A model generated the notes under the pieces. It was given only the letters and a program-made list of their open reading frames with translations. It was not told the origin of the DNA and ran no database searches. DNA of 64,000 nucleotides. It comes from Flavihumibacter profundi (GTDB taxonomy: Bacteria > Bacteroidota > Bacteroidia > Chitinophagales > Chitinophagaceae). The stretch spans positions 1,798,001-1,862,000 of the forward strand of contig NZ_JAIQXE010000001.1 in the NCBI RefSeq assembly GCF_020076305.1, read 5' to 3'. Shown here one piece after another: positions 1-64,000 of the stretch. Made by a program: the position numbers and the translations under genes. Positions within the stretch are counted from its first letter, which is position 1. Each line of letters opens with the position of its first letter.

Positions 1-3000
1 AATCCAAAAACTCCTTCATACTCGCCTGCTGTTAATCGTTCCATATTCTGGCAGGCTTCTTCAGGGTCCACCATCAATGCCAGGACAGTTGCGTAAGGTG
101 CAATTACAAGGTCTTCGCTGAGTCCTCTTTTCAAGCCGAGTTCCGGAACACCAAATGCGCGATACTGATAGTTGAGGTTCGCATCTACCAGGTTGTATCC
201 CGATTCGGAAATACCCCATGGCACCCCTAGTTGGTTACCATATTCAACCTGCCTTTTCACCATTGCCCTGCAGGTTTCATCCAACAAAGTATTTTCATAG
301 GTTGGCATTACCAGCATTGGCATCAGGTATTCAAACATCGAGCCTGTCCATGAAAGCAACACTGACACCCCCCCCGCATTAGTAAGTTGCCGGCCCAGGG
401 AAAACCAACTTTCCTGCGGTAATTTCCCCTGTGCGATACCAACAAAAGTGCTTAGCCTGGCTTCAGAAGCAAGCAGGTCATAGAAGCTGGGATCCCTGCG
501 CTGTTCATCTGCGTTGTATCCGATGGCCAGCAAATGCTGCGACTTTTCATAAAGGAACTCGTACTCTACATCTGAAAGATCTAAACAGACCAGGGCAAGT
601 TGTTCAATCAATAACAGTTTTTCCCGCGCTGATCCTGCCAACTTTTCCAATTGAAATGCGAAATTGACAAGTCCCTCTTTTTGAGCTGTATTAAGATTTC
701 CAAGAAGTAATTCTTCTAATTCTATAGTTAGCCTGTTATCCAAATGAATGATATCTGACAAGGACGGAATTTCTCCCAGCTTCAGTATTTGCGCAATTTC
801 TTCCGGAACCTGGGGTGGCGTTATCCAGGGCTTGAGCAGACCCAACTCTTCCTTTATTTTTATGGTCTGCAACAACAAGGCATGCACCCAAATATACAGG
901 CTGCTTCCTGTTTCAGCAGTATGTTCTTCCACAACTTTTTCAGCAGCCTCCACCAGGCTATCAGTTAAACCATTGATCGCCGGCAAGGTAAAAGGCAATA
1001 GCCCGAGAAGGGAAAATAAAGTTTTTTGGAATGCGTGCAAAGTGACTGACTTTGGGATTTCTGCTATCACCAACCTGAGCGTATCATTTAAACCTTCAAA
1101 TAATTTCGGTTCAATCATTGGCTGATTGGGCAAAGCCAAAATCCCCTGCCTCAGTGTCAAAAGGTGCCCTACGAGGTTACCGCTATCAACAGTTGAAATA
1201 TAACGTGGCGGCAATGGGTCCATGGAAAGTGTATCATACCAGTTGTAAAAATGGCCCCGGTGCCTTTCCATTTTCTGCAAAGTGCTGAAAGTGTTAGATG
1301 TCCGTTCAAGGAACTGTGTATTGGTAATATATCCAAAATCCGATGCAGCCAGGTTCGCCATTAATGAAAGCCCGATATTCGTTGGAGAAGTCCGGTGAGC
1401 GATCCTTTCAACCGGATGTTCCTGGTAATTGTCGGGTGGCAGCCAGTTATCCACCGCAGTTACAAATTGTTCAAAATAAGCCCAGGTCCTCCGGGCTGTT
1501 TTGCGCAGGAAAATGATTTGCTGTTCATTCAAATCAGCCTGCTGTTTCTTCAATGGACGGCTAACCAACCATGCAGCAGCGGGAGAAAAGATCCAAAGTA
1601 TTAATATGGGGTCTGCAACAAAATGATCTAATGGGGAGTAAAAAGAAAGAAATACCAGGCCGGCAAGGCCCAGAAAAGGTGCTATCCACATCGATTGGTA
1701 AGCTTCAGACAAACCACCGGAATGATGGTGTTTTGGGTTGCTGTATGGATTCCATTCGAGCAGGTGTTTGTGGCTGATCAACATCCGCCAGTTGGTGCGG
1801 AAAATTGCATCTATTGAGTAATATGCTTCATAAGGAAGGCATGTAATCGTGAAAAGGGTTTGTAAAAGGTTATTGACAACAGTATGTATTGAATCTGAGA
1901 AATGTTGTTTCAGCAATATTTCCTTTGGCTTATGCAGTATATCAAATGTTGCCGCAATAAGTGAAGGCAACAACAATAGTGCTGTAACCACCAGTGTCCA
2001 GAACCAGGCATCATATAAAACCGACCAACCCAGCAATAACAATACCATAAGCGCTGATGGCACCAGGCTCCTGCGGATATTGTCGAATATTTTCCATCGC
2101 GACAAAGCGGATAAATGGTTTTTATGCCAGCCTTTCCCCTCTGCCGGAATAAAGGGCAGTATCCAGGCTGCGATCTGCCAGTCGCCCCTGATCCAGCGGT
2201 GCCTGCGTTTTACATCAGCACTGAATTTTGAAGGGTACTCCTCATAAAGCTGTACATCACTTAACAATCCGGATCGCAAATAACAACCCTCCAGTAAATC
2301 GTGGCTGAGTATCCTGTTTTCCGGGAAACGGTTATCGAGACCCTGCCTGAATATATCCACCTCATAAATACCTTTCCCGATAAATGATCCTTCATCAAAC
2401 AAATCCTGGTAAACATCCGATGTTGTTCTGGTATAAGGATCAATGCCAAGGTCACTGCCATGCATACGTGCAAAAAAGGAATTATGAGTACCGGGTATAC
2501 TAAGTGCTACTCTTGGCTGAAGTATGCCATACCCTTCGGTTACCCGCTCTTTGTGTTCATCGTATTTTGCCCTGTTCAGGGGATGGGCCATGGTCGCTAT
2601 AATTTTATAGGCGGCATCCCTTGGTAATTGTGTATCTGAATCGATAGTAATGACATAACGTATTTCAGGGAATATGTCCTTCCGGCCAACTATATGCGTA
2701 AATGCATCCCGTGCCTCACCTCGCAATAATGCATTGAGTTCGGTTAACTTTCCTCTTTTCCTTTCATAACCCATCCATTGGCGGTCTTGCCCATTCCATT
2801 TTCTTGGGCGGTGGAACAAAAAGAAAATATCACTATCGGTTTGGGCATATTTCGCATTCAGTTCTGCAATCCTTTGCGACGCTAACTCAATCAATGGCCC
2901 ATCTTCAGGATCCGTTTCAGTAGCTGCGTCTTTGAAATCGGTCAACAAACCAAAATGTAAATGCTCAGCTTTATTCGCCAGAAAATGTACTTCCAACGCT

Positions 3001-4559
3001 TCCACCAAACCTTCAATTTCTGGCTTACTGGTAAGCATAGTTGGAATAATAATCAGTGTGCGGCAATCAGGTGGTATGCCCGATTCAAAATCCATGCGCG
3101 GCAATAATTGGGGGCGGATAAAAAGAGTAGTGAGCCAATTCACCAACGTAATTGCAAAATGGCTGGCACCGAAAAAAGATAAAAGGCAAACAGACGCTAA
3201 AATCCAATATCCTGTTCCGTCAGCATTGGCTTTGGTAAATAAACTCCATCCGACAAAAAGGGTAACCAGTAAAATTGTTCCTACGTAGAACAGCAATGGA
3301 AAACGACGCACAATTTCTTGTAGCCTGTCTTTTACCGGCAGATCCAATTTTATGCCTTTCTCAATATGCTGCAGCCCTTTTCCCACCAGAAAATAGCCAA
3401 CATGTGCGGACCGGTCAGCCGGACCAATTTTTATAGCAGCATTTGCTGCTAATCGAACAGCCATCCCCGCAATATCCTGTTCTGACAAATCACTGTACCT
3501 GCTTAGCTTTTCTACAACATGGCGATAATGATCGCGCGTTGAAAAGTCCATTTTACTATAAATCCCACCTGTATCTTTTCTCAGCACCTGGTCAACTATG
3601 CTGAGTGATTCCACAAAATCACGCCAATCCATTGTTCCCAAAAAGCGCAGGCTTCCAATACTGTTACTCATGGAAACCTGGTCTGCGGCCTGCTTCTGGA
3701 TCTCAGTATTAATCAGGTCTGCACTGGTTTGTCCTGTTTCCGATAACCGTTGTTCAATCCAGTTTAAGGGCAATGCCAGAGCCGGGCCTTTACCCTGTAA
3801 TTGCCGGGTAAGTTCTGCAACAAAGGAACTCACCATTGGCGGATGTGACCTTGCCATATCTGCAATAACCAGTATAAGGCTTTTCGGATCTTTTTCGGCA
3901 ATGGAAGTCATCTGTTCCACCCAATAATCTGCCAGGTTCTGGTTTATGCGGTCAAATGCAATTTGGGTGGACAGGCGACGGAGGTTTTCGATCAGCGCAA
4001 GCCTCAGCATAATGGGAATGGCCCACAATTCGCCCAATTGAAGCGGCGTAATTTCCTGGTAGGCAGCAATAAAACTGGCCAGGCTTTTAAGGTCCACACG
4101 GCCATCACTATGCGAAATAATTTCAATCGCAATATCATATACACGGGGCAACCCTGCAGACGCGCCTCTTAACAGGCGGGGCAAATTTTCACTATAGCCT
4201 TTTGGAAGGTGTTTTTTGCCGGTGCGTATCTGCTCCTGGATCAGGTAAAAATTATCCAGTAACCATTCGCCTGCCGGAATAATGCGCTGGTTGGTTTTAA
4301 TTGCGTCTGTGAGCAAGTGGTGAACTTCCAGCAATAATTCTTCGTTATCGGCTAACCTGTTCAGCAATATATTTGGCGCCCTGCCAGCAATCAGTGCGTG
4401 CCTCTCGGCCAATATTTTGCCATAATGTTCCATCTGGTCTGCACTGTACAATTCAGAACGCAACGGAGGTTTCTCATTTGCATATTTCTGCATCAGGTTT
4501 TTACCTGGAAATGATATTCCGATGGAGGATAGGATATCCTGTATTGGATTAATTTTCAC
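1..4559 (-). CDS. Cyclic beta-1,2-glucan synthase (NdvB-like), C-terminus outside the window
   Basis: Membrane glucan synthase of the NdvB type; the family polymerises UDP-glucose into cyclic beta-1,2-glucan. The window holds about 1,519 codons and the frame is open to base 1. Visible are a long N-terminal region, two hydrophobic segments near residues 410-480, a GT84 domain with 'DSDTQLPRD' near residue 640 and 'RRHRWIRGDWQ' near residue 785, further membrane segments near 830-900, and the start of a glycoamylase-like domain ('YRAFGVP', 'DLVIAPYAT') running to the edge. The GH94 phosphorylase domain expected in this family would lie beyond base 1. The start is GTG at 4559, because TAA lies two codons upstream and no earlier ATG is in frame; ATG at residue 23 is an alternative. 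The OprB-type porin lies upstream on the same strand. Family call is strong; product chemistry is inferred. Confidence 0.88.
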   Translation of the reverse strand, partial: MKINPIQDILSSIGISFPGKNLMQKYANEKPPLRSELYSADQMEHYGKILAERHALIAGRAPNILLNRLADNEELLLEVHHLLTDAIKTNQRIIPAGEWLLDNFYLIQEQIRTGKKHLPKGYSENLPRLLRGASAGLPRVYDIAIEIISHSDGRVDLKSLASFIAAYQEITPLQLGELWAIPIMLRLALIENLRRLSTQIAFDRINQNLADYWVEQMTSIAEKDPKSLILVIADMARSHPPMVSSFVAELTRQLQGKGPALALPLNWIEQRLSETGQTSADLINTEIQKQAADQVSMSNSIGSLRFLGTMDWRDFVESLSIVDQVLRKDTGGIYSKMDFSTRDHYRHVVEKLSRYSDLSEQDIAGMAVRLAANAAIKIGPADRSAHVGYFLVGKGLQHIEKGIKLDLPVKDRLQEIVRRFPLLFYVGTILLVTLFVGWSLFTKANADGTGYWILASVCLLSFFGASHFAITLVNWLTTLFIRPQLLPRMDFESGIPPDCRTLIIIPTMLTSKPEIEGLVEALEVHFLANKAEHLHFGLLTDFKDAATETDPEDGPLIELASQRIAELNAKYAQTDSDIFFLFHRPRKWNGQDRQWMGYERKRGKLTELNALLRGEARDAFTHIVGRKDIFPEIRYVITIDSDTQLPRDAAYKIIATMAHPLNRAKYDEHKERVTEGYGILQPRVALSIPGTHNSFFARMHGSDLGIDPYTRTTSDVYQDLFDEGSFIGKGIYEVDIFRQGLDNRFPENRILSHDLLEGCYLRSGLLSDVQLYEEYPSKFSADVKRRHRWIRGDWQIAAWILPFIPAEGKGWHKNHLSALSRWKIFDNIRRSLVPSALMVLLLLGWSVLYDAWFWTLVVTALLLLPSLIAATFDILHKPKEILLKQHFSDSIHTVVNNLLQTLFTITCLPYEAYYSIDAIFRTNWRMLISHKHLLEWNPYSNPKHHHSGGLSEAYQSMWIAPFLGLAGLVFLSFYSPLDHFVADPILILWIFSPAAAWLVSRPLKKQQADLNEQQIIFLRKTARRTWAYFEQFVTAVDNWLPPDNYQEHPVERIAHRTSPTNIGLSLMANLAASDFGYITNTQFLERTSNTFSTLQKMERHRGHFYNWYDTLSMDPLPPRYISTVDSGNLVGHLLTLRQGILALPNQPMIEPKLFEGLNDTLRLVIAEIPKSVTLHAFQKTLFSLLGLLPFTLPAINGLTDSLVEAAEKVVEEHTAETGSSLYIWVHALLLQTIKIKEELGLLKPWITPPQVPEEIAQILKLGEIPSLSDIIHLDNRLTIELEELLLGNLNTAQKEGLVNFAFQLEKLAGSAREKLLLIEQLALVCLDLSDVEYEFLYEKSQHLLAIGYNADEQRRDPSFYDLLASEARLSTFVGIAQGKLPQESWFSLGRQLTNAGGVSVLLSWTGSMFEYLMPMLVMPTYENTLLDETCRAMVKRQVEYGNQLGVPWGISESGYNLVDANLNYQYRAFGVPELGLKRGLSEDLVIAPYATVLALMVDPEEACQNMERLTAGEYEGVFG

Positions 4560-4843
4560 TGCTTATTTTTTTGAATGCCAGCTTACCTGTACAAAATGTC
4601 TGTTTTGTAAAGGATACAGCAGAATTTGTTCAACTAATAAAAAAGATCGTAACACAAATGATGCCTCTTTAAAGACATGCTCAGAGTAAGTGAGATACGG
4701 GAATTCTGGTATGGAATATTAATATTAAATAATAATCCACTACATAAATTGCAGTAATTTAGGCTAGAAACTTGTTCTGTAAGGTAAGTAAAATTGCGGG
4801 GAACAGGTGCGGGATGGCAAACAAAGGTAAAAAACCTGGAAGA

Positions 4844-6178
4844 TTAAAACTCCAGGTGCCCCCTGATTGCAAAAACATGTACGGGACCACGATCCTTATT
4901 ATATGCCGGATTCTGTACAAACTGGTAATCAGCAGACAGGAAGAAATTGGTAAATAATTTTGCCTGGTAATAGAGTTCAGTGATTGCTTCAGCACCATAA
5001 TTCAGTTTCCCATCACCAATGATAAAACCATAAAGGCCTGCATTTAAAAAATCCTGGTGTTCGTGTGAAATACCATTTACAACTTCTGCAATACCAATAT
5101 GATCATTGGGCCGCTTCCAGCCGGTTCCATTGATATGTAAGCCGGCACTGGCACTATGGTCTATTTCTGTAAATGCCCATGTGGCAGTCTTCCCGTCATT
5201 CCAGCTGGCCTTAAAAAAAGCACCAATGGATTTGCTGATTTCCTGTTCTGCATTTATCCCAAAACCAAACTTTATTCCACCATATACTTTCCATTCTTTC
5301 ACCCCTGTATAAACATCAACACTGGTACTGTCACCAACTTTTATGTCTGTAAGGGTTTTGATGTAAGTGGGTGCTTGTGATGCAGTCCTGAATAATAAAA
5401 ACCGAACCGCTCCCGGCCTTTTTAGTTCCCAGTTCTTCTCGAATTCAAATGTTTCAGAATGGGCTTTTGTTACCTTGTAATCCAGTTCCAGGCCGTTTGC
5501 TTTACGCGGGACAAGTGCCGAAGAAAAACGGATGGCCCACCCTGGTTTCACCAACTCAGCAACCAGGCCCTGGGTGTATCCCCGGGTATCAGCAGGATAA
5601 TCCCATCCTCCGTTGCCCATTAAAGACCAGTTCAGGAATTGCGAACGCGGGTCATGGCTATAGGCATTATTATCAAAATAATCAGACAAGCTGATCTTAC
5701 CCGCAGTAATGGTAATCCGTGAAGTAGGTATACTCTCCGCTACCTGATTATCATCAGATCTAACAAAAGCGTATGCCGAATTTTTCAAGGGGATATACTG
5801 TCGCAGGTAAAATCTTGCGATATACAATTTCGGATCAGCACTTCCAATCCTGAAAGTTTCACCATTGGTAAAGCCTGCAATTCCTCTGGCAGCACTGAGG
5901 CCTGAGCCACCGGCTATTTCAGGGTTAAAATAGGCAGATGCATTTTTCCAAAGTTTTCGCCCGACAAATAAAGTTGTAGTTACTGATAATTTACCGCCCT
6001 CCCTTTCTGATAACAAACTGTTTTCACCAGAATATTTTGCTGAAAAAGACGGGTGCGACTGACTGACGGCTGTCAACTGGAAATGGTAACTCCAGTTACC
6101 CAAAGTATCCTTTGCAGGTTGTGCCATAGCGACTGCAACCACACAAAATAAAGCCGCTAATAAAATTGTCCTTTTCAT
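4844..6178 (-). CDS. Carbohydrate porin, OprB family
   Basis: Outer-membrane beta-barrel protein of about 444 residues. A cleavable signal peptide is visible (MKRTILLAALFCVVAVAMAQ), followed by alternating polar/hydrophobic strands, many aromatic residues and a C-terminus ending in phenylalanine (GHLEF), as usual for barrels. 'NWSLMGNGGWDYPADTRGY', 'FNPEIAGGSGLS' and 'HQDFLNAGLYGFIIGDG' are typical of OprB/carbohydrate-selective porins. An in-frame start 17 codons upstream (6229) exists, but 6178 places the signal peptide at the N-terminus. It lies between the haem lipoprotein and the glucan synthase, all on the same strand, so it may move sugars or glucans across the outer membrane; the substrate is not visible in the sequence. 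Confidence 0.85.
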   Translation of the reverse strand: MKRTILLAALFCVVAVAMAQPAKDTLGNWSYHFQLTAVSQSHPSFSAKYSGENSLLSEREGGKLSVTTTLFVGRKLWKNASAYFNPEIAGGSGLSAARGIAGFTNGETFRIGSADPKLYIARFYLRQYIPLKNSAYAFVRSDDNQVAESIPTSRITITAGKISLSDYFDNNAYSHDPRSQFLNWSLMGNGGWDYPADTRGYTQGLVAELVKPGWAIRFSSALVPRKANGLELDYKVTKAHSETFEFEKNWELKRPGAVRFLLFRTASQAPTYIKTLTDIKVGDSTSVDVYTGVKEWKVYGGIKFGFGINAEQEISKSIGAFFKASWNDGKTATWAFTEIDHSASAGLHINGTGWKRPNDHIGIAEVVNGISHEHQDFLNAGLYGFIIGDGKLNYGAEAITELYYQAKLFTNFFLSADYQFVQNPAYNKDRGPVHVFAIRGHLEF

Positions 6179-6251
6179 TAGCGGCGAAAGTATAATATTA
6201 ACCAGGCGTCGAAGAATGAAAGGAGCCATTTAACCAATGGTTTACATCATC

Positions 6252-9200
6252 TTATTTCTTTTTTAACGAAGAGAGGTAATCCAGCAGGTTGGCCAGGTCC
6301 TGGTTGCTCATGTTTTGGTATAGCCCGTCAGTCATCATGGAAGACTTCATTTCCTCCATCGCAACTACTTCATTGGCTTTGAATTTCTTATGCGACCCGC
6401 CGGGGAATTTCACTTCAATATCTGTCTCGGTTTTACTCACGATCAACCCCGAAAACCCTGAACCATCCTTCATTTTGAAAGTCCAGCCTTCATACCCAAA
6501 ACCTATACCTGCAGAAGGATGTACAATTGCTTCCAGTAAACCTTCCCTGGGCAGCTTTGACCCTATTTCTGAAAGGTTAGGGCCAAAATCAAGGCCCATA
6601 CCTGGTACCTTATGACAGGTACCACAATTGTTTGAAAAAACTGTTTTGCCCTTTTCAGGATCAGGAACCAGTCCCTTCAGGTCTTCCATAGTAGGCGCAT
6701 TCCTGGCCAATTTACTTTTACTGTCTTGGGGAAGGTAACCTGCAGCTTCATCCCGAACAGATTTCATCCAGGCTTCATCAACACTGGCTACTACATCCGG
6801 AATAAGTTCTTTAGGCACTTTATGTTGCTTTAGGATTTCCAGCACCCGGTTTTCGCCAGTGCCGCTTTTTCCTATTTTGGAAGCTGCCTGCTTTCTAACA
6901 TCCATTTTATAGCTTTTTGACAAGGCAATGGATTGCAATAAATCCACGGAACGCTTGCTGCCAACGTATCCGAGGGATGCTAATAAAGATCTTGTAGCTA
7001 GGCTGTCTTTCCCCTTAATAGTTTTTATAACCAGGGGCTGTCCATCGAATTGCAATAATAACCCTGCAGCATCCTGCCCTAATGTTTCACTGGAATCAGT
7101 AATCGCCATATGCAGCAAAGTTTTATTCTCGGTCTTAACCGAAAACCTCGATAGCAATTCTATGAACTCGCTGGTACCCTTAACCGAATCAATCACCTGT
7201 TTCAATGCCTTTTGCGCAACGGGTGATTTTTTTACAGTGGCCACATCAAGGGCGTGCAATACCAGTTTATTGAGGGCAACATCCTGCGACTGGTTACCCT
7301 TGATTATATTCAGCAACAAAGCATATTTTGTTGGCCCGCTATTAAAATCGAATGCCCTGAAATACCGCTGCCTCTCTTTGACCGAAACTGTTGGATCGGC
7401 TGCCAGTTTTGCCAGGTATGGAATTGCCTTTTCACTGCGGGCCCGCCAGATAATATCTTTACCTGCAGCTGTGGCAAGCGGATCTTTCACTTTTTCCAGG
7501 TAAGCAACAAGGAACTTATCCCATTGGTTATCTGCGCCAATACCCAATGCTTCGAGGTACCAGCGATCTTTCCCATCATGCGCAATTGCCAGGCTTGTCC
7601 ACCATTCTGCAGCCATTGGCATGGTCTGGTGATACAAGGCAAGAGCAGCTTCACGACGAACAGCAATATCCTGATCTGCAATTAATATGGGCAATACCAA
7701 TTCCAGTTGCTTTATTTCGACCGCAGCCCTGATTGCTGCGATCCGGAAATCAGGATTTTCACTGCCGGCGGCTTCTGCCAGATATCTTTTCAGATCGGCA
7801 CCAGGCATTTTCAATAAAGCCCATAATGCCCGAGCACGCATCCTGGGATTACTATTTTCTTTCCAGCATTTTTCCAGTTCAGGAACTGCCCCCTGGCCCA
7901 TCAGTTGTAAAGCAGAAAAAGCATGGAACCGGACAGAAAGGTTTGGGTTTTGCAAGGCAGTCACCGCACCGGCAGCGGTGGTGAAATCAAGCTTTGGCTG
8001 TTTGTATTTCGCACCTGGTGGCGCAACCCGGTACACCCGGCCACGAACCTGGTCCCCGGCTGCATGCCCACCCACGCCCGGATCATACCAATCCGCTATA
8101 TACAAGGAGCCGTCTGGCGCCACAGAAACATCGGCAGGCCTGAACCAGGGATCTTTATCTCCCTTTAAAATATTCTCTATTGTGGCTGTATACCCTGCAC
8201 CACTTTTCTGCACAAGATATGACCGCACCACATTCGGACCCGCATCGCAATGGATCAGCTGGTTGCGGAATGTTGCCGGCAGCAAATCACCTTCATATAC
8301 TACCATACCCGTGGGTGAACCAGCAAATGTTTGCAATAAATTAGGCACTTCGCCGGGATCATTAAGGTGCCAGTGCCGCAAAGGAATGGAGTCTTCCATA
8401 TTCGTGCGGCTCGATTGCCAGGATGCCCCCGTCATTTCATCAGTATATCCGTAGTTACCGTTGGGCATCACGAAATTGATCCGCGTTCCCCGGTTACCAT
8501 CATCATCGTTATCACTTTGCCAAAGTGCGCCATAGCTATCAACAGCAACTTCATATGGGTTCCTGAAATTATCGCCCAGGCATTCTACCTGGCTGCCATC
8601 GGGATTACACCGGAAAACCATTCCCTGCCTGTATTTCTTCGGACCTATTACATCACCATCCTGGTCCAGCACGTCTTTACCGGATTTATCTTTCAGCGTA
8701 TGCGCTTCATTACCGAAATTGAAGTACAATTTTCCATCCACACCAAAACTGAAAGCATGCGCGCCATGGTCGTGCTGCTCACCACCAATTCCCTGGAAGA
8801 GTATTTCCTTACGGTCGGCTTTGTCATCTCCATTATCGTCATAAAAAGACCATACATAAGGACTTTGTGATACAATCACGCGGTTACCCAAAACGCAAAT
8901 ACCAAGTGGCGCATTGATTTCAGGACCCTGGTAGAATACCTTGGTTGTATCCGCATGCCCATCCCCGTTAGTATCTTCAAGTATGATAATCCGGTCACCA
9001 AGCGGATTTGTTGGATTGCCATTAACAGCAGGCCGGTAATTATACGCTTCTGTTATCCATACCCTGCCTTTTTCATCCACATCCATATTCGTTGGGTTCT
9101 GCAACATGGGTTCTGCCGCAAACGGCAATACTTCAAGTCCTCCAGCCACTGTTAGTCCTTTCAGCGCATTTTCAGGAAGCCGCTTTTGTGCTTCTGACAG

Positions 9201-9323
9201 GGTATCGGGCTGCTGTTGGGGCTTGGGTTTGGGTTCCGGGGTATTACAGGAAAAAACGCCGGTAAATAAGAAGATTATTAATGCTAAGGTGAATACTGCA
9301 GGCTGCCGTTGGAAGATTTTCAT
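6252..9323 (-). CDS. PVC-type CxxCH haem-binding lipoprotein with beta-propeller and HEAT repeats
   Basis: A 1,023-residue envelope protein. The N-terminus is a lipoprotein signal with Cys-26 in 'TGVFSCNTPEP', then a proline-rich linker. Residues about 55-435 look like the glucose/sorbosone dehydrogenase-type propeller of the TIGR02604 family ('GRVWITEAYNYRP', 'NFRNPYEVAVDSYGALWQSD', 'IADWYDPGVGGH'). Residues about 445-850 are alanine/leucine-rich HEAT-like repeats. The C-terminus matches the TIGR02603 haem domain with CGTCH at residues 900-904, followed by 'GPNLSEIG' and 'IVHPSAGIGFGYEGW'. Such proteins are regarded as c-type haem dehydrogenases or electron carriers in Planctomycetes, Verrucomicrobia and Bacteroidota; the substrate is unknown. 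Confidence 0.9.
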   Translation of the reverse strand: MKIFQRQPAVFTLALIIFLFTGVFSCNTPEPKPKPQQQPDTLSEAQKRLPENALKGLTVAGGLEVLPFAAEPMLQNPTNMDVDEKGRVWITEAYNYRPAVNGNPTNPLGDRIIILEDTNGDGHADTTKVFYQGPEINAPLGICVLGNRVIVSQSPYVWSFYDDNGDDKADRKEILFQGIGGEQHDHGAHAFSFGVDGKLYFNFGNEAHTLKDKSGKDVLDQDGDVIGPKKYRQGMVFRCNPDGSQVECLGDNFRNPYEVAVDSYGALWQSDNDDDGNRGTRINFVMPNGNYGYTDEMTGASWQSSRTNMEDSIPLRHWHLNDPGEVPNLLQTFAGSPTGMVVYEGDLLPATFRNQLIHCDAGPNVVRSYLVQKSGAGYTATIENILKGDKDPWFRPADVSVAPDGSLYIADWYDPGVGGHAAGDQVRGRVYRVAPPGAKYKQPKLDFTTAAGAVTALQNPNLSVRFHAFSALQLMGQGAVPELEKCWKENSNPRMRARALWALLKMPGADLKRYLAEAAGSENPDFRIAAIRAAVEIKQLELVLPILIADQDIAVRREAALALYHQTMPMAAEWWTSLAIAHDGKDRWYLEALGIGADNQWDKFLVAYLEKVKDPLATAAGKDIIWRARSEKAIPYLAKLAADPTVSVKERQRYFRAFDFNSGPTKYALLLNIIKGNQSQDVALNKLVLHALDVATVKKSPVAQKALKQVIDSVKGTSEFIELLSRFSVKTENKTLLHMAITDSSETLGQDAAGLLLQFDGQPLVIKTIKGKDSLATRSLLASLGYVGSKRSVDLLQSIALSKSYKMDVRKQAASKIGKSGTGENRVLEILKQHKVPKELIPDVVASVDEAWMKSVRDEAAGYLPQDSKSKLARNAPTMEDLKGLVPDPEKGKTVFSNNCGTCHKVPGMGLDFGPNLSEIGSKLPREGLLEAIVHPSAGIGFGYEGWTFKMKDGSGFSGLIVSKTETDIEVKFPGGSHKKFKANEVVAMEEMKSSMMTDGLYQNMSNQDLANLLDYLSSLKKK

Positions 9324-9385
9324 TTCCTAATCTACCCCATGAAAATGAAATGGCAAAATGACATTTTTCGCTAAATTGCCCGAAT

Positions 9386-10660
9386 ATGCTTACGAAAATA
9401 AAATGCCCCAATTGTGGCCACGAGTTTCCCTTAGACGAGGCTTTGAATGATGAGCTAAAAGAGGCTATTGAGGAACAGAAGCAGGAATTGCGTCAGCAAA
9501 TGATCGAGTACAAGAACAAAAAAGAGGAAGAATTACGCATTAAGGAAGAAGCATTTGAACAATTTAAGCGGACCCAGGAAGATCGCTTCCAGGTACAATT
9601 GCAGGCTGAACTGAAAAAACAAAACCAGCAACTGGAAGAAAGCATCCGCAAAAGCACACAGGCAGATTTTGAAAACCAGTTACGGATGCTTACCGATACC
9701 AATAAAGAGAATGAAGAAAAACTGCGGATGTCGCGCCAGAAGGAACTGGAATACCTGAAGAAAGAACAGGATCTGAAGACCAGGGAAGCAGAAATGGAAA
9801 TAGAGCTGCAGAAAAAATTGCAGCAGGAAAGAGGTAAACTGTCTGATGAGCTTCGCAAAATTGAAGAGCAAAAAATCGCTGCCAAGGAAAATGAATTCAA
9901 CATGCGGTTGAAAGAGCTCGAAAAACAATTGGAAGACCAGAAAAAATTAGCTGAGGAAATGCGCAGGAAAGCCGAACAGGGCAGTATGCAATTACAGGGT
10001 GAAGTGCAGGAACTGGCCCTCGAGGAAATGCTGAAAACCACTTTCCCTTTCGATGTGATCAGTGAAGTAGGTAAAGGCGTTCGCGGGGCTGATTGTATCC
10101 AGACCATACGCAATCCATTCGGACAGGAATGTGGCCGGATCATTTTCGAAAGCAAACGCACCAAGATATTTACGGCCGACTGGATCGAAAAACTGAAAGC
10201 AGATATGCGCAGCCAGGGAGCTGATATTGCTATATTGGTTACCCAAACGATGCCGGCCGACCTGGTACAGTTTGGCGAAAAAAATGGCGTCTGGGTCTGC
10301 AGTTTTGCTGAAGTAAAACCACTGGTCCAGGTTTTGCGCGATGGCATAATCAGGGTTTTTAATGCAACCCGCAGCCAGGAAAATCGTGGCGATAAAATGC
10401 ATATGCTATATGATTACCTCACCAGCAACGAATTCAGTGAGCAATGGAAAGCAATCCGTGAAGGATTTATGAGTATGAAACTGTCGATACAACGGGAACG
10501 CGACGCCATGGAAAAGCTTTGGAAAAGCAGGGAAAAGCAATTGGAAAAAGTGTTGCTGAATGCAGCCCATGTCCGCGGCAGTATTGAAGGCATTGCCGGC
10601 GCTGACATGGTTAACCTGCAACTGCTCGACCATGATGATACACCAGAATTAGGAGAATAA
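9386..10660 (+). CDS. DUF2130 protein: zinc-ribbon, coiled coil, predicted nuclease-like domain
   Basis: Protein of 424 residues. It starts with a CPNCGHEF half zinc-ribbon, followed by a highly charged coiled coil rich in Glu, Lys and Gln (residues about 20-205). The C-terminal globular part contains 'GKGVRGADCIQTI' and 'IIFESKRTKIFTADWIEKLK', a spacing that resembles the D...ExK motif of PD-(D/E)XK nuclease folds. The layout is that of DUF2130 (PF09903), a family without an assigned role. The nuclease suggestion is inference from the motif. It stands alone, divergent from the haem lipoprotein and followed by a strong hairpin terminator. Confidence 0.85.
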   Translation: MLTKIKCPNCGHEFPLDEALNDELKEAIEEQKQELRQQMIEYKNKKEEELRIKEEAFEQFKRTQEDRFQVQLQAELKKQNQQLEESIRKSTQADFENQLRMLTDTNKENEEKLRMSRQKELEYLKKEQDLKTREAEMEIELQKKLQQERGKLSDELRKIEEQKIAAKENEFNMRLKELEKQLEDQKKLAEEMRRKAEQGSMQLQGEVQELALEEMLKTTFPFDVISEVGKGVRGADCIQTIRNPFGQECGRIIFESKRTKIFTADWIEKLKADMRSQGADIAILVTQTMPADLVQFGEKNGVWVCSFAEVKPLVQVLRDGIIRVFNATRSQENRGDKMHMLYDYLTSNEFSEQWKAIREGFMSMKLSIQRERDAMEKLWKSREKQLEKVLLNAAHVRGSIEGIAGADMVNLQLLDHDDTPELGE

Positions 10661-10664
10661 AAAA

Positions 10665-10694
10665 GTCCCGCTAAATAACGGGACAAATTTTTTT
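10665..10694. terminator. Rho-independent terminator after the DUF2130 gene
   Basis: GTCCCG (10665-10670) pairs with CGGGAC (10679-10684) around an 8-nt loop and is followed by AAATTTTTTT. A run of A precedes the stem, so it can also act leftward. It begins four bases after the TAA of the upstream gene. Confidence 0.8.
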
Positions 10695-10845
10695 CAGAGA
10701 CGATCTTTAACAAACATTCATAGAATCAGGTTACCTACTATTGGCCATTGGTTCAACTTTTAAATATCTCTTTTCGTTTTTCAAAGGATCGGATAATTGA
10801 GATCAGGTACGTTCATTTTTTCTTAGGATGATGGTCACCTGGTCA

Positions 10846-10968
10846 TCAAAGGATACGGTTTGGTTTGGACTTAGGGACTAAAACAGGTTGCTGATACAAA
10901 GATGGCACAGGTTCTCCCGTTTCTGAAATCTCTTCGATAAGGGAGCCAATACTGTCGATTTTCGGGAG
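10846..10968. repeat. 123-bp direct repeat, copy 1
   Basis: Identical to 11206-11328 except at two bases (10939 A/C and 10944 A/G). The repeat distance is exactly 360 bp. Read on the minus strand, one frame encodes 'PKIDSIG' through to 'KPNRIL' and a TGA, and of the two differences one is synonymous and one gives Ser/Pro. Confidence 0.95.
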
Positions 10969-11012
10969 GATATGCCCGGTAAATCATTTTTCATAACAGT
11001 GTACATAAAAAA

Positions 11013-11034
11013 AGTCCCACTAAACAGTGGGACT
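11013..11034. terminator. T-tract hairpin inside the duplicated non-coding region
   Basis: AGTCCCAC (11013-11020) pairs with GTGGGACT (11027-11034) around a 6-nt loop; A7 precedes it and AAATTATTTTT follows, so it could stop transcription from either side. Its sequence parallels the hairpin at 10665, but no gene ends next to it. Confidence 0.6.
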
Positions 11035-11205
11035 AAATTATTTTTCCGGGAGACGATACCTTCAACTTTGGTTTCATGGGATTAGATTCCGGATCTTCTG
11101 CTGTTTCTTTGGTTTTCCTGGACTTTCTGTGGTTTTCAAAGGTTTGGACGATTGGGCCCGGATAAGGTTAATTGTATTTTCATAAGAACCTGGATAATTG
11201 AGCTT

Positions 11206-11328
11206 TCAAAGGATACGGTTTGGTTTGGACTTAGGGACTAAAACAGGTTGCTGATACAAAGATGGCACAGGTTCTCCCGTTTCTGAAATCTCTTCGATCA
11301 GGGGGCCAATACTGTCGATTTTCGGGAG
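11206..11328. repeat. 123-bp direct repeat, copy 2
   Basis: Second copy of the block at 10846-10968 with two substitutions. The matching minus-strand frame extends further upstream here, back into the terminator of the next gene, but has no ATG. Confidence 0.95.
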
Positions 11329-11353
11329 ATATACTTCGATCAGAATTAAAAAA

Positions 11354-11376
11354 AGGCTGCCCTTTGGGGACAGCCT
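11354..11376 (-). terminator. Terminator of the leftward secreted-protein gene
   Basis: AGGCTG (11354-11359) pairs with CAGCCT (11371-11376), with further G-C pairs inside. Read leftward the stem is followed by seven T. It lies five bases beyond the stop codon of the gene at 11382-11984. Confidence 0.75.
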
Positions 11377-11381
11377 GCTTT

Positions 11382-11984
11382 TCAATGTGCTTTAGATCGG
11401 ATAAAGCCGGCCAGCGTCATGCCTGCATTACCGTAAGCTTCTGCAATTCTTTGGCCTGTATCAAAATCATTTTCGAACCAGGCACCACCAGGTGATTTTT
11501 CAATAAGTACTTTGGCAAGCACTTTATCTTTATTGGCAGTTTCAACCAGCCAGGCTTCCATGTTAATCCTTGCGTTTTCGCGATGAACAACAATATTAAA
11601 ACCCGGTTCAGTAAACGTAGTTTTAAGCTTTAGCGTGTACTTGGCAGCAGCCATTGGCCCGGCAGTCATACCACCGCTAAACTGGTTGAAAGACATAATG
11701 AATTTTGGTTCAAAGCGTGTCTGTCGGTCGTCAACCCAGGCTTTAGCCCAGGTATCCCCCCTACCAGCTTCCTTTTTGTTGTACTCGTCTTTTTTCTTGT
11801 TTACATAATCTTCCTCGCTCATTTTTCCTACGCGCATATTGGAATATTCAAATTCCAGGTTTAATTCCTTTTGGCCAGCCAGGGGCGATAGGTCACCTTC
11901 CGAAAGGGAAACTTTTTGCGCCTGAACACTACTGAAAATAAAAGGGGAAAAAACCAGCAATATGCCGAACAATTGCTTTTTCAT
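11382..11984 (-). CDS. Secreted protein of unknown function
   Basis: A 200-residue protein with a signal peptide (MKKQLFGILLVFSPFIFSSVQAQ). The mature part is mostly beta-strand-like, with 'LNLEFEYSNMRVGKMSEEDYVNKK', then 'GDTWAKAWVDDRQTRFEPKF', and 'ARINMEAWLVE'. It resembles uncharacterised Bacteroidota export proteins; I do not recognise a named domain. It stands alone with its own terminator at 11354-11376. The upstream 11985-12057 stretch is AT-rich and could hold its promoter. Confidence 0.8.
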   Translation of the reverse strand: MKKQLFGILLVFSPFIFSSVQAQKVSLSEGDLSPLAGQKELNLEFEYSNMRVGKMSEEDYVNKKKDEYNKKEAGRGDTWAKAWVDDRQTRFEPKFIMSFNQFSGGMTAGPMAAAKYTLKLKTTFTEPGFNIVVHRENARINMEAWLVETANKDKVLAKVLIEKSPGGAWFENDFDTGQRIAEAYGNAGMTLAGFIRSKAH

Positions 11985-12057
11985 GTCTTGACTGTTTTAT
12001 ATCAGAAATTTAATTAATATTCTAATGCCAGCCAAGAGATTATGTATTATAACGCAA

Positions 12058-12696
12058 TCAGGTAATTACATAGGCCAGGACGAGCGGTTCAAAAATCCTG
12101 GCGTGAAGCGTTACTGGTACTGCTTCTTCTTTTTTAAATAAAAAAGGCAGGGTCATCCATTCATTGGACGCATAATTTAACGGGCCATTTAATTGCATAT
12201 GCTGGCGAAAATCAACCTGTCCATCGCCGTACCATTTGAACAGGGCTTCCTTGGAACTCCACATCACGGTGGTCAATTCCTGTTGCAGCAGGTCAAATAA
12301 CCGCCACTGCTGCAAAAAGGCTTTTTCCTCTAAAGACAAAAACTTATGGGCAATTTTTTCAATACGGGGAGAAACAAGTTCAATATCCAATCCTACCCTT
12401 TTGTCTCTGCTGGCAATTGCTGCGGCGAAGTTGCCACTATGGGAAACAGAAAAATGGTACTTTTCTCCGGGCAGGTAGGGCTTACGAGTGTCGGCCACCA
12501 TAATTTCTTCAAGGGGAAAATCATCAAACAAAGTGGGCAAAAGGTACCTGCCGGCCAGGTGCTGCAACCGCTTGTAGGGATGGGTAACTTCCTTTTTAAT
12601 GGGAACCTTTTCCAGGAAAAAAGCTTCCGGCTCTTCAATACGCCAAATCCCCAGTCTGGTGGTATGGTTGATATTATGTTGATAAAATAAGGCCAA
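12058..12696 (-). CDS. 4'-phosphopantetheinyl transferase superfamily protein
   Basis: Moves the phosphopantetheine arm from CoA to a carrier protein (acyl carrier protein or a synthase). The Sfp-type signatures are visible: 'YHFSVSHSGNFAAAIAS', 'VGLDIELVSPRIEKIAHKFLS' with the metal-binding Asp-x-Glu, and 'WSSKEALFKWYG'. I place the start at TTG 12696 (MALFYQHN), because homologues usually begin with this FYQHN-like segment; an ATG in frame at 12765 would add 23 unusual residues and leave five bases to the divergent dcd gene. The carrier protein served is not visible here. Confidence 0.82.
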   Translation of the reverse strand: MALFYQHNINHTTRLGIWRIEEPEAFFLEKVPIKKEVTHPYKRLQHLAGRYLLPTLFDDFPLEEIMVADTRKPYLPGEKYHFSVSHSGNFAAAIASRDKRVGLDIELVSPRIEKIAHKFLSLEEKAFLQQWRLFDLLQQELTTVMWSSKEALFKWYGDGQVDFRQHMQLNGPLNYASNEWMTLPFLFKKEEAVPVTLHARIFEPLVLAYVIT

Positions 12697-12770
12697 GGTT
12701 GCAAATTTGCTGGTAACATTGCAGCAGCCAAAATGGCTACCGCTATTCAAATATAAATTAAGCAAAGCAA

Positions 12771-13307
12771 ATGATACTGTCGGATAAGCGTATCCTTGAA
12801 GAAATGGAACTGGGTACGATCAAAATTCAACCTTATGAGCGCGAATGCCTGGGCAGCAATTCATACGATGTTCACCTTGGCAAATGGCTGGCTACTTATA
12901 AAGAACATATCCTTGATGCCAAAAAACACAACCAGATCGAATATTTTGAAATTCCCGAGGAAGGCTTTGTGCTTTATCCGCATATATTTTACCTGGGAGT
13001 AACCGAAGAATATACCGAAACGCATGCCCACGTTCCTTTCTTGGAAGGCAAATCCTCAACCGGCCGCCTGGGAATTGATATCCACGCTACTGCAGGTAAA
13101 GGGGATGTTGGCTTCTGCGGTAACTGGACCCTCGAAATTTCTGTCAAGCAACCGGTCAAAGTTTACAAAGGAATGCCCATTGGCCAATTGATCTACTTCC
13201 CGGTAGAAGGAGAAATTGAGGTGAAATACAACCAGAAGAAAAATGCAAAATACAGTGGCCAGCCCGATAAGCCAATTGAAAGCATGATGTGGAAAAATTC
13301 ATTTTAA
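12771..13307 (+). CDS. dcd: dCTP deaminase
   Basis: Deaminates dCTP to dUTP in pyrimidine deoxynucleotide synthesis, feeding thymidylate synthase. The 178-residue length fits the family. 'LGSNSYDVHLG' near the N-terminus and 'LEGKSSTGRLGIDIHATAGK' followed by 'GDVGFCGNWTLEIS' are the trimer/active-site motifs of Dcd. Its start lies close to the divergent phosphopantetheinyl transferase. thyA and folA, also thymidylate genes, are 43 kb away in the same window. Confidence 0.93.
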   Translation: MILSDKRILEEMELGTIKIQPYERECLGSNSYDVHLGKWLATYKEHILDAKKHNQIEYFEIPEEGFVLYPHIFYLGVTEEYTETHAHVPFLEGKSSTGRLGIDIHATAGKGDVGFCGNWTLEISVKQPVKVYKGMPIGQLIYFPVEGEIEVKYNQKKNAKYSGQPDKPIESMMWKNSF

Positions 13308-13327
13308 TAAGTAAGGAGCACTGCTCC

Positions 13328-15967
13328 CTACTTTACCACCAATGCCTTATCAATAAGGAACGCCAGGTTCATCCTGTGTGCCTTGGTCTGCTCATTAGTA
13401 CTAACTGCACCAGAAAGCATATTCTTAACTTTTTTTAGTGTCAGCATGGCTGCAGCCCTGGATGAATTATCATAACCGGATGGTGCAGCAACAATAGCAG
13501 CTAGAGCTTTTACAAACTCAGTCTGCAGGTTCTGTCTATATAGATTCACGTTTCCTTTCAGGTCCTCATTGAAAATTCCTTTGGCCATATCTCCCATAAC
13601 ATCAGCTACACTATAAGTATTTCCATAAAGGCTGCTATTGCTGATACGTGCCAGTGTATTGGGATGCAGGATATGTGCCAGGGTTGGCATTTGAACATTC
13701 GAAATACTGGACTGCGCTTTAAAGTCTTCCCCAACACCAAAGAATTCAAAACCCCGTCTTTGTATCTGCAGGAAAGGGAACAATCTGGAATCTGTTTCAA
13801 AAGCGGTTGGCGAATACAGGTATTTGGAAAGCAGCGCCATAGCCTTCTTCTGGTATTCTACCGGAACAACCGTAAAGGGTTTGTTACTGCTTTTTTGTCC
13901 GGGATAACTTCTATCCACATACACCCCACCAATATAACGGCTAACAGCACTTGCCATTTGGCGGCGTTGGCCTTGTAACATCAGGTATCTTGCCCGTAAC
14001 TCGTTCCAACTCTGGTCTGGACGGGCAAACCGGTCTTTAAGTTTTGGGATCATTGAATTAACCAGCTTGAAGCGATCTTCAGCATAAGCAACCATATCAT
14101 TGCTAAGATCACCAACCATTACACGCGGATCAATGCCACCTGAACCACGCATATCATCTGCATCATTACCAAATGCAAGCTGCGGATCAGTGCTCCTGCC
14201 CAGGATCTTTGCCAGTCCAGCTTCTTCTTCAGCGGCACTAAATGGCGTATATCCATATTCGATAGCCCAAAGATCATAGGGGCCTGCCTTGGTTGTATAA
14301 TAATCACCCTGCCTGGCCCGGTTGCTGTTTACGTTCACAGCCGGATAATCCATCACAGAACCCTGCAAACCAATTTTAGATGTAAGGTCCTTATCATGAA
14401 CCTGGGCCGGACTCAGCATCTGACTAGCCTTCATATTATGGTTCAGTCCAAGTGTATGTCCCATTTCATGCATGATCAGGTAATAAAGGAACTCCTTATG
14501 CATTTCACTGATTTCCGATCCTGCCTTCCCATTTGCCGGAACCCCATCCAGTACTTCAACAGCAGTAAGTCCGGTTTGGAACTGGATGGCCAATTCCCTG
14601 GCCATACTGCAGGTTTCAAGATGCCTGGGATTGAACCCTCCAAATGAGGCGGCTGCCTGCTTCACTGCATCATCCGGGTTCTCCCATGGGAGGTCGGTAG
14701 CAGTAGTTGAGAGACCACCATTGAAAAGATCATTTAACATGGGAATACCTGCACCACTTCTCCACTCAACAGTAATATCAGCACCAAGTATCTGTCCTGT
14801 CCTGGGATTGAAAAAGCTGGGACCAATGGCTCCATACTGTGGATAGGGACTGCTCACCCAACGGATCACATTATAACGGATATCGGCTGGATCCCAGTCT
14901 GCATCATCCGGCATGATCTTCATAACAATTGCATTTTTGAAGCCAGCCTTTTCAAAAGCTTCATTCCATTTTTCCCCTGCTATTTTAATGGTTTCCCTTA
15001 GCTCCAGGGGTGTTGTATTCTCGATCCACCAAACTATAGGTTCAACGGGCTCACTAATAGCCGCGGAAGGGTCCTTCTTCACCAGGTTCCACCTACTTAT
15101 AACATCTTTGTAAGGGGTAAAAGAGATAGAAGTAAGGTCATCTACCTGGGCCCCAAAATAGCCCACCCGTGGATCATCCCTGCGAGGATGGTAATTGTTT
15201 ACCGGCATTTCGAGGAAGGAATGCTGCAACTTCACGCGCACAAAACGGGCGTCCGTAATATCTTTTCCACCCCCATTCAATGGCATTGGATTATCATAAG
15301 CCAGTTCCACAAGCACGTCGGTATTATTCGGGAAAGAACGCACCATACCATATTTACTCTTGGCGGTATTCAGGTTACCCAGGTTGAAAACAGAACCCGG
15401 GGGAAGGGTTGGCGGGAATATCGGCTTAACCTGGTCGAGTTTGTCGCCCAGCAACAGTCCATCCACTGGTATCAGGTAACCCAAACTGTCTTCCGCACTA
15501 TATTTATCTGAAAAGAAAACTGCATCACTCACATCTACATTCGCAGACTTGCTTACTGCATTATTCTTATCATAGTAAAAATTCGTGTTCAATTGGAGGA
15601 ACTCGAGTTTGTCGTAAGATTTCTGCACTTTAAAAGGAAAAGTTGCCCGTAACATGTTCTGGTTTAGAAACAGTTCGGTAGGTCCGCCTATGGAAAAGCT
15701 TTGGTAGATATATTCTTTACCCAACTGATCTTTTTTCAGGTACATCTGCACGCTGCCTGTTACGGTATCCTGGTAAAGGGTGAACATACCATCGATCTTT
15801 TTGCTGGACTTGACTTTATCTTTTATTGAAGTTTTGGCCGGAGCATCGGCAGCTGCTTTTTTCACTGTATCTGCCACAGGGGCAGGTGGTATATTATTCT
15901 TTTTCTGCGCGTTTGAGCTGGCCGCAATAAAAAGAGAAAAAAGCAGCAATAAACTGGCACTTCGCAT
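13328..15967 (-). CDS. Secreted zinc metalloprotease, DUF5117/DUF5118 type
   Basis: An 879-residue exported protease with a signal peptide (MRSASLLLLFSLFIAASSNAQ). The zinc site 'HEMGHTLGLNH' (HExxHxxGxxH, metzincin-like) is near residue 500. The large N-terminal part includes 'YIYQSFSIGGPTELFLNQ' and 'RWVSSPYPQYGAIGPSF', as in the family annotated as DUF5117/DUF4953/DUF5118 zinc-dependent metalloproteases of Bacteroidota. Substrate unknown. An imperfect inverted repeat (13309-13333) overlaps its stop codon and may terminate both this gene and dcd. Confidence 0.9.
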   Translation of the reverse strand: MRSASLLLLFSLFIAASSNAQKKNNIPPAPVADTVKKAAADAPAKTSIKDKVKSSKKIDGMFTLYQDTVTGSVQMYLKKDQLGKEYIYQSFSIGGPTELFLNQNMLRATFPFKVQKSYDKLEFLQLNTNFYYDKNNAVSKSANVDVSDAVFFSDKYSAEDSLGYLIPVDGLLLGDKLDQVKPIFPPTLPPGSVFNLGNLNTAKSKYGMVRSFPNNTDVLVELAYDNPMPLNGGGKDITDARFVRVKLQHSFLEMPVNNYHPRRDDPRVGYFGAQVDDLTSISFTPYKDVISRWNLVKKDPSAAISEPVEPIVWWIENTTPLELRETIKIAGEKWNEAFEKAGFKNAIVMKIMPDDADWDPADIRYNVIRWVSSPYPQYGAIGPSFFNPRTGQILGADITVEWRSGAGIPMLNDLFNGGLSTTATDLPWENPDDAVKQAAASFGGFNPRHLETCSMARELAIQFQTGLTAVEVLDGVPANGKAGSEISEMHKEFLYYLIMHEMGHTLGLNHNMKASQMLSPAQVHDKDLTSKIGLQGSVMDYPAVNVNSNRARQGDYYTTKAGPYDLWAIEYGYTPFSAAEEEAGLAKILGRSTDPQLAFGNDADDMRGSGGIDPRVMVGDLSNDMVAYAEDRFKLVNSMIPKLKDRFARPDQSWNELRARYLMLQGQRRQMASAVSRYIGGVYVDRSYPGQKSSNKPFTVVPVEYQKKAMALLSKYLYSPTAFETDSRLFPFLQIQRRGFEFFGVGEDFKAQSSISNVQMPTLAHILHPNTLARISNSSLYGNTYSVADVMGDMAKGIFNEDLKGNVNLYRQNLQTEFVKALAAIVAAPSGYDNSSRAAAMLTLKKVKNMLSGAVSTNEQTKAHRMNLAFLIDKALVVK

Positions 15968-16036
15968 ACGTATTTATTATAATACAATTTGCGATAATTC
16001 CTTCAATATCCTTTAAGTTTTATTTTGATCGGTAAA

Positions 16037-17122
16037 CTAAACCTCATCCATACCATATTTCCTTATATAAGCGATCACCAGCGCTACCACCTGGTTATAG
16101 CTCATCATCCCTCCGGGTTGCTGGTTAACCCGCAGGTATTGTGCATATATACTGCGCACTAAAGGTTCCAGGAGGCCAACATGCTGGTTGTTGAATTCGC
16201 GGAGCGCGATCAAATCATCTTTAACGCCCGGGGATAAGCGCTCAAACAAGATTTTTGAGCGGGCTGAATCGCGGGTATACAGGTCGCGCATGGCATAGAG
16301 ATATACATCGAAATAAGCGGAATATCGAAAAGCCGCACTGGCACTATGCTTAGCAGTAAGGAACCCCGCCATGTTGGCTTCATTTTCTTTCGCATAGCCC
16401 AACTGGTGGCCAATTTCATGGCAGGTAGTAAAAGGCTGGACAAAAACCGGCACAGTAGTATTAACCTGTGCCTCTCCGGTAAATGGATTATAATAGCCGG
16501 TAAATCCAAGGTAATTACCCAGGTAGCTAAACAGCGACGGCTTCACTGACTGTCCACGAAACTTCAAAAACGGCAATTCTTCCGATGGCACCTGGTATGA
16601 TTGAAAGGAATTCCGGAATAAAGTCCTTTTGCGCACAAGGTCATTTCTTTCAGGAACACCTGCATCCCTTAACCTATTCATGCGGTCGATTAGCGTTACT
16701 ACAAGTGTATCCACTTCTGCATTATGATATTCCGTTACATTCAGTCCGGCCTGATCTGCAATGCCCAGGCGATTATAATTCAATCCCCAGAAAACATTAA
16801 AAATGATATATACCCATAACCATACCGTCATAACCTTGACACCCAATCGAAGTAACCAGTCAAGGTTGACTTTTTTCTGCCTGATGGACCTGATTAATTT
16901 CCAGCAACCAGCCAGTAAAAGCAATGCGGCTATTGCATAAAAAATATCGCCAATACTGAAAGGAATCCACCCGAATAGCCACCTTAATACCCTTGAAATA
17001 ACCGGGTAAGCGCCATTGGAATAGTATTTTTCAATAGCCGAAGGAAAAAGGGAAAAAATTTTAATGAACAATGCCACTCCCACTAAAGTGAACAGCATTG
17101 CGTAGCGGTATATTTGATTCAT
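16037..17122 (-). CDS. DUF3810 membrane protein with HExxH motif
   Basis: 361 residues. Three hydrophobic segments lie in the first 120 residues (residues about 6-25, 57-75 and 95-112), followed by a soluble domain. The soluble part has 'TCHEIGHQLGYAKENEANMAGF' near residue 230, a gluzincin-like HExxH with a downstream Glu, so a membrane-anchored metallopeptidase activity is plausible. This is the layout of DUF3810, a family found in Bacteroidota and Firmicutes. It stands alone; the next gene upstream is divergent. Confidence 0.88.
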   Translation of the reverse strand: MNQIYRYAMLFTLVGVALFIKIFSLFPSAIEKYYSNGAYPVISRVLRWLFGWIPFSIGDIFYAIAALLLLAGCWKLIRSIRQKKVNLDWLLRLGVKVMTVWLWVYIIFNVFWGLNYNRLGIADQAGLNVTEYHNAEVDTLVVTLIDRMNRLRDAGVPERNDLVRKRTLFRNSFQSYQVPSEELPFLKFRGQSVKPSLFSYLGNYLGFTGYYNPFTGEAQVNTTVPVFVQPFTTCHEIGHQLGYAKENEANMAGFLTAKHSASAAFRYSAYFDVYLYAMRDLYTRDSARSKILFERLSPGVKDDLIALREFNNQHVGLLEPLVRSIYAQYLRVNQQPGGMMSYNQVVALVIAYIRKYGMDEV

Positions 17123-17194
17123 TGGCCAGAGGTTGGGTATAAAACTACATGCAAAAATGAATTGTTCACCGTAATTACCTGATACTAACAGCCG

Positions 17195-17225
17195 TTTGTT
17201 TTTCGGTTGGCTTCTCCGTACTTTG
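17195..17225 (+). promoter_or_regulatory. Bacteroidota-type promoter of the carboxylase gene
   Basis: A TTTG box (17195-17198) is followed after 20 bases by TACTTTG (17219-17225), close to the Bacteroidota consensus TTTG-n19/20-TAnnTTTG. The predicted start of transcription is about 15 bases before the ATG at 17246. Confidence 0.5.
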
Positions 17226-17245
17226 CGGCATAACCGGAACCAGCC

Positions 17246-18874
17246 ATGAATATTGAACAGAACCGTAATGAAGATGCCCTGAAACTTCAGCTTAGCGAAT
17301 TAAGATCGCGTTTTGAAAAAATCAGTTTAGGTGGTGGTAAGAAAGCCAAAGAAAAGCAGCATGAAAAAAATAAACTGACCGCAAGGGAAAGGATTAGCTA
17401 TCTCGTAGATGATGCTGCCCCGTTTATTGAAATAGGTTCTTTTGCAGGTTATGAACAATATGAAGAGCAGGGCGGATGCCCGGCTGGTGGAACAGTTGCC
17501 GGCATAGGTTATGTAAGCGGCCGCCAATGTGTTATTGTAGCCAATGACCAGACTGTTAAAGCCGGCGCCTGGTTCCCGATTACTGGTAAGAAAAACCTGC
17601 GCATGCAGGAAATAGCAATGGAAAATTTTTTACCGGTCATTTACCTGGTAGACAGCGCAGGTGTTTTCCTGCCGATGCAGGATGAAATTTTTCCTGATAA
17701 AGAACATTTCGGCCGGATCTTCCGAAATAATGCAGTCATGAGTGGTATGGGTATTACCCAGATTGCTGCTGTGATGGGCGCCTGTGTGGCAGGGGGTGCC
17801 TACCTTCCCATAATGAGTGACGAAACACTGATGGTAGAAGGTAACGGGTCAATATTCCTGGCCGGCCCCTACCTTGTTAAAGCTGCTATCGGGGAAGACA
17901 TCGATACAGAAAGCCTCGGTGGGGCAACCACACATACTGCGATAAGTGGCATTGCCGATTATAAATTTGCTACTGAAAAGGAATGCCTTGACCAGGTGAA
18001 AAAGATAATGGGAAAATTAGGCCATCCTTTAAAAGCCGGATTTGACCGCATTGCGGCAGTTGCTCCCAAAAATGCAATCGAAGATATCTACCGTATCCTA
18101 CCGGAAGGCGGCGGTAAAACATATGATATGCGCGATATCATTGCCTGCATAACGGATAATTCAGAATTTGATGAATTCAAGGCTGATTATGGCAAAACTA
18201 TTTTGTGTGGGTATGCGCGGATTGACGGGTGGGCTGTTGGCATCGTTGCCAACCAACGCCTCATTGTCAAAAATAAAAAGGGGGAAATGCAGATGGGTGG
18301 TGTAATTTATAATGACAGCGCCGATAAAGCAGCCCGGTTTATCTTGAACTGTAACCAGAAAAAAATCCCGCTGGTTTTCCTGCAGGATGTTACTGGTTTT
18401 ATGGTAGGCAGTCGCAGTGAGCATGCCGGCATCATTAAAGACGGTGCTAAGATGGTAAATGCCGTGGCCAACTCAGTAGTACCAAAAATCACTATAATCA
18501 TAGGCAATTCCTATGGTGCAGGTAATTATGCCATGTGCGGTAAAGCCTACGACCCCCGCTTCATCTATGCCTGGCCAACAGCACGCATTGCCGTGATGGG
18601 TGGCGACCAGGCTGCCAAAACTTTATTGCAGATACAGGTTGCCGGTATGAAGGCACGCGGATTAACTATTGCCCCTGAAGATGAACAAAAATTACTGGAT
18701 GATATAAAGGGCCGGTATGAAAAACAAACATCACCATATTATGCGGCATCACGATTATGGGTAGATGAAATAATTGATCCAGCCTCCACCAGACTGGTTA
18801 TTTCGCAGGGCATACACGCTGCAAACCATAACCCGGTAGTTGCTAAAATGAATACCGGCGTCTTCCAGGTCTAA
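17246..18874 (+). CDS. Acyl-CoA carboxylase beta (carboxyltransferase) subunit, methylcrotonyl-CoA type
   Basis: Transfers CO2 from biotin to an acyl-CoA. The 542-residue protein carries both halves of the carboxyltransferase fold. 'LVDSAGVFLPMQDEIFPDKE', 'GRIFRNNAVMSGMGI', 'GGAYLPIMSDE' and 'SIFLAGPYLVKAA' match methylcrotonyl-CoA carboxylase beta more closely than propionyl- or acetyl-CoA carboxylase, so leucine breakdown is the most likely role. 'GAGNYAMCGKAYDPRF' is in the C-terminal half. The partner biotin-carrying alpha subunit is not next to it; the accC gene at the end of the window is of the acetyl-CoA type. Confidence 0.88.
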   Translation: MNIEQNRNEDALKLQLSELRSRFEKISLGGGKKAKEKQHEKNKLTARERISYLVDDAAPFIEIGSFAGYEQYEEQGGCPAGGTVAGIGYVSGRQCVIVANDQTVKAGAWFPITGKKNLRMQEIAMENFLPVIYLVDSAGVFLPMQDEIFPDKEHFGRIFRNNAVMSGMGITQIAAVMGACVAGGAYLPIMSDETLMVEGNGSIFLAGPYLVKAAIGEDIDTESLGGATTHTAISGIADYKFATEKECLDQVKKIMGKLGHPLKAGFDRIAAVAPKNAIEDIYRILPEGGGKTYDMRDIIACITDNSEFDEFKADYGKTILCGYARIDGWAVGIVANQRLIVKNKKGEMQMGGVIYNDSADKAARFILNCNQKKIPLVFLQDVTGFMVGSRSEHAGIIKDGAKMVNAVANSVVPKITIIIGNSYGAGNYAMCGKAYDPRFIYAWPTARIAVMGGDQAAKTLLQIQVAGMKARGLTIAPEDEQKLLDDIKGRYEKQTSPYYAASRLWVDEIIDPASTRLVISQGIHAANHNPVVAKMNTGVFQV

Positions 18875-18881
18875 CCCATCA

Positions 18882-18914
18882 CCAATTCACCATTCACTAT
18901 TTACTATTTACCAA
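18882..18914. repeat. Degenerate ATTCACC-type string
   Basis: CACCAATT, CACCATT, CACTATT, TACTATT and TACCAATT follow one another, a run of imperfect 7-8-base units. It fills the junction between the carboxylase gene and the phzF relic and ends where the relic's reading frame begins. Confidence 0.6.
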
Positions 18915-19274
18915 TTGGTACAATCTATTTTCTTCATCGATGCATTCACTGAAAATATTTTCGGCGGCAACCCGGCTGCAGTATTATCGCTGGCAACCAT
19001 TCCTGCAAGGGGCGTAATATGTACTGCAAAAGGCGATGCCACTGATTTTGTGTCACGCTGTTTTTATCCGCATACTGGCATTAATGAAGACCCGGTTACT
19101 GGTTCTGCCTATACTATCATGGTGCCCTTTTAGGCCGACCAATTGAATAAAAATTCACCCGATGCCTTGCAATTATCCCAACGTAAAGGATATTTGCGTT
19201 GTTCATTACAAGGAAACAGGGTATTGATGACCGGTAAAGCCATCACCTACCTGGAAGGAACAATACACATATGA
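18915..19274 (+). pseudogene. PhzF-family gene remnant with internal deletion and nonsense codon
   Basis: The first 26 or so codons match the N-terminus of PhzF-like isomerases ('FFIDAFTENIFGGNPAAV'). They run directly into the C-terminal part ('YPHTGINEDPVTGSAYTI'). The middle of the protein, probably 150 codons or more including the catalytic Glu region, is missing. After 'MVPF' a TAG at 19131-19133 interrupts the frame, and the C-terminus then continues in the same frame ('ADQLNKNSPDALQLSQRKG', 'VLMTGKAITYLEGTI') to TGA 19272. The TAG lies where relatives have an aromatic residue, so a Trp TGG-to-TAG change is likely. No ATG start remains; the frame opens with TTG. Confidence 0.85.
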
Positions 19275-19750
19275 TGCAACAACATGGAGGGTTGGTGATA
19301 TACACAGATGGCGCAAGCAGGGGCAATCCTGGTCCGGGCGGCTATGGTACAATTTTAAAATGGGGCAGCAAGGAGAAGGAAATTTCCCAGGGTTACCGTA
19401 AAACCACCAATAACAGGATGGAATTAATGGCTGTGATCGCCGGACTTGAAGCTTTGACTAAAACCGGACTGAACATTGCCATTTATAGTGACAGCCAGTA
19501 TGTGGTAAAAGCGGTGGAAGAAGGCTGGCTGCGCAACTGGATTGCCAATGACTTTAAGGGAGGCAAAAAAAACAAGGACCTCTGGACCCGCTTCTACAGG
19601 CTTTCCCTGCAACACCAATTGAAATTCCACTGGGTAAAAGGACATGCCAATAATCCCTTTAATAACCGATGCGATATATTGGCTACAACTGCAGCAGACA
19701 GCAGGCACCTGTTGGTTGATGAAGGATATGAATCTGGTTTGGCCGGTTAG
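19271..19750 (+). CDS. rnhA: Ribonuclease HI
   Basis: Cuts the RNA strand of RNA-DNA hybrids. The 159-residue sequence shows the four catalytic acids: Asp-13 in 'YTDGASRGNPGPGG', Glu-51 in 'NNRMELMAVI', Asp-74 in 'YSDSQYVV' and Asp-135 in 'NNRCDILA', plus 'FHWVKGHA'. ATG ATG at 19271/19274 gives two possible starts; the first overlaps the stop codon of the phzF relic by four bases, which suggests the two were once translationally coupled. Confidence 0.95.
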   Translation: MMQQHGGLVIYTDGASRGNPGPGGYGTILKWGSKEKEISQGYRKTTNNRMELMAVIAGLEALTKTGLNIAIYSDSQYVVKAVEEGWLRNWIANDFKGGKKNKDLWTRFYRLSLQHQLKFHWVKGHANNPFNNRCDILATTAADSRHLLVDEGYESGLAG

Positions 19751-19783
19751 TTTCACATCCGAAAAATGTTGGATATTTGATTG

Positions 19784-20290
19784 ATGAGTAAATCAATTCA
19801 GGCAGAAGACTTGCTGATTCTTCAGCTGCCGGAAGGCCAGTCGCCGCCAATGGATCTTCTGTTGCTGGCTGACCCGAATCCACAACAAATCAACACCTAT
19901 ATTGATTTTTGCCTTATCCTGCTTGCGGTAATTAAAGGAAAAACCATTGGTGTGCTAACCATAAGCCCGGAAACAAAAGAAAAAGCAGAGATCCGGAATA
20001 TTGCCATTGCCCCTGATTACCGCGGCAAAGGTTACTCGCGGCAATTAATCCACGAAGCTTTTATCCGCGCTACCAGGTTGGGATATTCTTCCGTACAGGT
20101 GTGCACGGGCAATTCCAGTACCAGGCAATTTAAAATTTACCAGCAATTTGGCTTTGAATTAAGCGATGTTCGCTGGAATTATTATACCCAGCATTTCCCT
20201 GAACCAATTATTGAAGACGGCATTGTTTGCAGACACCAGCTTGTTTTGTCAAAACAACTGGGCAGATCCCGGAATGAAGCCTCTAAATAA
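19784..20290 (+). CDS. GNAT-family N-acetyltransferase
   Basis: About 168 residues. The acetyl-CoA binding motif is visible as 'IRNIAIAPDYRGKGYSRQLI' (V/I-x-x-x-x-R/Q-x-x-G-x-G/A), followed by 'QFKIYQQFGFELSDV', the usual last strand and helix of GNAT enzymes. The acceptor substrate cannot be read from the sequence. The ATG at 19784 is preferred to the TTG three bases earlier. It is followed within ten bases by the MFS transporter gene, so the two probably share a transcript. Confidence 0.85.
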   Translation: MSKSIQAEDLLILQLPEGQSPPMDLLLLADPNPQQINTYIDFCLILLAVIKGKTIGVLTISPETKEKAEIRNIAIAPDYRGKGYSRQLIHEAFIRATRLGYSSVQVCTGNSSTRQFKIYQQFGFELSDVRWNYYTQHFPEPIIEDGIVCRHQLVLSKQLGRSRNEASK

Positions 20291-20299
20291 TTGCGTCCA

Positions 20300-21499
20300 A
20301 TGCTAAATAATACCATAATTTATTTTAAACACCGGCCAAGCCGGAGCATTGGTTTTTTATTCATGGTTTCCAGCCTGTTACTAGGCATCTGGGTGGCAGC
20401 CATCCCACAAATTAAAACCAGGCTCGGTTTGTCTGATGCCTCATTAGGCTTGTCTTTGCTGCTCGCCCCAATTGGTGCATTAACCGGAGTCGTTGTATCC
20501 CCTTTTGTTTTTAAAAAAATAAAGGTTGGCAAATGGCTGGTAACAGGCCACCTGGCTTACTGCTGTATTTTCATTCTGCAGGTTATCGCGTTAAACCCCA
20601 TTATGCTTTGGCTGAGTTTATTCGGCAACGGACTTATTGGGTTCCTGAACGGCGTATCTGCAAATGCAGTAGTTGACCAACTGGAAAAAAAACACAACCG
20701 CCATATCATGAGCACCAGCCATGGCATGTACAGCACAGGTGGGTTTGTAAGTGCAGGCCTCGCCGCCATTTTTTACTCTTTTCAAATGAGTCCTTTCTGG
20801 CAGATTATTATCGTTGCAGGGGCGCTCATAATAATTATTTTGTCTTTGCGCCAACATCTTTTCAGCTACCAGGATAATATTGAATCTGACAGTGGATTCA
20901 GCCTGCCCTCAGGCAGTTTAATCGGTTTAGCCTTTATCTGTTTTGTAACTTTTATGGGGGAAGGTTGTGTCGCAGACTGGAGTGCCATTTACATGAAAGA
21001 ATCCTTACATAGTTCAAAAGCGATAGCCGGATTAGGATTCGCAGGATTTTCTATTGCCATGGCTATCGGCAGGTTGAACGGGGACAACTGGATACCAAAG
21101 TATGGCAGTAAGCGATTGGCCATTACCGGTAGTTTGGTCGCTGCATTGGGATTCTTACTGGCTATCGCATTTTCAACCATCCCAACAGCAATTGCCGGAT
21201 TCACATTAATTGGAATTGGTTTCTGTTGTATAGTACCCATCCTGTTCAGCGCTGCTACCGGGGTGCCGGGAGTTAGTCCGGTTAAAGGTATTTCAGCTGT
21301 TGCCAGTGGAGGGTTAATTGGCTTCCTTGCGGGCCCTTCAATGATTGGCCTTGTTGCAGAGCAATACAATGTGGCTGCAGGCTTATCCATTGTTTTTTTC
21401 CTGGCTGTTGCAGCCGCTATAGTTGCCTGGAAGAATGATTTCCTTATGAACAAGAATTCAAGGGCACCAGAAGTGAATTACCTGGACCAGCATTTTTGA
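20300..21499 (+). CDS. Major facilitator superfamily transporter
   Basis: About 399 residues with roughly twelve hydrophobic segments. 'GIWVAAIPQIKTRLGLSDASLGLSLLLAPIG' and 'STSHGMYSTGGFVSAG' resemble the YbjJ/fucose-permease-like branch of MFS. 'GEGCVADWSAIYMKE' in the middle loop is also typical of this branch. Substrate unknown. ATG 20300 is chosen over an in-frame TTG at 20291. It directly follows the GNAT gene. Confidence 0.85.
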   Translation: MLNNTIIYFKHRPSRSIGFLFMVSSLLLGIWVAAIPQIKTRLGLSDASLGLSLLLAPIGALTGVVVSPFVFKKIKVGKWLVTGHLAYCCIFILQVIALNPIMLWLSLFGNGLIGFLNGVSANAVVDQLEKKHNRHIMSTSHGMYSTGGFVSAGLAAIFYSFQMSPFWQIIIVAGALIIIILSLRQHLFSYQDNIESDSGFSLPSGSLIGLAFICFVTFMGEGCVADWSAIYMKESLHSSKAIAGLGFAGFSIAMAIGRLNGDNWIPKYGSKRLAITGSLVAALGFLLAIAFSTIPTAIAGFTLIGIGFCCIVPILFSAATGVPGVSPVKGISAVASGGLIGFLAGPSMIGLVAEQYNVAAGLSIVFFLAVAAAIVAWKNDFLMNKNSRAPEVNYLDQHF

Positions 21500-21535
21500 G
21501 TGAATCGTAAATGGTGAATCGTAAATCGCGAGATA
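21500..21535. repeat. Degenerate ATTCACC-type string (inverted orientation)
   Basis: GTGAATCGTAAAT occurs twice in tandem (with TGGTGAATC between), the reverse complement of the ATTCACC-like units seen at 18882. It fills the gap between two convergent genes. Confidence 0.55.
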
Positions 21536-21539
21536 GTGC

Positions 21540-22103
21540 TTAGCCTTTTACTTGTTGCATTTTTCGTTGTGCTACAATCATATAATAGCCACCAAATAAA
21601 ACAGCACAAAATACTATTGTAGAAACCAGGTTACCCCTGTAAAAAGGAAGGCCGTCAGCAAAGCATTCCAGCAAACCGCCAAATGTTTTAGGCCGCTGAA
21701 AACCTGCGCCGGCAGCCCATACGAAGAAATTAGATAAAAGGAAATAAACTGTTGGTGCTACCAATGATGCTAAGGCAACTGAAAATATATTGACTTTGCG
21801 AATTGCAAAACCAATCAGCGTTAATCCTGCGAACAAAATATAATTGGTCAGTTGACCTTCATAAAAACCTTGTATATCGCTCATACCTGCACGGTACAAC
21901 AATTCGTATAAGGCGTCACTTAGGAACATAGAGAATATCGGCAGCGCAAAAGCCCATTTGCGGTCCTTAATTATTGCGCCCCCGAATAAGGCCATAGCTA
22001 TATGCGGTACAAACCCAAGCGGGCGGGAAGGTATAATGCGGTACAATGCGGCTACAATAATAAGCAGCACCAGGGAAATCAATATAGATCTATTCAGTTT
22101 CAT
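21540..22103 (-). CDS. DUF6580-type integral membrane protein
   Basis: 187 residues with about five hydrophobic segments: residues 5-22, 30-45, 85-103, 106-130 and 155-175. 'IPSRPLGFVPHIAMALFGGAI' near the N-terminus and 'FFVWAAGAGFQRPKTFGGLLECF' in the C-terminal part match the family named DUF6580, which resembles the S component of ECF vitamin transporters. A transport role is inferred from that resemblance. The manA gene lies upstream on the same strand, 67 bases away. Confidence 0.8.
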   Translation of the reverse strand: MKLNRSILISLVLLIIVAALYRIIPSRPLGFVPHIAMALFGGAIIKDRKWAFALPIFSMFLSDALYELLYRAGMSDIQGFYEGQLTNYILFAGLTLIGFAIRKVNIFSVALASLVAPTVYFLLSNFFVWAAGAGFQRPKTFGGLLECFADGLPFYRGNLVSTIVFCAVLFGGYYMIVAQRKMQQVKG

Positions 22104-22170
22104 ATATTATTAACTATGTGTGGGCAAAAATAACTGAAAACTTGCTATTTGCCAGTTTAGATTCTTCAAT

Positions 22171-23379
22171 CTATGCTGAAGGCACAGTTGCTTTATAAAT
22201 AAGCGCTCCTTTAGCGGAAGTCAAAACAATATCCGCTCCGTCTGTCAGCAAAAGGCTTCCCCCCTGGTGAACAGCCAGCGCCGGGCTACCAGCTGAATCC
22301 GCATTTACCTCACCTTCTATTACGATCAGGATTTCTACAGTACTGGCTTTCAGCGGATACCTGTCCCCTTTGTCCAGGTGAATTTCATGTAATTCGAAAT
22401 CTGCAGCCGGAGTGGGATACCTTTTCTCATAGGCATTCATCGTTTCCCCCTTTAAAATCGACGGCACAACCGGTGCAAACCGCACATGTTTCATTAATTC
22501 CGGCACATCAATATGCTTTGGGGTTAATCCGCCCCTCAATACATTATCAGAATTCGCCATAATCTCCACATTCTGCCCTTCAAGGTATGCATGCAAAATG
22601 CCGGAATCCTGGAAAATGCCCTCGCCCTTATCCATACGCACGAGATTTAGAAGATACACTGAAAAAATTCCGCGGTCAATTGAACCAGGCTGGTTAAATG
22701 TAAGGGCGGCCCGGGCGGCCCAGAAATCGGGACTGGCCTTGGACAACCTGTCTGCCTGGTATAATGGTATGATTCGATCTAGTAATGGTTGCAATCTTTC
22801 TTTCACTTCCAAAACATCCATTTCCATCACCAGGCGGTAAACTGCTTCATAATCGCCTTTCTTAAAAACCGGCAACAGGAACTGCAATTCCGGTTGTTCC
22901 TGCAGGATATTAATCATCGATGCGGGTGCCCTGAATCCGTGCAATAGCCAAAACTCTCCCAAAGCTGCCATAAGCTCGGGTTTATGGTTATCATCCTTAT
23001 AATTCCTATAAGCAGCAGTTAACGGTATGCCCTTTTCATTTTCCTGCTTAAAGCCGGCTACAGCATCAGCTTTGGTGGGGTGTAATTGTATGGAAAGCAT
23101 ATCCCTTACATCCAGTATTTTCAGCAGGTATGGCAGGCTGCCGAATTTAAGCCGCACTACTTTTCCAAGTGCTTCCGGATGCTCCCGGAGAAAACCATCA
23201 AGTAATCCATTTCCGGCAATTTGAGACGGCCCCTGCACATGTGCCCCCAGCCAGTATTCGGCAAAAGGCTGCTGTTGTTCATTTGACCGTGATAACAACT
23301 TAGGCAGGTAGGTGAAACCACCCCATTGATAATGCTGCACTTTGCCTTCCAGCGCAAATATTTTATTTTGTTTTCCCAT
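22171..23379 (-). CDS. manA: Mannose-6-phosphate isomerase, class I
   Basis: Interconverts mannose 6-phosphate and fructose 6-phosphate; a zinc enzyme. 'LEGKVQHYQWGG' is the typical N-terminus, 'MLSIQLHPTKADA' and 'DDNHKPELMAAL' hold zinc ligands, and 'GILHAYLEGQNVEIMANSDNVLRGGLTPK' is the family's central signature. Length is about 402 residues. ATG 23379 (MGKQNKIFALEG) is chosen over 23433, because the extra 18 residues are unlike the family and would run into the divergent YraN gene. Confidence 0.92.
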   Translation of the reverse strand: MGKQNKIFALEGKVQHYQWGGFTYLPKLLSRSNEQQQPFAEYWLGAHVQGPSQIAGNGLLDGFLREHPEALGKVVRLKFGSLPYLLKILDVRDMLSIQLHPTKADAVAGFKQENEKGIPLTAAYRNYKDDNHKPELMAALGEFWLLHGFRAPASMINILQEQPELQFLLPVFKKGDYEAVYRLVMEMDVLEVKERLQPLLDRIIPLYQADRLSKASPDFWAARAALTFNQPGSIDRGIFSVYLLNLVRMDKGEGIFQDSGILHAYLEGQNVEIMANSDNVLRGGLTPKHIDVPELMKHVRFAPVVPSILKGETMNAYEKRYPTPAADFELHEIHLDKGDRYPLKASTVEILIVIEGEVNADSAGSPALAVHQGGSLLLTDGADIVLTSAKGALIYKATVPSA

Positions 23380-23413
23380 AGTAGTACTTCGAAAATACAG
23401 TAAAACAGGAATA

Positions 23414-23764
23414 TTGTCCACCCATTTAGACATCGGCCGTTTTGGCGAACAGATTGCCGCAGAATGGCTGTTAAAGCAAGGTTACGATTTGTTGTCCAGG
23501 AACTGGAAATACAGGCGCAAGGAAATTGATATTATTGCCTGTAAAAATGGGATACTACATTTTATTGAAGTAAAAACAAGACGTGCAGATTTTTTCGGCC
23601 TGCCTGAAGAGCAGGTAAACCGGAGAAAAATAAAACACTTGCAGGAAGCCGCTGCCGCTTACCAGGAAGAGCATCCGCAGTGGCGAAGGATGCAATTCGA
23701 TATCCTGGCCATAAACCTCAACATAAAAGGGAATTCCATTTTTTTACTGGAAGATATTTCCTGA
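23414..23764 (+). CDS. YraN/UPF0102-family nuclease-like protein
   Basis: About 116 residues in the likely form. 'GRFGEQIAAEWLLKQGYDLLSRNW' and 'EIDIIACKNGILHFIEVKTR' match YraN, which has a Holliday-junction-resolvase-like fold with the ExK pair of that fold (EVK). The start is uncertain: TTG at 23414 gives the usual family N-terminus, while the frame is open back to 23342, inside manA. Role is generally unknown. Confidence 0.82.
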   Translation: MSTHLDIGRFGEQIAAEWLLKQGYDLLSRNWKYRRKEIDIIACKNGILHFIEVKTRRADFFGLPEEQVNRRKIKHLQEAAAAYQEEHPQWRRMQFDILAINLNIKGNSIFLLEDIS

Positions 23765-23772
23765 TGGTGAAA

Positions 23773-24294
23773 TCAGGGATTCAGCCTGGCTTTCATTTTC
23801 TCAACCATTTTGTAAGTAGCCGGACAATACTCAATGTTTTGTTTATGTGTATCCACATGATCCACCAGCTTCTTTTTGGTAAGGTGGGGAAAACCGGCAC
23901 AGTCAGCAGGCCTCACCTCATAAATTGAACACATATTGGTTTTGAGGTCAAGGAACTGGCAGGGTTGTTTTACGTTCATCCAGTCTTTGTCCTTCTTATC
24001 AAAAAACAACCACTTTTCCTTGAAGGCCGGAACGGTCATATTGAGATGGGCTGAAATGCGGGTGATATCTTTTTGCGAAAAAGTGGGGCTCATTTTTTTG
24101 CAGCAGTTCGCGCAGGTAAGGCAATCCACTTCTTCCCAAACTTCCTTATCTAAAACCGGTGTAAGCTTGTCCAACCCCCTGGGCCTTTCCGTTTCGATTT
24201 TAGTTAGGAATCTTTTAAATTTCCTTTTATTATCCTTTACCTGCTTCTTAAACTGACGAAGGTTTACTGCGCGGGGATTGCTCTGGGCACTCAT
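23773..24294 (-). CDS. YkgJ-family cysteine-cluster protein
   Basis: 173 residues. The Cys pattern 'CLTCANCCKKMSPTFSQKDI', 'CQFLDLKTNMCSIYEVRPADCAGFP' is that of the YkgJ/UPF0153 family, thought to bind zinc or an iron-sulfur cluster. The N-terminus is basic. It is convergent with the YraN-like gene, nine bases away, and divergent from the recombinase gene. Function of the family is not established. Confidence 0.88.
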   Translation of the reverse strand: MSAQSNPRAVNLRQFKKQVKDNKRKFKRFLTKIETERPRGLDKLTPVLDKEVWEEVDCLTCANCCKKMSPTFSQKDITRISAHLNMTVPAFKEKWLFFDKKDKDWMNVKQPCQFLDLKTNMCSIYEVRPADCAGFPHLTKKKLVDHVDTHKQNIEYCPATYKMVEKMKARLNP

Positions 24295-24374
24295 GCTGGC
24301 TTTTGTAATTTTTAAAACCGCAATATAAAGGATTCAATGCTTAATTTGCCGCAGAATAAATTTTGTCTGCACAA

Positions 24375-25274
24375 ATGTGGGTAGCTTATAAAAAAGGATT
24401 CAAGGCATGGTTGCGACTGGAGAAATCTTTATCGGACCATTCCGTATCGGCTTACCTGCACGATATAGAAAAACTCACTCAATACCTGCAGCTGCAGGGT
24501 TGGATGTACAATCCCGACCAGCTGACCATGGAGCACCTCCAGCAATTTATCCGCTGGATCGGGGAATTGGGCATGACACAAACCAGCCAGGCCAGGATAC
24601 TTTCCGGTTTACGCAGTTTTTATACCTATTGCCTTACGGAACAAATTACCAGGGAGGATCCAACTGTTTTGCTGGAATCACCCAAACTGAAAAGGACCTT
24701 ACCTGACACCCTGAGTTTCCCTGAAATTGAATTATTGATAAATGCCATTGATCGCAGTAAGCCCGAAGGTGAACGAAACAAAGCCATCCTTGAAACCATG
24801 TACAGCTGCGGATTGCGGGTGAGTGAAGTGGTTGGCTTACAGATTTCCTGCCTCTTCCTGGAAAGCGGATTTATACGAGTTGTCGGAAAAGGCAATAAGG
24901 AAAGGCTGGTACCGATTGGTGATAACGCAATCCGCCAAATTGGAATATACCGCGAACATACCCGGCGGTTCCAGGAAATCAAACCCGGCAATGAAGACAT
25001 CCTATTCCTTAACCGACGGGGAACTGCATTAACAAGGGTAATGATCTTTTTGCTGATTAAGGAACTGGCGAAAAAAGCCGGCATCACTAAAAGTATTTCA
25101 CCACATACCTTCCGGCATTCCTTTGCCACACATTTGGTTGAAGGGGGTGCAGACCTCAGGGCTGTACAGGAAATGCTTGGCCATGAAAGTATTACTACTA
25201 CTGAAATCTACACCCACCTCGACCGGGAATTCCTGCGCAAGACGCTGGCGAATTTCCATCCGGCTTTTCACTGA
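24375..25274 (+). CDS. xerD: XerD-like tyrosine recombinase
   Basis: Site-specific recombinase of 299 residues. The N-terminal SAM-like core-binding domain spans about 1-95. The catalytic domain has Arg-148 (CGLRVSE), Lys-172 (GKGNKER), His-244/Arg-247 (HTFRHSF), His-270 (LGHES) and Tyr-279 (TEIYTHL), the complete set. Size and motifs fit chromosomal XerD/XerC rather than an integrase of a mobile element, and no phage or conjugation genes are near. ATG 24375 is preferred to TTG 24363. It is convergent with the VWA gene with no space between. Confidence 0.9.
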   Translation: MWVAYKKGFKAWLRLEKSLSDHSVSAYLHDIEKLTQYLQLQGWMYNPDQLTMEHLQQFIRWIGELGMTQTSQARILSGLRSFYTYCLTEQITREDPTVLLESPKLKRTLPDTLSFPEIELLINAIDRSKPEGERNKAILETMYSCGLRVSEVVGLQISCLFLESGFIRVVGKGNKERLVPIGDNAIRQIGIYREHTRRFQEIKPGNEDILFLNRRGTALTRVMIFLLIKELAKKAGITKSISPHTFRHSFATHLVEGGADLRAVQEMLGHESITTTEIYTHLDREFLRKTLANFHPAFH

Positions 25275-27233
25275 TTAATTATCACTCAGGTCGCTTTCTT
25301 CAGGTTCACTTGTCACATATAAAACAGCTGATTTTTTCACCAGCTTAATGAATTCCTTACGGTATCCATGTTCATCCACACCTATTGATTTGCCAGCCAT
25401 TTTTATAATATGCTCAAAGGATGACTCCTGTTTAAATAAGGAATTATTCAACAACATTCCCCACTCTGCTACGGCCGCTGCAAAAAGAAAGTTTTGCGAG
25501 GCTTGCGGCAGCATCAGCAGGTCCTTTTTCTCAATAGTCCTAACAATCAATCTGCTCTCATTACCATCAGGTTGCTTATACCTGAATTTCACCTGCATTA
25601 TTTCACCATTCGCTGCTACCGGAACTGCTGGTAATTTTTGGTATTTTAAAACATCTACGCTGTCAATGAAAACATCTTTCACACCAGTTGGGATTATTTC
25701 ATATAAAGCAGTAACCGTATGGCCACTGCCCAGGTCACCCGCATCTTTTTTATCATTATTGAAATCTTCTTTCTGCAATAACCTGTTTTCATAACCGATC
25801 AGGCGATAGGCGGAAACATTAACCGGATTAAATTCAATCTGCAGCTTTACATCTTTGGCAATGGTGAACAGGGTTCCGCCAAATTCATGCACCAATACTT
25901 TTTTGGCTTCAGCAATGCCGTCTATATAAGCATGGTTGCCATTTCCCTTATCGGCCAACAACTGCATTTTACTGTCTTTGTAATTCCCCATTCCATACCC
26001 AAGGACTGTTAAAAAAATGCCCGATTCCCGCTCTTTTTCAATCAATTTTTCCATATCGGCATCACTTGATGCACCTACATTGAAATCACCGTCGGTACAA
26101 AGGATTACGCGGTTATTCCCCGCCTTGCTAAAATTTTCCTTTGCGATTTTATAGGCCAGCCTGATCCCTTCGCCACCTGCTGTGGAACCCCCGGCTTCAA
26201 GGGCGTCAATGGCTTCCTTTATTCCTGTTTTATTTGCTCCACTAGTTGCTGGTAAAACCACTCCTGCATTACCGGCGTATACCACCAGGGCAACCTTATC
26301 CTGTTCCCGCAATTGGTCCGTTAATAATTTAAGGGATGTTTTTACGAGAGGCAATTTATTCCAGCTCATCATCGAACCGGATACATCGATCAGGAAAACA
26401 AGGTTGCTGGGCGGCAGGTTATCCACCGGGATTTTCCTGCCTTGCAGGCCAATGGAAACGAGGTGGTGGTGCCTGTTCCAGGGACATTCCACTATTTCGG
26501 TATGGATAGCAAATGGCCGGTTGTCCGTCGGTTGAGCATAATCGTAATCAAAATAATTGATCAACTCCTCTGTCCGCACCGCACCCGGAGGAGGTAATTG
26601 GCCCTGTTGCAGAAACCGCCTTACATTACTGTAGGAAGCAGCATCAACATCAATGGAAAACGTAGATACGGGGTTTCCGGTAACTGAAAGGAAATTATTC
26701 TCATGGACTGCACTATATTCTTCCGTATTGAAACCCTGATCAGCCGAACCGTAAATAACCGGAGAGTTACCCGGCAAAGCCCGGCTGCCCCTTAACCTGA
26801 CCTGCACACCAGCCGCCTTCCCCTGCAGGCTTTGGTTTACCCCAGTAACAGCGCCCAATGGCTCCGCCTCTTTTTTAATTCCATAGCCCGTAACCACAAT
26901 TTCTTCCAATTCTTGCCCCCCGGGCTGAAGGAATATTTCCAACTCCTTCCCCGGCTGGCTTATGGTTACTGACCGTGATGTATAGCCGACAAGACTGATT
27001 TCTACAATTGCCGGACTACTATTTATGGCTAAACTAAACCTTCCGTCAGCCCCTGTTTGAACAGAATGGTTACTCCCTTTTTCCTGGAGTGTCACGCCAA
27101 TTAAGGGTTTCTTTGTTGCAGCATCTTTTACAATTCCCTTTACGGTGGTTTGAACAGGCCGAAGGGCGGCAGATAGCATAACTGCCAGGAGCAGCATACA
27201 AATTATTCCCATGGAGCGTTTAATGGTTCGCAT
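25275..27233 (-). CDS. Exported VWA protein with CarboxypepD_reg-like domain and DUF3520-type C-terminus
   Basis: About 652 residues. After a signal segment (MRTIKRSMGIICMLLLAVML) comes a carboxypeptidase-regulatory-like domain ('VKGIVKDAATKKPLIGVTL'), then 'LEEIVVTGYGIKKE', a motif usual at the N-terminus of SusC-type receptors. The YfbK-like region follows ('YSNVRRFLQQGQLPPPGAVRTEELINYFDYDY'-type block near residues 205-235). The VWA metal site 'FLIDVSGSMMSW' is complete, and the C-terminus is DUF3520-like. Upstream in-frame ATGs at 27248 and 27278 are alternatives but overlap the divergent gene's leader. Role unknown; envelope location is inferred. Confidence 0.85.
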   Translation of the reverse strand: MRTIKRSMGIICMLLLAVMLSAALRPVQTTVKGIVKDAATKKPLIGVTLQEKGSNHSVQTGADGRFSLAINSSPAIVEISLVGYTSRSVTISQPGKELEIFLQPGGQELEEIVVTGYGIKKEAEPLGAVTGVNQSLQGKAAGVQVRLRGSRALPGNSPVIYGSADQGFNTEEYSAVHENNFLSVTGNPVSTFSIDVDAASYSNVRRFLQQGQLPPPGAVRTEELINYFDYDYAQPTDNRPFAIHTEIVECPWNRHHHLVSIGLQGRKIPVDNLPPSNLVFLIDVSGSMMSWNKLPLVKTSLKLLTDQLREQDKVALVVYAGNAGVVLPATSGANKTGIKEAIDALEAGGSTAGGEGIRLAYKIAKENFSKAGNNRVILCTDGDFNVGASSDADMEKLIEKERESGIFLTVLGYGMGNYKDSKMQLLADKGNGNHAYIDGIAEAKKVLVHEFGGTLFTIAKDVKLQIEFNPVNVSAYRLIGYENRLLQKEDFNNDKKDAGDLGSGHTVTALYEIIPTGVKDVFIDSVDVLKYQKLPAVPVAANGEIMQVKFRYKQPDGNESRLIVRTIEKKDLLMLPQASQNFLFAAAVAEWGMLLNNSLFKQESSFEHIIKMAGKSIGVDEHGYRKEFIKLVKKSAVLYVTSEPEESDLSDN

Positions 27234-27341
27234 ATGATTATTTTCCATTTGGATGCGGCCATTTCCAGTATTACACAATTCCTTTTAAAATATTTTTTCC
27301 ACCCTAAGCACCAGGTTAATATTATATTGCTTTTGAACATT

Positions 27342-27911
27342 TTGGCATTCCTGCGTAACATAACAGACACAACTGCAACCGATAACGAATTGGTTCAGTC
27401 TTACCGGCAAACCGGGAACCTCGACATATTGGGGCAATTGTACAGCAGGTATATGGACCTTGTATACGGACTTTGCCTGAAATACATGGAGGACCCTGAA
27501 TTTGCCCGTGATGCTGTAATGCAGATTTTTGAAGAACTGGTGGAGAAATTAAAAAAGCATAAAGTGGAGTATTTCAAAAGCTGGTTATATGCATTGGCGA
27601 AAAATCATTGCCTAATGCAATTGCGCAGTGGGAAAAGTAAAAAAACAATTGCACTGCCACCTGAACTTATGCAATCTGAAGAAAACCTGCATCTGAATGG
27701 CAGCCTGCATAAAGAGGCTCAATTTGAATTGATGAAGAAATGCCTCGAAAAACTGACCCAGGAACAGCAATTGACAGTAATACTATTTTACCTGGAAGAG
27801 AAATCGTACAATGAGATAGTTTTACACACAGGGATGGAATGGAATAAAGTGCGCAGCCTTATTCAAAATGGCCGCAGGAACCTGAAAATATGTATGGATA
27901 AAAATAGCTGA
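27342..27911 (+). CDS. RNA polymerase sigma factor, ECF-like
   Basis: About 190 residues. 'DNELVQSYRQTGNLDILGQLYSRYMDLVYGLCLKYM' is sigma region 2, 'YFKSWLYALAKNHCLMQLR' completes it, and 'LEEKSYNEIVLHTGMEWNKVRSLIQNGRRNL' is region 4. The start is unclear: the frame is open back to 27234, and TTG 27342 or a start just after it gives the family's usual N-terminus. TGA overlaps the ATG of the next gene by one base (TGATG), so the membrane protein downstream is probably its regulator. It is divergent from the VWA gene. Confidence 0.83.
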   Translation: MAFLRNITDTTATDNELVQSYRQTGNLDILGQLYSRYMDLVYGLCLKYMEDPEFARDAVMQIFEELVEKLKKHKVEYFKSWLYALAKNHCLMQLRSGKSKKTIALPPELMQSEENLHLNGSLHKEAQFELMKKCLEKLTQEQQLTVILFYLEEKSYNEIVLHTGMEWNKVRSLIQNGRRNLKICMDKNS

Positions 27912-29140
27912 TGCCCGGGCGTAACGACGATATGAACCAATACACTGCTTCCGATATTGCAAAATACTGGAATGGCGAGTTAACTCCTGCACAGATGAAT
28001 GCGATGGAGAGGGCCTCCCTCGACGATCCGTTCCTGGCAGATGCAATGGAAGGATTTGGGCAACTGGAAGCTAACCATCCAGGTCTTCAGCCTGCTCATC
28101 TTGCCGAGTTGAAAGAGCGGCTTTCGCGTCGTATTTCCAATGACATTAAAAAGCCTTTCCCAAACAATTGGTGGAAACCGGCAATTGCTGCAATACTTAT
28201 TATCTCTGCCGGTATAGGGGGTTACCTCCTGTTACTTCCGAAAAACGAATCTGAAATCATTGTCGTAAAACCTACTGTCCAGGCAACAGCACCTGATCGG
28301 GCAAAGGCTAAGCCTTCACCGGCCGTTGATACTTCCCACCCTTTACCTGGAGACGTTGCAGTGCTGGGGCCGAAACAAAAAATCATGCCCTCTCCACAAC
28401 TTATGCCATCATCCCCGAAACCAGGTTCAATAGAATTGAACACTGAAAAGCTGGAAGACGGCAAGGAAACAGAACCGGCTGCGGTTACAGCAAAAATGCC
28501 AGTTCCATCGGATGCCAAACAGGAAGAAAAATATGTCATCAGGGGTGTAGTCCGCAACCAGCAACAACAGCCAGTTGAAGGCGCTTCCGTTAGCCTGGCA
28601 GGAAAGGCAGCCGGTATAAATGTTGTTACCGATGCAGAAGGCCGGTTTCAGATTCCGGTTACAGACACCGCTGCACAGTTAAAAATCACTTCTGCAGGAT
28701 ATGAATCCAACGAACTACTCGTATTGGTAGCCGATAGCAACAAAGATTTGGCAGTAAACCTGAAACCGGCCAGCAACGCAGCAGATGAGGTTGTAGCTGA
28801 GGGCTATGGAGCACGAAAAAGATCCGCCGCACCCCAACAACAGGAGAAACAAAAAGACCTTACTGTAAAAGTTCAGAATGCGATTCCTGTAATTGGGTGG
28901 AACGATTATAATGAATACTTAAAAAAGAATATGGTTATTCCCGACAGCCTGGTTCAACGCCACGGGAATGTGGTGGTCTATTTTGAAGTGACCACAAAAG
29001 GAAAGTTATCTGAATTTTCGATCGAGCAGTCATTGCACCCGACACTTGATAGTGAAGCCATCAGGCTGGTAAAGGAGGGACCAGCCTGGAAAATACTCAA
29101 AGGCCGTAAAGCTGGGGTTTATGTGATCGTACCGTTTTAA
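27911..29140 (+). CDS. Membrane-anchored anti-sigma-like protein with CarboxypepD_reg and TonB C-terminal domains
   Basis: 409 residues. The cytoplasmic N-terminus (about 1-85; 'DIAKYWNGELTPAQMNAMERASLDDPFLADAMEGF') resembles anti-sigma proteins and precedes one membrane segment ('WKPAIAAILIISAGIGGYLLLL', about 87-110). A proline-rich linker follows, then a carboxypeptidase-regulatory-like domain (about 210-290) ending in 'VAEGYGARKRS', and a TonB C-terminal fold ('VVVYFEVTTKGKLSEFSIEQS'). Coupled by one base to the sigma gene. Anti-sigma activity is inferred from position and layout. Confidence 0.82.
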   Translation: MPGRNDDMNQYTASDIAKYWNGELTPAQMNAMERASLDDPFLADAMEGFGQLEANHPGLQPAHLAELKERLSRRISNDIKKPFPNNWWKPAIAAILIISAGIGGYLLLLPKNESEIIVVKPTVQATAPDRAKAKPSPAVDTSHPLPGDVAVLGPKQKIMPSPQLMPSSPKPGSIELNTEKLEDGKETEPAAVTAKMPVPSDAKQEEKYVIRGVVRNQQQQPVEGASVSLAGKAAGINVVTDAEGRFQIPVTDTAAQLKITSAGYESNELLVLVADSNKDLAVNLKPASNAADEVVAEGYGARKRSAAPQQQEKQKDLTVKVQNAIPVIGWNDYNEYLKKNMVIPDSLVQRHGNVVVYFEVTTKGKLSEFSIEQSLHPTLDSEAIRLVKEGPAWKILKGRKAGVYVIVPF

Positions 29141-29145
29141 TGCCC

Positions 29146-29153
29146 TAAATTTG
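29146..29153 (+). promoter_or_regulatory. TAnnTTTG -7 box
   Basis: TAAATTTG fits the Bacteroidota -7 consensus exactly and lies 20 bases before the ATG of the DUF2911 gene. No clear -33 TTTG box is seen at the expected distance. Confidence 0.35.
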
Positions 29154-29173
29154 GGAACTAAAATTATGCTACG

Positions 29174-30010
29174 ATGAAGAAATTGATCTTATTTATGGCA
29201 ATTGCAGTATGCTTCCTTCAGCAGGCAGAAGCACAGCAATTGCGCACTCCCGCGCCAAGTCCCACTTCTACTGTAAAGCAGGAATTTGCCCTGTCTTCAG
29301 TTGAATTGTCTTACTCACGCCCAGCAATAAAAGGTCGGAAAATTTTCGGCGATCTGGTTCCTTACGGAAAAGTTTGGCGTACTGGTGCCAACAGTGCAAC
29401 CACAATTACATTTGGCGAAGATGTGGTTTTTGGCGGCAAAGCTGTTCCAGCTGGCAAATACGGATTATTGACTATTCCGGGTGAAACAGAATGGACTGTT
29501 ATATTATCCAAGCAACTGGATGTAACCAGTCCGGCTGCTTATAAGCAAGACCAGGATGTTGTTCGGGCACAGGTTAAACCTACCCAATTGCCATTGACCG
29601 TAGAGAATTTAATTATCACATTCGACGATATCAAAGCGAACAGTATGAATATGGACATCATTTGGGATAAAACCGCGATTGTGGTGCCCATCACCGCTAA
29701 TATCGATGAACAGATCACCAAACAGATCGATGAACTGATGAACAAGGACAATCGTCCTTATTTTGCCTCTGCTATGTACTACATGGAGAACGGCAAGGAC
29801 CTGAATAAGGCTGCTGCCTGGTTCGACAAAGCAATCGAGCAAACGCCTACAGCCTTCTGGGTTTATTACCAGAGAGCCAATTGCCTTGCTAAACTGGGCC
29901 GTAAACAGGATGCCATTGCATCAGCAAACAAATCCATTGAATTGGCTAAAGCTGCGAAAAACGACGATTACGTTACATTGAACCAGAAATTACTGGCAAC
30001 CCTGAAATAA
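29174..30010 (+). CDS. Secreted DUF2911 protein with C-terminal TPR
   Basis: 278 residues with a signal peptide (MKKLILFMAIAVCFLQQAEA). The DUF2911 core is visible as 'VELSYSRPAIKGRKIFGDLVPYGKVWRTGANSATTITF' and 'AGKYGLLTIP'. Residues about 205-275 form a tetratricopeptide-like pair ('AAAWFDKAIEQTPTAFWVYYQRANCLAKLGRKQDAIA'). Common in Bacteroidota; function unknown. It follows the sigma/anti-sigma pair by 33 bases but may have its own promoter. Confidence 0.9.
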   Translation: MKKLILFMAIAVCFLQQAEAQQLRTPAPSPTSTVKQEFALSSVELSYSRPAIKGRKIFGDLVPYGKVWRTGANSATTITFGEDVVFGGKAVPAGKYGLLTIPGETEWTVILSKQLDVTSPAAYKQDQDVVRAQVKPTQLPLTVENLIITFDDIKANSMNMDIIWDKTAIVVPITANIDEQITKQIDELMNKDNRPYFASAMYYMENGKDLNKAAAWFDKAIEQTPTAFWVYYQRANCLAKLGRKQDAIASANKSIELAKAAKNDDYVTLNQKLLATLK

Positions 30011-30018
30011 TCTATTTC

Positions 30019-30049
30019 AATACCTGGTATCCAGATGGTGCCAGGTATT
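30019..30049. terminator. Bidirectional terminator hairpin between convergent genes
   Basis: AATACCTGG (30019-30027) pairs perfectly with CCAGGTATT (30041-30049) around a 13-nt loop; T-rich sequence follows on both strands. It separates the DUF2911 gene from the leftward lipoprotein gene. Confidence 0.65.
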
Positions 30050-30050
30050 T

Positions 30051-30479
30051 TCATTTTACCCTCTCGAAACAAAGCTGGCAATCCGTACAATTAATAAATG
30101 GCCTGATAGAACTTGAAGGAAGGTTGAACAGAACCCCCTTTTGAAGCCAGTTAAACCAATACCGCTTAAAATCTCCGGCAATCTTTAAATGGCCGTACTG
30201 AGCAATATCAATAGCGTTGTTTTTTAGATGGATACTATAACTGAAAGACCTGCGAAGTTCGGCTGCATTGGCATGCAATCTGTAGGCCATTGAGTTATCA
30301 AATAAAATCAGGTCATCATTTTCTTTATAAATCACAAGGGTATCTGCACGATGCTGAACATCTACCCAAACTCCCATCAATTCACGGCCCGAAAGCGTTT
30401 TCTCTTCCTCTTTGCTGCATCCGCCTGAAAGAAGTAATACAATGAAAGTACCTGCTATACAAACCAGCCGCGGGGTCAT
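30051..30479 (-). CDS. Small lipoprotein of unknown function
   Basis: 142 residues. A lipoprotein signal ends in 'LLLSGGCSKEEE' (Cys-21). The mature part has 'LMGVWVDVQHRADTLVIYKENDDLILFDN', a lipocalin-like beta-strand pattern, but no named domain is recognised. It lies nine bases after the sodium:solute symporter gene on the same strand, so it is probably the last gene of that transcript. Confidence 0.75.
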   Translation of the reverse strand: MTPRLVCIAGTFIVLLLSGGCSKEEEKTLSGRELMGVWVDVQHRADTLVIYKENDDLILFDNSMAYRLHANAAELRRSFSYSIHLKNNAIDIAQYGHLKIAGDFKRYWFNWLQKGVLFNLPSSSIRPFINCTDCQLCFERVK

Positions 30480-30488
30480 TCACTAAGT

Positions 30489-32186
30489 TTAGCTCTTTGA
30501 CCGATTGATCCCCCAAAGCGTTGCATGGATTATAAATGCCAGAAACACTAAAATGATCGCACCAATGGCGTTAAGCCATAGGAACCCAACATTTGTTTTA
30601 AGGAAAAGCCAGATGACCAGTAATTCAGTAAATATGGCGCTCCAGAAAGTTGCATCCCCGCCAATATTTTTGAAGAAAAACGCGATCAGGAAAATCCCCA
30701 GCATAACGCCATAAAATAAGGAACCGAGGATATTAACTGCTTCAATCAAGCTTCCCATATTATTGGCAAACTGGGCAACTATAATGCAAAAAATACCCCA
30801 GCCTAAGGTATACAATTTAGACAGGCGATATTCCTGTAATGGTGTTTCAGTTGTTTTCGCATATTGCTTGTGGATATCGCACATAGTTGATGACGCCAGT
30901 GAATTGAGTGCGGCTGCAATACTTCCCCAGGCAGCCAGGAAAATTACTGCAATCAGCAACCCCACCAGTCCTTTGGGCAGGTGATCCACGACAAACCTGA
31001 GGAATATATAATTAGTATCATTCACATCTGCTGCCGGCAAAGCTGCTTTAAGGGTCGATTTATAGGACGCCCTTGTTTCGTCAAGCCCCTTCTGGTTGGC
31101 ACGTATTTCATCTGCCAGTTTTACATTCTTTGGTTGTTGTACAAATTCACGTACCAGGCTGGACTGGTGACTTGACAGTTCCTGGTAGTTTTTTTCGATA
31201 TCGAGTAATCGCTGTGAAGCTATCGGATCCTTTATCTTACCAGTGACAGCCTGGTTAAAAAAAACTGGCGAAGGGTTAAACAGATAGTAAGCAAATACCA
31301 GGGCACCAATTAATAAAATAGCAAATTGCATGGGCACTTTGATTAACCCATTCATCAGTAACCCTATCCGGCTTTCAGAAATATCCTTTGCGGTAAGGTA
31401 TCGCCCCACCTGGCTTTGGTCTGCTCCGAAATAGGATAGCGACAGAAAGAAGCCGCCGATTATACCACTCCATATATTGTACCTGTCGGTCCAGTCAAAT
31501 CCATTTTTATTCACACCGGTAGTAATGACATTTAACCTGCCCAGTTTGCCACTCACTTTTAAGGCATCAATAAACCCGACACCATCAGGCAACAGGTGAA
31601 CCATCATATAAGCCGCTATAAACATTCCTGAAAAAATGATCAGCAATTGCAATTGCTGCGTATATGCAACGGCTTTAGCTCCGCCACTTACAGTATAAAT
31701 AATCAACAGTCCGCCCATGAAAATATTGGTCCAGTATATATTCCAGCCTAATAAGGACGAGAGGATTATTGCTGGCGCATAAATACTGATACCAGTTGAA
31801 AGTCCGCGGGATACCAGGAAAAGGGAAGAGGTGAACGTGCGGGTTTTTTTATCAAATCTTCCTTCCAGGAATTCGTAGGCTGTAAATACTTTCAGCTTAT
31901 GAAAGATGGGTACAAAAAAAATGGAGATAACGATCATGGCCAGGGGAACGCCAAAATAGTATTGCACAAATCGCATACCATCGGAATATGCCTGGCCTGG
32001 GGCAGACAAAAAAGTTATTGCGCTGGCCTGGGTACCCATGATGCTCAGCAAAATCAGGTACCAGGGCATTGAACGGTTGCTTAGGAAATATCCATCCAGG
32101 TTTTTGCTGGTAGTACTCCTGTACAGGCCATAGGCAATGATGCCTGTTAAGGTGGTAATGAGGATAATCCAATCAAGGCCGCTCAT
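30489..32186 (-). CDS. Sodium:solute symporter (SSS family)
   Basis: 565 residues with about thirteen hydrophobic segments. 'SKNLDGYFLSNRSMPWYLILLSIMGTQASAITFLSAPGQAYSDGM' is the conserved first part of SSS carriers, and 'VSGGAKAVAYTQQLQLLIIFSG' is the family signature region. A soluble insert (about residues 310-375) interrupts the helices. The solute is unknown; the neighbouring PIG-L and M14 hydrolases suggest uptake of a sugar, amino-sugar or peptide product (inference). Its ATG overlaps the stop of the preceding small gene by four bases (ATGA). Confidence 0.9.
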   Translation of the reverse strand: MSGLDWIILITTLTGIIAYGLYRSTTSKNLDGYFLSNRSMPWYLILLSIMGTQASAITFLSAPGQAYSDGMRFVQYYFGVPLAMIVISIFFVPIFHKLKVFTAYEFLEGRFDKKTRTFTSSLFLVSRGLSTGISIYAPAIILSSLLGWNIYWTNIFMGGLLIIYTVSGGAKAVAYTQQLQLLIIFSGMFIAAYMMVHLLPDGVGFIDALKVSGKLGRLNVITTGVNKNGFDWTDRYNIWSGIIGGFFLSLSYFGADQSQVGRYLTAKDISESRIGLLMNGLIKVPMQFAILLIGALVFAYYLFNPSPVFFNQAVTGKIKDPIASQRLLDIEKNYQELSSHQSSLVREFVQQPKNVKLADEIRANQKGLDETRASYKSTLKAALPAADVNDTNYIFLRFVVDHLPKGLVGLLIAVIFLAAWGSIAAALNSLASSTMCDIHKQYAKTTETPLQEYRLSKLYTLGWGIFCIIVAQFANNMGSLIEAVNILGSLFYGVMLGIFLIAFFFKNIGGDATFWSAIFTELLVIWLFLKTNVGFLWLNAIGAIILVFLAFIIHATLWGINRSKS

Positions 32187-32302
32187 GAAAAATGTTGTGT
32201 AAAAAAATGAAAGCCAATAATTTCCAGCAACAGCACTACCAGTAAAAAAATGTACCAGTGCCGCCAGGATTTAAACAGAGGTATCTTTTTTTCATTCTCC
32301 AT
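32183..32302 (-). CDS. 39-residue single-span membrane protein coupled to the symporter
   Basis: Too short for usual gene callers. The product starts MENEKKIPLFKSWRHWY, followed by one hydrophobic helix ('IFLLVVLLLEIIGFHFF'). Its TGA overlaps the symporter's ATG in the arrangement ATGA, which normally means translational coupling. Small membrane partners accompany other sodium symporters, so an accessory role in transport is plausible. The conserved shape and the tight spacing are the evidence; no homology search was made. Confidence 0.7.
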   Translation of the reverse strand: MENEKKIPLFKSWRHWYIFLLVVLLLEIIGFHFFTQHFS

Positions 32303-32319
32303 ATGACTGCTTTAATTTC

Positions 32320-32481
32320 TTATTTTTTCCGGCCGGATATCAATCCGGATGCCAACAGACCTAATGTGAGCCCAATAACCAGACCAATAGTAACCCGTTT
32401 TATAAAGGTGCCGATTATCAATCCAAGTATGATGCAAATGGCAATGCCGATATCTCTCCTTCCCTGATTTGTAGAAGCCAT
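32320..32481 (-). CDS. 53-residue membrane protein with glycine-rich helices
   Basis: A short basic N-terminus (MASTNQGRRD) precedes two hydrophobic helices separated by 'IKRVT', with repeated Gly spacing ('ILGLIIGTF', 'GLVIGLTLGLLASGLISG'), and a basic tail. It starts one base after the stop codon of the PIG-L gene and ends 17 bases before the next small gene. Probably a real member of this minus-strand operon; role unknown. Confidence 0.65.
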   Translation of the reverse strand: MASTNQGRRDIGIAICIILGLIIGTFIKRVTIGLVIGLTLGLLASGLISGRKK

Positions 32482-32482
32482 A

Positions 32483-34990
32483 TTAAAATCCCTTCTTTTG
32501 GTTCAATGCAATAATGTTGGCAAGCAGGCGGTATGCGCCGGGAACACCTGCAGGCAATTCCCTGAAAAAAACCATACCCGTATATACAAAATATCCCTTC
32601 CCATAACGGGCCATAATCAGGCTGCCGGAATCTGGATTTTCACCAGTGTCATTCATGGTAAAGATAGTTTCATAATGGCTATCCCAATTGGCCGCATGGT
32701 ATATACTTCTTTCCTGGATCCAGCCTTCAAAATCCTTTTGCGTTATTTTATTTGGGAAATTCATTATGTCATGCCCGGGATTAGTCACACTAACAACAGC
32801 TTTTTCGTCGGTTATTCTTGTACGTGATATGGTGAATGGATAAGGGCCGATTTTAGATTTAACCGGGCCTATCTGGCTGGAGGTATTGTATTGCACAACC
32901 AGGTTCCCGCCCTTTGCGATATAGTCCATAAGTTTATCATAATAATTACTCAGTGACTCTTTCACATTATAGGCACGAACTCCTGTAATAATGGCGTCGA
33001 AACGCTGCAGGTTTGTTGATGCAAGGGCAGCGTCATCAAGGATTTCAACAATATATCCCATTTGTTTAAGGGCCTCTGCAACACCGTCACCTGAACCCGG
33101 AATATACCCAATGCGTTTGCCAACAACTTTAATTTCTTCATTAACCACCTTAATACTGTTGGGAAAGAAATAGTGAACTGTGGGAATATGGTCATACTGG
33201 ATCAGTTTCATGGCATTATTGTACCCTATTGCTTTGCCATCTCCCGGGATTTCTATCCAGGGATAAATCTGTTGTGGTTTTTCTTTCGCAAATAATGAAT
33301 CAAAAGGCAGTGTTATGACCTGCAGGATGTTCTTTGGACGGGCTAACGGGTAGCCCATATTTTTATCCTTAAGGCTGTTCCCGCCTTTCAGTTCAAAACG
33401 GATACTACCTTTAACCGTGTCAAGCTGTGCATAGCTCTTATAAGTTAACTGCAATTCCTGTGGGTGATGAGGCTGAAGGTTATTCAGGACAACCGTAGGC
33501 ATAGCACCTACAACAATGGGGGGCACAGTAAAAACAGGCTGATAAATTTCACCTTTAACCGGATCAGTGAATTTGTATAAAAGCGGATAGTCATCCCTGA
33601 AAGAATATTTGCCAACAGTAAAACTTAGGTGTACATCATTTTTTGGATTTTGTGCAAAACCTATCAGCGCCTGTGATTCCACATTAAAACTCCCGGTATC
33701 CATTTGTTCCCGCAACCAGTAAGGCTGGTCGGCAAGGAAGCTTTCCCGAACGAGGTACTTATAGGTAATGGAATATTGCTGGTTCAGCCTCGTTTCAGGT
33801 GTTAATTGAAAAGCCGTATCCAGGTAGGAAATTTTTACATTATTTACAGGGATATTACTTCTGTTCACAATGCTGAAACTAACCTGCAATGAATCGCCCG
33901 TAACCGCCACCTGCTGTCCTGCTACCGCTTCAAAATATAAACCCAGCGCAGATTTCAACACCTGGTTAATTTCCCTTAGTTTTTGTTCGCGCCAGTAATC
34001 ATCTGTTATCTTTTCGGATACCCTTTGCCGCAATGCAAATAATGCCGGTGCAATAGCTGAAGGGGCCATTGGATTAAATGCAGCGATAATACTATCGATT
34101 GACTGGTTGACAAATCCACCACCCACCCTGTTCCAGTTGGTTTCAATGCCATCCATAAGATCGGTTTGAATAGAGTCTCCGGCTGTTCCTGAAAAATACT
34201 CGAAAGATGACCCTCTTTGCCTTGGAACACCAAACCCCTGGCTCTTATGCTGGCTGCGGCTTTCAGCAGCCAGTTCACCATAACCCTTGCCAAGGAGCGG
34301 GTTATACACACCAACGTCAATTTTATATTGATTTTCGTTCTGGGTATTGAGCCCGCCAAAATTGAAGGTGTTCCAAAGAATGCGTTTTGCCTGCCAGGGT
34401 TTTACAAATGCCAGCTGTTCCGGAAATTGTGCGGGGTCTGCTGCAGCTTTGAATGCTTCAATGGCCAATACTGCCGATGCCGAATGATGGCCGTGCCCGG
34501 CCCTGTTATCCGGAGGAAAGCGGGTAATAATCACATCCGGGCGAAATTTCCGGATAACCCAAACAACGTCACCCAGGATTTTATTTTTATTCCATATCCT
34601 TAAAGCTTCTTCTGTTGATTTGGAGAATCCGAAATCATATGCCCGGCTAAAAAATTGTTCAGCCCCGTCAATTCTCCTTGCAGCGAGCAATTCCTGTGTT
34701 CTGATCAACCCTAAGGATATGCCCTGTTCATCGCCTATCAGGTTTTGTCCACCATCCCCGCGCGTGATAGACAGGTACCCAGTCCTGAATTTTCTTTCCT
34801 TAGACAGGTAAGCCAGTAAGCGGGTATTTTCATCGTCGGGATGCGCCGCAACATATAATACGGATCCCAATACCCTGAGTTTTTGTAAACTCAGCAAAAT
34901 ATCCGAAGAGGAATAGGTTTGCGGTGTTTGTGCCTTAATAACCAGGCCGGCCAACACAAGGCAAAACCCCGAAATCAATCTTTTCATCAC
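32483..34990 (-). CDS. Exported PIG-L family deacetylase/hydrolase
   Basis: 835 residues with a signal peptide (MMKRLISGFCLVLAGLVIKAQ). The PIG-L zinc motif 'YVAAHPDDENTRLLAYLS' lies near residue 46, with 'RFPPDNRAGHGHHSASAVLA' as the second metal-site motif. The family removes acetyl groups from N-acetylglucosamine-type substrates. The C-terminal half has Ig-like and then a glutamine-amidotransferase-like region ('RFDAIITGVRAYNV', 'GGNLVVQYNT'). A second ATG, one codon in, is equally possible. It begins the tight minus-strand series with two small proteins and the symporter. Confidence 0.88.
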   Translation of the reverse strand: MMKRLISGFCLVLAGLVIKAQTPQTYSSSDILLSLQKLRVLGSVLYVAAHPDDENTRLLAYLSKERKFRTGYLSITRGDGGQNLIGDEQGISLGLIRTQELLAARRIDGAEQFFSRAYDFGFSKSTEEALRIWNKNKILGDVVWVIRKFRPDVIITRFPPDNRAGHGHHSASAVLAIEAFKAAADPAQFPEQLAFVKPWQAKRILWNTFNFGGLNTQNENQYKIDVGVYNPLLGKGYGELAAESRSQHKSQGFGVPRQRGSSFEYFSGTAGDSIQTDLMDGIETNWNRVGGGFVNQSIDSIIAAFNPMAPSAIAPALFALRQRVSEKITDDYWREQKLREINQVLKSALGLYFEAVAGQQVAVTGDSLQVSFSIVNRSNIPVNNVKISYLDTAFQLTPETRLNQQYSITYKYLVRESFLADQPYWLREQMDTGSFNVESQALIGFAQNPKNDVHLSFTVGKYSFRDDYPLLYKFTDPVKGEIYQPVFTVPPIVVGAMPTVVLNNLQPHHPQELQLTYKSYAQLDTVKGSIRFELKGGNSLKDKNMGYPLARPKNILQVITLPFDSLFAKEKPQQIYPWIEIPGDGKAIGYNNAMKLIQYDHIPTVHYFFPNSIKVVNEEIKVVGKRIGYIPGSGDGVAEALKQMGYIVEILDDAALASTNLQRFDAIITGVRAYNVKESLSNYYDKLMDYIAKGGNLVVQYNTSSQIGPVKSKIGPYPFTISRTRITDEKAVVSVTNPGHDIMNFPNKITQKDFEGWIQERSIYHAANWDSHYETIFTMNDTGENPDSGSLIMARYGKGYFVYTGMVFFRELPAGVPGAYRLLANIIALNQKKGF

Positions 34991-35008
34991 TATAAAGGTT
35001 TAAACTTT

Positions 35009-35033
35009 ACCCGCCGGGTAATTCCCGCCGGGT
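35009..35033. repeat. REP-like palindrome, copy 1 (variant)
   Basis: ACCCGCCGGGT (35009-35019), AAT, then TCCCGCCGGGT (35023-35033). The second arm keeps the left-arm form instead of the usual ACCCGGCGGGT, so the hairpin is imperfect. It lies between the M14 peptidase stop and the PIG-L start. Confidence 0.85.
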
Positions 35034-35047
35034 GAAATAGAGAGAAC

Positions 35048-37558
35048 TCATTGTCCAACCAGGAAAACCGCATTACTCAGCAACAACTTTCCATTTTCCC
35101 AGAAACTCCTGAAAATAGGATTATCAGCGAAATATACCACTTGCCCCCGGCCAAAATTCTGGGTGCCAATTAATAGTCCGTCTTTTAACTTTTCTTTTAC
35201 TGTACTGCCGGCAAAACCACTAACATAATTATCCTTTTTGATGATGCCTACATTCCAGCCACCATCGTCCATGAATTCATAAATATTAGGATCCTGTTTT
35301 AGGGTATAATAAAATTCCGGATAACCGAAGCCAAGCGGATGAGTATTGTCAAGTTCCAGTTTAAAAATGGAACCGGGCATACTTGTCACCAATTCATCCC
35401 GTTCACGGTTCTCATATTTTTTCAAAACGCTGTAATCTGTTTTTCCTGATTCATCCTTTTTATCTTCATCACGTCGTAATTTAATACCCCAGTCGGCCTT
35501 TGCCATTTGGGCCACTGCATTTTCAATGGCAATTATTTTACCACCGCGACGTACCCAACCCTTCAGTTCATCATTGGCATCTTTCTTTCCCAGAAAATCA
35601 TAATTACCATCTGCAAGGATCAATACATTATAATGACTCATCCCACCCTGAAGAAAGTCATTAGCACTGATAATGGTAATCGGGTATCCTAATTGCTGAT
35701 CAAAGAAATGCCAGATTTCACCCATTCCCAGGGAGGATACATTTTCTCCATACAGCAGTGCGACTTTTGGAGCATTAATGATCCGGACGCGGTCAGAACC
35801 AAAATCAAATCCTTTGTCCACAAATCCCGAACTGAGTGAATAGACGGTTGTCCCAGTCCGTTTAGCGACACTTTCAACAGCCTCAAGCAAAGGCCTTCCT
35901 TCATTGGATGTTTTTGTTACAAGCAAAGTGCCTTTATCAAAATGCTCGGAACCGGTTATAAAGGGTTGCTCCGAATACCTTACCCTGACACCCGCCTGCA
36001 ACAACCCGGATAGGAATTTTGCACTATTCAGTCCATCCCATTTTATCGCATATGCATATGCGTTTTCTGATAACGTTTTTTGTGGCGCTTCAGGTAAACT
36101 ATTTGAATTTGCCGGACTGAAATTCGCCATCCCATAGGTTTTCAATCCATAGGCAAACGGAATGGACCATGCTGTAATATCGTATGTTGCTGAATCGCTG
36201 AGTTTAGATTTCCTTTCAAAAAGCACTTTGATAAGATTACCCTTCGGTTGATTTGCATTGATTACAAGATCGCCAGGTTCAGCTTTAAAAGACTCCTGTT
36301 TACCGTTAAAAAAATTAAGGCCCTGTAAATTTCCTGCATTGGCATATGACCAGTCAATTTCATTCTGGTTCAGCAGCTGCTTCAGCCTTGCAATCCTGTC
36401 CGTACTGTCATTTTTCACCAACCACGATTTGAATTCACCGGCAGGCTTATTGATCGCATTGTTGAAGTAATTGCGGAACTCATGAACAAGTTTTGCAGCG
36501 TTCAGAGAAGTGACTTCTACTGTGCTGATCCCGGTGGTGAAATGATGCATAACCCTGTCCCGAAGAGTTAGCGTATCTCCATCTTCATTAAGGATGCCCA
36601 GCCCCGAACGGATCCCGCCCTGCTCGAAAGTCATGCCTATGGATCCGCTGTATATCGGATAGGTATCCCCATAAGATGGATAAAACAAATCAAAGCGTTG
36701 TTTTGTAAAATACAACCAGCCATTTTCGTCAAAATGACGGGCATTATTTTTACCTACCGTATTTTGGAATTCGCGCTGCCATTTTGTAATCACTTCATGG
36801 TAAGGTTCGGCAGCCGGTGCAAAATAATAGGGTTCATTAAATCCCTGTTCGTGAAAATCAACATGCACCTGTGGAAGCCATTGATTATATTTCTTCACTC
36901 TTGCACGGCTCTCTGCCTGCGATTGCCAGGCCCAGTCGCGATTAAGGTCAAAATTGTAATGGTTGGTCCTGCCGCCTGGCCATGGTTCACGGTGTTCACG
37001 GGCATGTGGTTGCAGGTTGATCCTGTTCCCAATTACAGATGTATACCAATTCACGTAACGGTCACGGCCATCCGGATTCAGGCAGGGGTCTATCAGCACA
37101 ACTGTATTTTTCAACCAGTCGCGGAATCGCTGGTTTGCAGGATTAGCCAACTCGTATAAGGTAAGCATTGCTGCTTCAGAAGAGGAAGTTTCGTTACCGT
37201 GCACATTATAACTCAGCCAAATTATAACAGGCGCAGTTTCAACAGGCACTTGCTTGTCTTTAGCAACATTGGCAAGCCGGAGGTTATTCATTCTGACCTG
37301 TTCTATGTTAGCCAGATTTTCGGGGGAAGTGATAGTTGCCAGTAACAGCGGTCTGCCTTCTGTGGAAGATCCGTATTGTTCTAACTTGACCTGGCCGGGA
37401 ACCTGCTGGGCAACATGCTGGAAATATAGTACAATCCGGTAATGAGGAGTATACCGGGTTCCGACAGGATACCCTAGAAATTGCTCCGGTGACAGCAGCT
37501 GGGCAAAAGAAATCAAACCTGCCAGCACCAATATGGCCATAAAAAAGAATTTTTTCAT
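35048..37558 (-). CDS. Secreted M14-family zinc carboxypeptidase with GATase-like C-terminal domain
   Basis: About 836 residues. A signal peptide (MKKFFFMAILVLAGLISFAQ) starts at 37558; the longer in-frame start at 37594 is less likely. The M14 zinc ligands are visible in 'WLSYNVHGNETSSSEAAMLTLYEL' (HxxE) and in 'QVHVDFHEQGF', with 'DPCLNPDGRDRYVNWY' between them. The C-terminal part (about 480-830) includes 'YPITIISANDFLQGGMSHYNVLILADGNY', resembling the glutamine-amidotransferase-like fold attached to several Bacteroidota M14 proteins. It lies just upstream of the PIG-L gene, with a REP palindrome between. Confidence 0.9.
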   Translation of the reverse strand: MKKFFFMAILVLAGLISFAQLLSPEQFLGYPVGTRYTPHYRIVLYFQHVAQQVPGQVKLEQYGSSTEGRPLLLATITSPENLANIEQVRMNNLRLANVAKDKQVPVETAPVIIWLSYNVHGNETSSSEAAMLTLYELANPANQRFRDWLKNTVVLIDPCLNPDGRDRYVNWYTSVIGNRINLQPHAREHREPWPGGRTNHYNFDLNRDWAWQSQAESRARVKKYNQWLPQVHVDFHEQGFNEPYYFAPAAEPYHEVITKWQREFQNTVGKNNARHFDENGWLYFTKQRFDLFYPSYGDTYPIYSGSIGMTFEQGGIRSGLGILNEDGDTLTLRDRVMHHFTTGISTVEVTSLNAAKLVHEFRNYFNNAINKPAGEFKSWLVKNDSTDRIARLKQLLNQNEIDWSYANAGNLQGLNFFNGKQESFKAEPGDLVINANQPKGNLIKVLFERKSKLSDSATYDITAWSIPFAYGLKTYGMANFSPANSNSLPEAPQKTLSENAYAYAIKWDGLNSAKFLSGLLQAGVRVRYSEQPFITGSEHFDKGTLLVTKTSNEGRPLLEAVESVAKRTGTTVYSLSSGFVDKGFDFGSDRVRIINAPKVALLYGENVSSLGMGEIWHFFDQQLGYPITIISANDFLQGGMSHYNVLILADGNYDFLGKKDANDELKGWVRRGGKIIAIENAVAQMAKADWGIKLRRDEDKKDESGKTDYSVLKKYENRERDELVTSMPGSIFKLELDNTHPLGFGYPEFYYTLKQDPNIYEFMDDGGWNVGIIKKDNYVSGFAGSTVKEKLKDGLLIGTQNFGRGQVVYFADNPIFRSFWENGKLLLSNAVFLVGQ

Positions 37559-37615
37559 CGTATATACAAACAGAATTACTGGTTGAAAAAACAAGCTGTG
37601 AAGCTAATGAATTAT

Positions 37616-37654
37616 GTTCTACACCCGCCGGGTAAAACCCGGCGGGTGTAGAAC
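37616..37654. repeat. REP-like palindrome, copy 2, upstream of the RAYT gene
   Basis: The core arms ACCCGCCGGGT and ACCCGGCGGGT flank an AAA loop. The pairing continues outward without a mismatch to give 18-nt arms, 37616-37633 and 37637-37654; the outer seven bases are GTTCTAC and GTAGAAC. Confidence 0.95.
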
Positions 37655-37725
37655 GATGAATAAACGGTTTGTATTAACGCTATTTCACGCTACTATGAAT
37701 TAACTGGAAATTGGATTTTTACCAC

Positions 37726-38301
37726 ATGGCTTCAAATTATCCCAAAATAAGACCAGGCAGCTTCGCCCATATTTGCAACCGTGCAATAGGCAACGAATTA
37801 CTTTTCAGAAGAAAAGAAGATTATTCTGATTGAATGGCCTGTATTGAAAAATACCTGATTCCCATTGCAGACATTCATGCATTCTGCCTGATGTCAAATC
37901 ATTATCATCTGGTTTTACAGACGCATGAAACAACTACCCATGACCTTCTCTGTAACAGTATAGGCACTTTGCAAAGTACTTATGGCAAGGCTTTCAATGG
38001 GCTATACCAGCGGAAAGGTGGTCTGTTCATGAGCCCGTTCAACCGAATCCCGATTCTTGATGAAGCCCAATTGGCATGGGTTTTCTGGTATGCCCACAGA
38101 AATCCCCTGCACCATGGTATTACCCTTAATTGGGAAGATTGGGAATACTCCTCTTACCACCTGTACATGAGCAGAAATCCAGGCTTTATAAAAACAAAAT
38201 TCTTTATTGATTTATTCGGGGGTATTGATCAAATTAAAATGCATCACCATATGAATGCATATGCATTCCGCCCCGAAATGAAAAAACTTATCCTTGAATA
38301 A
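37726..38301 (+). pseudogene. REP-associated tyrosine transposase (RAYT, IS200-like Y1 family) with in-frame TGA
   Basis: Single-strand transposase of the TnpA_REP type. From ATG 37726 the first 35 codons read 'RPGSFAHICNRAIGNELLFRRKEDYSD' in part, the usual N-terminal strand. TGA (37831-37833) then interrupts the frame. The rest, from the adjacent ATG 37834, holds 155 residues with the HUH motif 'SNHYHLVLQ', a candidate catalytic tyrosine in 'LQSTYGKAF', 'GGLFMSPFN' and 'YAHRNPLHHGI...WEYSSYH'. Spacing from 'DYSD' to 'NHYH' equals that of intact relatives if TGA replaces one aromatic or Trp codon, so a point nonsense change is likely. Re-initiation at TGAATG could still give a shortened protein. 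REP palindromes lie 72 bases before and 5 bases after it. Confidence 0.88.
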
Positions 38302-38305
38302 TTTT

Positions 38306-38330
38306 ACCTGGCGGGTAATACCCGGCGGGT
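38306..38330. repeat. REP-like palindrome, copy 3, downstream of the RAYT gene
   Basis: ACCTGGCGGGT (38306-38316), AAT, ACCCGGCGGGT (38320-38330). The left arm carries two changes from the other copies, so the stem has mismatches. It starts five bases after the RAYT stop codon and precedes the ggt start. Confidence 0.85.
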
Positions 38331-38348
38331 GAAGAATCGTTATTTTTA

Positions 38349-40064
38349 ATGCCTAATCAAATTAGCATGAAATTTTCTTTGACCCTGGTCGCTACTCTTC
38401 AACTTGCACTTTTTTCTGCTGCACAATCAACCATCAACCCTTACCAATACAGCATCAATAAAAACTTCACGGGCAGGAAAGGAGCTGTGGTATCTGCACA
38501 TCCGCTCGCCAGCCAGGTTGGGGTAATGATAATGAAAAAAGGCGGCAACGCAGTTGATGCTGCAATTGCCACACAACTGGCCCTTGCAGTTGTATACCCG
38601 GGTGCAGGCAATATTGGCGGTGGTGGATTCATGGTAATACACTTATCCAACGGGACTAACACCACAATTGATTTCCGGGAGAAAGCACCAATAAAAGGCC
38701 ATCGCGATATGTACCTCGACGCAAACGGAAATCCCAATCTGGATAAAAGCCAGAATGGTCATCTTGCAGTTGGGGTTCCCGGCACCATCGCTGGAATATT
38801 TGCCGCAAAAAAATACAGCAAACTGCCTTTTTCAGACCTGATCCAACCGGCAATTGACCTTGCGGAAAAAGGCTTTATCATTACAGCTGCAGAAGCAGGT
38901 GGACTTAACGAAGACCGGCCAAATTTCATCAAATACAATACCCGCCCGGTTGCATTTGTAAAAGGACAGCCATGGAAAGCCGGTGATACCCTTATCCAGA
39001 AAGACCTGGCACAAACCCTAAAGAGAATTAAGGCAGCAGGCCAGAAAGGGTTTTATGAAGGCGAAACAGCCCGGCTAATCGTGGAGGAAATGCAACGGGG
39101 GAATGGTATAATTGGGTATGAAGATCTGAAGCAATACACTGCAAATGAAAAAAAACCATCACAGTTTTCCTATAAAGGGTATGAAGTCATTACCATGCCT
39201 TTACCAAGCAGCGGCGGGGTATTACTTCCCATGATGATGAAAATGACATCCCGGTTTCCGATAGCCGATTATGGTTTTCATTCCTTAAAAGCAGTACAAT
39301 TGATGACTGAAATTGAAAGGCTTGCATACGCAGACAGGGCAAAATTCCTGGGCGATCCTGATTTCTATAAGGTCCCCGTTAAACAACTTACCAGTGAAAC
39401 TTACATATCAGAAAGATTGCGTTTATACAACCCCGATAGCGCTGGCGACAGTAAAAAGATCCAGGCAGGAGTTGTAAACAAAGAAAGCGAAGAAACCACC
39501 CATTTCAGCATTGTTGACAAAAGCGGTAATGCTGTTTCTGTTACAACAACTCTTAATGGCGGATATGGTTGTTATACAGTTGTTGGTGGTGCCGGTTTTT
39601 TGCTGAATAATGAAATGGATGACTTCAGTATAAAACCAGGCGTACCAAACATGTATGGCGCGATAGGTGGTGAAGCCAATGCCATTGCTCCGGGTAAACG
39701 CATGCTAAGTTCGATGACGCCTACAATTGTACTGAAAAACAAGAAAACATACATTGTTGCAGGCACCCCAGGGGGCACAACAATCACTACGTCGGTTTAC
39801 CAGACACTGCTTAACCTGATAGACTTTAAACTGAGCACTTACGATGCAGTAAACAAACCAAAATTTCATATGCAATGGCTACCAGATGTGGTTTTCATTG
39901 AAAATGACTTTCCTGATGAAATTATTACCGGATTACAGAAAATGGGCTATACAGTAAACAAACGTGAACAAATCGGCAGGACAGATGTGATTAAAATATT
40001 AAATAATGGTACAATTGAAGCAGTTGGCGATAAAAGAGGCGATGACACCGCTGAAGGCTTTTAA
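38349..40064 (+). CDS. ggt: Gamma-glutamyltransferase
   Basis: Periplasmic or secreted enzyme that cleaves glutathione and transfers the gamma-glutamyl group. 571 residues with a signal peptide. 'AVVSAHPLASQVGVMIMKKGGNAVDAAIA' and 'NIGGGGFMVIHLSNGTNTTIDFREKAP' are the large-subunit signatures. 'ESEETTHFSIVDKSGNAVSVTTTLN' holds the self-processing Thr that becomes the small-subunit N-terminus, and 'MTPTIVLKNKKTYIVAGTPGGTTI' is the C-terminal signature. Two in-frame ATGs (38349 and 38367) are possible; the second puts the hydrophobic signal nearer the start. Confidence 0.94.
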   Translation: MPNQISMKFSLTLVATLQLALFSAAQSTINPYQYSINKNFTGRKGAVVSAHPLASQVGVMIMKKGGNAVDAAIATQLALAVVYPGAGNIGGGGFMVIHLSNGTNTTIDFREKAPIKGHRDMYLDANGNPNLDKSQNGHLAVGVPGTIAGIFAAKKYSKLPFSDLIQPAIDLAEKGFIITAAEAGGLNEDRPNFIKYNTRPVAFVKGQPWKAGDTLIQKDLAQTLKRIKAAGQKGFYEGETARLIVEEMQRGNGIIGYEDLKQYTANEKKPSQFSYKGYEVITMPLPSSGGVLLPMMMKMTSRFPIADYGFHSLKAVQLMTEIERLAYADRAKFLGDPDFYKVPVKQLTSETYISERLRLYNPDSAGDSKKIQAGVVNKESEETTHFSIVDKSGNAVSVTTTLNGGYGCYTVVGGAGFLLNNEMDDFSIKPGVPNMYGAIGGEANAIAPGKRMLSSMTPTIVLKNKKTYIVAGTPGGTTITTSVYQTLLNLIDFKLSTYDAVNKPKFHMQWLPDVVFIENDFPDEIITGLQKMGYTVNKREQIGRTDVIKILNNGTIEAVGDKRGDDTAEGF

Positions 40065-40084
40065 TAACATTAAATCCCCAGACC

Positions 40085-40618
40085 ATGTCTTTTGAAAGTT
40101 CTTATATCCGAAGTATCCGGAGCCATTTTTTAGCGTATAAAACGCTTGGAGAAAAAGCTATGGCCCAGCTAGAGGAGTCCGACCTTTTTTACGAGCCGGC
40201 GCCAGGATCAAACAGTATCGCTATCATTGTCCGCCACCTTCATGGCAATATGAAAAGCCGTTTCACCAATTTTATTACCGAAGATGGCGAAAAACCCTGG
40301 CGGCAACGCGAAGAAGAGTTCCAATCACCCGCCGGGTATTACCCGGCGGGTGATTGGGAAGCAGGCTGGGAATGCCTTTTCCAGGCTATCAACTCGCTGG
40401 AACCCGGTCAATTATTACATACCATTACTATCCGGCAGGAGCCCCATTTGGTATTGGATGCCCTTAACCGGCAACTTGCACATTATGCATCGCACGTCGG
40501 CCAAATTGTGTATATCGCAAAAATGATAAAAGGGGAAAAATGGACTTCGGTTTCCATCCCAAAAGGGGGATCAGACCAGTTCAATAAAGAGATGGACCAA
40601 AAATTCAAACCGCACTAG
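40085..40618 (+). CDS. DUF1572 (DinB-superfamily) protein carrying an in-frame REP palindrome
   Basis: 177 residues. 'NSIAIIVRHLHGNMKSRFTNFITEDGEKPWRQREEEF' and 'LNRQLAHYASHVGQIVYIAKMIKGEKW' are typical of DUF1572, a four-helix DinB/YfiT-like fold with histidine metal ligands. Codons 80-90 or so encode 'SPAGYYPAGDW', which is the translation of a REP palindrome (40321-40357) and unlike relatives at that place. The core insert is 27 nt, nine codons, so the frame survives. The insertion falls in a loop between helices, so the product may still fold (inference). It ends in a four-base tail overlap with the PspC gene. Confidence 0.85.
   Translation: MSFESSYIRSIRSHFLAYKTLGEKAMAQLEESDLFYEPAPGSNSIAIIVRHLHGNMKSRFTNFITEDGEKPWRQREEEFQSPAGYYPAGDWEAGWECLFQAINSLEPGQLLHTITIRQEPHLVLDALNRQLAHYASHVGQIVYIAKMIKGEKWTSVSIPKGGSDQFNKEMDQKFKPH
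40321..40357. repeat. REP-like palindrome, copy 4, inside a coding sequence
   Basis: Perfect 17-nt arms (40321-40337 and 40341-40357) around ATT. The inner 12 bases on each side are the REP core (CACCCGCCGGGT / ACCCGGCGGGTG); the outer five (CCAAT / ATTGG) are specific to this site. Confidence 0.95.
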
Positions 40619-40836
40619 AAATTCCTCAGTGGATTACGCTTCCCCTCCATTATATACTGTTTAATATTCATCCAGAAAGCAGTGAAAATGTAAAAAATTA
40701 TGGGGGAACCCATGGTCAACAGAGATACATACATGAAATACCTGCGAATTGTGGCCGGGGCTATGCCCATCTTTTCACCAAGGTAGGAGCAAACGCCAAA
40801 CACGTGCCACTCTATAAAGTGTTTGAAGTTCTTCAT
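40615..40836 (-). CDS. PspC-domain protein
   Basis: A 73-residue inner-membrane protein. '[48 protein letters not shown]' covers the PspC domain, with one hydrophobic span after a short amphipathic segment. In many Bacteroidota, PspC proteins of this size stand alone, without the phage-shock operon, as here. Stop codons of this gene and the convergent DUF1572 gene overlap. Confidence 0.85.
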
Positions 40837-40997
40837 ACTGCCAAATTAGTAATTTTCATCAATTTCACCATCGAAAAGGTGTTAAAGGGATTGCAATTAT
40901 CGGTAAATTCGCGGTTCTGGCTCCCCCATCCCGGGGCTGGGTTTCTTCAGGACCGGGATCAGAAAGGGAAAATATCAAAACTCAAATATTCATAGCT

Positions 40998-43268
40998 ATG
41001 GTTTTCGACCTCGAGATGATTAAAAAAGTGTATGCCAACTTCCCCGGCAGGGTAAATGCCGCCCGTAATGTAGTTGGCCGTCCCCTCACACTGACAGAAA
41101 AAATTTTATACGCCCACCTCTGGCAGGGTAACGCCACCCAGGTTCTTGAAAGAGGAACTAGTTATGTTGACTTCGCACCAGACCGTGTGGCCATGCAGGA
41201 CGCAACAGCCCAGATGGCCCTGCTTCAATTTATGCAGGCGGGCCGCGACAAAGTTGCAGTTCCCTCTACGGTTCACTGCGACCACCTGATAGTGGCTAAA
41301 GACAATAGTAAAGTAGACCTTGAACGTGCCATAAACGATAGCCGTGAAGTATATGATTTCCTGGCCTCTGTTTCCAATAAATATGGTATTGGATTCTGGA
41401 AACCGGGCGCAGGTATTATTCACCAGGTTGTTCTTGAAAATTATGCATTTCCCGGGGGAATGATGATCGGAACAGACTCACACACTGTAAATGCCGGCGG
41501 ACTGGGTATGATCGCCATTGGCGTTGGCGGTGCCGACGCTTGTGATGTAATGAGCGGACTGGCCTGGGAACTGAAAATGCCCAAACTTATCGGTATTAAA
41601 TTAACTGGCAAACTCAGCGGATGGACAGCTCCGAAAGATGTAATCCTTAAAGTAGCCGGCATCCTTACTGTAAAAGGCGGAACCGGCGCTGTAGTTGAAT
41701 ATTTTGGCGAAGGTGCTACCAGCATGAGTTGCACAGGAAAAGGCACCATTTGTAATATGGGTGCTGAAATCGGTGCAACTACCTCAACTTTTGGATATGA
41801 CGAAAGCATGAGCCGTTACCTTAAAGCCACAGGCCGGGAAGAAGTTGCGGCCCTTGCAGATGGTATACGCGAACACCTCACTGCCGACGCAGAAGTGTAC
41901 GCAAATCCGGAAAAATATTTCGACCAGGTAATTGAAATCAACCTGAACGAACTGGAACCACACCTGAACGGGCCGTTCACACCCGACCTGGCAACGCCTC
42001 TGTCAAAAATGAAGGAAGAAGCTGTTAAAAACGGCTGGCCTTTAAAAATAGAAGTGGGATTAATCGGATCCTGCACCAACTCTTCATATGAAGACATCAG
42101 CAGGGCCGTTAGCCTGGCTAAACAGGTTGCCCAAAAAGGATTAACGCTTAAATCCGAATTTCACATTACCCCGGGTTCGGAACAGGTCCGCTATACAATT
42201 GAAAGGGATGGTTTCCTGGAAGTTTTCAATAGCATAGGTGCAAGTGTTTTCGCCAACGCCTGTGGCCCCTGTATTGGTATGTGGGAACGTGTTGGCGCAG
42301 AAAAACAAGAGAAAAACACTATTGTACATTCCTTCAACCGGAACTTCGCAAAACGCGCTGATGGTAACCCCAACACAATGGCTTTTGTAGGATCTCCGGA
42401 ACTGGTTACAGCCCTCGCTATAGCCGGTGACCTCGGATTTAACCCGATTACCGATACCCTGACCAATAATAAAGGGGAGCAGGTTAAATTAGATGCCCCT
42501 ACTGGTTATGAACTTCCTCCAAAAGGATTTTCAGTTGAGGATGCAGGCTACCAGGCCCCGGCTGCTGACGGCAGTAAAGTACAGGTACTGGTTGATCCGG
42601 CTTCAAAAAGATTACAATTGCTTGACCCATTTGCAGCCTGGGAAGGCACTGACCTGAAAGGACTTAAACTACTGATCAAGGCAAAAGGCAAATGTACTAC
42701 TGACCATATTTCAATGGCCGGCCCCTGGTTGAAATTCCGTGGCCACCTCGACAACATTAGTAATAACCTTTTGATTGGCGCGGTGAATTACTTTAATGAA
42801 AAAACAGACTCTGTAAAAAATCAACTTACAGGGGAATATGGTACTGTCCCCAATACCCAGCGTGCTTATAAGGCCGCAGGAATTGGCAGCCTGGTTGTAG
42901 GAGACGAAAACTACGGTGAAGGTTCAAGTCGCGAACACGCAGCGATGGAACCCAGGCACCTTGGTGTTCGGGCAGTTCTCGTTAAAAGCTTTGCGCGTAT
43001 CCATGAAACCAATCTCAAAAAACAAGGTATGCTTGCCCTCACTTTTGCAGATAAGAGTGATTCTGACAAGATCCAGGAAGACGACACTATCGACATAATT
43101 GGTCTGACCAGTTTTACTCCTGGAAAAGCATTGGAGATTGTATTGCACCATAAAGACGGCAGTAACCATACTATATTGGCCAACCATAGCTATAATGAAC
43201 AACAGATTGAATGGTTTAAAGCAGGTGCGGCCCTGAATATTATCAGGAAGCAATTCACAAGCAACTAA
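40998..43268 (+). CDS. Aconitate hydratase (mitochondrial type)
   Basis: TCA-cycle enzyme converting citrate to isocitrate with a [4Fe-4S] cluster. 756 residues, the length of mitochondrial-type aconitases and shorter than AcnA. Cluster cysteines are in '[16 protein letters not shown]' and '[11 protein letters not shown]'. '[15 protein letters not shown]', '[24 protein letters not shown]' and '[22 protein letters not shown]' are also visible. It is a single-gene unit with a strong terminator 22 bases after the stop. Confidence 0.95.
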
Positions 43269-43290
43269 TCAATTCCACATTTTCTAAAAA

Positions 43291-43320
43291 GCCGGCATCT
43301 TCTGATGCCGGCCTTTTTTT
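43291..43320 (+). terminator. Rho-independent terminator of the aconitase gene
   Basis: GCCGGCATC (43291-43299) pairs with GATGCCGGC (43304-43312) around TTCT and is followed by a long T run. The T run forms the outermost part of the next palindrome (copy 5). Confidence 0.9.
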
Positions 43321-43380
43321 TTCCCGTATGGTTTTCACCCGCCGGGTAGTACCCGGCGGGTGAAAACCATACGGGAAAAA
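43318..43380. repeat. REP-like palindrome, copy 5, with 30-nt perfect arms
   Basis: The arms 43318-43347 and 43351-43380 are perfectly complementary around an AGT loop. Only the inner 12 bases on each side are REP core; the outer 18 (TTTTTCCCGTATGGTTTT and its complement) are found nowhere else in the window. It lies directly after the aconitase terminator. Confidence 0.95.
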
Positions 43381-43791
43381 TACCCTTCTATATGGGTGCA
43401 AACACCCACTGATAGACAGAACTAACCATATTAGCTTTAACAGGTCGGGATGCTTCCTGAACAAATTACCATTAAACCATTTCCTTATCCGGGTGATCCC
43501 CACCAGTGAAGAGAAATATCCAGCCAGGTCCAACAGGTATCTGAAACCGACTGAAGGGCCCGCGTTATGGCGGCCCTTTTTTATTATGCTGAAGAATGCG
43601 CATATCCGTCACCGCGATCACATCATTACGGGAAAAACACCCCTTGAAATAGTGGATTCTCCCCTTCACCATCAAAAATTCATCTGCTATTTTTAATGTT
43701 GTAAATCAGGTTCAGTCGGTCATGGTTGTGGTTGTCAAATGACGCCACATCCTTACCGGCTCCCAGAGTGCAAAATCCCCAAAGCTCAGTT
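43381..43791. other. Intergenic stretch without a recognised gene
   Basis: Holds a small hairpin (TGGGTG/CACCCA, about 43393-43408), a T-tract hairpin at 43554-43583, and two stretches with coding-like minus-strand frames but no convincing start: one of about 50 codons above 43381 ('LAGYFSSLVGITRIRKWF') and one of about 40 codons ending at the T-tract hairpin ('MVKGRIHYFKGCFSRND'). They may be gene relics. No tRNA or known RNA was seen. Confidence 0.4.
43554..43583. terminator. Terminator-like hairpin with T tract
   Basis: AAGGGCC (43554-43560) pairs with GGCCCTT (43572-43578) around an 11-nt loop and continues into TTTTATT. It does not follow any annotated gene on the plus strand. Confidence 0.5.
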
Positions 43792-43929
43792 ATGAAACAA
43801 ACACTGGAACTATCTATATTGGTGCTTCCCTGGTTAATGATTATCCTGGCAGGCATGACCATTCTTACCATGATGGTTATCCTCTACCAAAAAAGGCAAA
43901 ACCACCATAAACTGAACCGAAAGGAATGA
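43792..43929 (+). CDS. 45-residue single-span membrane protein
   Basis: Starts MKQTLELSILVLPWL, continues as one hydrophobic helix rich in Met, Leu and Ile ('MIILAGMTILTMMVILY'), and ends with a basic tail (QKRQNHHKLNRKE), giving an N-out/C-in span by the positive-inside rule. The frame is open further upstream to 43726, but ATG 43792 gives the compact product. Not a recognised family; it precedes the two-component cluster on the same strand. Confidence 0.5.
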   Translation: MKQTLELSILVLPWLMIILAGMTILTMMVILYQKRQNHHKLNRKE

Positions 43930-44048
43930 TTTACGGTAGATTAGTTTGCTTACCTTAACAATACAACCAGGGGCATTCCACATTTCCCCTGGTTTCCCTC
44001 CCTCATTTAAATTAACTTCAAATACATCAACCAACCAATCTTCAGGTT

Positions 44049-44453
44049 ATGAAACAGTTATTTTTAGCAGCATTCACCTTAATCCTGTTAGCATCCTGCT
44101 ATAGCAAGAAACTGACCTATGTTTCTACTCCGGAAAATTTCCAGGTCAGGGAAATCAGTGACGACTCTGCAAAAATTTACAGAAAAAACTACGAAGACGA
44201 TCCGAAATTTAAGGCTGATTTCAGGCAGGGAATGTATATCCCCATAAAAATTATTGACGCGATAAGGACTGAACAGGGTCTTAATGGTATTATGATCTAT
44301 TATGGTAAAACGCCGGAATTTAAAAGCCCTGTATTCCTGGTTTCCGGAACAAAGGATATTTTAAATTATAAAAGAAGTAAGGATTACAGCGGACCTCTTG
44401 GAATAACAACTTATATGGTATACTATCCCTGCCCAACGCAATGCGGCAAATAA
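44049..44453 (+). CDS. Small lipoprotein of unknown function
   Basis: 134 residues with a lipoprotein signal ending in 'LILLASCYSKK' (Cys-17). The mature part begins 'LTYVSTPENFQVREISDDSAK' and includes 'GLNGIMIYYGKTPEF' and a C-terminal 'YYPCPTQCGK' Cys pair. No named domain is recognised. It is followed within 37 bases by the 7TM protein and sensor kinase, so a sensing role is conceivable, but nothing in the sequence shows it. Confidence 0.75.
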   Translation: MKQLFLAAFTLILLASCYSKKLTYVSTPENFQVREISDDSAKIYRKNYEDDPKFKADFRQGMYIPIKIIDAIRTEQGLNGIMIYYGKTPEFKSPVFLVSGTKDILNYKRSKDYSGPLGITTYMVYYPCPTQCGK

Positions 44454-44489
44454 TAATTAATAAACCATTTAAAAAGCCCTTCATAAACC

Positions 44490-45125
44490 ATGGACTTAAC
44501 GATCGCCACTTATATTAAACTTGCGATTATAGGTCTTGGCATTTTAGTTGGCTTTTCCAGGCAGTCCAGTTTTTCAGAAGCAAACAGACTTTTCTGGCTG
44601 TTCCTTCTTGTTGCATTTGCAGGTGAAATCCTGGAGAGCCTTATGAGTAAATACTTCAGGAATAATTTTCCACTTTATCATGTCTTTCGCCCACTTTATT
44701 TTATCTTATTAACCCTGGCGCTTTCTGAAGAAATGGGCCGTTTTAAAAAACTGTTCCAGCTGACTATTCCAATTGTAGTTATTGCAGCCTTACTGAATGG
44801 ATTATTCTTCCAGTCCCCTATAAAAGAACTAAATACAGTAATAATTACCTTAATCAGCATTTTCCTGGTATTGCAGGTACTCTTTTATATTGCGATACTT
44901 TTTGAACACTACAGTTGGCATGAAACCATTTATTTCCATTCATTCTTCATTTGTTTGGGCATCCTGATAAACTCAATTTCCTCCTTTCTCACCCTGGGTG
45001 TTTATAACTTTCTGGAAGGGGATGGCCAAAATAGCATCATTTTGTTTTTGATCATCAGTGAATGGATATTTTACAGTTCCTTTATCCTGAATTTCGTCAT
45101 CCAGAAAAAGAAACCTTTGCAATAA
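44490..45125 (+). CDS. Seven-helix membrane protein upstream of a histidine kinase
   Basis: 211 residues with about seven hydrophobic segments: near 5-21, 33-46, 66-80, 89-107, 114-137, 145-168 and 185-203. No catalytic domain. Its stop overlaps the start of the histidine kinase gene by one base (TAATG), so the two are very likely made together. The most natural reading is a membrane sensor whose kinase is encoded as a separate protein; this is inference. No named family recognised. Confidence 0.75.
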   Translation: MDLTIATYIKLAIIGLGILVGFSRQSSFSEANRLFWLFLLVAFAGEILESLMSKYFRNNFPLYHVFRPLYFILLTLALSEEMGRFKKLFQLTIPIVVIAALLNGLFFQSPIKELNTVIITLISIFLVLQVLFYIAILFEHYSWHETIYFHSFFICLGILINSISSFLTLGVYNFLEGDGQNSIILFLIISEWIFYSSFILNFVIQKKKPLQ

Positions 45126-45949
45126 TGTTGCTTATCAATGCAACCAGATTTGAAATCATTTTTACTTTGGCCGCATCAGTGATTATCATGCTGGCATTGA
45201 GCGGCTTTGTGATTTATTTTATACTCGCCAGCCAGCGCCGCCGGCTTAAACAACAGCATGAAAAGGAACAATTAAAAGAAACATACGAGAAAGAGGTACT
45301 TACTACCCAGATTGAAAGCCGCGACCAAACCCTGCGCGATGTTAGCCAGGAAATTCACGATAATATGGGCCAGTTACTTAGTGTTGCAAGGATCAATCTG
45401 AATATCCTGGAAAAGGAATTGGATGGCCATCACCAGTTAAAAAGAATCCAGGACACCAACGGCCTGCTTGCTGACGTTATTAAATATATCCGGATGCTTT
45501 CTAAAGGATTGAATTCCGATATGCTATCTACCTATGGCCTTCGGGAATCCATTAAATTCGAACTTAAGCGTATAGAACAAAGCGCGATGATCACCTGTAA
45601 TTTCAGTACTGAAGGGGAAGACTTTTCCATTGATGCAAAAAAAGAAATAGTGATTTACCGAATGGTACAGGAAATCCTGAATAATATCATTAAACATGCC
45701 GCTGCAAGTGAAATCACCATTTCTATGAATTATACCCCTACTAATTTCCATTTGGATATTAATGACAACGGTACCGGATTTGTCAAACAGGAAACCACAA
45801 ACAGGAATATTACCGAATCAGGATCCGGTTTAAGAAACCTTCAGAAAAGAGCGGCACTGGTTGGTGCAGACCTCCGGATTATAACTGCTCCCGGACAAGG
45901 AACTAAAATTATGATCACCCTGCCAAAATCAATTGACAATGCCAGCTAA
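45125..45949 (+). CDS. Sensor histidine kinase (HisKA_3, NarX/LiaS type)
   Basis: About 274 residues. One membrane helix (residues 9-34), then a coiled coil. 'RDVSQEIHDNMGQLLSVARI' is the HisKA_3 phosphoacceptor region with His-78. The HATPase domain has 'MVQEILNNIIKHA' (N box), 'DINDNGTGF' (G1) and 'GSGLRNLQKRAALVGADLRI' (G2). There is no extracellular sensing domain, fitting the idea that the upstream 7TM protein supplies it. The response regulator follows with an 11-base overlap. ATG 45125 is chosen because an earlier frame would overlap the 7TM gene by 64 bases. Confidence 0.9.
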   Translation: MLLINATRFEIIFTLAASVIIMLALSGFVIYFILASQRRRLKQQHEKEQLKETYEKEVLTTQIESRDQTLRDVSQEIHDNMGQLLSVARINLNILEKELDGHHQLKRIQDTNGLLADVIKYIRMLSKGLNSDMLSTYGLRESIKFELKRIEQSAMITCNFSTEGEDFSIDAKKEIVIYRMVQEILNNIIKHAAASEITISMNYTPTNFHLDINDNGTGFVKQETTNRNITESGSGLRNLQKRAALVGADLRIITAPGQGTKIMITLPKSIDNAS

Positions 45950-46610
45950 CCAGGCAATAAAAAAATACACTGTAGCCATTGCAGATGACCACCGTTTAAT
46001 CGTTCAATCGCTTTCACAACTGATTAATAATATACCGGGCTTTGAGGTTATCATCCAGGCTATTAATGGCAGCGCTTTACTGGAAGAACTTTCGAAGGCA
46101 ACAATTCAGCCAGATATTGCAATCCTGGACATAAACATGCCGGTGATGAATGGAGTAGTAACCGCCCGTGAAATCTCAACTCGGTTTCCCCTTATCAGGC
46201 TGCTGGCCCTCAGTATGAATGATGATGAATCTTCAGTTATCCAGATGATCCGGTCCGGATGCAGGGGATACCTGCTAAAAGATTCTACCGAGGCTGAATT
46301 GGAAAAAGCAATGACGGAAATAATCGAAAAAGGTTTCTATTATTCTGAATACGTAACCGGTAAATTAATTCATACCATCCACAAAGAAGAAAAGGAGCAG
46401 GAACAGGGTATAAAACTCTCTGAACGGGAAATGGAATTTCTGAAACATGCTGCATCCGAACTGACCTATAAAGAAATCGCCAACACGATGAAACTTAGCG
46501 AAAGGACCATAGACGGTTACCGCGAAGCCCTTTTTGAAAAACTTCAGGTAAAAAGCAGGGTTGGACTGGTTCTTTTTGCCATCCGGCTTGGCTGGGTCAG
46601 TGCCGGATGA
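45939..46610 (+). CDS. Response regulator, NarL/LuxR family
   Basis: About 223 residues. The receiver domain has Asp-16/Asp-17 (IADDH), the phosphoacceptor Asp-64 (AILDINMPVMNG) and the 'LLALSMNDDE' Thr/Ser position, then 'GYLLKDSTEAEL' with the conserved Lys. A LuxR-type helix-turn-helix follows ('LSEREMEFLKHAASELTYKEIANTMKLSERTIDGYREALFEKL'-type block, about 155-205). It overlaps the kinase gene, and the Nramp gene starts 47 bases after it, so the transporter may be part of its regulon or operon. Confidence 0.92.
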   Translation: MPANQAIKKYTVAIADDHRLIVQSLSQLINNIPGFEVIIQAINGSALLEELSKATIQPDIAILDINMPVMNGVVTAREISTRFPLIRLLALSMNDDESSVIQMIRSGCRGYLLKDSTEAELEKAMTEIIEKGFYYSEYVTGKLIHTIHKEEKEQEQGIKLSEREMEFLKHAASELTYKEIANTMKLSERTIDGYREALFEKLQVKSRVGLVLFAIRLGWVSAG

Positions 46611-46656
46611 TATTTGGGAGACCTTTCGGAAGCCAATCTTTCTTAATTTACAGCAC

Positions 46657-47916
46657 ATGAAGAAAGCTGGCAAAAAACGTTCGAAATTCCATAAATTTTT
46701 AAAACTATTAGGTCCCGGACTAATTACAGGCGCCAGTGATGATGACCCTTCGGGTATCGCAACATACACCCAGGCAGGTGCTAAATTCGGACATTCACTA
46801 CTTTGGACCGCAATCCTCTCCTACCCGCTGATGGTAGGCATCCAGGAAATGTGCGCGAGGATCGGACTGGTGACAAAAATGGGACTAACAGGAATTATTA
46901 AACGCCATTACCCTAAGGCTCTACTTTATATGGTCATCCTGATCAGCTTTCCCTCAATCATTCTCAATATCGGGGCTGATATTGCAGGCATGGGTGCAGT
47001 TGCCAACTTACTGGTTCCAGTCATCCCTCCCTGGACTTTTTCCATATTTTTTACCATGCTGTTGTTGTACAGTATAATCGTGTGGAGCTATAGGAAAATT
47101 GCCACTGTTTTAAAATGGCTCTGCATTTCCTTATTTGCCTACCTGTTTATTCCATTCATAACTAAAACAGACTGGTTAGGTGCGCTGAAAAGCTCCTTTA
47201 TCCCGAAATTCGAAAATGACATTGATTATTTCCTCGCTTTGGTGGGTATCCTGGGAACAACCATCTCGCCTTACTTGTTTTTTTGGCAAACTTCTATGGA
47301 AGTGGAAGAGATCACCCAAAAGAATGTTGTAGTAGATAAACGGATGATTTCCGCCATGGAATCTGATGTCCAGGGCGGTATGTTTCTGACCAATATAGTA
47401 TTCTATTTTATTATCCTTGCAGCAGCCAATGTGCTCTTCAGCGCAGGAATATATAATATCAATTCAGTAGAAGAAGCCGCCATGGCGCTTGAACCACTAG
47501 CCGGTAAAAGCGCCTATGCACTTTTTGCCCTTGGCGTTATCGGCACCGGCCTGCTGGCTATACCTGTGCTTGCCGGATCCATAAGCTATATGATTTCAGA
47601 AGCATTTGACTGGGAAGAAGGCCTCGATAAAAAATTTCACGAAGCCAAAGGATTCTATGGGACAGTAACCGTTTCTCTTATTCTTGGTTTACTGATCCAG
47701 TTCCTGGAGATAAGCCCGGTCAAAGCCCTGCTATACACAGCAGTACTTTATGGAATGATAGCCCCCATCCTGATCGGCATTATCCTCCATATCTGCAATA
47801 ATAAAAACATCATGGGTATTTATACAAATAGCAGGAAAGCTAATTGGATAGGATGGATAACTTTAATTGTTATGGCAGGCGCTTCCCTTTTCCTGGCTTA
47901 CCAGGCCTTGCTATAA
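46657..47916 (+). CDS. Nramp-superfamily transporter with non-canonical metal-site motifs
   Basis: About 419 residues with eleven or so helices. The first-helix motif reads 'GASDDDPSGIATYTQAG', in which DPSG replaces the DPGN of manganese/iron Nramp proteins. The sixth-helix region reads 'GTTISPYLFFWQTSMEVEE' and lacks the Met-Pro-His of classical members. This places it in a divergent branch (COG1914-like) whose substrate may be Mg2+, another ion or something else. ATG 46657 is preferred; longer frames run into the response regulator. Same strand and close to the two-component genes. Confidence 0.85.
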   Translation: MKKAGKKRSKFHKFLKLLGPGLITGASDDDPSGIATYTQAGAKFGHSLLWTAILSYPLMVGIQEMCARIGLVTKMGLTGIIKRHYPKALLYMVILISFPSIILNIGADIAGMGAVANLLVPVIPPWTFSIFFTMLLLYSIIVWSYRKIATVLKWLCISLFAYLFIPFITKTDWLGALKSSFIPKFENDIDYFLALVGILGTTISPYLFFWQTSMEVEEITQKNVVVDKRMISAMESDVQGGMFLTNIVFYFIILAAANVLFSAGIYNINSVEEAAMALEPLAGKSAYALFALGVIGTGLLAIPVLAGSISYMISEAFDWEEGLDKKFHEAKGFYGTVTVSLILGLLIQFLEISPVKALLYTAVLYGMIAPILIGIILHICNNKNIMGIYTNSRKANWIGWITLIVMAGASLFLAYQALL

Positions 47917-48083
47917 AGCACAAAACTGATTGATTATAAATCATAAACACTAAAAACATTTCTCTCCCCCATTCACTGATTATAATTTTATAATATATAA
48001 CTGGAATGAATAAACGTTAAGTTACTAACAATTAGCTGATTTGGTATAGATTTTGACCCTCATTATATACCACAATTATACCA

Positions 48084-48881
48084 ATGAAAACTATTCACCC
48101 CAGGCTAACGGCTGTTGCCATTTTTCTTGTTAGTTTACTGACAGCCTGCCAGCGAAACAATGACTCAAAACCCCAAAATGCAAGAATCGAAATCCGGATG
48201 ACCGATGCCCCAAATACTGCAGTACGGGAAGTTTGGGTAGACATCAAAGATATCCAAATCAACATCGGTGATACTTCTAATTGGATTTCGTTGCCAAACG
48301 TTCACCAGGGTATTTATAACCTGATGGAACTGACTGACGGCAGAGATACTTTATTGGTAGATGCCGAAATCCCTGCAGGCCACATGAACCAGATGCGACT
48401 TATACTGGGCAATAATAATTATATTATAACTGAAGACGGCCTAAAAGAACCACTAGCCACACCCAGCGCCCAGGAATCCGGATTAAAGCTGATGGTTCAC
48501 TCAGATATTACTGGTGGCATGCTCTACCGCTTAACACTCGACTTTGATGCCGGAAAATCTATTGTAAAAGCAGGGAATAGTGGCAGGTACAATTTAAAAC
48601 CTGTAATCAGGGTTTTGTCCCTGGTTCCCTCTGGTGGCATTGTTAAAGGATTTGTAACTCCCGACTCTGTACTGACATCTGTTTTTGCTATCATCGGATC
48701 AGATACGATTTATTCGACTTCAACTTTTGATGGAAATTACCAGTTCCGCGACATTCAATCGGGTAATTACCTGCTATCATTTGTACCAGCTTCAGATTCA
48801 TTTAATGTCGCATCGGCAACAATAGGGGTTCAATTGGGACAAACAACTATTGTTGACACCATTCACCTTCAGCACAAATAA
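48084..48881 (+). CDS. DUF4382 lipoprotein
   Basis: 265 residues; a lipoprotein signal ends in 'SLLTACQRN' (Cys-22). 'ARIEIRMTDAPNTAVREVWVDIKDIQI' and 'AGHMNQMRLILGNNNYI' are DUF4382 features, a beta-sandwich found in surface lipoproteins of Bacteroidota. The C-terminal part ('VKGFVTPDSVLTSVFAIIG', 'GNYQFRDIQSGNYLLSFVP') is a carboxypeptidase-regulatory-like fold. Single-gene unit with a palindromic terminator at 48904. Function unknown. Confidence 0.88.
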   Translation: MKTIHPRLTAVAIFLVSLLTACQRNNDSKPQNARIEIRMTDAPNTAVREVWVDIKDIQINIGDTSNWISLPNVHQGIYNLMELTDGRDTLLVDAEIPAGHMNQMRLILGNNNYIITEDGLKEPLATPSAQESGLKLMVHSDITGGMLYRLTLDFDAGKSIVKAGNSGRYNLKPVIRVLSLVPSGGIVKGFVTPDSVLTSVFAIIGSDTIYSTSTFDGNYQFRDIQSGNYLLSFVPASDSFNVASATIGVQLGQTTIVDTIHLQHK

Positions 48882-48903
48882 AATATTCAGGCAGTAAATA
48901 TGG

Positions 48904-48948
48904 AAAATAGCTTTAATTAGATGCATCTAATTAAAGCTATTTTTTTTA
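48904..48948. terminator. Perfect 40-nt palindrome with T tract
   Basis: Left arm 48904-48923 and right arm 48924-48943 are exact reverse complements with no loop spacer; T run 48941-48948 follows. It ends the DUF4382 gene. Unlike the REP copies it is AT-rich. Confidence 0.75.
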
Positions 48949-48969
48949 TATTGGTTGAAATCCAGGGGC

Positions 48970-49581
48970 ATGGACAATAAACTTAAAATAACAGGCCTGC
49001 TATTTTTTTCCCTGGCCTCTTTGTTTGTCTATGCGCAGAATAACAACCCGGCTGATGAAAACAAGTCCGATATCAGTCCATTTATAGGCTCATATCTTAA
49101 TGAAGTTTCCGGTTCCCCATTTCTGATAGACAAATATTCCAGTGTTACTACAGGGTCTGCTTATTACAAAGATGAATTTTTACCAGCCACCCTATTTTTT
49201 GAAGACCAAAAAGCTGCCAGGTCAGATAAGGTTCGCCTGGATCTGCTGGATAATAGCATTCATTTCCTGAATAGCAGGAAAGAGGAATTGATCGTAACTG
49301 ATAATGTTAGTAAAATCATTTTTGATACACCCGGCAATACGAAAGAAATTTTTATAAAGGGTACAACACTACCAACGGATCACGCAGCCTACAAAAAGAG
49401 TTGGTTCCAGGTTCTTCAACATGGTGATATAACAGTTTATATCTTATATACTAAAACAATTTTCGAGTATAAGCCATTCAATTCCGGAGTTCTTGAAAAA
49501 AACATTGAAACCAACAGCAAATACTTTATAATTAATAATGGCGTATTGACCGAATCAAAAAAAGCTAAACAAAAAAAATAA
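48970..49581 (+). CDS. Secreted protein of unknown function
   Basis: About 203 residues with a signal peptide (MDNKLKITGLLFFSLASLFVYAQ). The mature part includes 'SPFIGSYLNEVSGSPFLIDKY' and a strongly basic C-terminus (ESKKAKQKK). No known domain is recognised. ATG 48970 is chosen over an earlier in-frame TTG. It is convergent with the LysM gene, whose stop codon lies two bases away. Confidence 0.75.
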   Translation: MDNKLKITGLLFFSLASLFVYAQNNNPADENKSDISPFIGSYLNEVSGSPFLIDKYSSVTTGSAYYKDEFLPATLFFEDQKAARSDKVRLDLLDNSIHFLNSRKEELIVTDNVSKIIFDTPGNTKEIFIKGTTLPTDHAAYKKSWFQVLQHGDITVYILYTKTIFEYKPFNSGVLEKNIETNSKYFIINNGVLTESKKAKQKK

Positions 49582-49583
49582 AC

Positions 49584-50546
49584 TCAATACCGGATTTCAG
49601 CAATAAACTTCCCTTCACCAACACCCAATTCCGCGGCTGCAGAATTACTGATCCGAACCGTTAATCCCGCATTTTCTTTAATATCTGAAAGGTTCCCCAA
49701 TACTTTTGCATATATAGCCTTATTGGTAAAGGTATTGCTGATAAGCACTATGGTTCCGACAGGAACATTATCCATCAGCGCATAATATTTCCCGTCATTC
49801 CAACCACTCGTACTCCGGAAAATAGTTGCTGTACCCCTGGTTGATTTTCCGGCAGATTCATATTGTGCCTTAAAATAACCACCCTTAAAATCGATTGACT
49901 TCGGATTAACTGCAGGGGGTGCAGAAGGTAATTCTTCTTTTTTCAGCACCGGTGCCGGTTCAGGTTTTCCAGCAGGTTGTTTTGGATCAACAGGCGACGT
50001 AATTGGTTTCACCTCCTTTGGTGGTTCAATTGGTGCTTTAGGGGATAGCGCAACATCTGCAACTGCAGTGCCTGCTAATGCCGACTGGTCTTTTTTAACT
50101 TTCAGATAACCTACAACCAGGTTCATCCCTGGCTTAACCTGGTTCCTGTTGATATTATTCCATTTCTCCAATTGTTCAAGGGGAACTTTATTGTGGTTGG
50201 TGCTAACCCTGAACATCCATTCCCCTTCCAGAACCTTATAGTAAACCGGAACCAGAACTTCATCACCTGCTTTATTGCCATCCTGGGAAAAATTAATGGC
50301 CGTTAAAGGTATTTTCACAGATTGGCCGATAACCAGGCCTTTAGACATATCCGTATTATTAAATGGAGGAATATCCTTCGGATTCAGGTTATACATCCTG
50401 CCTACGCTGTACCAGGTTTCTTTCGCCTGCACAGTATGCATAAGGTAAAGAGTTGGCGTAGAACCCAACACCTGTAAATTATTTTGGGCTGTCGACGAAA
50501 AAGAGGTCACCATTAAAAGAATCCACAATAACGGTTTTTGTAGCAT
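49584..50546 (-). CDS. Exported LysM protein with RlpA-like C-terminal domain
   Basis: About 320 residues. A signal peptide (MLQKPLLWILLMVTSFSSTAQ) is followed by two LysM-like repeats ('HTVQAKETWYSVGRMYNLNPKDIPPFN' and 'YKVLEGEWMFRVSTNHNKVPLEQLEKWNN'), a Pro/Lys-rich linker (about 165-215), and a double-psi barrel of the RlpA type ('GTATIFRSTSGWNDGKYYALMDNVPVGTIV'). Such proteins bind peptidoglycan. The start at 50546 gives a clean signal peptide. Confidence 0.85.
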   Translation of the reverse strand: MLQKPLLWILLMVTSFSSTAQNNLQVLGSTPTLYLMHTVQAKETWYSVGRMYNLNPKDIPPFNNTDMSKGLVIGQSVKIPLTAINFSQDGNKAGDEVLVPVYYKVLEGEWMFRVSTNHNKVPLEQLEKWNNINRNQVKPGMNLVVGYLKVKKDQSALAGTAVADVALSPKAPIEPPKEVKPITSPVDPKQPAGKPEPAPVLKKEELPSAPPAVNPKSIDFKGGYFKAQYESAGKSTRGTATIFRSTSGWNDGKYYALMDNVPVGTIVLISNTFTNKAIYAKVLGNLSDIKENAGLTVRISNSAAAELGVGEGKFIAEIRY

Positions 50547-50612
50547 AAGGAAATGAATTTTTACACCTTGCAAATATGCAGGATTATCGGCAAAATTGAA
50601 GCCAAAATGCAG

Positions 50613-51980
50613 TTAAGCAGGTTTCAGTATACGCCATTCCTTAGGATAATAGTTGTTGGCCCGGTTTCCCAACTGTTTGATCCATCCCAATGAATGTCCC
50701 ATAAATTGCACCAGGGCCCAACCTTTTGGCATATCCCCAGCATCAATTTCTTCTTTCCGGAGATAATTTAATGCGGTTTCCCGGTCAAGGGACAGCACCG
50801 GTATTTCTGATGAAGTCAGGTGGCTCAGGGCAAATGCATGGCCAGGCACCAAATCTTTTCCAGCCCATTTTCCCAGGTTAATACCCGCATTGCGGATATA
50901 CATGGATGATAGTTGTAAAAGACATTTTTCTGTCGCCGCAGTCAGCGCCAGCAGGTTTTCATTACTGTTGATGACAGTTAAGTTTTCCGTATTCACCCAG
51001 GGCCGTAAGGCTTCTTTTATATTCTTTGGAACCGTTTCCCATTTAGGTTTTGATTTGTTTTTCCGGGGCATATCAGCATTAACGTTTTTCCTGAATGCTG
51101 CAAGGAAAAATCCTTCTCCTTTAACTTTATCGGGATAAAAACGATAACCTGCGGATTTGTGTACCGGACCGGAGGAACTAACTAAATTCCAGCCTTCATC
51201 GATATTTAAAGGAATTGTAGTGGCATCCAGCTGCCCGGCAATCCAATCTGCAATCAGCTCATCTTCTTCCACTGAATACGAACAGGTGGAATAAATGAGT
51301 ACGCCACCTTCTTTCAGCGCGGGCCAGGCATCGGCCAGTATCCTTTGCTGGCGCTGGCTGCAGAGGTTCACAAGGTCAACACTCCATCCGTGAACAGACT
51401 CCGGATCTCTCCTGAACATACCACTTCCACTGCAGGGTGCATCGATTACAATTACATCAAACATACCGCCAAGTGCAGCAAAATCACGCGGATCATTATT
51501 GGTCACAATTGAATTCGTATTGCCCCATTTTACCAGGTTTTCCTCCAGGATTGCCGCCCTGGAACGTATAACTTCATTGCTAACCAAAACACTTTCTGCT
51601 GAAATCAGGGAAAGCAGATGGGTTGACTTTCCCCCTGGTGCAGCACAAAGGTCAAGGACCGTTAATCCCTTACTCAAATCACAACACTGCCTGATTGCCT
51701 GCTCCAGGAACATGCTGCTGGCCTCCTGGACATAAAAGGCGCCTGCATGTAACAATGGTTCAAAAGTAAAAATTGGCCGCTCTGCCAGGTAATAACCCTG
51801 CAAAGCCCATGGCACCGATGCACCAAGATTAAAAGATAATGCTGCCACATCATTAAACTTCGTGGGATTCAATCGTATCGAAACCACCTGCCCCCCTTCT
51901 TCATGCACACGACAAAAAGCAGTTTGGTCAAAACCTGGTGCATTGATAAAAGCCTGGAGTATATGTTCGGGAAGGGTCAA
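50613..51980 (-). CDS. RsmF/NOP-type rRNA cytosine-C5 methyltransferase
   Basis: 455 residues. The SAM-binding core shows 'GAFYVQEASSMFLEQAI', 'VLDLCAAPGGKSTHLLSLI', 'DVIVIDAPCSGSGMFRRDPE' (motif IV with the first catalytic Cys) and 'GGVLIYSTCSYSVEEDE' (motif VI, second Cys). The C-terminal region ('GHSLGWIKQLGNRANNYYPKEWRI') is the RsmF/YebU-like PUA-type tail of Bacteroidota members. Target is 16S or tRNA; the sequence alone does not decide. It lies downstream of pntB on the same strand. Confidence 0.9.
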   Translation of the reverse strand: MTLPEHILQAFINAPGFDQTAFCRVHEEGGQVVSIRLNPTKFNDVAALSFNLGASVPWALQGYYLAERPIFTFEPLLHAGAFYVQEASSMFLEQAIRQCCDLSKGLTVLDLCAAPGGKSTHLLSLISAESVLVSNEVIRSRAAILEENLVKWGNTNSIVTNNDPRDFAALGGMFDVIVIDAPCSGSGMFRRDPESVHGWSVDLVNLCSQRQQRILADAWPALKEGGVLIYSTCSYSVEEDELIADWIAGQLDATTIPLNIDEGWNLVSSSGPVHKSAGYRFYPDKVKGEGFFLAAFRKNVNADMPRKNKSKPKWETVPKNIKEALRPWVNTENLTVINSNENLLALTAATEKCLLQLSSMYIRNAGINLGKWAGKDLVPGHAFALSHLTSSEIPVLSLDRETALNYLRKEEIDAGDMPKGWALVQFMGHSLGWIKQLGNRANNYYPKEWRILKPA

Positions 51981-52010
51981 TAGGTATTATTCAGCTGCAA
52001 ATTTACTGCT

Positions 52011-53465
52011 TTACAGGTTTTTTATTTCTGCCGCCAGGTCCTGCAATACTTTTTTTGCATCACCAAACAGCATGGATGTTTTTGGCCTGAAGAACAACTC
52101 ATTTTCAATACCTGCATACCCTGGTTTCATACTGCGTTTGTTCACAATACAGGTACGCGCAAGCTCAACATCCAGGATCGGCATACCATAAATCGGGGAA
52201 GCGGTATCTGATTTCGCGGCCGGGTTTACCACATCATTGGCACCCAATACAAGTACAACATCGGTATGGGGGAATTCTTCATTTGCCTGTTCCATCTCGA
52301 GCAACAATTCATAATCTACATCTGCTTCTGCGAGCAATACATTCATATGCCCGGGCATCCTTCCGGCTACCGGATGGATGGCATATTTTACCTCAACACC
52401 TCTGGCAGTCAGCAATTTCTCCAGTTCATGGCAGGCATGCTGGGCCTGTGCAACCGCCAACCCATAACCGGGAACAATCATCACCTTATTAGCATAACTT
52501 AATACAACAGCCGCATCCGATAAACTGATCTCCTTGTAGTTCCCCTGTTCCTGCTTCGTTGCTGCCTGTTCAGCAGATACACCAAATGACCCGATCAATA
52601 CATTTATTAACGACCGGTTCATGGCGCGGCACATTAAAATGGTTAACAAAGTTCCAGCCGCACCGACCAAAATTCCACCTGTAAGCATCGCTTTATTATT
52701 GTAGAGGAAACCTCCGCAAGCTGCTGCTACCCCGGTAAAGGAATTCAATAAGGATATCACTACCGGCATATCAGCGCCACCTATGGGCAACACAAAAAAT
52801 ACACCGTATAATAAACTCATGAAAAAAATCGTGTAGAAGACCAGTGAATTCGCATTTTCAAAAACGCCGATCATCCAGCCGGCCATTACTACAATAATCA
52901 GCAGTAATACGAAATTAAAAAGATGGTGGCCCCTGAATGCCAGGTCATGGATTTTTCCATTTAGTTTACCCCAGGCAATAATGCTACCGGCAAATGAAAC
53001 CGCACCTATTATTAATCCCGCTAAAATGATCAGCATTTCGCCTGTCCAGTTACCATATGCTGTACTGGATGGAAAAATATCCTGCAGGCTGATTGTTTTA
53101 CTGGCATGCACCTTATTGGCCAGGTGGTTGAATTCAACAATTGAAATCAATGCAGCACAGGCCCCACCCATACCATTAAACAGACTCACCATTTCTGGCA
53201 TGGCAGTCATTTTAACCCGCTTTGCTGCAAGTGTTCCAATGGTTGCCCCTATCAGCAACCCCCCGAAAATCCAGCCATAGTTGCCCAGTGCCTTTCCTTC
53301 ATCATCGCGATACAGGAAAATTGTTGCAGCGATAGCTAAAACCATTCCTGTGGCTGCTATTGCATTCCCCTTCCTGGCTGAAGCGGGATTGGATAACATT
53401 TTTAATCCAAGGATAAATGTTACTGAAGCGATCAGGTAAATGATGGTTAAAAAGGAAAACGACAT
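52011..53465 (-). CDS. pntB: NAD(P) transhydrogenase beta subunit
   Basis: Proton-coupled NADH/NADP+ transhydrogenase, membrane and NADP-binding part. 484 residues with eight or nine hydrophobic helices in the first 290 residues, then the NADP domain III: 'VPGYGLAVAQAQHACHELEKLL', 'HPVAGRMPGHMNVLLAEA', 'VVLVLGANDVVNPAA' and 'NKRSMKPGYAGIENELFF'. Last gene of the pntAA-pntAB-pntB series, 54 bases after pntAB. Confidence 0.95.
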   Translation of the reverse strand: MSFSFLTIIYLIASVTFILGLKMLSNPASARKGNAIAATGMVLAIAATIFLYRDDEGKALGNYGWIFGGLLIGATIGTLAAKRVKMTAMPEMVSLFNGMGGACAALISIVEFNHLANKVHASKTISLQDIFPSSTAYGNWTGEMLIILAGLIIGAVSFAGSIIAWGKLNGKIHDLAFRGHHLFNFVLLLIIVVMAGWMIGVFENANSLVFYTIFFMSLLYGVFFVLPIGGADMPVVISLLNSFTGVAAACGGFLYNNKAMLTGGILVGAAGTLLTILMCRAMNRSLINVLIGSFGVSAEQAATKQEQGNYKEISLSDAAVVLSYANKVMIVPGYGLAVAQAQHACHELEKLLTARGVEVKYAIHPVAGRMPGHMNVLLAEADVDYELLLEMEQANEEFPHTDVVLVLGANDVVNPAAKSDTASPIYGMPILDVELARTCIVNKRSMKPGYAGIENELFFRPKTSMLFGDAKKVLQDLAAEIKNL

Positions 53466-53519
53466 GCGTGAAATTGAAAAGTTTGTTGGCTAAATAAGTT
53501 TATCTCAAAAGAATGGTTA

Positions 53520-53837
53520 TCATTCCGGCGTTTTTTTATGCCTGAACATTTCCAGCATCCGGTCGGTCACTACAAATCCGCCCACCACATTAACAGTACC
53601 TAATATCACAGCCAGGAATCCAAGGGCCAGTGCCAGATAATTTCCCTCACCTGCTTTGCCCATAACGATGATAGCGCCAATGATAACAACCCCATGAATT
53701 GCATTTGCACCACTCATCAGCGGGGTATGCAATACACTGGGGACCCTTCCAATGACTTCAATGCCGAGGAAAACCATCAGTACAACGATATAAATATAGT
53801 CCTGGTGTGCTGCGATCTTTTCCAATATACTTTCCAT
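53520..53837 (-). CDS. pntAB: NAD(P) transhydrogenase alpha subunit, membrane part (PntAB)
   Basis: 105 residues with three hydrophobic helices. 'FLGIEVIGRVPSVLHTPLMSGANAIHGVVIIGAIIV' is the conserved membrane domain of the alpha subunit. As in many non-enteric bacteria, the alpha chain is split into a soluble and a membrane polypeptide. It lies 21 bases after pntAA. Confidence 0.93.
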   Translation of the reverse strand: MESILEKIAAHQDYIYIVVLMVFLGIEVIGRVPSVLHTPLMSGANAIHGVVIIGAIIVMGKAGEGNYLALALGFLAVILGTVNVVGGFVVTDRMLEMFRHKKTPE

Positions 53838-53858
53838 ATAACACTATTTAAAGGGGAA

Positions 53859-54977
53859 TTATGAAATCATTGCCTTCACCCTTTCATGAATAATTTTTTT
53901 ATCAGTGAGTATACAACATCCTTTTACCAGGTCATCATCCCAGTTCAGGAACAGCTGTGCTTCTTTCCCGGTAAGCAATTGCAGGAAGCTGACCAGGTTT
54001 TTTCCATAGAGTTTGCTGGCATCAGACGGCATAGTGGCGGGAAGATTGGAATTGCCAACAATAGTTACTCCCTGGTGCAAGACGGTCGCATCATTTTTGG
54101 TAAGTGTGGTATTGCCGCCTGTAGCTGCTGCCAGGTCAATAATTACTGATCCTGTCCGCATCGACTCTATCATGGCCGCACTTACTAAAACCGGTGCTGG
54201 TAAACCCGGGATCTGGGCGGTTGTGATGACGATATCGGCTTTTGCGATACTGTCGGCTATGCGTTGCTGTTGCCTTTGTTTAAACACATCGTCCTGCTCA
54301 ACAGCATATCCTCCAGCCTTACTGGCATCTGCTGCGCCTTCCACTTCCACAAATTTGGCCCCAAGGCTCATAACCTCTTCTTTAACAGCAGGCCTGGTGT
54401 CAAACACTTCCACTACAGCCCCCAGCCTTCTGGCAGTAGCTATAGCCTGTAAACCTGCCACCCCTGCGCCCAATATGAGCACCCTGGCAGGAGCGATACT
54501 ACCAGCTGCAGTCATAAACATGGGGAAATAACGGGAATAAGTAAACGCTGCAAGCAATACTGCTTTATACCCCGAAATATTAGCCTGCGAACTCAGCACA
54601 TCCATACTTTGTGCACGTGTAGTGCGTGGAAGCATATCTAAACTGAAACAGGTTATCCCTGCATTGGCCCATTCCTGCATCATGACTGAACGGTACAGGG
54701 GCTGAAAAACACCAATCAGTATTGAGCCTGGTCTCATGGCTTCTATAGCATCCGTAGGTGGATGAATGGAGAGTATTGCATCCGCTGCGAAAACCTCTTC
54801 ACGGGAAACGACTCCTGCACCAGCGGTGCGATAATGCTCATCTGTAGCGAAAGCTGCTTCTCCTGCACCTTTCTCCACCAGCAATTGATGGCCTTTTTTT
54901 ATCAGAACGGTAACCGCTTCCGGCAACAGGGAAACCCTTGTTTCAAACGGGGGTTCTTTCAACACACCAATAATCAT
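53859..54977 (-). CDS. pntAA: NAD(P) transhydrogenase alpha subunit, soluble NAD part (PntAA)
   Basis: 372 residues, first gene of the transhydrogenase operon. 'VLKEPPFETRVSLLPEAV' is the N-terminal alanine-dehydrogenase-like motif, and 'VLILGAGVAGLQAIATARRLGAVVEVFDTRP' is the NAD-binding Rossmann turn. 'DIVITTAQIPGLPAPVLV' and 'VIVGNSNLPATMPSDASKLYGKN' (last part as 'GNSNLPATMPSDAS') complete the family. The protein ends where the membrane part begins in fused versions. Confidence 0.94.
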   Translation of the reverse strand: MIIGVLKEPPFETRVSLLPEAVTVLIKKGHQLLVEKGAGEAAFATDEHYRTAGAGVVSREEVFAADAILSIHPPTDAIEAMRPGSILIGVFQPLYRSVMMQEWANAGITCFSLDMLPRTTRAQSMDVLSSQANISGYKAVLLAAFTYSRYFPMFMTAAGSIAPARVLILGAGVAGLQAIATARRLGAVVEVFDTRPAVKEEVMSLGAKFVEVEGAADASKAGGYAVEQDDVFKQRQQQRIADSIAKADIVITTAQIPGLPAPVLVSAAMIESMRTGSVIIDLAAATGGNTTLTKNDATVLHQGVTIVGNSNLPATMPSDASKLYGKNLVSFLQLLTGKEAQLFLNWDDDLVKGCCILTDKKIIHERVKAMIS

Positions 54978-55047
54978 GCTGTACGGTATTGATTACTATC
55001 CAATTTAAGTGTTATTGCGCACAGTAGGAAGTATGAAAAAAGAATTA

Positions 55048-55857
55048 TCAGTAGCGGATGGTGAAATGCCGGGGCACTTTGAATTCGGGGCGTAAAAAAA
55101 CATATCCCAGGAAAAAAAGGTCAATGGTACAGGTTACCGCGGGATGTGACTGGATGGACTTCCATGCTGCTTCCATTTCCTCACTCCAATGGATATCGTC
55201 GAATATGATAACTGTATCCGGATGGGCAAACAACAGCAATTGCTCAAAATACCGCAGGGTGGGCCCGAAGCGGTGGTTACCGTCAATGAATACCAGGTCG
55301 GGCCTACCTATGTTTTCCAATAAAGGCAACAAGGCATCGTCAAAATTACCAGTATACACAACCGCATTGGTGAACTTGTTTCCTGCCAGGTTCTTTCGGG
55401 CCAGTTCAGCCAATTGGACATCGCCTTCCAGGCTGTATACCATCCCATTTGCATTTCCGGCTGCCAGGTAGGCTGTAGTTATGCCTAGTGATGTGCCCAG
55501 TTCAAGAATTGTTGCAGGTTGAAAATATTTCACAGTGCGAAATAGCAATTGACCCAACCGGGCAGGTTTAGCTGCTGTCCGGGCAATTTGGGCAACCGTT
55601 TTCTGCCGCTGATTTCCGGCGCCGGACCCTGCACCAAAATCCGTGATTTGCACTTTCGTCAGGTCGTTTAAAAGCCTTTTGCGCATTGCTTCTGTTTCAC
55701 CATAGGAAAAATATTCCTTACGGTCCATCAACAGGTTGCGTATAAATGAAAATACAAATGGAGAATGAATGCCATGGCCCTTTCCGCTTTGTGCAAGGAA
55801 ATAATACTTTAGGTACCGCAACCCTAATTGAATAATGGTATAAGGACGGGATTGCAT
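55048..55857 (-). CDS. SAM-dependent methyltransferase, O-methyltransferase-like
   Basis: About 269 residues. 'ILELGTSLGITTAYLAAGN' is the SAM-binding motif I, 'VYSLEGDVQLAELARKN' motif II, and 'PDLVFIDGNHRFGPTLRYFEQLL' a motif IV with the aspartate of metal-dependent O-methyltransferases. The N-terminus ('KGHGIHSPFVFSFIRNLL') is a recurrent feature of a Bacteroidota family. ATG 55857 is chosen because longer frames overlap folA. It follows folA by four bases, so it belongs to the thyA-folA transcript. Substrate unknown. Confidence 0.85.
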   Translation of the reverse strand: MQSRPYTIIQLGLRYLKYYFLAQSGKGHGIHSPFVFSFIRNLLMDRKEYFSYGETEAMRKRLLNDLTKVQITDFGAGSGAGNQRQKTVAQIARTAAKPARLGQLLFRTVKYFQPATILELGTSLGITTAYLAAGNANGMVYSLEGDVQLAELARKNLAGNKFTNAVVYTGNFDDALLPLLENIGRPDLVFIDGNHRFGPTLRYFEQLLLFAHPDTVIIFDDIHWSEEMEAAWKSIQSHPAVTCTIDLFFLGYVFLRPEFKVPRHFTIRY

Positions 55858-55861
55858 GTAT

Positions 55862-56359
55862 CTACGGGGCTTTTTTATCCCAAACTTCAAAACTATAGGG
55901 GTATGCATGCTTTTCGTCGGCCGGAAAATCAAGCCTGGAATGAAGGGCCCATTCATCGGTGGATAAGACTGGAAAAAATGTATCGCCATCAATGACCTTA
56001 TGCACCCTGGTCAGATACACGCGATGGCAAATCGGCAAAGACTGCCGGTATATTTCGCCCCCACCAATAATGTATGCTTCAAGTGCATCTGTTGCCTCTG
56101 CGGCTTTCAACGCGGCCTGCAGGCTATTCACTACAATAACCCCTGGAGCATGCCAATCAGCATTTGCTGTCACAACAATATTGGTCCTTCCGGTTAAGGC
56201 TTTGCCCAAACTCTCAAAAGTCTTGCGCCCCATTATTACAGGCATTCCCCAGGTAGTGTTCTTGAAAAATTTCATATCATTGGGCAGGTGCCACAACAGT
56301 TGGTTATCTTTTCCGATAACCTGGTTTTCGCTAACGGCTACAACAATATTGATAGTCAA
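55862..56359 (-). CDS. folA: Dihydrofolate reductase
   Basis: 165 residues, the usual bacterial size. 'VAVSENQVIGKDNQLLWHLPNDMKFFKNTT' and 'PVIMGRKTFESLG' are the substrate and NADPH sites, with the active-site acid as Asp in 'LPNDMKFF'. 'AYIIGGGEIYRQSLP' is the C-terminal NADPH motif. It lies 41 bases downstream of thyA, the enzyme whose dihydrofolate product it recycles. Confidence 0.95.
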   Translation of the reverse strand: MTINIVVAVSENQVIGKDNQLLWHLPNDMKFFKNTTWGMPVIMGRKTFESLGKALTGRTNIVVTANADWHAPGVIVVNSLQAALKAAEATDALEAYIIGGGEIYRQSLPICHRVYLTRVHKVIDGDTFFPVLSTDEWALHSRLDFPADEKHAYPYSFEVWDKKAP

Positions 56360-56400
56360 AACTTTTTCATTAGTGGTGAGGAACTATAACCGCTACCTGC

Positions 56401-57195
56401 TCAAACAGCCACAGGTGCTTTAATTGCCGGATGCGACTCATATTGCAGCAATTCAAAGTCTTCATACCTGAAACCAAAAATATCTTTCACCTCAGGGTTC
56501 AGTTTCATAACAGGCAATGCATATGGGCTTCTGGTTAATTGCAGCTTTACCTGTTCAAGGTGGTTACTGTAAATATGCACATCGCCAAATGTATGGATGA
56601 ACTCACCCGGTTGCAACCCGCAAACCTGCGCCATCATAAGGGTAAGCAGGGCGTAAGAGGCAATATTAAATGGAACACCCAGGAAAACATCAGCTGAACG
56701 CTGGTACAACTGACAACTGAGGCGGCCATTAGCTACATAAAACTGGAACAACGAATGACAGGGCATCAGGTGCATTTCTTTTAGTTCAGCAACATTCCAT
56801 GCACTAACAATCATCCTGCGGCTATCGGGATTTGTTTTCAGCTGGTTGATAACATCAGCAATCTGGTCTATCACAATCCCGTCTTTCCCCTCCCAACTTC
56901 GCCATTGTTTTCCGTAAACCGGACCAAGGTCACCATTTTCATCAGCCCATTCATCCCAAATCTTAACCCCATGTTCTTTCAGGTAGGCGATATTGGTAGA
57001 ACCTTGCAGGAACCAAAGCAATTCATAAATAATACTTTTCAGGTGTACTTTTTTAGTAGTCACCAATGGAAAGCCCCTGGCCAGGTCAAACCTCATCTGG
57101 TATCCAAAACAACTGATCGTGCCAGTACCGGTACGGTCAGATTTCTCTACCCCATTGTCGAGGATATGTTGCAATAACTGCAGGTATTGTTGCAT
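56401..57195 (-). CDS. thyA: Thymidylate synthase
   Basis: Makes dTMP from dUMP with methylene-tetrahydrofolate. 264 residues, the same length as the E. coli enzyme, with catalytic Cys-146 in '[13 protein letters not shown]'. '[18 protein letters not shown]' binds phosphate and '[19 protein letters not shown]' and '[14 protein letters not shown]' are also conserved. First gene of a thyA-folA-methyltransferase series. Confidence 0.96.
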
Positions 57196-57239
57196 AGGCG
57201 CAAGTTAAGCAATAGGCGGGAAACGTGAATAGAGAATGG

Positions 57240-57386
57240 TAAGCGGTGAGCGGTTGTACCCGGCAGGTGAAGCATTATGCTATCCCATGATTTAAAAGTA
57301 ATGTGGCCTAAATGACCCATAAATAAATATTTTCAAAATTCAGGTACCCCCCGATTCACCATTCACGAATTACCGCTCACCGCTTA
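57240..57386. repeat. Inverted pair of degenerate CTCACCGC/ATTCACC strings
   Basis: TAAGCGGTGAGCGG (57240-57253) is the exact reverse complement of CCGCTCACCGCTTA (57373-57386). Both lie within larger degenerate strings of the ATTCACC family (57224-57255 and 57354-57390). Between the arms lies a half REP (57258-57269). Confidence 0.7.
57258..57269. repeat. Possible half-REP relic
   Basis: ACCCGGCAGGTG differs from the right arm of the REP family (ACCCGGCGGGTG) at one base, but no left arm precedes it. It could be a decayed copy or chance. Confidence 0.35.
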
Positions 57387-57399
57387 TCCCTCACCTCCC

Positions 57400-57407
57400 T
57401 ATCTTTG
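57400..57407 (+). promoter_or_regulatory. TAnnTTTG -7 box four bases before a start codon
   Basis: TATCTTTG fits the Bacteroidota -7 consensus exactly. The ATG at 57412 is only four bases away, so if this box is used the transcript would be leaderless or nearly so. A -33 TTTG is not obvious in the repeat-rich upstream DNA. Confidence 0.35.
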
Positions 57408-57411
57408 TGCC

Positions 57412-57882
57412 ATGGCTGAAGACCTTATAATCAAATCAGGAACCCGGGAAGAACAATACCTTTCCCTCTTACCCCAAATTAAAGGGCTACTGGAAGGCGA
57501 AACCAACCTGGTGGCTAACCTGGCCAATATAGCTGCTGCTATAAAAGAGCAATTTGGCTGGTTGTGGGTGGGTTTCTACCTTGTTAATGAGGGAGAACTG
57601 GTATTGGGACCTTTCCAGGGACCAGTTGCCTGTACCCGTATCCGCAAGGGACGCGGTGTTTGCGGTACCAGCTGGGCGCAGGAAAAAACGCTTATCGTTC
57701 CTGATGTAGAAAAATTTCCCGGTCATATTTCCTGCAGCAGCCTCTCCCGCTCCGAAATAGTTGTCCCACTGGTAAAAGCCGGGCAGATTTATGGTGTACT
57801 GGATATCGATAGTGAACTACCCGACCAATTTTCTGAAACAGACAAGGCATACCTCGAGCAAATTGTTTCCATAATCCCATAG
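57412..57882 (+). CDS. Free methionine-(R)-sulfoxide reductase (GAF-domain protein)
   Basis: 156 residues, one GAF domain. 'LFGWLWVGFYLVNEGELVLGPFQGPVACTRI' (last part 'GPFQGPVACTRI'), 'GRGVCGTSWAQ' and 'PGHISCSSLSRSEIVVPL' carry the three cysteines of fRMsr enzymes, which reduce free methionine-R-sulfoxide. 'YGVLDIDSELPDQFSETDKAYLE' is the C-terminal signature. Single gene; its upstream region holds the inverted repeat described at 57240. Confidence 0.92.
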   Translation: MAEDLIIKSGTREEQYLSLLPQIKGLLEGETNLVANLANIAAAIKEQFGWLWVGFYLVNEGELVLGPFQGPVACTRIRKGRGVCGTSWAQEKTLIVPDVEKFPGHISCSSLSRSEIVVPLVKAGQIYGVLDIDSELPDQFSETDKAYLEQIVSIIP

Positions 57883-57919
57883 GGATAATACTTTAAGCAG
57901 GAGGCTTTAATTTTTCCCA

Positions 57920-59143
57920 TCAGGTGTTTTTCCTTCGCTCCAGTTCTTTTTTAATTAACCCTAGTTCCCGTCCGGTTTGTCCTGATACTGAACTATTCTC
58001 CTGCGCCCTGCGCATAAGGTAGGGAACTACATCATTAATTGGGCCGAATGGAAGGTACTTGCTAACAGGGCAGCCGGCCTTAGCCAGGTTAAATGTGATG
58101 TTATCACTCATACCAAACAACTGCGAAAAATGTATATGGTCGTGGTGTAATGGAAGGTTTTTTTGCTGCAGTAATTTTGTTGCCAGCAAATTACTGTTTT
58201 CATTATGGGATGCAACAATCGTGGCAATTCTTTCAATATGTTCTATGCAGAACGCAACAGCATGATTATAATCCCTGTCCGTGGCCTCTTTATTGGGCTG
58301 GATGGGTGAGCGGTAATTCATTTCTTCCGCCCTTTTCCGCTCCTTCTCCATATATGCACCCCGTACTAGTTTTGCACCCAGTACAAACCCCTTGTTCTCT
58401 GCTGCCTGGTAACTGTCTTTAAGGAATTGCAGGCGGTCGTGCCGGTATAATTGAAGCGTATTATACACAACTGCTTTCTCTGTATTATAACAGGCCATCA
58501 TTTCCATGCATAGCGCATCAACAGGGTCCTGAATCCAGGTCTCTTCCGCATCTATCAAAACACCTACTTTTTTATCGGCAGCAATTGAACAGATTTTGTG
58601 CATCCTGCCAATCACACGATCCCATTCTATAATTTCTGAAGCCGTCAGGACTTCAGTATGTACCCTTCCTTCAAAACCACTTTTTGCCATGGCAGCTGCA
58701 TCCAGTTTTTCAAGTAACCCGGTTCTTGCAAGTCCGGTTACCTTAACGCTCATGAAAGGAATATTTGGTTGTGTAGCAGCATATTCTATTACCCTTATGA
58801 ATTCATCACAGGCATGATCCAATCCTTCTTCCCCATAATCGCCGCCTTCAACACCATAATCAAGAATCACCTGTACATGGAACTTGCCCAGGACTTTAGC
58901 AACTGAAGCCGTTTCTTCCAGTGTTTCACCTCCCACGAATTGTTCAAAAATGGTATTCCTAATTAACCCCTTAATGGGTAAACCTGATTTAATTGCCCAG
59001 GGGGTAATTCGCGTTCCCAACTTCACCAGGATACCATAACCCATACTGGAAAACAAGAACCGCGCTTTCCGTAATGATTTATCAGTTTTGTAGGCAAAGG
59101 CATTTTCAGTATTGTCGAATGAAATAACGGGTTGGGGATTCAT
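57920..59143 (-). CDS. Proline dehydrogenase
   Basis: FAD enzyme oxidising proline to pyrroline-5-carboxylate. 407 residues, the stand-alone (monofunctional) type. 'VQVILDYGVEGG' and 'FMSVKVTGLART' belong to the barrel strands, 'GVLIDAEETWIQDPVDAL' is the D/E site, 'LGAKLVRGAYMEKERKRA' is the conserved PRODH motif and 'ASHNENSNLLATKLL' completes the barrel. No P5C dehydrogenase gene is adjacent. Confidence 0.92.
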   Translation of the reverse strand: MNPQPVISFDNTENAFAYKTDKSLRKARFLFSSMGYGILVKLGTRITPWAIKSGLPIKGLIRNTIFEQFVGGETLEETASVAKVLGKFHVQVILDYGVEGGDYGEEGLDHACDEFIRVIEYAATQPNIPFMSVKVTGLARTGLLEKLDAAAMAKSGFEGRVHTEVLTASEIIEWDRVIGRMHKICSIAADKKVGVLIDAEETWIQDPVDALCMEMMACYNTEKAVVYNTLQLYRHDRLQFLKDSYQAAENKGFVLGAKLVRGAYMEKERKRAEEMNYRSPIQPNKEATDRDYNHAVAFCIEHIERIATIVASHNENSNLLATKLLQQKNLPLHHDHIHFSQLFGMSDNITFNLAKAGCPVSKYLPFGPINDVVPYLMRRAQENSSVSGQTGRELGLIKKELERRKNT

Positions 59144-59479
59144 GCAAGAAATTTATGCAGGTAAAATTACGGAGAATTGTTTGGGAGCAACCTAAGTAAA
59201 GTTGGCTTTTTACTTTATCGCCTGGTGATTAACCGGAAGATTTTTTATTGAAGGCTTGCCATGTCGGCCGGATTACTGATATCGGCAACCATTACCTGCT
59301 GTGCCAGGATTTTACAGGATGCGGCTCCGGCTACTTAAACAGTTTTTCCTTTTAAGGATTCCATACTTAATATTAAATTGTAACAATGACCTTCAGTATT
59401 TACTGGATAACCCATCAAATCCATTAAAATCATTCTTCTAAAAGGCCTTTGTTTTAATTTCGGCAATCATTTTACCAGC
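59144..59479. other. Intergenic stretch holding a short gene relic
   Basis: Between two divergent genes. Apart from the relic at 59245-59364 it holds AT-rich DNA that probably carries promoters for both neighbours; no further gene, hairpin or repeat was recognised. Confidence 0.4.
59245..59364 (-). pseudogene. Short remnant resembling the N-terminus of a short-chain dehydrogenase
   Basis: Forty codons from ATG 59364 read 'MESLKGKTV', TAA, 'VAGAAS', then 'CKILAQQVMVADISNPADM' and a stop. The order Gly-Lys-Thr-Val, V-x-GAAS and 'VMVADI' is that of the first two strands of SDR enzymes ('GKTVLVTGAASGIG...VMVADI'). The stop at the tenth codon and the missing GxG helix mean it is a decayed fragment. 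Short length makes the assignment tentative. Confidence 0.45.
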
Positions 59480-60580
59480 ATGCTCATTACCCATATTGAT
59501 ATTTATAGTTTCAGCATTCCAATGCACCCATTTACGATTGCCACCGGAACTATGCACTACGCACAGAATATTTTCATACGTGTGCAAACTGATGAAGGGT
59601 TTTACGGGGTTGGTGAATGTTCCGCTTTCCCAATGATCGTAGGCGAATCGCAATCTACCTGTTATGTAATGGCCCGGGATTTTGCGGCTCTCTGGAAGGG
59701 AAAGGATCCTTTGGAAATTGATGCCCGCATGCAGGAACTGCATTTGTTTACTGCCGGTAACAGTACTATCAAAAGTGCTTTTGATATGGCCCTGTATGAT
59801 ATAGCCGCAAAAGCCGCCGGCATGCCCTTATTCCAATTCCTTGGGGGGAAAAACCAAAAAAAGCTGGAAACGGATTTAACCATTGGTATTGGCTCGCCTG
59901 CAGACATGGCTGATAAAGCCATTGAGTTTGTGAAAAACGGGGTTCGTATCATAAAGATAAAACTGGGCCGGTCTCCTGAAGAAGACATTGAAAGGGTTCG
60001 CCTGATCAGGGAGGCAGCCGGCAAGGAAATTATTTTGCGCATTGATGCCAACCAGGGCTGGGATCGCCCAGGTGCTGAAAAAGCCCTTGTAGCCATGGGT
60101 GATTTAAATATCCAGTTTTGTGAACAGCCGATGCGAACCTTTAACGACCATTTGCTGCCCGGGCTAAAGAAAATTTCACCAGTTCCTGTCATGGCTGACG
60201 AATCGGTTTATAACCACCATGATGCAGAAAGGTTAATAAGGACAGATAGCTGTAGTTATGTAAATATCAAACTGGCAAAAACCGGGGGCATCCTGGAAGC
60301 GATTTCAGTGAATCGAGTATGCGAAAAAGCCGGCATTCCCTGTATGATGGGCGGCATGCTCGAAAGCAGGGTAGCATTAACCGCATTTGCACACTTTGCA
60401 ACAGCTTTCGGCAATGTACTGTTTTATGATATGGACACCTGCCTCCTTGGCCATAAAGAAGATCCGGTAACCGGGGGTGTGCGCTATAATGGGTATTTCG
60501 TTGAATTACCGGATAGCATTGGTATTGGTGCCGATGTTAATGAAGACTACCTTTCCAGCCTTGACCAAATCCGGGTCTAA
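59480..60580 (+). CDS. Enolase-superfamily epimerase, dipeptide epimerase-like
   Basis: 366 residues of the mandelate-racemase/muconate-lactonising group. The catalytic Lys is in 'RIIKIKLGRSPEEDIERV' (KxK), the metal ligands are in 'LRIDANQGWDRPGA' (Asp), 'QFCEQPM' (Glu) and 'VMADESVY' (Asp), and 'YVNIKLAKTGGI' carries the second Lys. 'MMGGMLESRVALTA' and 'DMDT' near the end resemble L-Ala-D/L-Glu epimerases, which act on recycled peptidoglycan peptides. The exact substrate is inferred. Confidence 0.85.
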   Translation: MLITHIDIYSFSIPMHPFTIATGTMHYAQNIFIRVQTDEGFYGVGECSAFPMIVGESQSTCYVMARDFAALWKGKDPLEIDARMQELHLFTAGNSTIKSAFDMALYDIAAKAAGMPLFQFLGGKNQKKLETDLTIGIGSPADMADKAIEFVKNGVRIIKIKLGRSPEEDIERVRLIREAAGKEIILRIDANQGWDRPGAEKALVAMGDLNIQFCEQPMRTFNDHLLPGLKKISPVPVMADESVYNHHDAERLIRTDSCSYVNIKLAKTGGILEAISVNRVCEKAGIPCMMGGMLESRVALTAFAHFATAFGNVLFYDMDTCLLGHKEDPVTGGVRYNGYFVELPDSIGIGADVNEDYLSSLDQIRV

Positions 60581-60584
60581 ATAC

Positions 60585-60630
60585 TCCCGATTCCCGCTTC
60601 CTGATTCACGATTAATGATTCACCTTCCCA
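60585..60630. repeat. Degenerate ATTCACC-type string
   Basis: CCCGATTC, CTGATTCAC, GATTAATGATTCACC follow one another as in the other junctions (18882, 21500, 57354). It fills the gap between the epimerase stop and the thioesterase promoter area. Confidence 0.5.
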
Positions 60631-60663
60631 AATTCCTTAGCTTGCAACTTCAAAACTGAACAA

Positions 60664-61179
60664 ATGCAACCACGCAAGGCTTCTGAAAGTTCAATAATTA
60701 TGACCGAACTGGTGTTGCCCAATGATACCAATTTGTACGGTAACCTTATGGGAGGCCGGCTGATGTACTGGATGGATATCGCCGCGGCCCTTGCTGCCAG
60801 CAAACATTGCAATGCGCCGGTCGTTACAGCTTCCGTGGATAATATTTCCTTTGAGGCACCAATTAAGCTGGGCAATGTGGTACATATCGAAGCAAAAGTT
60901 ACCCGATCTTTCAATACTTCTATGGAGATCCACATGAATGTATGGGGAGAAGATTTCACACACCAGTATAAGTACAAGAGCAATGAAGCCTATTATACTT
61001 TTGTTGCCCTTGATCCCAACCACAAACCACGTGCTGTTCCGGCTGTTATCGCCGAATCGGAAGATGAAAAAAAATTATTTGAATCCGCTTTGAGAAGAAG
61101 GCAATTGCGCCTTATTCTTGGTGGAAAAATGAAGCCTCATGATGCAACAGAACTAAAAGCACTGTTCCAGGCTACCTGA
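60664..61179 (+). CDS. Acyl-CoA thioesterase, YciA/hotdog type
   Basis: 171 residues. The hotdog helix is 'NLYGNLMGGRLMYWMDIAAALAASKH' with Asp in 'MDIAA' as in acyl-CoA hydrolases, and 'VTASVDNISFEAPIKLGNVVHIEAKV' is the central sheet. The family hydrolyses short to medium acyl-CoAs in the cytoplasm. The C-terminus is basic. Convergent with the acyltransferase gene. Confidence 0.9.
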   Translation: MQPRKASESSIIMTELVLPNDTNLYGNLMGGRLMYWMDIAAALAASKHCNAPVVTASVDNISFEAPIKLGNVVHIEAKVTRSFNTSMEIHMNVWGEDFTHQYKYKSNEAYYTFVALDPNHKPRAVPAVIAESEDEKKLFESALRRRQLRLILGGKMKPHDATELKALFQAT

Positions 61180-61192
61180 GTTTATAACCAGG

Positions 61193-61981
61193 CTATGATT
61201 TATTTGAGGCAGACTTTTCCTTGAATGTTTCTGCAAGGTGGGGCACTTTCATCATGTATTTCCTGCTCTGTTCTATGGAATCCATGATCTGTTCAAGAAT
61301 CATCTCGTTAGGTGCATCAAAATCTATTACCAGCGGCTCTTTAAACTTTACGGTTAACAGGGAACCCTTTTTCTTAAAGGTCAATCCCTTCTTCCCGAAA
61401 GCACGCCAGAAACCATTAATGACAACCGGTATAACAATGGGCCTGTTTTTTTTGATGATCAGGGCTGTGCCTTTCCTGCCCGGGGCAAATGGCTTTGTCG
61501 TACCCTGGGGAAAAGTAATAACCCAGCTATTGCTTAATGCGCGTTCAATTTTTCTGGTATCTGACACTTCAAGTCCTTTCCTTACTTCAGTGGCCCCGGT
61601 CCGCCAGGTACGTTTCACTGTTAATCCACCCGCAAGCATAAAAAACTTGCTGATCCAACTGCCTTTCATGGTTTCTTCTGCGGCAACATAGTAAACATTG
61701 GTAAACGGATTCAACAAATAATAAGGCAGGCCAAGTTTGTTTTTCTTGCCCCATTTCACTGCACAGAAAATATGCAGGAATGTTATTACATCAGCAAAAT
61801 AGGTTTGGTGGTTACTGACAAACAATACATTTTTCCGGGGAAGGTTTTCAATATTTTCAGTGCCGGAAATTTTTATCCTATTCACTATGGCAAGTCCGGG
61901 GTAGGATATAACTCCCACCACCGCATAAACCAGTTTCCTTACCAGTCGGATTTGCTTCAATCGATCAATCAGTTCACTCAT
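61193..61981 (-). CDS. Lysophospholipid acyltransferase (PlsC-like)
   Basis: 262 residues. The acyltransferase motif I is 'VSNHQTYFADVITFLH' (HxxxxD) and motif III is 'VITFPQGTTKPFAPGRKGTA', a variant of EGTR with Gln in place of Glu. 'RPIVIPVVINGFWRAFGKKG' is motif IV. An N-terminal hydrophobic segment (about 15-35) suggests membrane association. Role in phospholipid or ornithine-lipid synthesis is possible. Confidence 0.85.
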   Translation of the reverse strand: MSELIDRLKQIRLVRKLVYAVVGVISYPGLAIVNRIKISGTENIENLPRKNVLFVSNHQTYFADVITFLHIFCAVKWGKKNKLGLPYYLLNPFTNVYYVAAEETMKGSWISKFFMLAGGLTVKRTWRTGATEVRKGLEVSDTRKIERALSNSWVITFPQGTTKPFAPGRKGTALIIKKNRPIVIPVVINGFWRAFGKKGLTFKKKGSLLTVKFKEPLVIDFDAPNEMILEQIMDSIEQSRKYMMKVPHLAETFKEKSASNKS

Positions 61982-62068
61982 GAAGGGGTCGTTGTTGGAA
62001 CAAATAATCAGAGCCGCAATATACTGATTTGCGCATATATAGGGGTGTTTAATGAAAGGGCTGATTTG

Positions 62069-62076
62069 TATATTTG
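62069..62076 (+). promoter_or_regulatory. TAnnTTTG -7 box three bases before a start codon
   Basis: TATATTTG fits the Bacteroidota -7 consensus exactly and is followed by CGC and the ATG at 62080. A transcript from it would be leaderless. Confidence 0.35.
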
Positions 62077-62079
62077 CGC

Positions 62080-62742
62080 ATGATACAAAAAGCCGTCATT
62101 TTCGATATGGATGGCCTGCTGATTGATTCCGAGCCTTACTGGCAGGAAGCAGGCGTTGAAACCCTTTCCCTTTTTGGTGTACAGCTTACCCCGGAACAAT
62201 ACCACTCCAGCACCGGGTTAAGAACCATAGAATGGATAGACCATTGGTTCAGGTATTTTGGTATCGACCTGTCTAAAGCCCCGGATGCAATTCGGCAAAT
62301 TGAAGAATCTGCCGTTGAAAAAATCAGGCTTTCCGCAACTCCGATGGACGGGGTTGAGCATATTATCAATTTTTTCCTGAAAAAGAATTACAAAATCGGA
62401 TTGGCCTCTTCCTCGCCCATGAAGATGATTGATGTGGTTGTGAATAAGTTAGGCATAGGGCCTTTTCTAAACAGTATCAGTTCAGCAGGTGAACTGGATT
62501 ATGGCAAACCCCATCCGCAGGTTTTTATAAATTGTGCTGAAGCACTGGAAACCTCACCCTTCCATTGCGTTTGCTTTGAAGATTCTTTTAATGGCATGAT
62601 CGCGGCAAAAGCAGCAAAAATGAAATGCGTGGTTGTGCCTGCACCAGATCAATATTCACATAACAAATGGGGGTCTGCCGACCTGAAACTGAGATCCCTG
62701 GCTAATTTCAATGAATTATTACTGGAAGCCGTCTGGAACTGA
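62080..62742 (+). CDS. HAD-superfamily phosphatase, HxpB/YniC-like
   Basis: About 220 residues. 'VIFDMDGLLIDSEPYWQEA' is HAD motif I, 'IGLASSSPMKMIDVVVNKLGI' motif II, 'ELDYGKPHPQVFINCAEAL' motif III and 'CVCFEDSFNGMIAAKAAKMKCVVVP' motif IV. Sequence order and length match sugar/hexitol phosphatases (2-deoxyglucose-6-phosphatase-like). ATG 62080 is chosen over a TTG two codons earlier. Divergent from the acyltransferase gene with 98 bases between. Confidence 0.88.
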   Translation: MIQKAVIFDMDGLLIDSEPYWQEAGVETLSLFGVQLTPEQYHSSTGLRTIEWIDHWFRYFGIDLSKAPDAIRQIEESAVEKIRLSATPMDGVEHIINFFLKKNYKIGLASSSPMKMIDVVVNKLGIGPFLNSISSAGELDYGKPHPQVFINCAEALETSPFHCVCFEDSFNGMIAAKAAKMKCVVVPAPDQYSHNKWGSADLKLRSLANFNELLLEAVWN

Positions 62743-62757
62743 GGAATTTCAAAATGA

Positions 62758-62788
62758 AAGAAGCCAGCGAACAATTCACTGGCTTCTT
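62758..62788. terminator. Bidirectional terminator between the phosphatase and accC genes
   Basis: AAGAAGCCAG (62758-62767) pairs perfectly with CTGGCTTCTT (62779-62788) around an 11-nt loop. It separates two convergent genes; T/A-rich DNA flanks both sides. Confidence 0.75.
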
Positions 62789-62794
62789 CTCAGA

Positions 62795-64000
62795 TTATTT
62801 CATCGTAAATGATTCCAAAAACTTCGTGGTAAAATTACCGCTCCTGAAATCATCATTCTGCATCAGCTGCAAATGAAAAGGTATCGTTGTCTTCACACCT
62901 TCTATAACGTACTCACTTAATGCTCGGTACATCGTATCGATGGCTTCGTCACGGGTACGTGCAATCGTAATCAGTTTCCCGATCATGGAGTCGTAGTAGG
63001 GTGGAATCGTATAGCCTGCATAAACATGGCTGTCTACCCGAACGCCATGCCCTCCGGGCGTATGTAATACGGTGATCTTACCCGGACTGGGCCTGAAATC
63101 ATTATATGGGTCTTCAGCATTGATCCGGCATTCGATGGCATGCATTTGTGGTTCATAATCGCGGCCGCTGATCGGTTCGCCCATGGCGATTTTGATTTGC
63201 TCCTTTATCAGGTCGAAATTGATTACTTCCTCGGTAACGCAGTGTTCCACCTGGATCCGCGTATTCATTTCCATGAAATAAAAATTGCGGTGCTTATCTA
63301 CCAGGAATTCAATGGTTCCCACCCCTTCATATTGAATAGCCCCTGCAGCTTTTTTAGCCGCTTCGCCCATGGCATACCTTAACTCAGGGGTCATGAATGG
63401 AGACGGTGATTCCTCAACCAGTTTCTGGTGACGGCGCTGGATGGAACAATCGCGCTCACTCAGGTGGCAAACTTTTCCATACCGGTCACCGGCAATCTGG
63501 ATTTCTATATGCCGGGGCTCTTCCACGAATTTCTCCATGTAGATGCCGTCATTTTTAAATGAGGCCTGGGCTTCTGCTTTTGCCTGGTCATAGGCCTTTT
63601 CCATTTCGGTATCCGACCAAACAACGCGCATTCCCTTTCCACCCCCACCGGCGGTGGCTTTGATGATAACAGGGTAACCCATTTCATGGGCTACGGTATA
63701 CGCCTGGTCAAGACTGGCGAGTAATCCATCACTTCCCGGAATCACCGGCACACCGGCACGGATCATCGTTTCCTTGGCAGTGATCTTATCGCCCATCGCC
63801 CTGATCTGGTCGGGAGTTGGTCCTATAAATTTGATATTGTGCTCGCCACATATTTCCGCGAAACGGGCGTTCTCCGCCAGGAATCCATATCCCGGGTGGA
63901 TTGCATCGGCATTGGTAATTTCAGCCGCTGCCATAAGGTGCGGAATATTCAGGTAAGAATCTGCACTTTGCGGACGGCCTATACAAACCGCCTCATCGGC
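62795..64000 (-). CDS. accC: Acetyl-CoA carboxylase biotin carboxylase subunit, N-terminus outside the window
   Basis: ATP-grasp enzyme that carboxylates biotin in fatty acid synthesis. The frame is open to base 64000 ('[20 protein letters not shown]' comes before the first internal Met), so the start lies beyond the edge. 402 residues are inside. '[18 protein letters not shown]', '[15 protein letters not shown]' (ATP loop), '[15 protein letters not shown]', '[19 protein letters not shown]', '[14 protein letters not shown]' and '[20 protein letters not shown]' are all typical of AccC. No biotin carrier domain is attached. Confidence 0.95.

Follow-up and report, generated by a model that had tools for sequence, protein, structure and literature searches.

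The locus examined here raises the question of whether a short palindrome and the RAYT/TnpA_REP-like gene beside it form one system in Flavihumibacter profundi and, if so, what the RAYT does to the palindromes. The window, meaning the whole 64,000-nucleotide stretch analysed, comes from the genome designated G000 (4.87 Mb, 6 contigs) in a sample of 15 congeneric genomes (G000–G014). A reading of the sequence alone had claimed five copies of a 25-nt core within 8.4 kb, with 3-nt loops AAT, AAA, AAT, ATT and AGT. All five were found where claimed and with these loops, but only three, at 37623, 40327 and 43337, are exact. Searching with ACCCGCCGGGTNNNACCCGGCGGGT at up to 3 mismatches returned 5 matches in the window against 0 expected from 100 dinucleotide-preserving shuffles. 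The copies at 35009 and 38306 have 2 mismatches each, the deviating unit being the second (TCCCGCCGGGT) in the former and the first (ACCTGGCGGGT) in the latter. Elsewhere in the window there is a lone 9-nt half unit at 6396 (C1:1804396), in agreement with the claim of at most one half copy. The 25-nt core is made up of two 11-nt units in inverse orientation, separated by a 3-nt spacer, and the basic 11-mer, ACCCG-S-CGGGT, is near-palindromic in its own right. Across G000 the units recur with a period of 14 nt, mostly in twos and sometimes in threes or fours. Folded as single-stranded DNA with DNA parameters, the three window copies with arms gave -23.5, -23.0 and -39.5 kcal/mol.

None of the five copies is assigned a strand. 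Copy 1 (35009..35033; two units, the second not an exact inverse) lies between a PIG-L-type gene and an M14-type peptidase gene (35048..37594, minus strand), a gap that is also filled in G004, G009 and G014, each time with that genome's own core. Throughout the genus, this peptidase gene marks the left side of the RAYT locus. Copy 2 (37616..37654, core 37623-37647), which carries 7-nt locus-specific arms, and copy 3 (38306..38330, 2 mismatches) form the upstream and downstream brackets of the RAYT gene, and the right neighbour of the locus is a gene on the plus strand (38349..40064) named by eye as gamma-glutamyltransferase (GGT)-like. Copy 4 (40321..40357, core 40327-40351, 6-nt arms) sits in frame within a DUF1572/DinB-like gene, where it encodes the peptide SPAGYYPAG; at this place G012 has a copy with its own core and G013 a remnant. 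Copy 5 (43318..43380, core 43337-43361), with 19-nt arms, is located downstream of an aconitase gene. The family is not confined to these 8 kb: G000 contains 24 exact copies on four contigs (reversed control, 0), such that the clustering that had been noticed holds within the window while genome-wide the 8-kb group is nothing special. Matches of the form ACCCGSCGGGTNNNACCCGSCGGGT numbered 41 (reversed pattern, 0), and two-unit matches to it at up to 3 mismatches numbered 65 with overlapping array units counted (reversed control, 0).

The RAYT/TnpA_REP-like gene (37726..38301, plus strand) is interrupted by an in-frame TGA at 37831-37833, and its open part is therefore 37834-38301 (155 aa), with an ATG right behind the stop. 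The sequence-only reading had placed two copies around the gene; those at 37623 and 38306 do flank the frame 37726-38301, but the frame contains the TGA. The open part retains the HYH motif and the candidate Tyr. Residues N58-H59-Y60-H61 and Y122 are invariant in 6/6 aligned RAYT sequences, the window fragment included, and from the family motif we take Y122 to be the catalytic tyrosine. The NF047646 profile (REP_Tyr_transpos) matched 6/6 RAYTs at E <= 0.001, the bit scores shown being 41.4 (window) and 53.3 (G012) against a curated cut-off of 80. Pfam Y1_Tnp matched 3/6 at the same threshold, with E 0.075 for the window fragment, and the Y1_Tnp profile run over the whole G000 genome at E <= 0.001 gave no match, missing the window RAYT. 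Sequence searches of the PDB returned chance matches only, and nothing in PHROGs matched. The predicted structure of the F. solisilvae orthologue (L252; mean pLDDT 87.6) found as its best PDB match 4er8_A, the structure of a RAYT in complex with a REP hairpin (E 1.3e-6, TMq 0.62), followed by IS608 TnpA. Judged by motif and model, the window gene and its aligned orthologues have the motif, and the modelled orthologue the fold, of a RAYT/TnpA_REP (HuH Y1 transposase), and cleavage of cognate hairpins is predicted for intact genes. The RAYT query matched only itself in G000 and is thus a single gene copy. This single match, together with the use of one locus in 8 congeners, speaks against an IS200/IS605 insertion sequence that copies its own transposase.

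Orthologues of the RAYT were found in 7 congeners (G003, G004, G008, G009, G011, G012 and G014) at 47-59% identity, and G000 was scored as RAYT-positive despite its stop codon. The location is identical in all 8 bearers, the gap between the M14 peptidase and GGT genes, and in 8/8 genomes the RAYT is bracketed by palindromes of the same plan carrying the species' own core. The gene thus presents itself as RAYTs do, as one stable, non-proliferating copy flanked by its own repeat family. The bracketing core is ACCCG[T/A]CGGGT in G003, G008, G011 and G012, ACCCGACCGGT in G009 and G014, and ACCCGTCCGGT in G004. The G000 core is nearly confined to G000, with matches in 3/99 genomes (G000 41, G014 3, G013 1). 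For counts across the genus, the common pattern ACCSGNCSGGTNNNACCSGNCSGGT was used. Genomes with the RAYT contained 42-144 copies (G000 42, G003 95, G004 67, G008 50, G009 82, the 75% complete G011 46, G012 130 and G014 144), compared with 0-18 in the seven without the orthologue (G001 0, G002 3, G005 18, the 55% complete G006 5, G007 0, G010 0 and G013 1). The one-sided Mann-Whitney test gave p 0.0007, a value not corrected for kinship. There were no matches in 24 genomes outside the genus, and the reversed control was 0 in all 39 genomes. In each of four sister contrasts on a four-protein tree, the side with a missing or truncated RAYT had fewer copies: G013 1 vs G000 42, G005 18 vs G004 67, G002 3 vs G014 144, and G010 0 vs G003 95 and G011 46.

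The genomes without the orthologue differ in what they retain. The RAYT query found a more distant RAYT only in G001, G002 and G007, a remnant and a distant one in G013, and no match in G005, G006 and G010. At the RAYT locus itself, G013, the sister of G000 on the four-protein tree, retains a truncated RAYT together with a single palindrome unit, and G005 has a palindrome-like scar with 15-nt arms and nothing else. The M14 and GGT genes adjoin in G001, G002, G007 and G010, with no palindrome between them by the rule used. For G004/G009/G014 and for G003/G011 the RAYT tree and the species tree agree; in contrast to the latter, the RAYT tree joins G000 and G012, at a low support of 0.67. Neither of the two outcomes that the sequence-only reading had named as refuting came about: RAYT-less relatives do not have the palindromes in equal abundance, and the family extends well beyond the 8 kb of G000. 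With same-locus RAYTs bracketed in 7 congeners and copy number tracking the RAYT across 15 genomes, the claim of a REP/RAYT system stands, and we regard the link between palindromes and RAYT as hardly in doubt. The bracketing, the copy-number relationship and the shared locus are also the reasons for dismissing an RPE-like repeat without a transposase.

Two features of the palindromes were unexpected, the first being their state at places shared between species. The nine G000 copies that lie inside genes were compared with their orthologues, and at six of these sites (L007, L013, L018, L019, L033 and window 40327) G012 carries a copy in the corresponding position, as does G008 at L013. In every case the G012 or G008 copy has its own core. 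The number of units is kept at L007 (4=4) and L013 (3=3=3), and in the 4-unit array at L007 changes in one arm are mirrored in the other. At L018, G000 and G012 carry copies in different reading phases, which may therefore have arisen independently. The G000 copies at L022 and L026 each take the place of a stretch of equal length in the orthologues, with zero net length change, which no simple insertion explains. Among 32 intergenic G000 sites tested, 30 could be placed in G012. At 6/30 a perfect copy of the G012 type lay no more than 15 nt from where it was predicted (7/30 at up to 5 mismatches), compared with a mean of 0.12 and a maximum of 2 for places drawn at random from the same stretches (2000 draws); there was no copy near the predicted place at 23/30. 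Remnants in G013 (up to 5 mismatches, within 15 nt) were found at 10/32 sites, random places giving a mean of 0.12 and a maximum of 3 (2000 draws).

A closer comparison is offered by G004 and two relatives, its sister G005, which has lost the RAYT (91.7% identity around the locus), and G009, in which it is present (82.5%). Of the 67 G004 matches, the first 20 listed were sampled; flanks were paired for 17/20 in G009 and 19/20 in G005, and L243 and L249, where pairing was indistinct, were scored as misses. At 10/20 sampled sites a T-type core in G004 stands against an A-type core in a relative between alignable flanks (G009 9, G005 1). G009 has an A-type pair at 10 sites, at nine of which G004 is T-type and at one (L233) A-type. 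A-type arrays, some of them decayed, occupy five sites in G005 (L233, L235, L239, L240 and L248), L248 being the tenth T-against-A site. G005 has no copy at four of the sites with an A-type pair in G009 (L237, L241, L245 and L246), and relatives without the RAYT show decayed or missing copies at many shared sites. L236, L242, L250 and L251 hold another palindrome or a mixture in G009. L234 and L244 are empty in both relatives and are therefore gains of G004; the empty L244 site is itself a palindrome, TAAGCTTA, at whose center the G004 insertion lies. Three units are found in all three genomes at L235 and L240, and the number is also kept at L248; G004 and G009 differ in it at L232, L237, L238, L241 and L246. 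Among 50 listed G004 copies, 48 are T-type, 1 is A-type and 1 is a hybrid, while 15/18 G005 copies are A-type. The single T/A hybrid core lies at L239 and hints at a half-converted core.

T-type and A-type cores between the same flanks indicate that the family's core changed while the flanks around it stayed as they were, and with 48/50 listed G004 copies T-type, few old copies have been left behind to decay. That several species have orthologous sites filled with cores differing from one species to the next suggests that the family has been rewritten where it stands, and we consider it probable that cores were overwritten in place. That the RAYT was the agent, as its presence and loss may indicate, strikes us as an even bet. 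For the earlier suggestion that the RAYT mobilizes the palindromes, the association holds, but simple mobilization leaves species-specific cores at orthologous places unexplained.

The second unexpected feature is that palindromy often extends beyond the core. In 47 G000 elements, those around the matches listed (up to 3 mismatches), it reached a mean of 3.74 nt into unique flank, compared with 1.39 nt when right flanks were permuted (sd 0.19, maximum 2.23 in 2000 permutations), and 15 of these elements extended by at least 5 nt against 1.5 after permutation (maximum 7). The 31 G012 elements behaved similarly (3.39 vs 2.35, maximum 3.06). Flank symmetry did not go beyond chance in G004 (1.91 vs 1.56, maximum 2.43) or G005 (1.80 vs 1.48, maximum 2.87), and we accordingly rejected it as a rule for the whole genus; G004 lacks significant symmetry even though its RAYT is intact. 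The samples from G008, G009 and G014 (4-5 elements) were too small for this measure. In the same 47 G000 elements among the matches listed, the GT[AG]G guide was absent from the hairpin foot, where position -1 is C or T and positions -2 and -3 are mostly T, symmetrically on both sides. The bases of the outer arms in G000 are specific to each locus. At L033, G013 has nearly the same right arm as G000 (AAAGTTGG), while the left arm CCAACTTT occurs in G000 only and gives the impression of a copy of the right one. G012 has a different symmetric arm pair there, ACCTTC/GAAGGT. L244 speaks for a different route, insertion at the center of a short palindrome.

The account that we favor, with a probability of roughly 0.55, is a Bacteroidota-type REP/RAYT system with a miniature REPIN, in which the RAYT rewrites resident cores in trans and the palindromes decay after its loss. 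The RAYT gene would be fixed at one chromosomal place and act on dispersed palindromes, a working RAYT cutting the single-stranded hairpins that form at resident copies. The core would then be re-copied from another copy serving as donor, and such re-copying would yield a uniform, species-specific core, a new variant overwriting the old one at existing sites. Copying primed by the hairpin and running past its foot would copy one flank onto the other and leave locus-specific arms, and loss of the RAYT would be followed by palindrome decay or deletion. Of this picture, the comparisons show the association with the RAYT, the loss of palindromes along with it, the shared sites with unlike cores and, for G000 and G012, the flank symmetry, whereas the catalytic role of the RAYT, the donor copy and the hairpin priming are inferred. 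Several observations weigh against it: chance-level flank symmetry in G005 and, despite an intact RAYT, in G004; unit numbers that disagree between G004 and G009 at five sites; the 23/30 intergenic sites lacking a nearby G012 copy; the unlike reading phases at L018; the unaltered lengths at L022 and L026; and the poorly supported pairing of G000 with G012 in the RAYT tree.

Alternatively, the palindromes may simply spread and decay, new variants inserting anew as old ones deteriorate (the 'orthoswitch' described in PMC3686654), with hairpin-prone or palindromic sites hit repeatedly across lineages. The G004-only gains at L234 and at the center of TAAGCTTA (L244), the different frames of the L018 copies and the unequal unit numbers at several shared sites all fit such recurrent targeting, and flank symmetry could mark insertion into palindromic targets. 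Against it stand the T-type cores facing A-type cores between the same flanks at half of the sampled G004 sites, the scarcity of old copies in that genome and the three units shared by all three genomes at L235 and L240. The L033 arms, which differ between G000 and G012 yet are symmetric in each, are better explained by arm copying than by a palindromic target. The expectation that old REPs stay and decay looks like a fit for RAYT-less G013 and G005, not for RAYT-bearing G004. Overall, we think this spread-and-decay reading unlikely.

Homogenization might also proceed independently of the RAYT, through host recombination or replication template switching among palindromes and repair of one arm from the other, the RAYT merely adding copies. 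Quasipalindrome correction would give arm-to-arm symmetry in unique flanks, and the symmetry does reach into unique flanks; the mirrored arm changes in the L007 array point the same way. On the other hand, G013 and G005, which have no intact RAYT at the locus, show remnants, gaps or old-type cores at shared sites, and ordinary recombination would have little to work with in 25-39 nt of homology. We consider this explanation improbable. A selected function as terminators, RNA stabilizers or protein-binding sites, the core following the specificity of a host protein, has in its favor the strength of the hairpins (-23 to -39.5 kcal/mol in the three exact, arm-bearing window copies) and the many G000 copies near gene ends, but we give it very little credence: a terminator-like score was obtained for 1/5 window copies (region 13 vs 10.3, sd 3.4, in shuffles), which also led us to reject the terminator reading, the 29 G000 copies that are intergenic by a crude ORF rule split into 10 divergent, 4 convergent and 15 tandem, nine copies lie within genes, copy numbers track the RAYT, and Rfam gave no match in 34500-44000.

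Rewriting by the RAYT can be taken a step further. The RAYT could be mainly a genome-wide copy editor rather than an enzyme that moves REPs, replacing cores in place, unit by unit and from a template; 40-140 dispersed palindromes would change sequence in concert with their positions and outer flanks unchanged, and one and the same reaction would also copy one flank onto the other. We put this forward tentatively, as possible rather than probable. If true, in-place rewriting would be a mechanism of concerted evolution for dispersed repeats hardly long enough for ordinary recombination, and it would give a direct laboratory test of RAYT function. The genus is well suited for following this up: it offers repeated RAYT losses beside RAYT-bearing sisters, and the sister pair G004/G005, ~92% identical in nucleotides around the locus, allows old cores to be set against new ones at each site.

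Relative to known systems, the Flavihumibacter repeat does not carry the GT[AG]G tag of a canonical REP. It is a REP in the wide sense, a short, dispersed, many-copy, hairpin-forming palindrome tied to a RAYT, and has the build of a REPIN, with two inverted 11-nt units, a 3-nt spacer and hairpin folds; mobility of the doublet is putative. At 22 other RAYT loci viewed (some of them second RAYTs of congeners, and L257 included), the rule used found a palindrome at 13, two or more alike at 7 and none at 9. Self-complementarity of the single unit was significant (p < 0.05) in 5/17 units tested, those of G000 and G012 among them, and outside the genus palindrome nesting is thus only partly borne out as a general plan. 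In the open-licence literature searched, we found neither REP cores replaced in place at orthologous sites nor these repeats in Flavihumibacter; a build this small, arms peculiar to each locus and species-specific cores at shared sites were likewise not found there.

The sequence-only reading had proposed a Bacteroidota version of REP/RAYT with its own core. The core is indeed its own, but Bacteroidetes RAYTs with atypical REPs are already known: TnpAREP subclass 2.6 (RAYT group 5), found mostly in Bacteroidetes, has atypical, guide-less structures beside the RAYT and copies elsewhere in the genome (Quentin and colleagues, PMC6006769). By that description, the Flavihumibacter system resembles subclass 2.6 in phylum, in the missing GT[AG]G guide and in its atypical repeats. 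It adds an 11-nt unit, a 14-nt period, species-specific cores, shared sites and flank symmetry, whereas the passages of PMC6006769 on these structures do not go into their build, copy numbers or evolution. With Pseudomonas REPINs, as portrayed in PMC3116915, it shares two inverted REP units around a spacer, folding into one long or two small hairpins, and a single RAYT acting in trans; it differs in its 25-nt core, compared with 71 bp between the invariant 16-mer starts in the GI doublet, and in a foot without a GTAG-like guide. As in PMC3733652, where some REP dimers lie within longer palindromes and REPs occur in frame in genes, the palindromes are nested; the outer palindromes described there follow a family consensus, whereas the Flavihumibacter outer arms are locus-specific. 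Among fluorescent pseudomonads and stenotrophomonads, related strains have orthologous syntenic RAYTs with different REP classes on their flanks, and decay of REPs after RAYT loss is predicted (PMC3686654). The Flavihumibacter RAYTs are likewise orthologous and syntenic, with flanking repeats of several core types. In the 'orthoswitch' of PMC3686654, however, old REPs are left to decay as new ones spread, while in Flavihumibacter the old places, with their flanks unchanged, are occupied by the new core.

The reading frame of the window RAYT gene contains a stop codon followed directly by an ATG (window 37831-37836). Because this ATG lies immediately behind the stop, the 155-aa part of the protein could be restarted there. 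Copies of the palindrome located within genes (loci L013, L018 and L037, and window 40327) insert extra peptides, including SPAGYYPAG, TRRV and PAG repeats, into loops of the encoded proteins. These proteins are a helicase and a nitrilase-like protein, both named by eye, and the DUF1572 protein.

In G005, a congener without a RAYT orthologue, the sole remainder at the place of the lost gene (locus L146, ~6067-6120) is a single palindrome-like scar with symmetric arms of 15 nt, ggaaaacttcccttc/gaagggaagttttcc. In the same locus, the gap that separates the end of the PIG-L-type gene at 3473 from the M14 peptidase gene (from 3521) carries the palindrome ATCCGCCAAGGCGGAT, which is unlike the REP found there in the congeners G004 and G009 and stands between almost identical flanks. 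GGCGGA palindromes similar to ATCCGCCAAGGCGGAT occupy further REP sites in G005 and G009.

A distant second RAYT type within the genus adjoins palindromes based on TGTCTGACACC in congeners G012 (L065:2065-2113) and G013 (L067:1947-1973). GTCTGAC palindromes resembling these are also found in G012 close to orthologues of palindrome sites of F. profundi (L178, L198). Outside the genus, at least two similar inverted pairs with a short spacer flank RAYT homologues at L048, L049, L050, L052, L057, L063 and L066, one example being AAACCTGTGAGGTTT-TTG-AAACCTCACAGGTTT.
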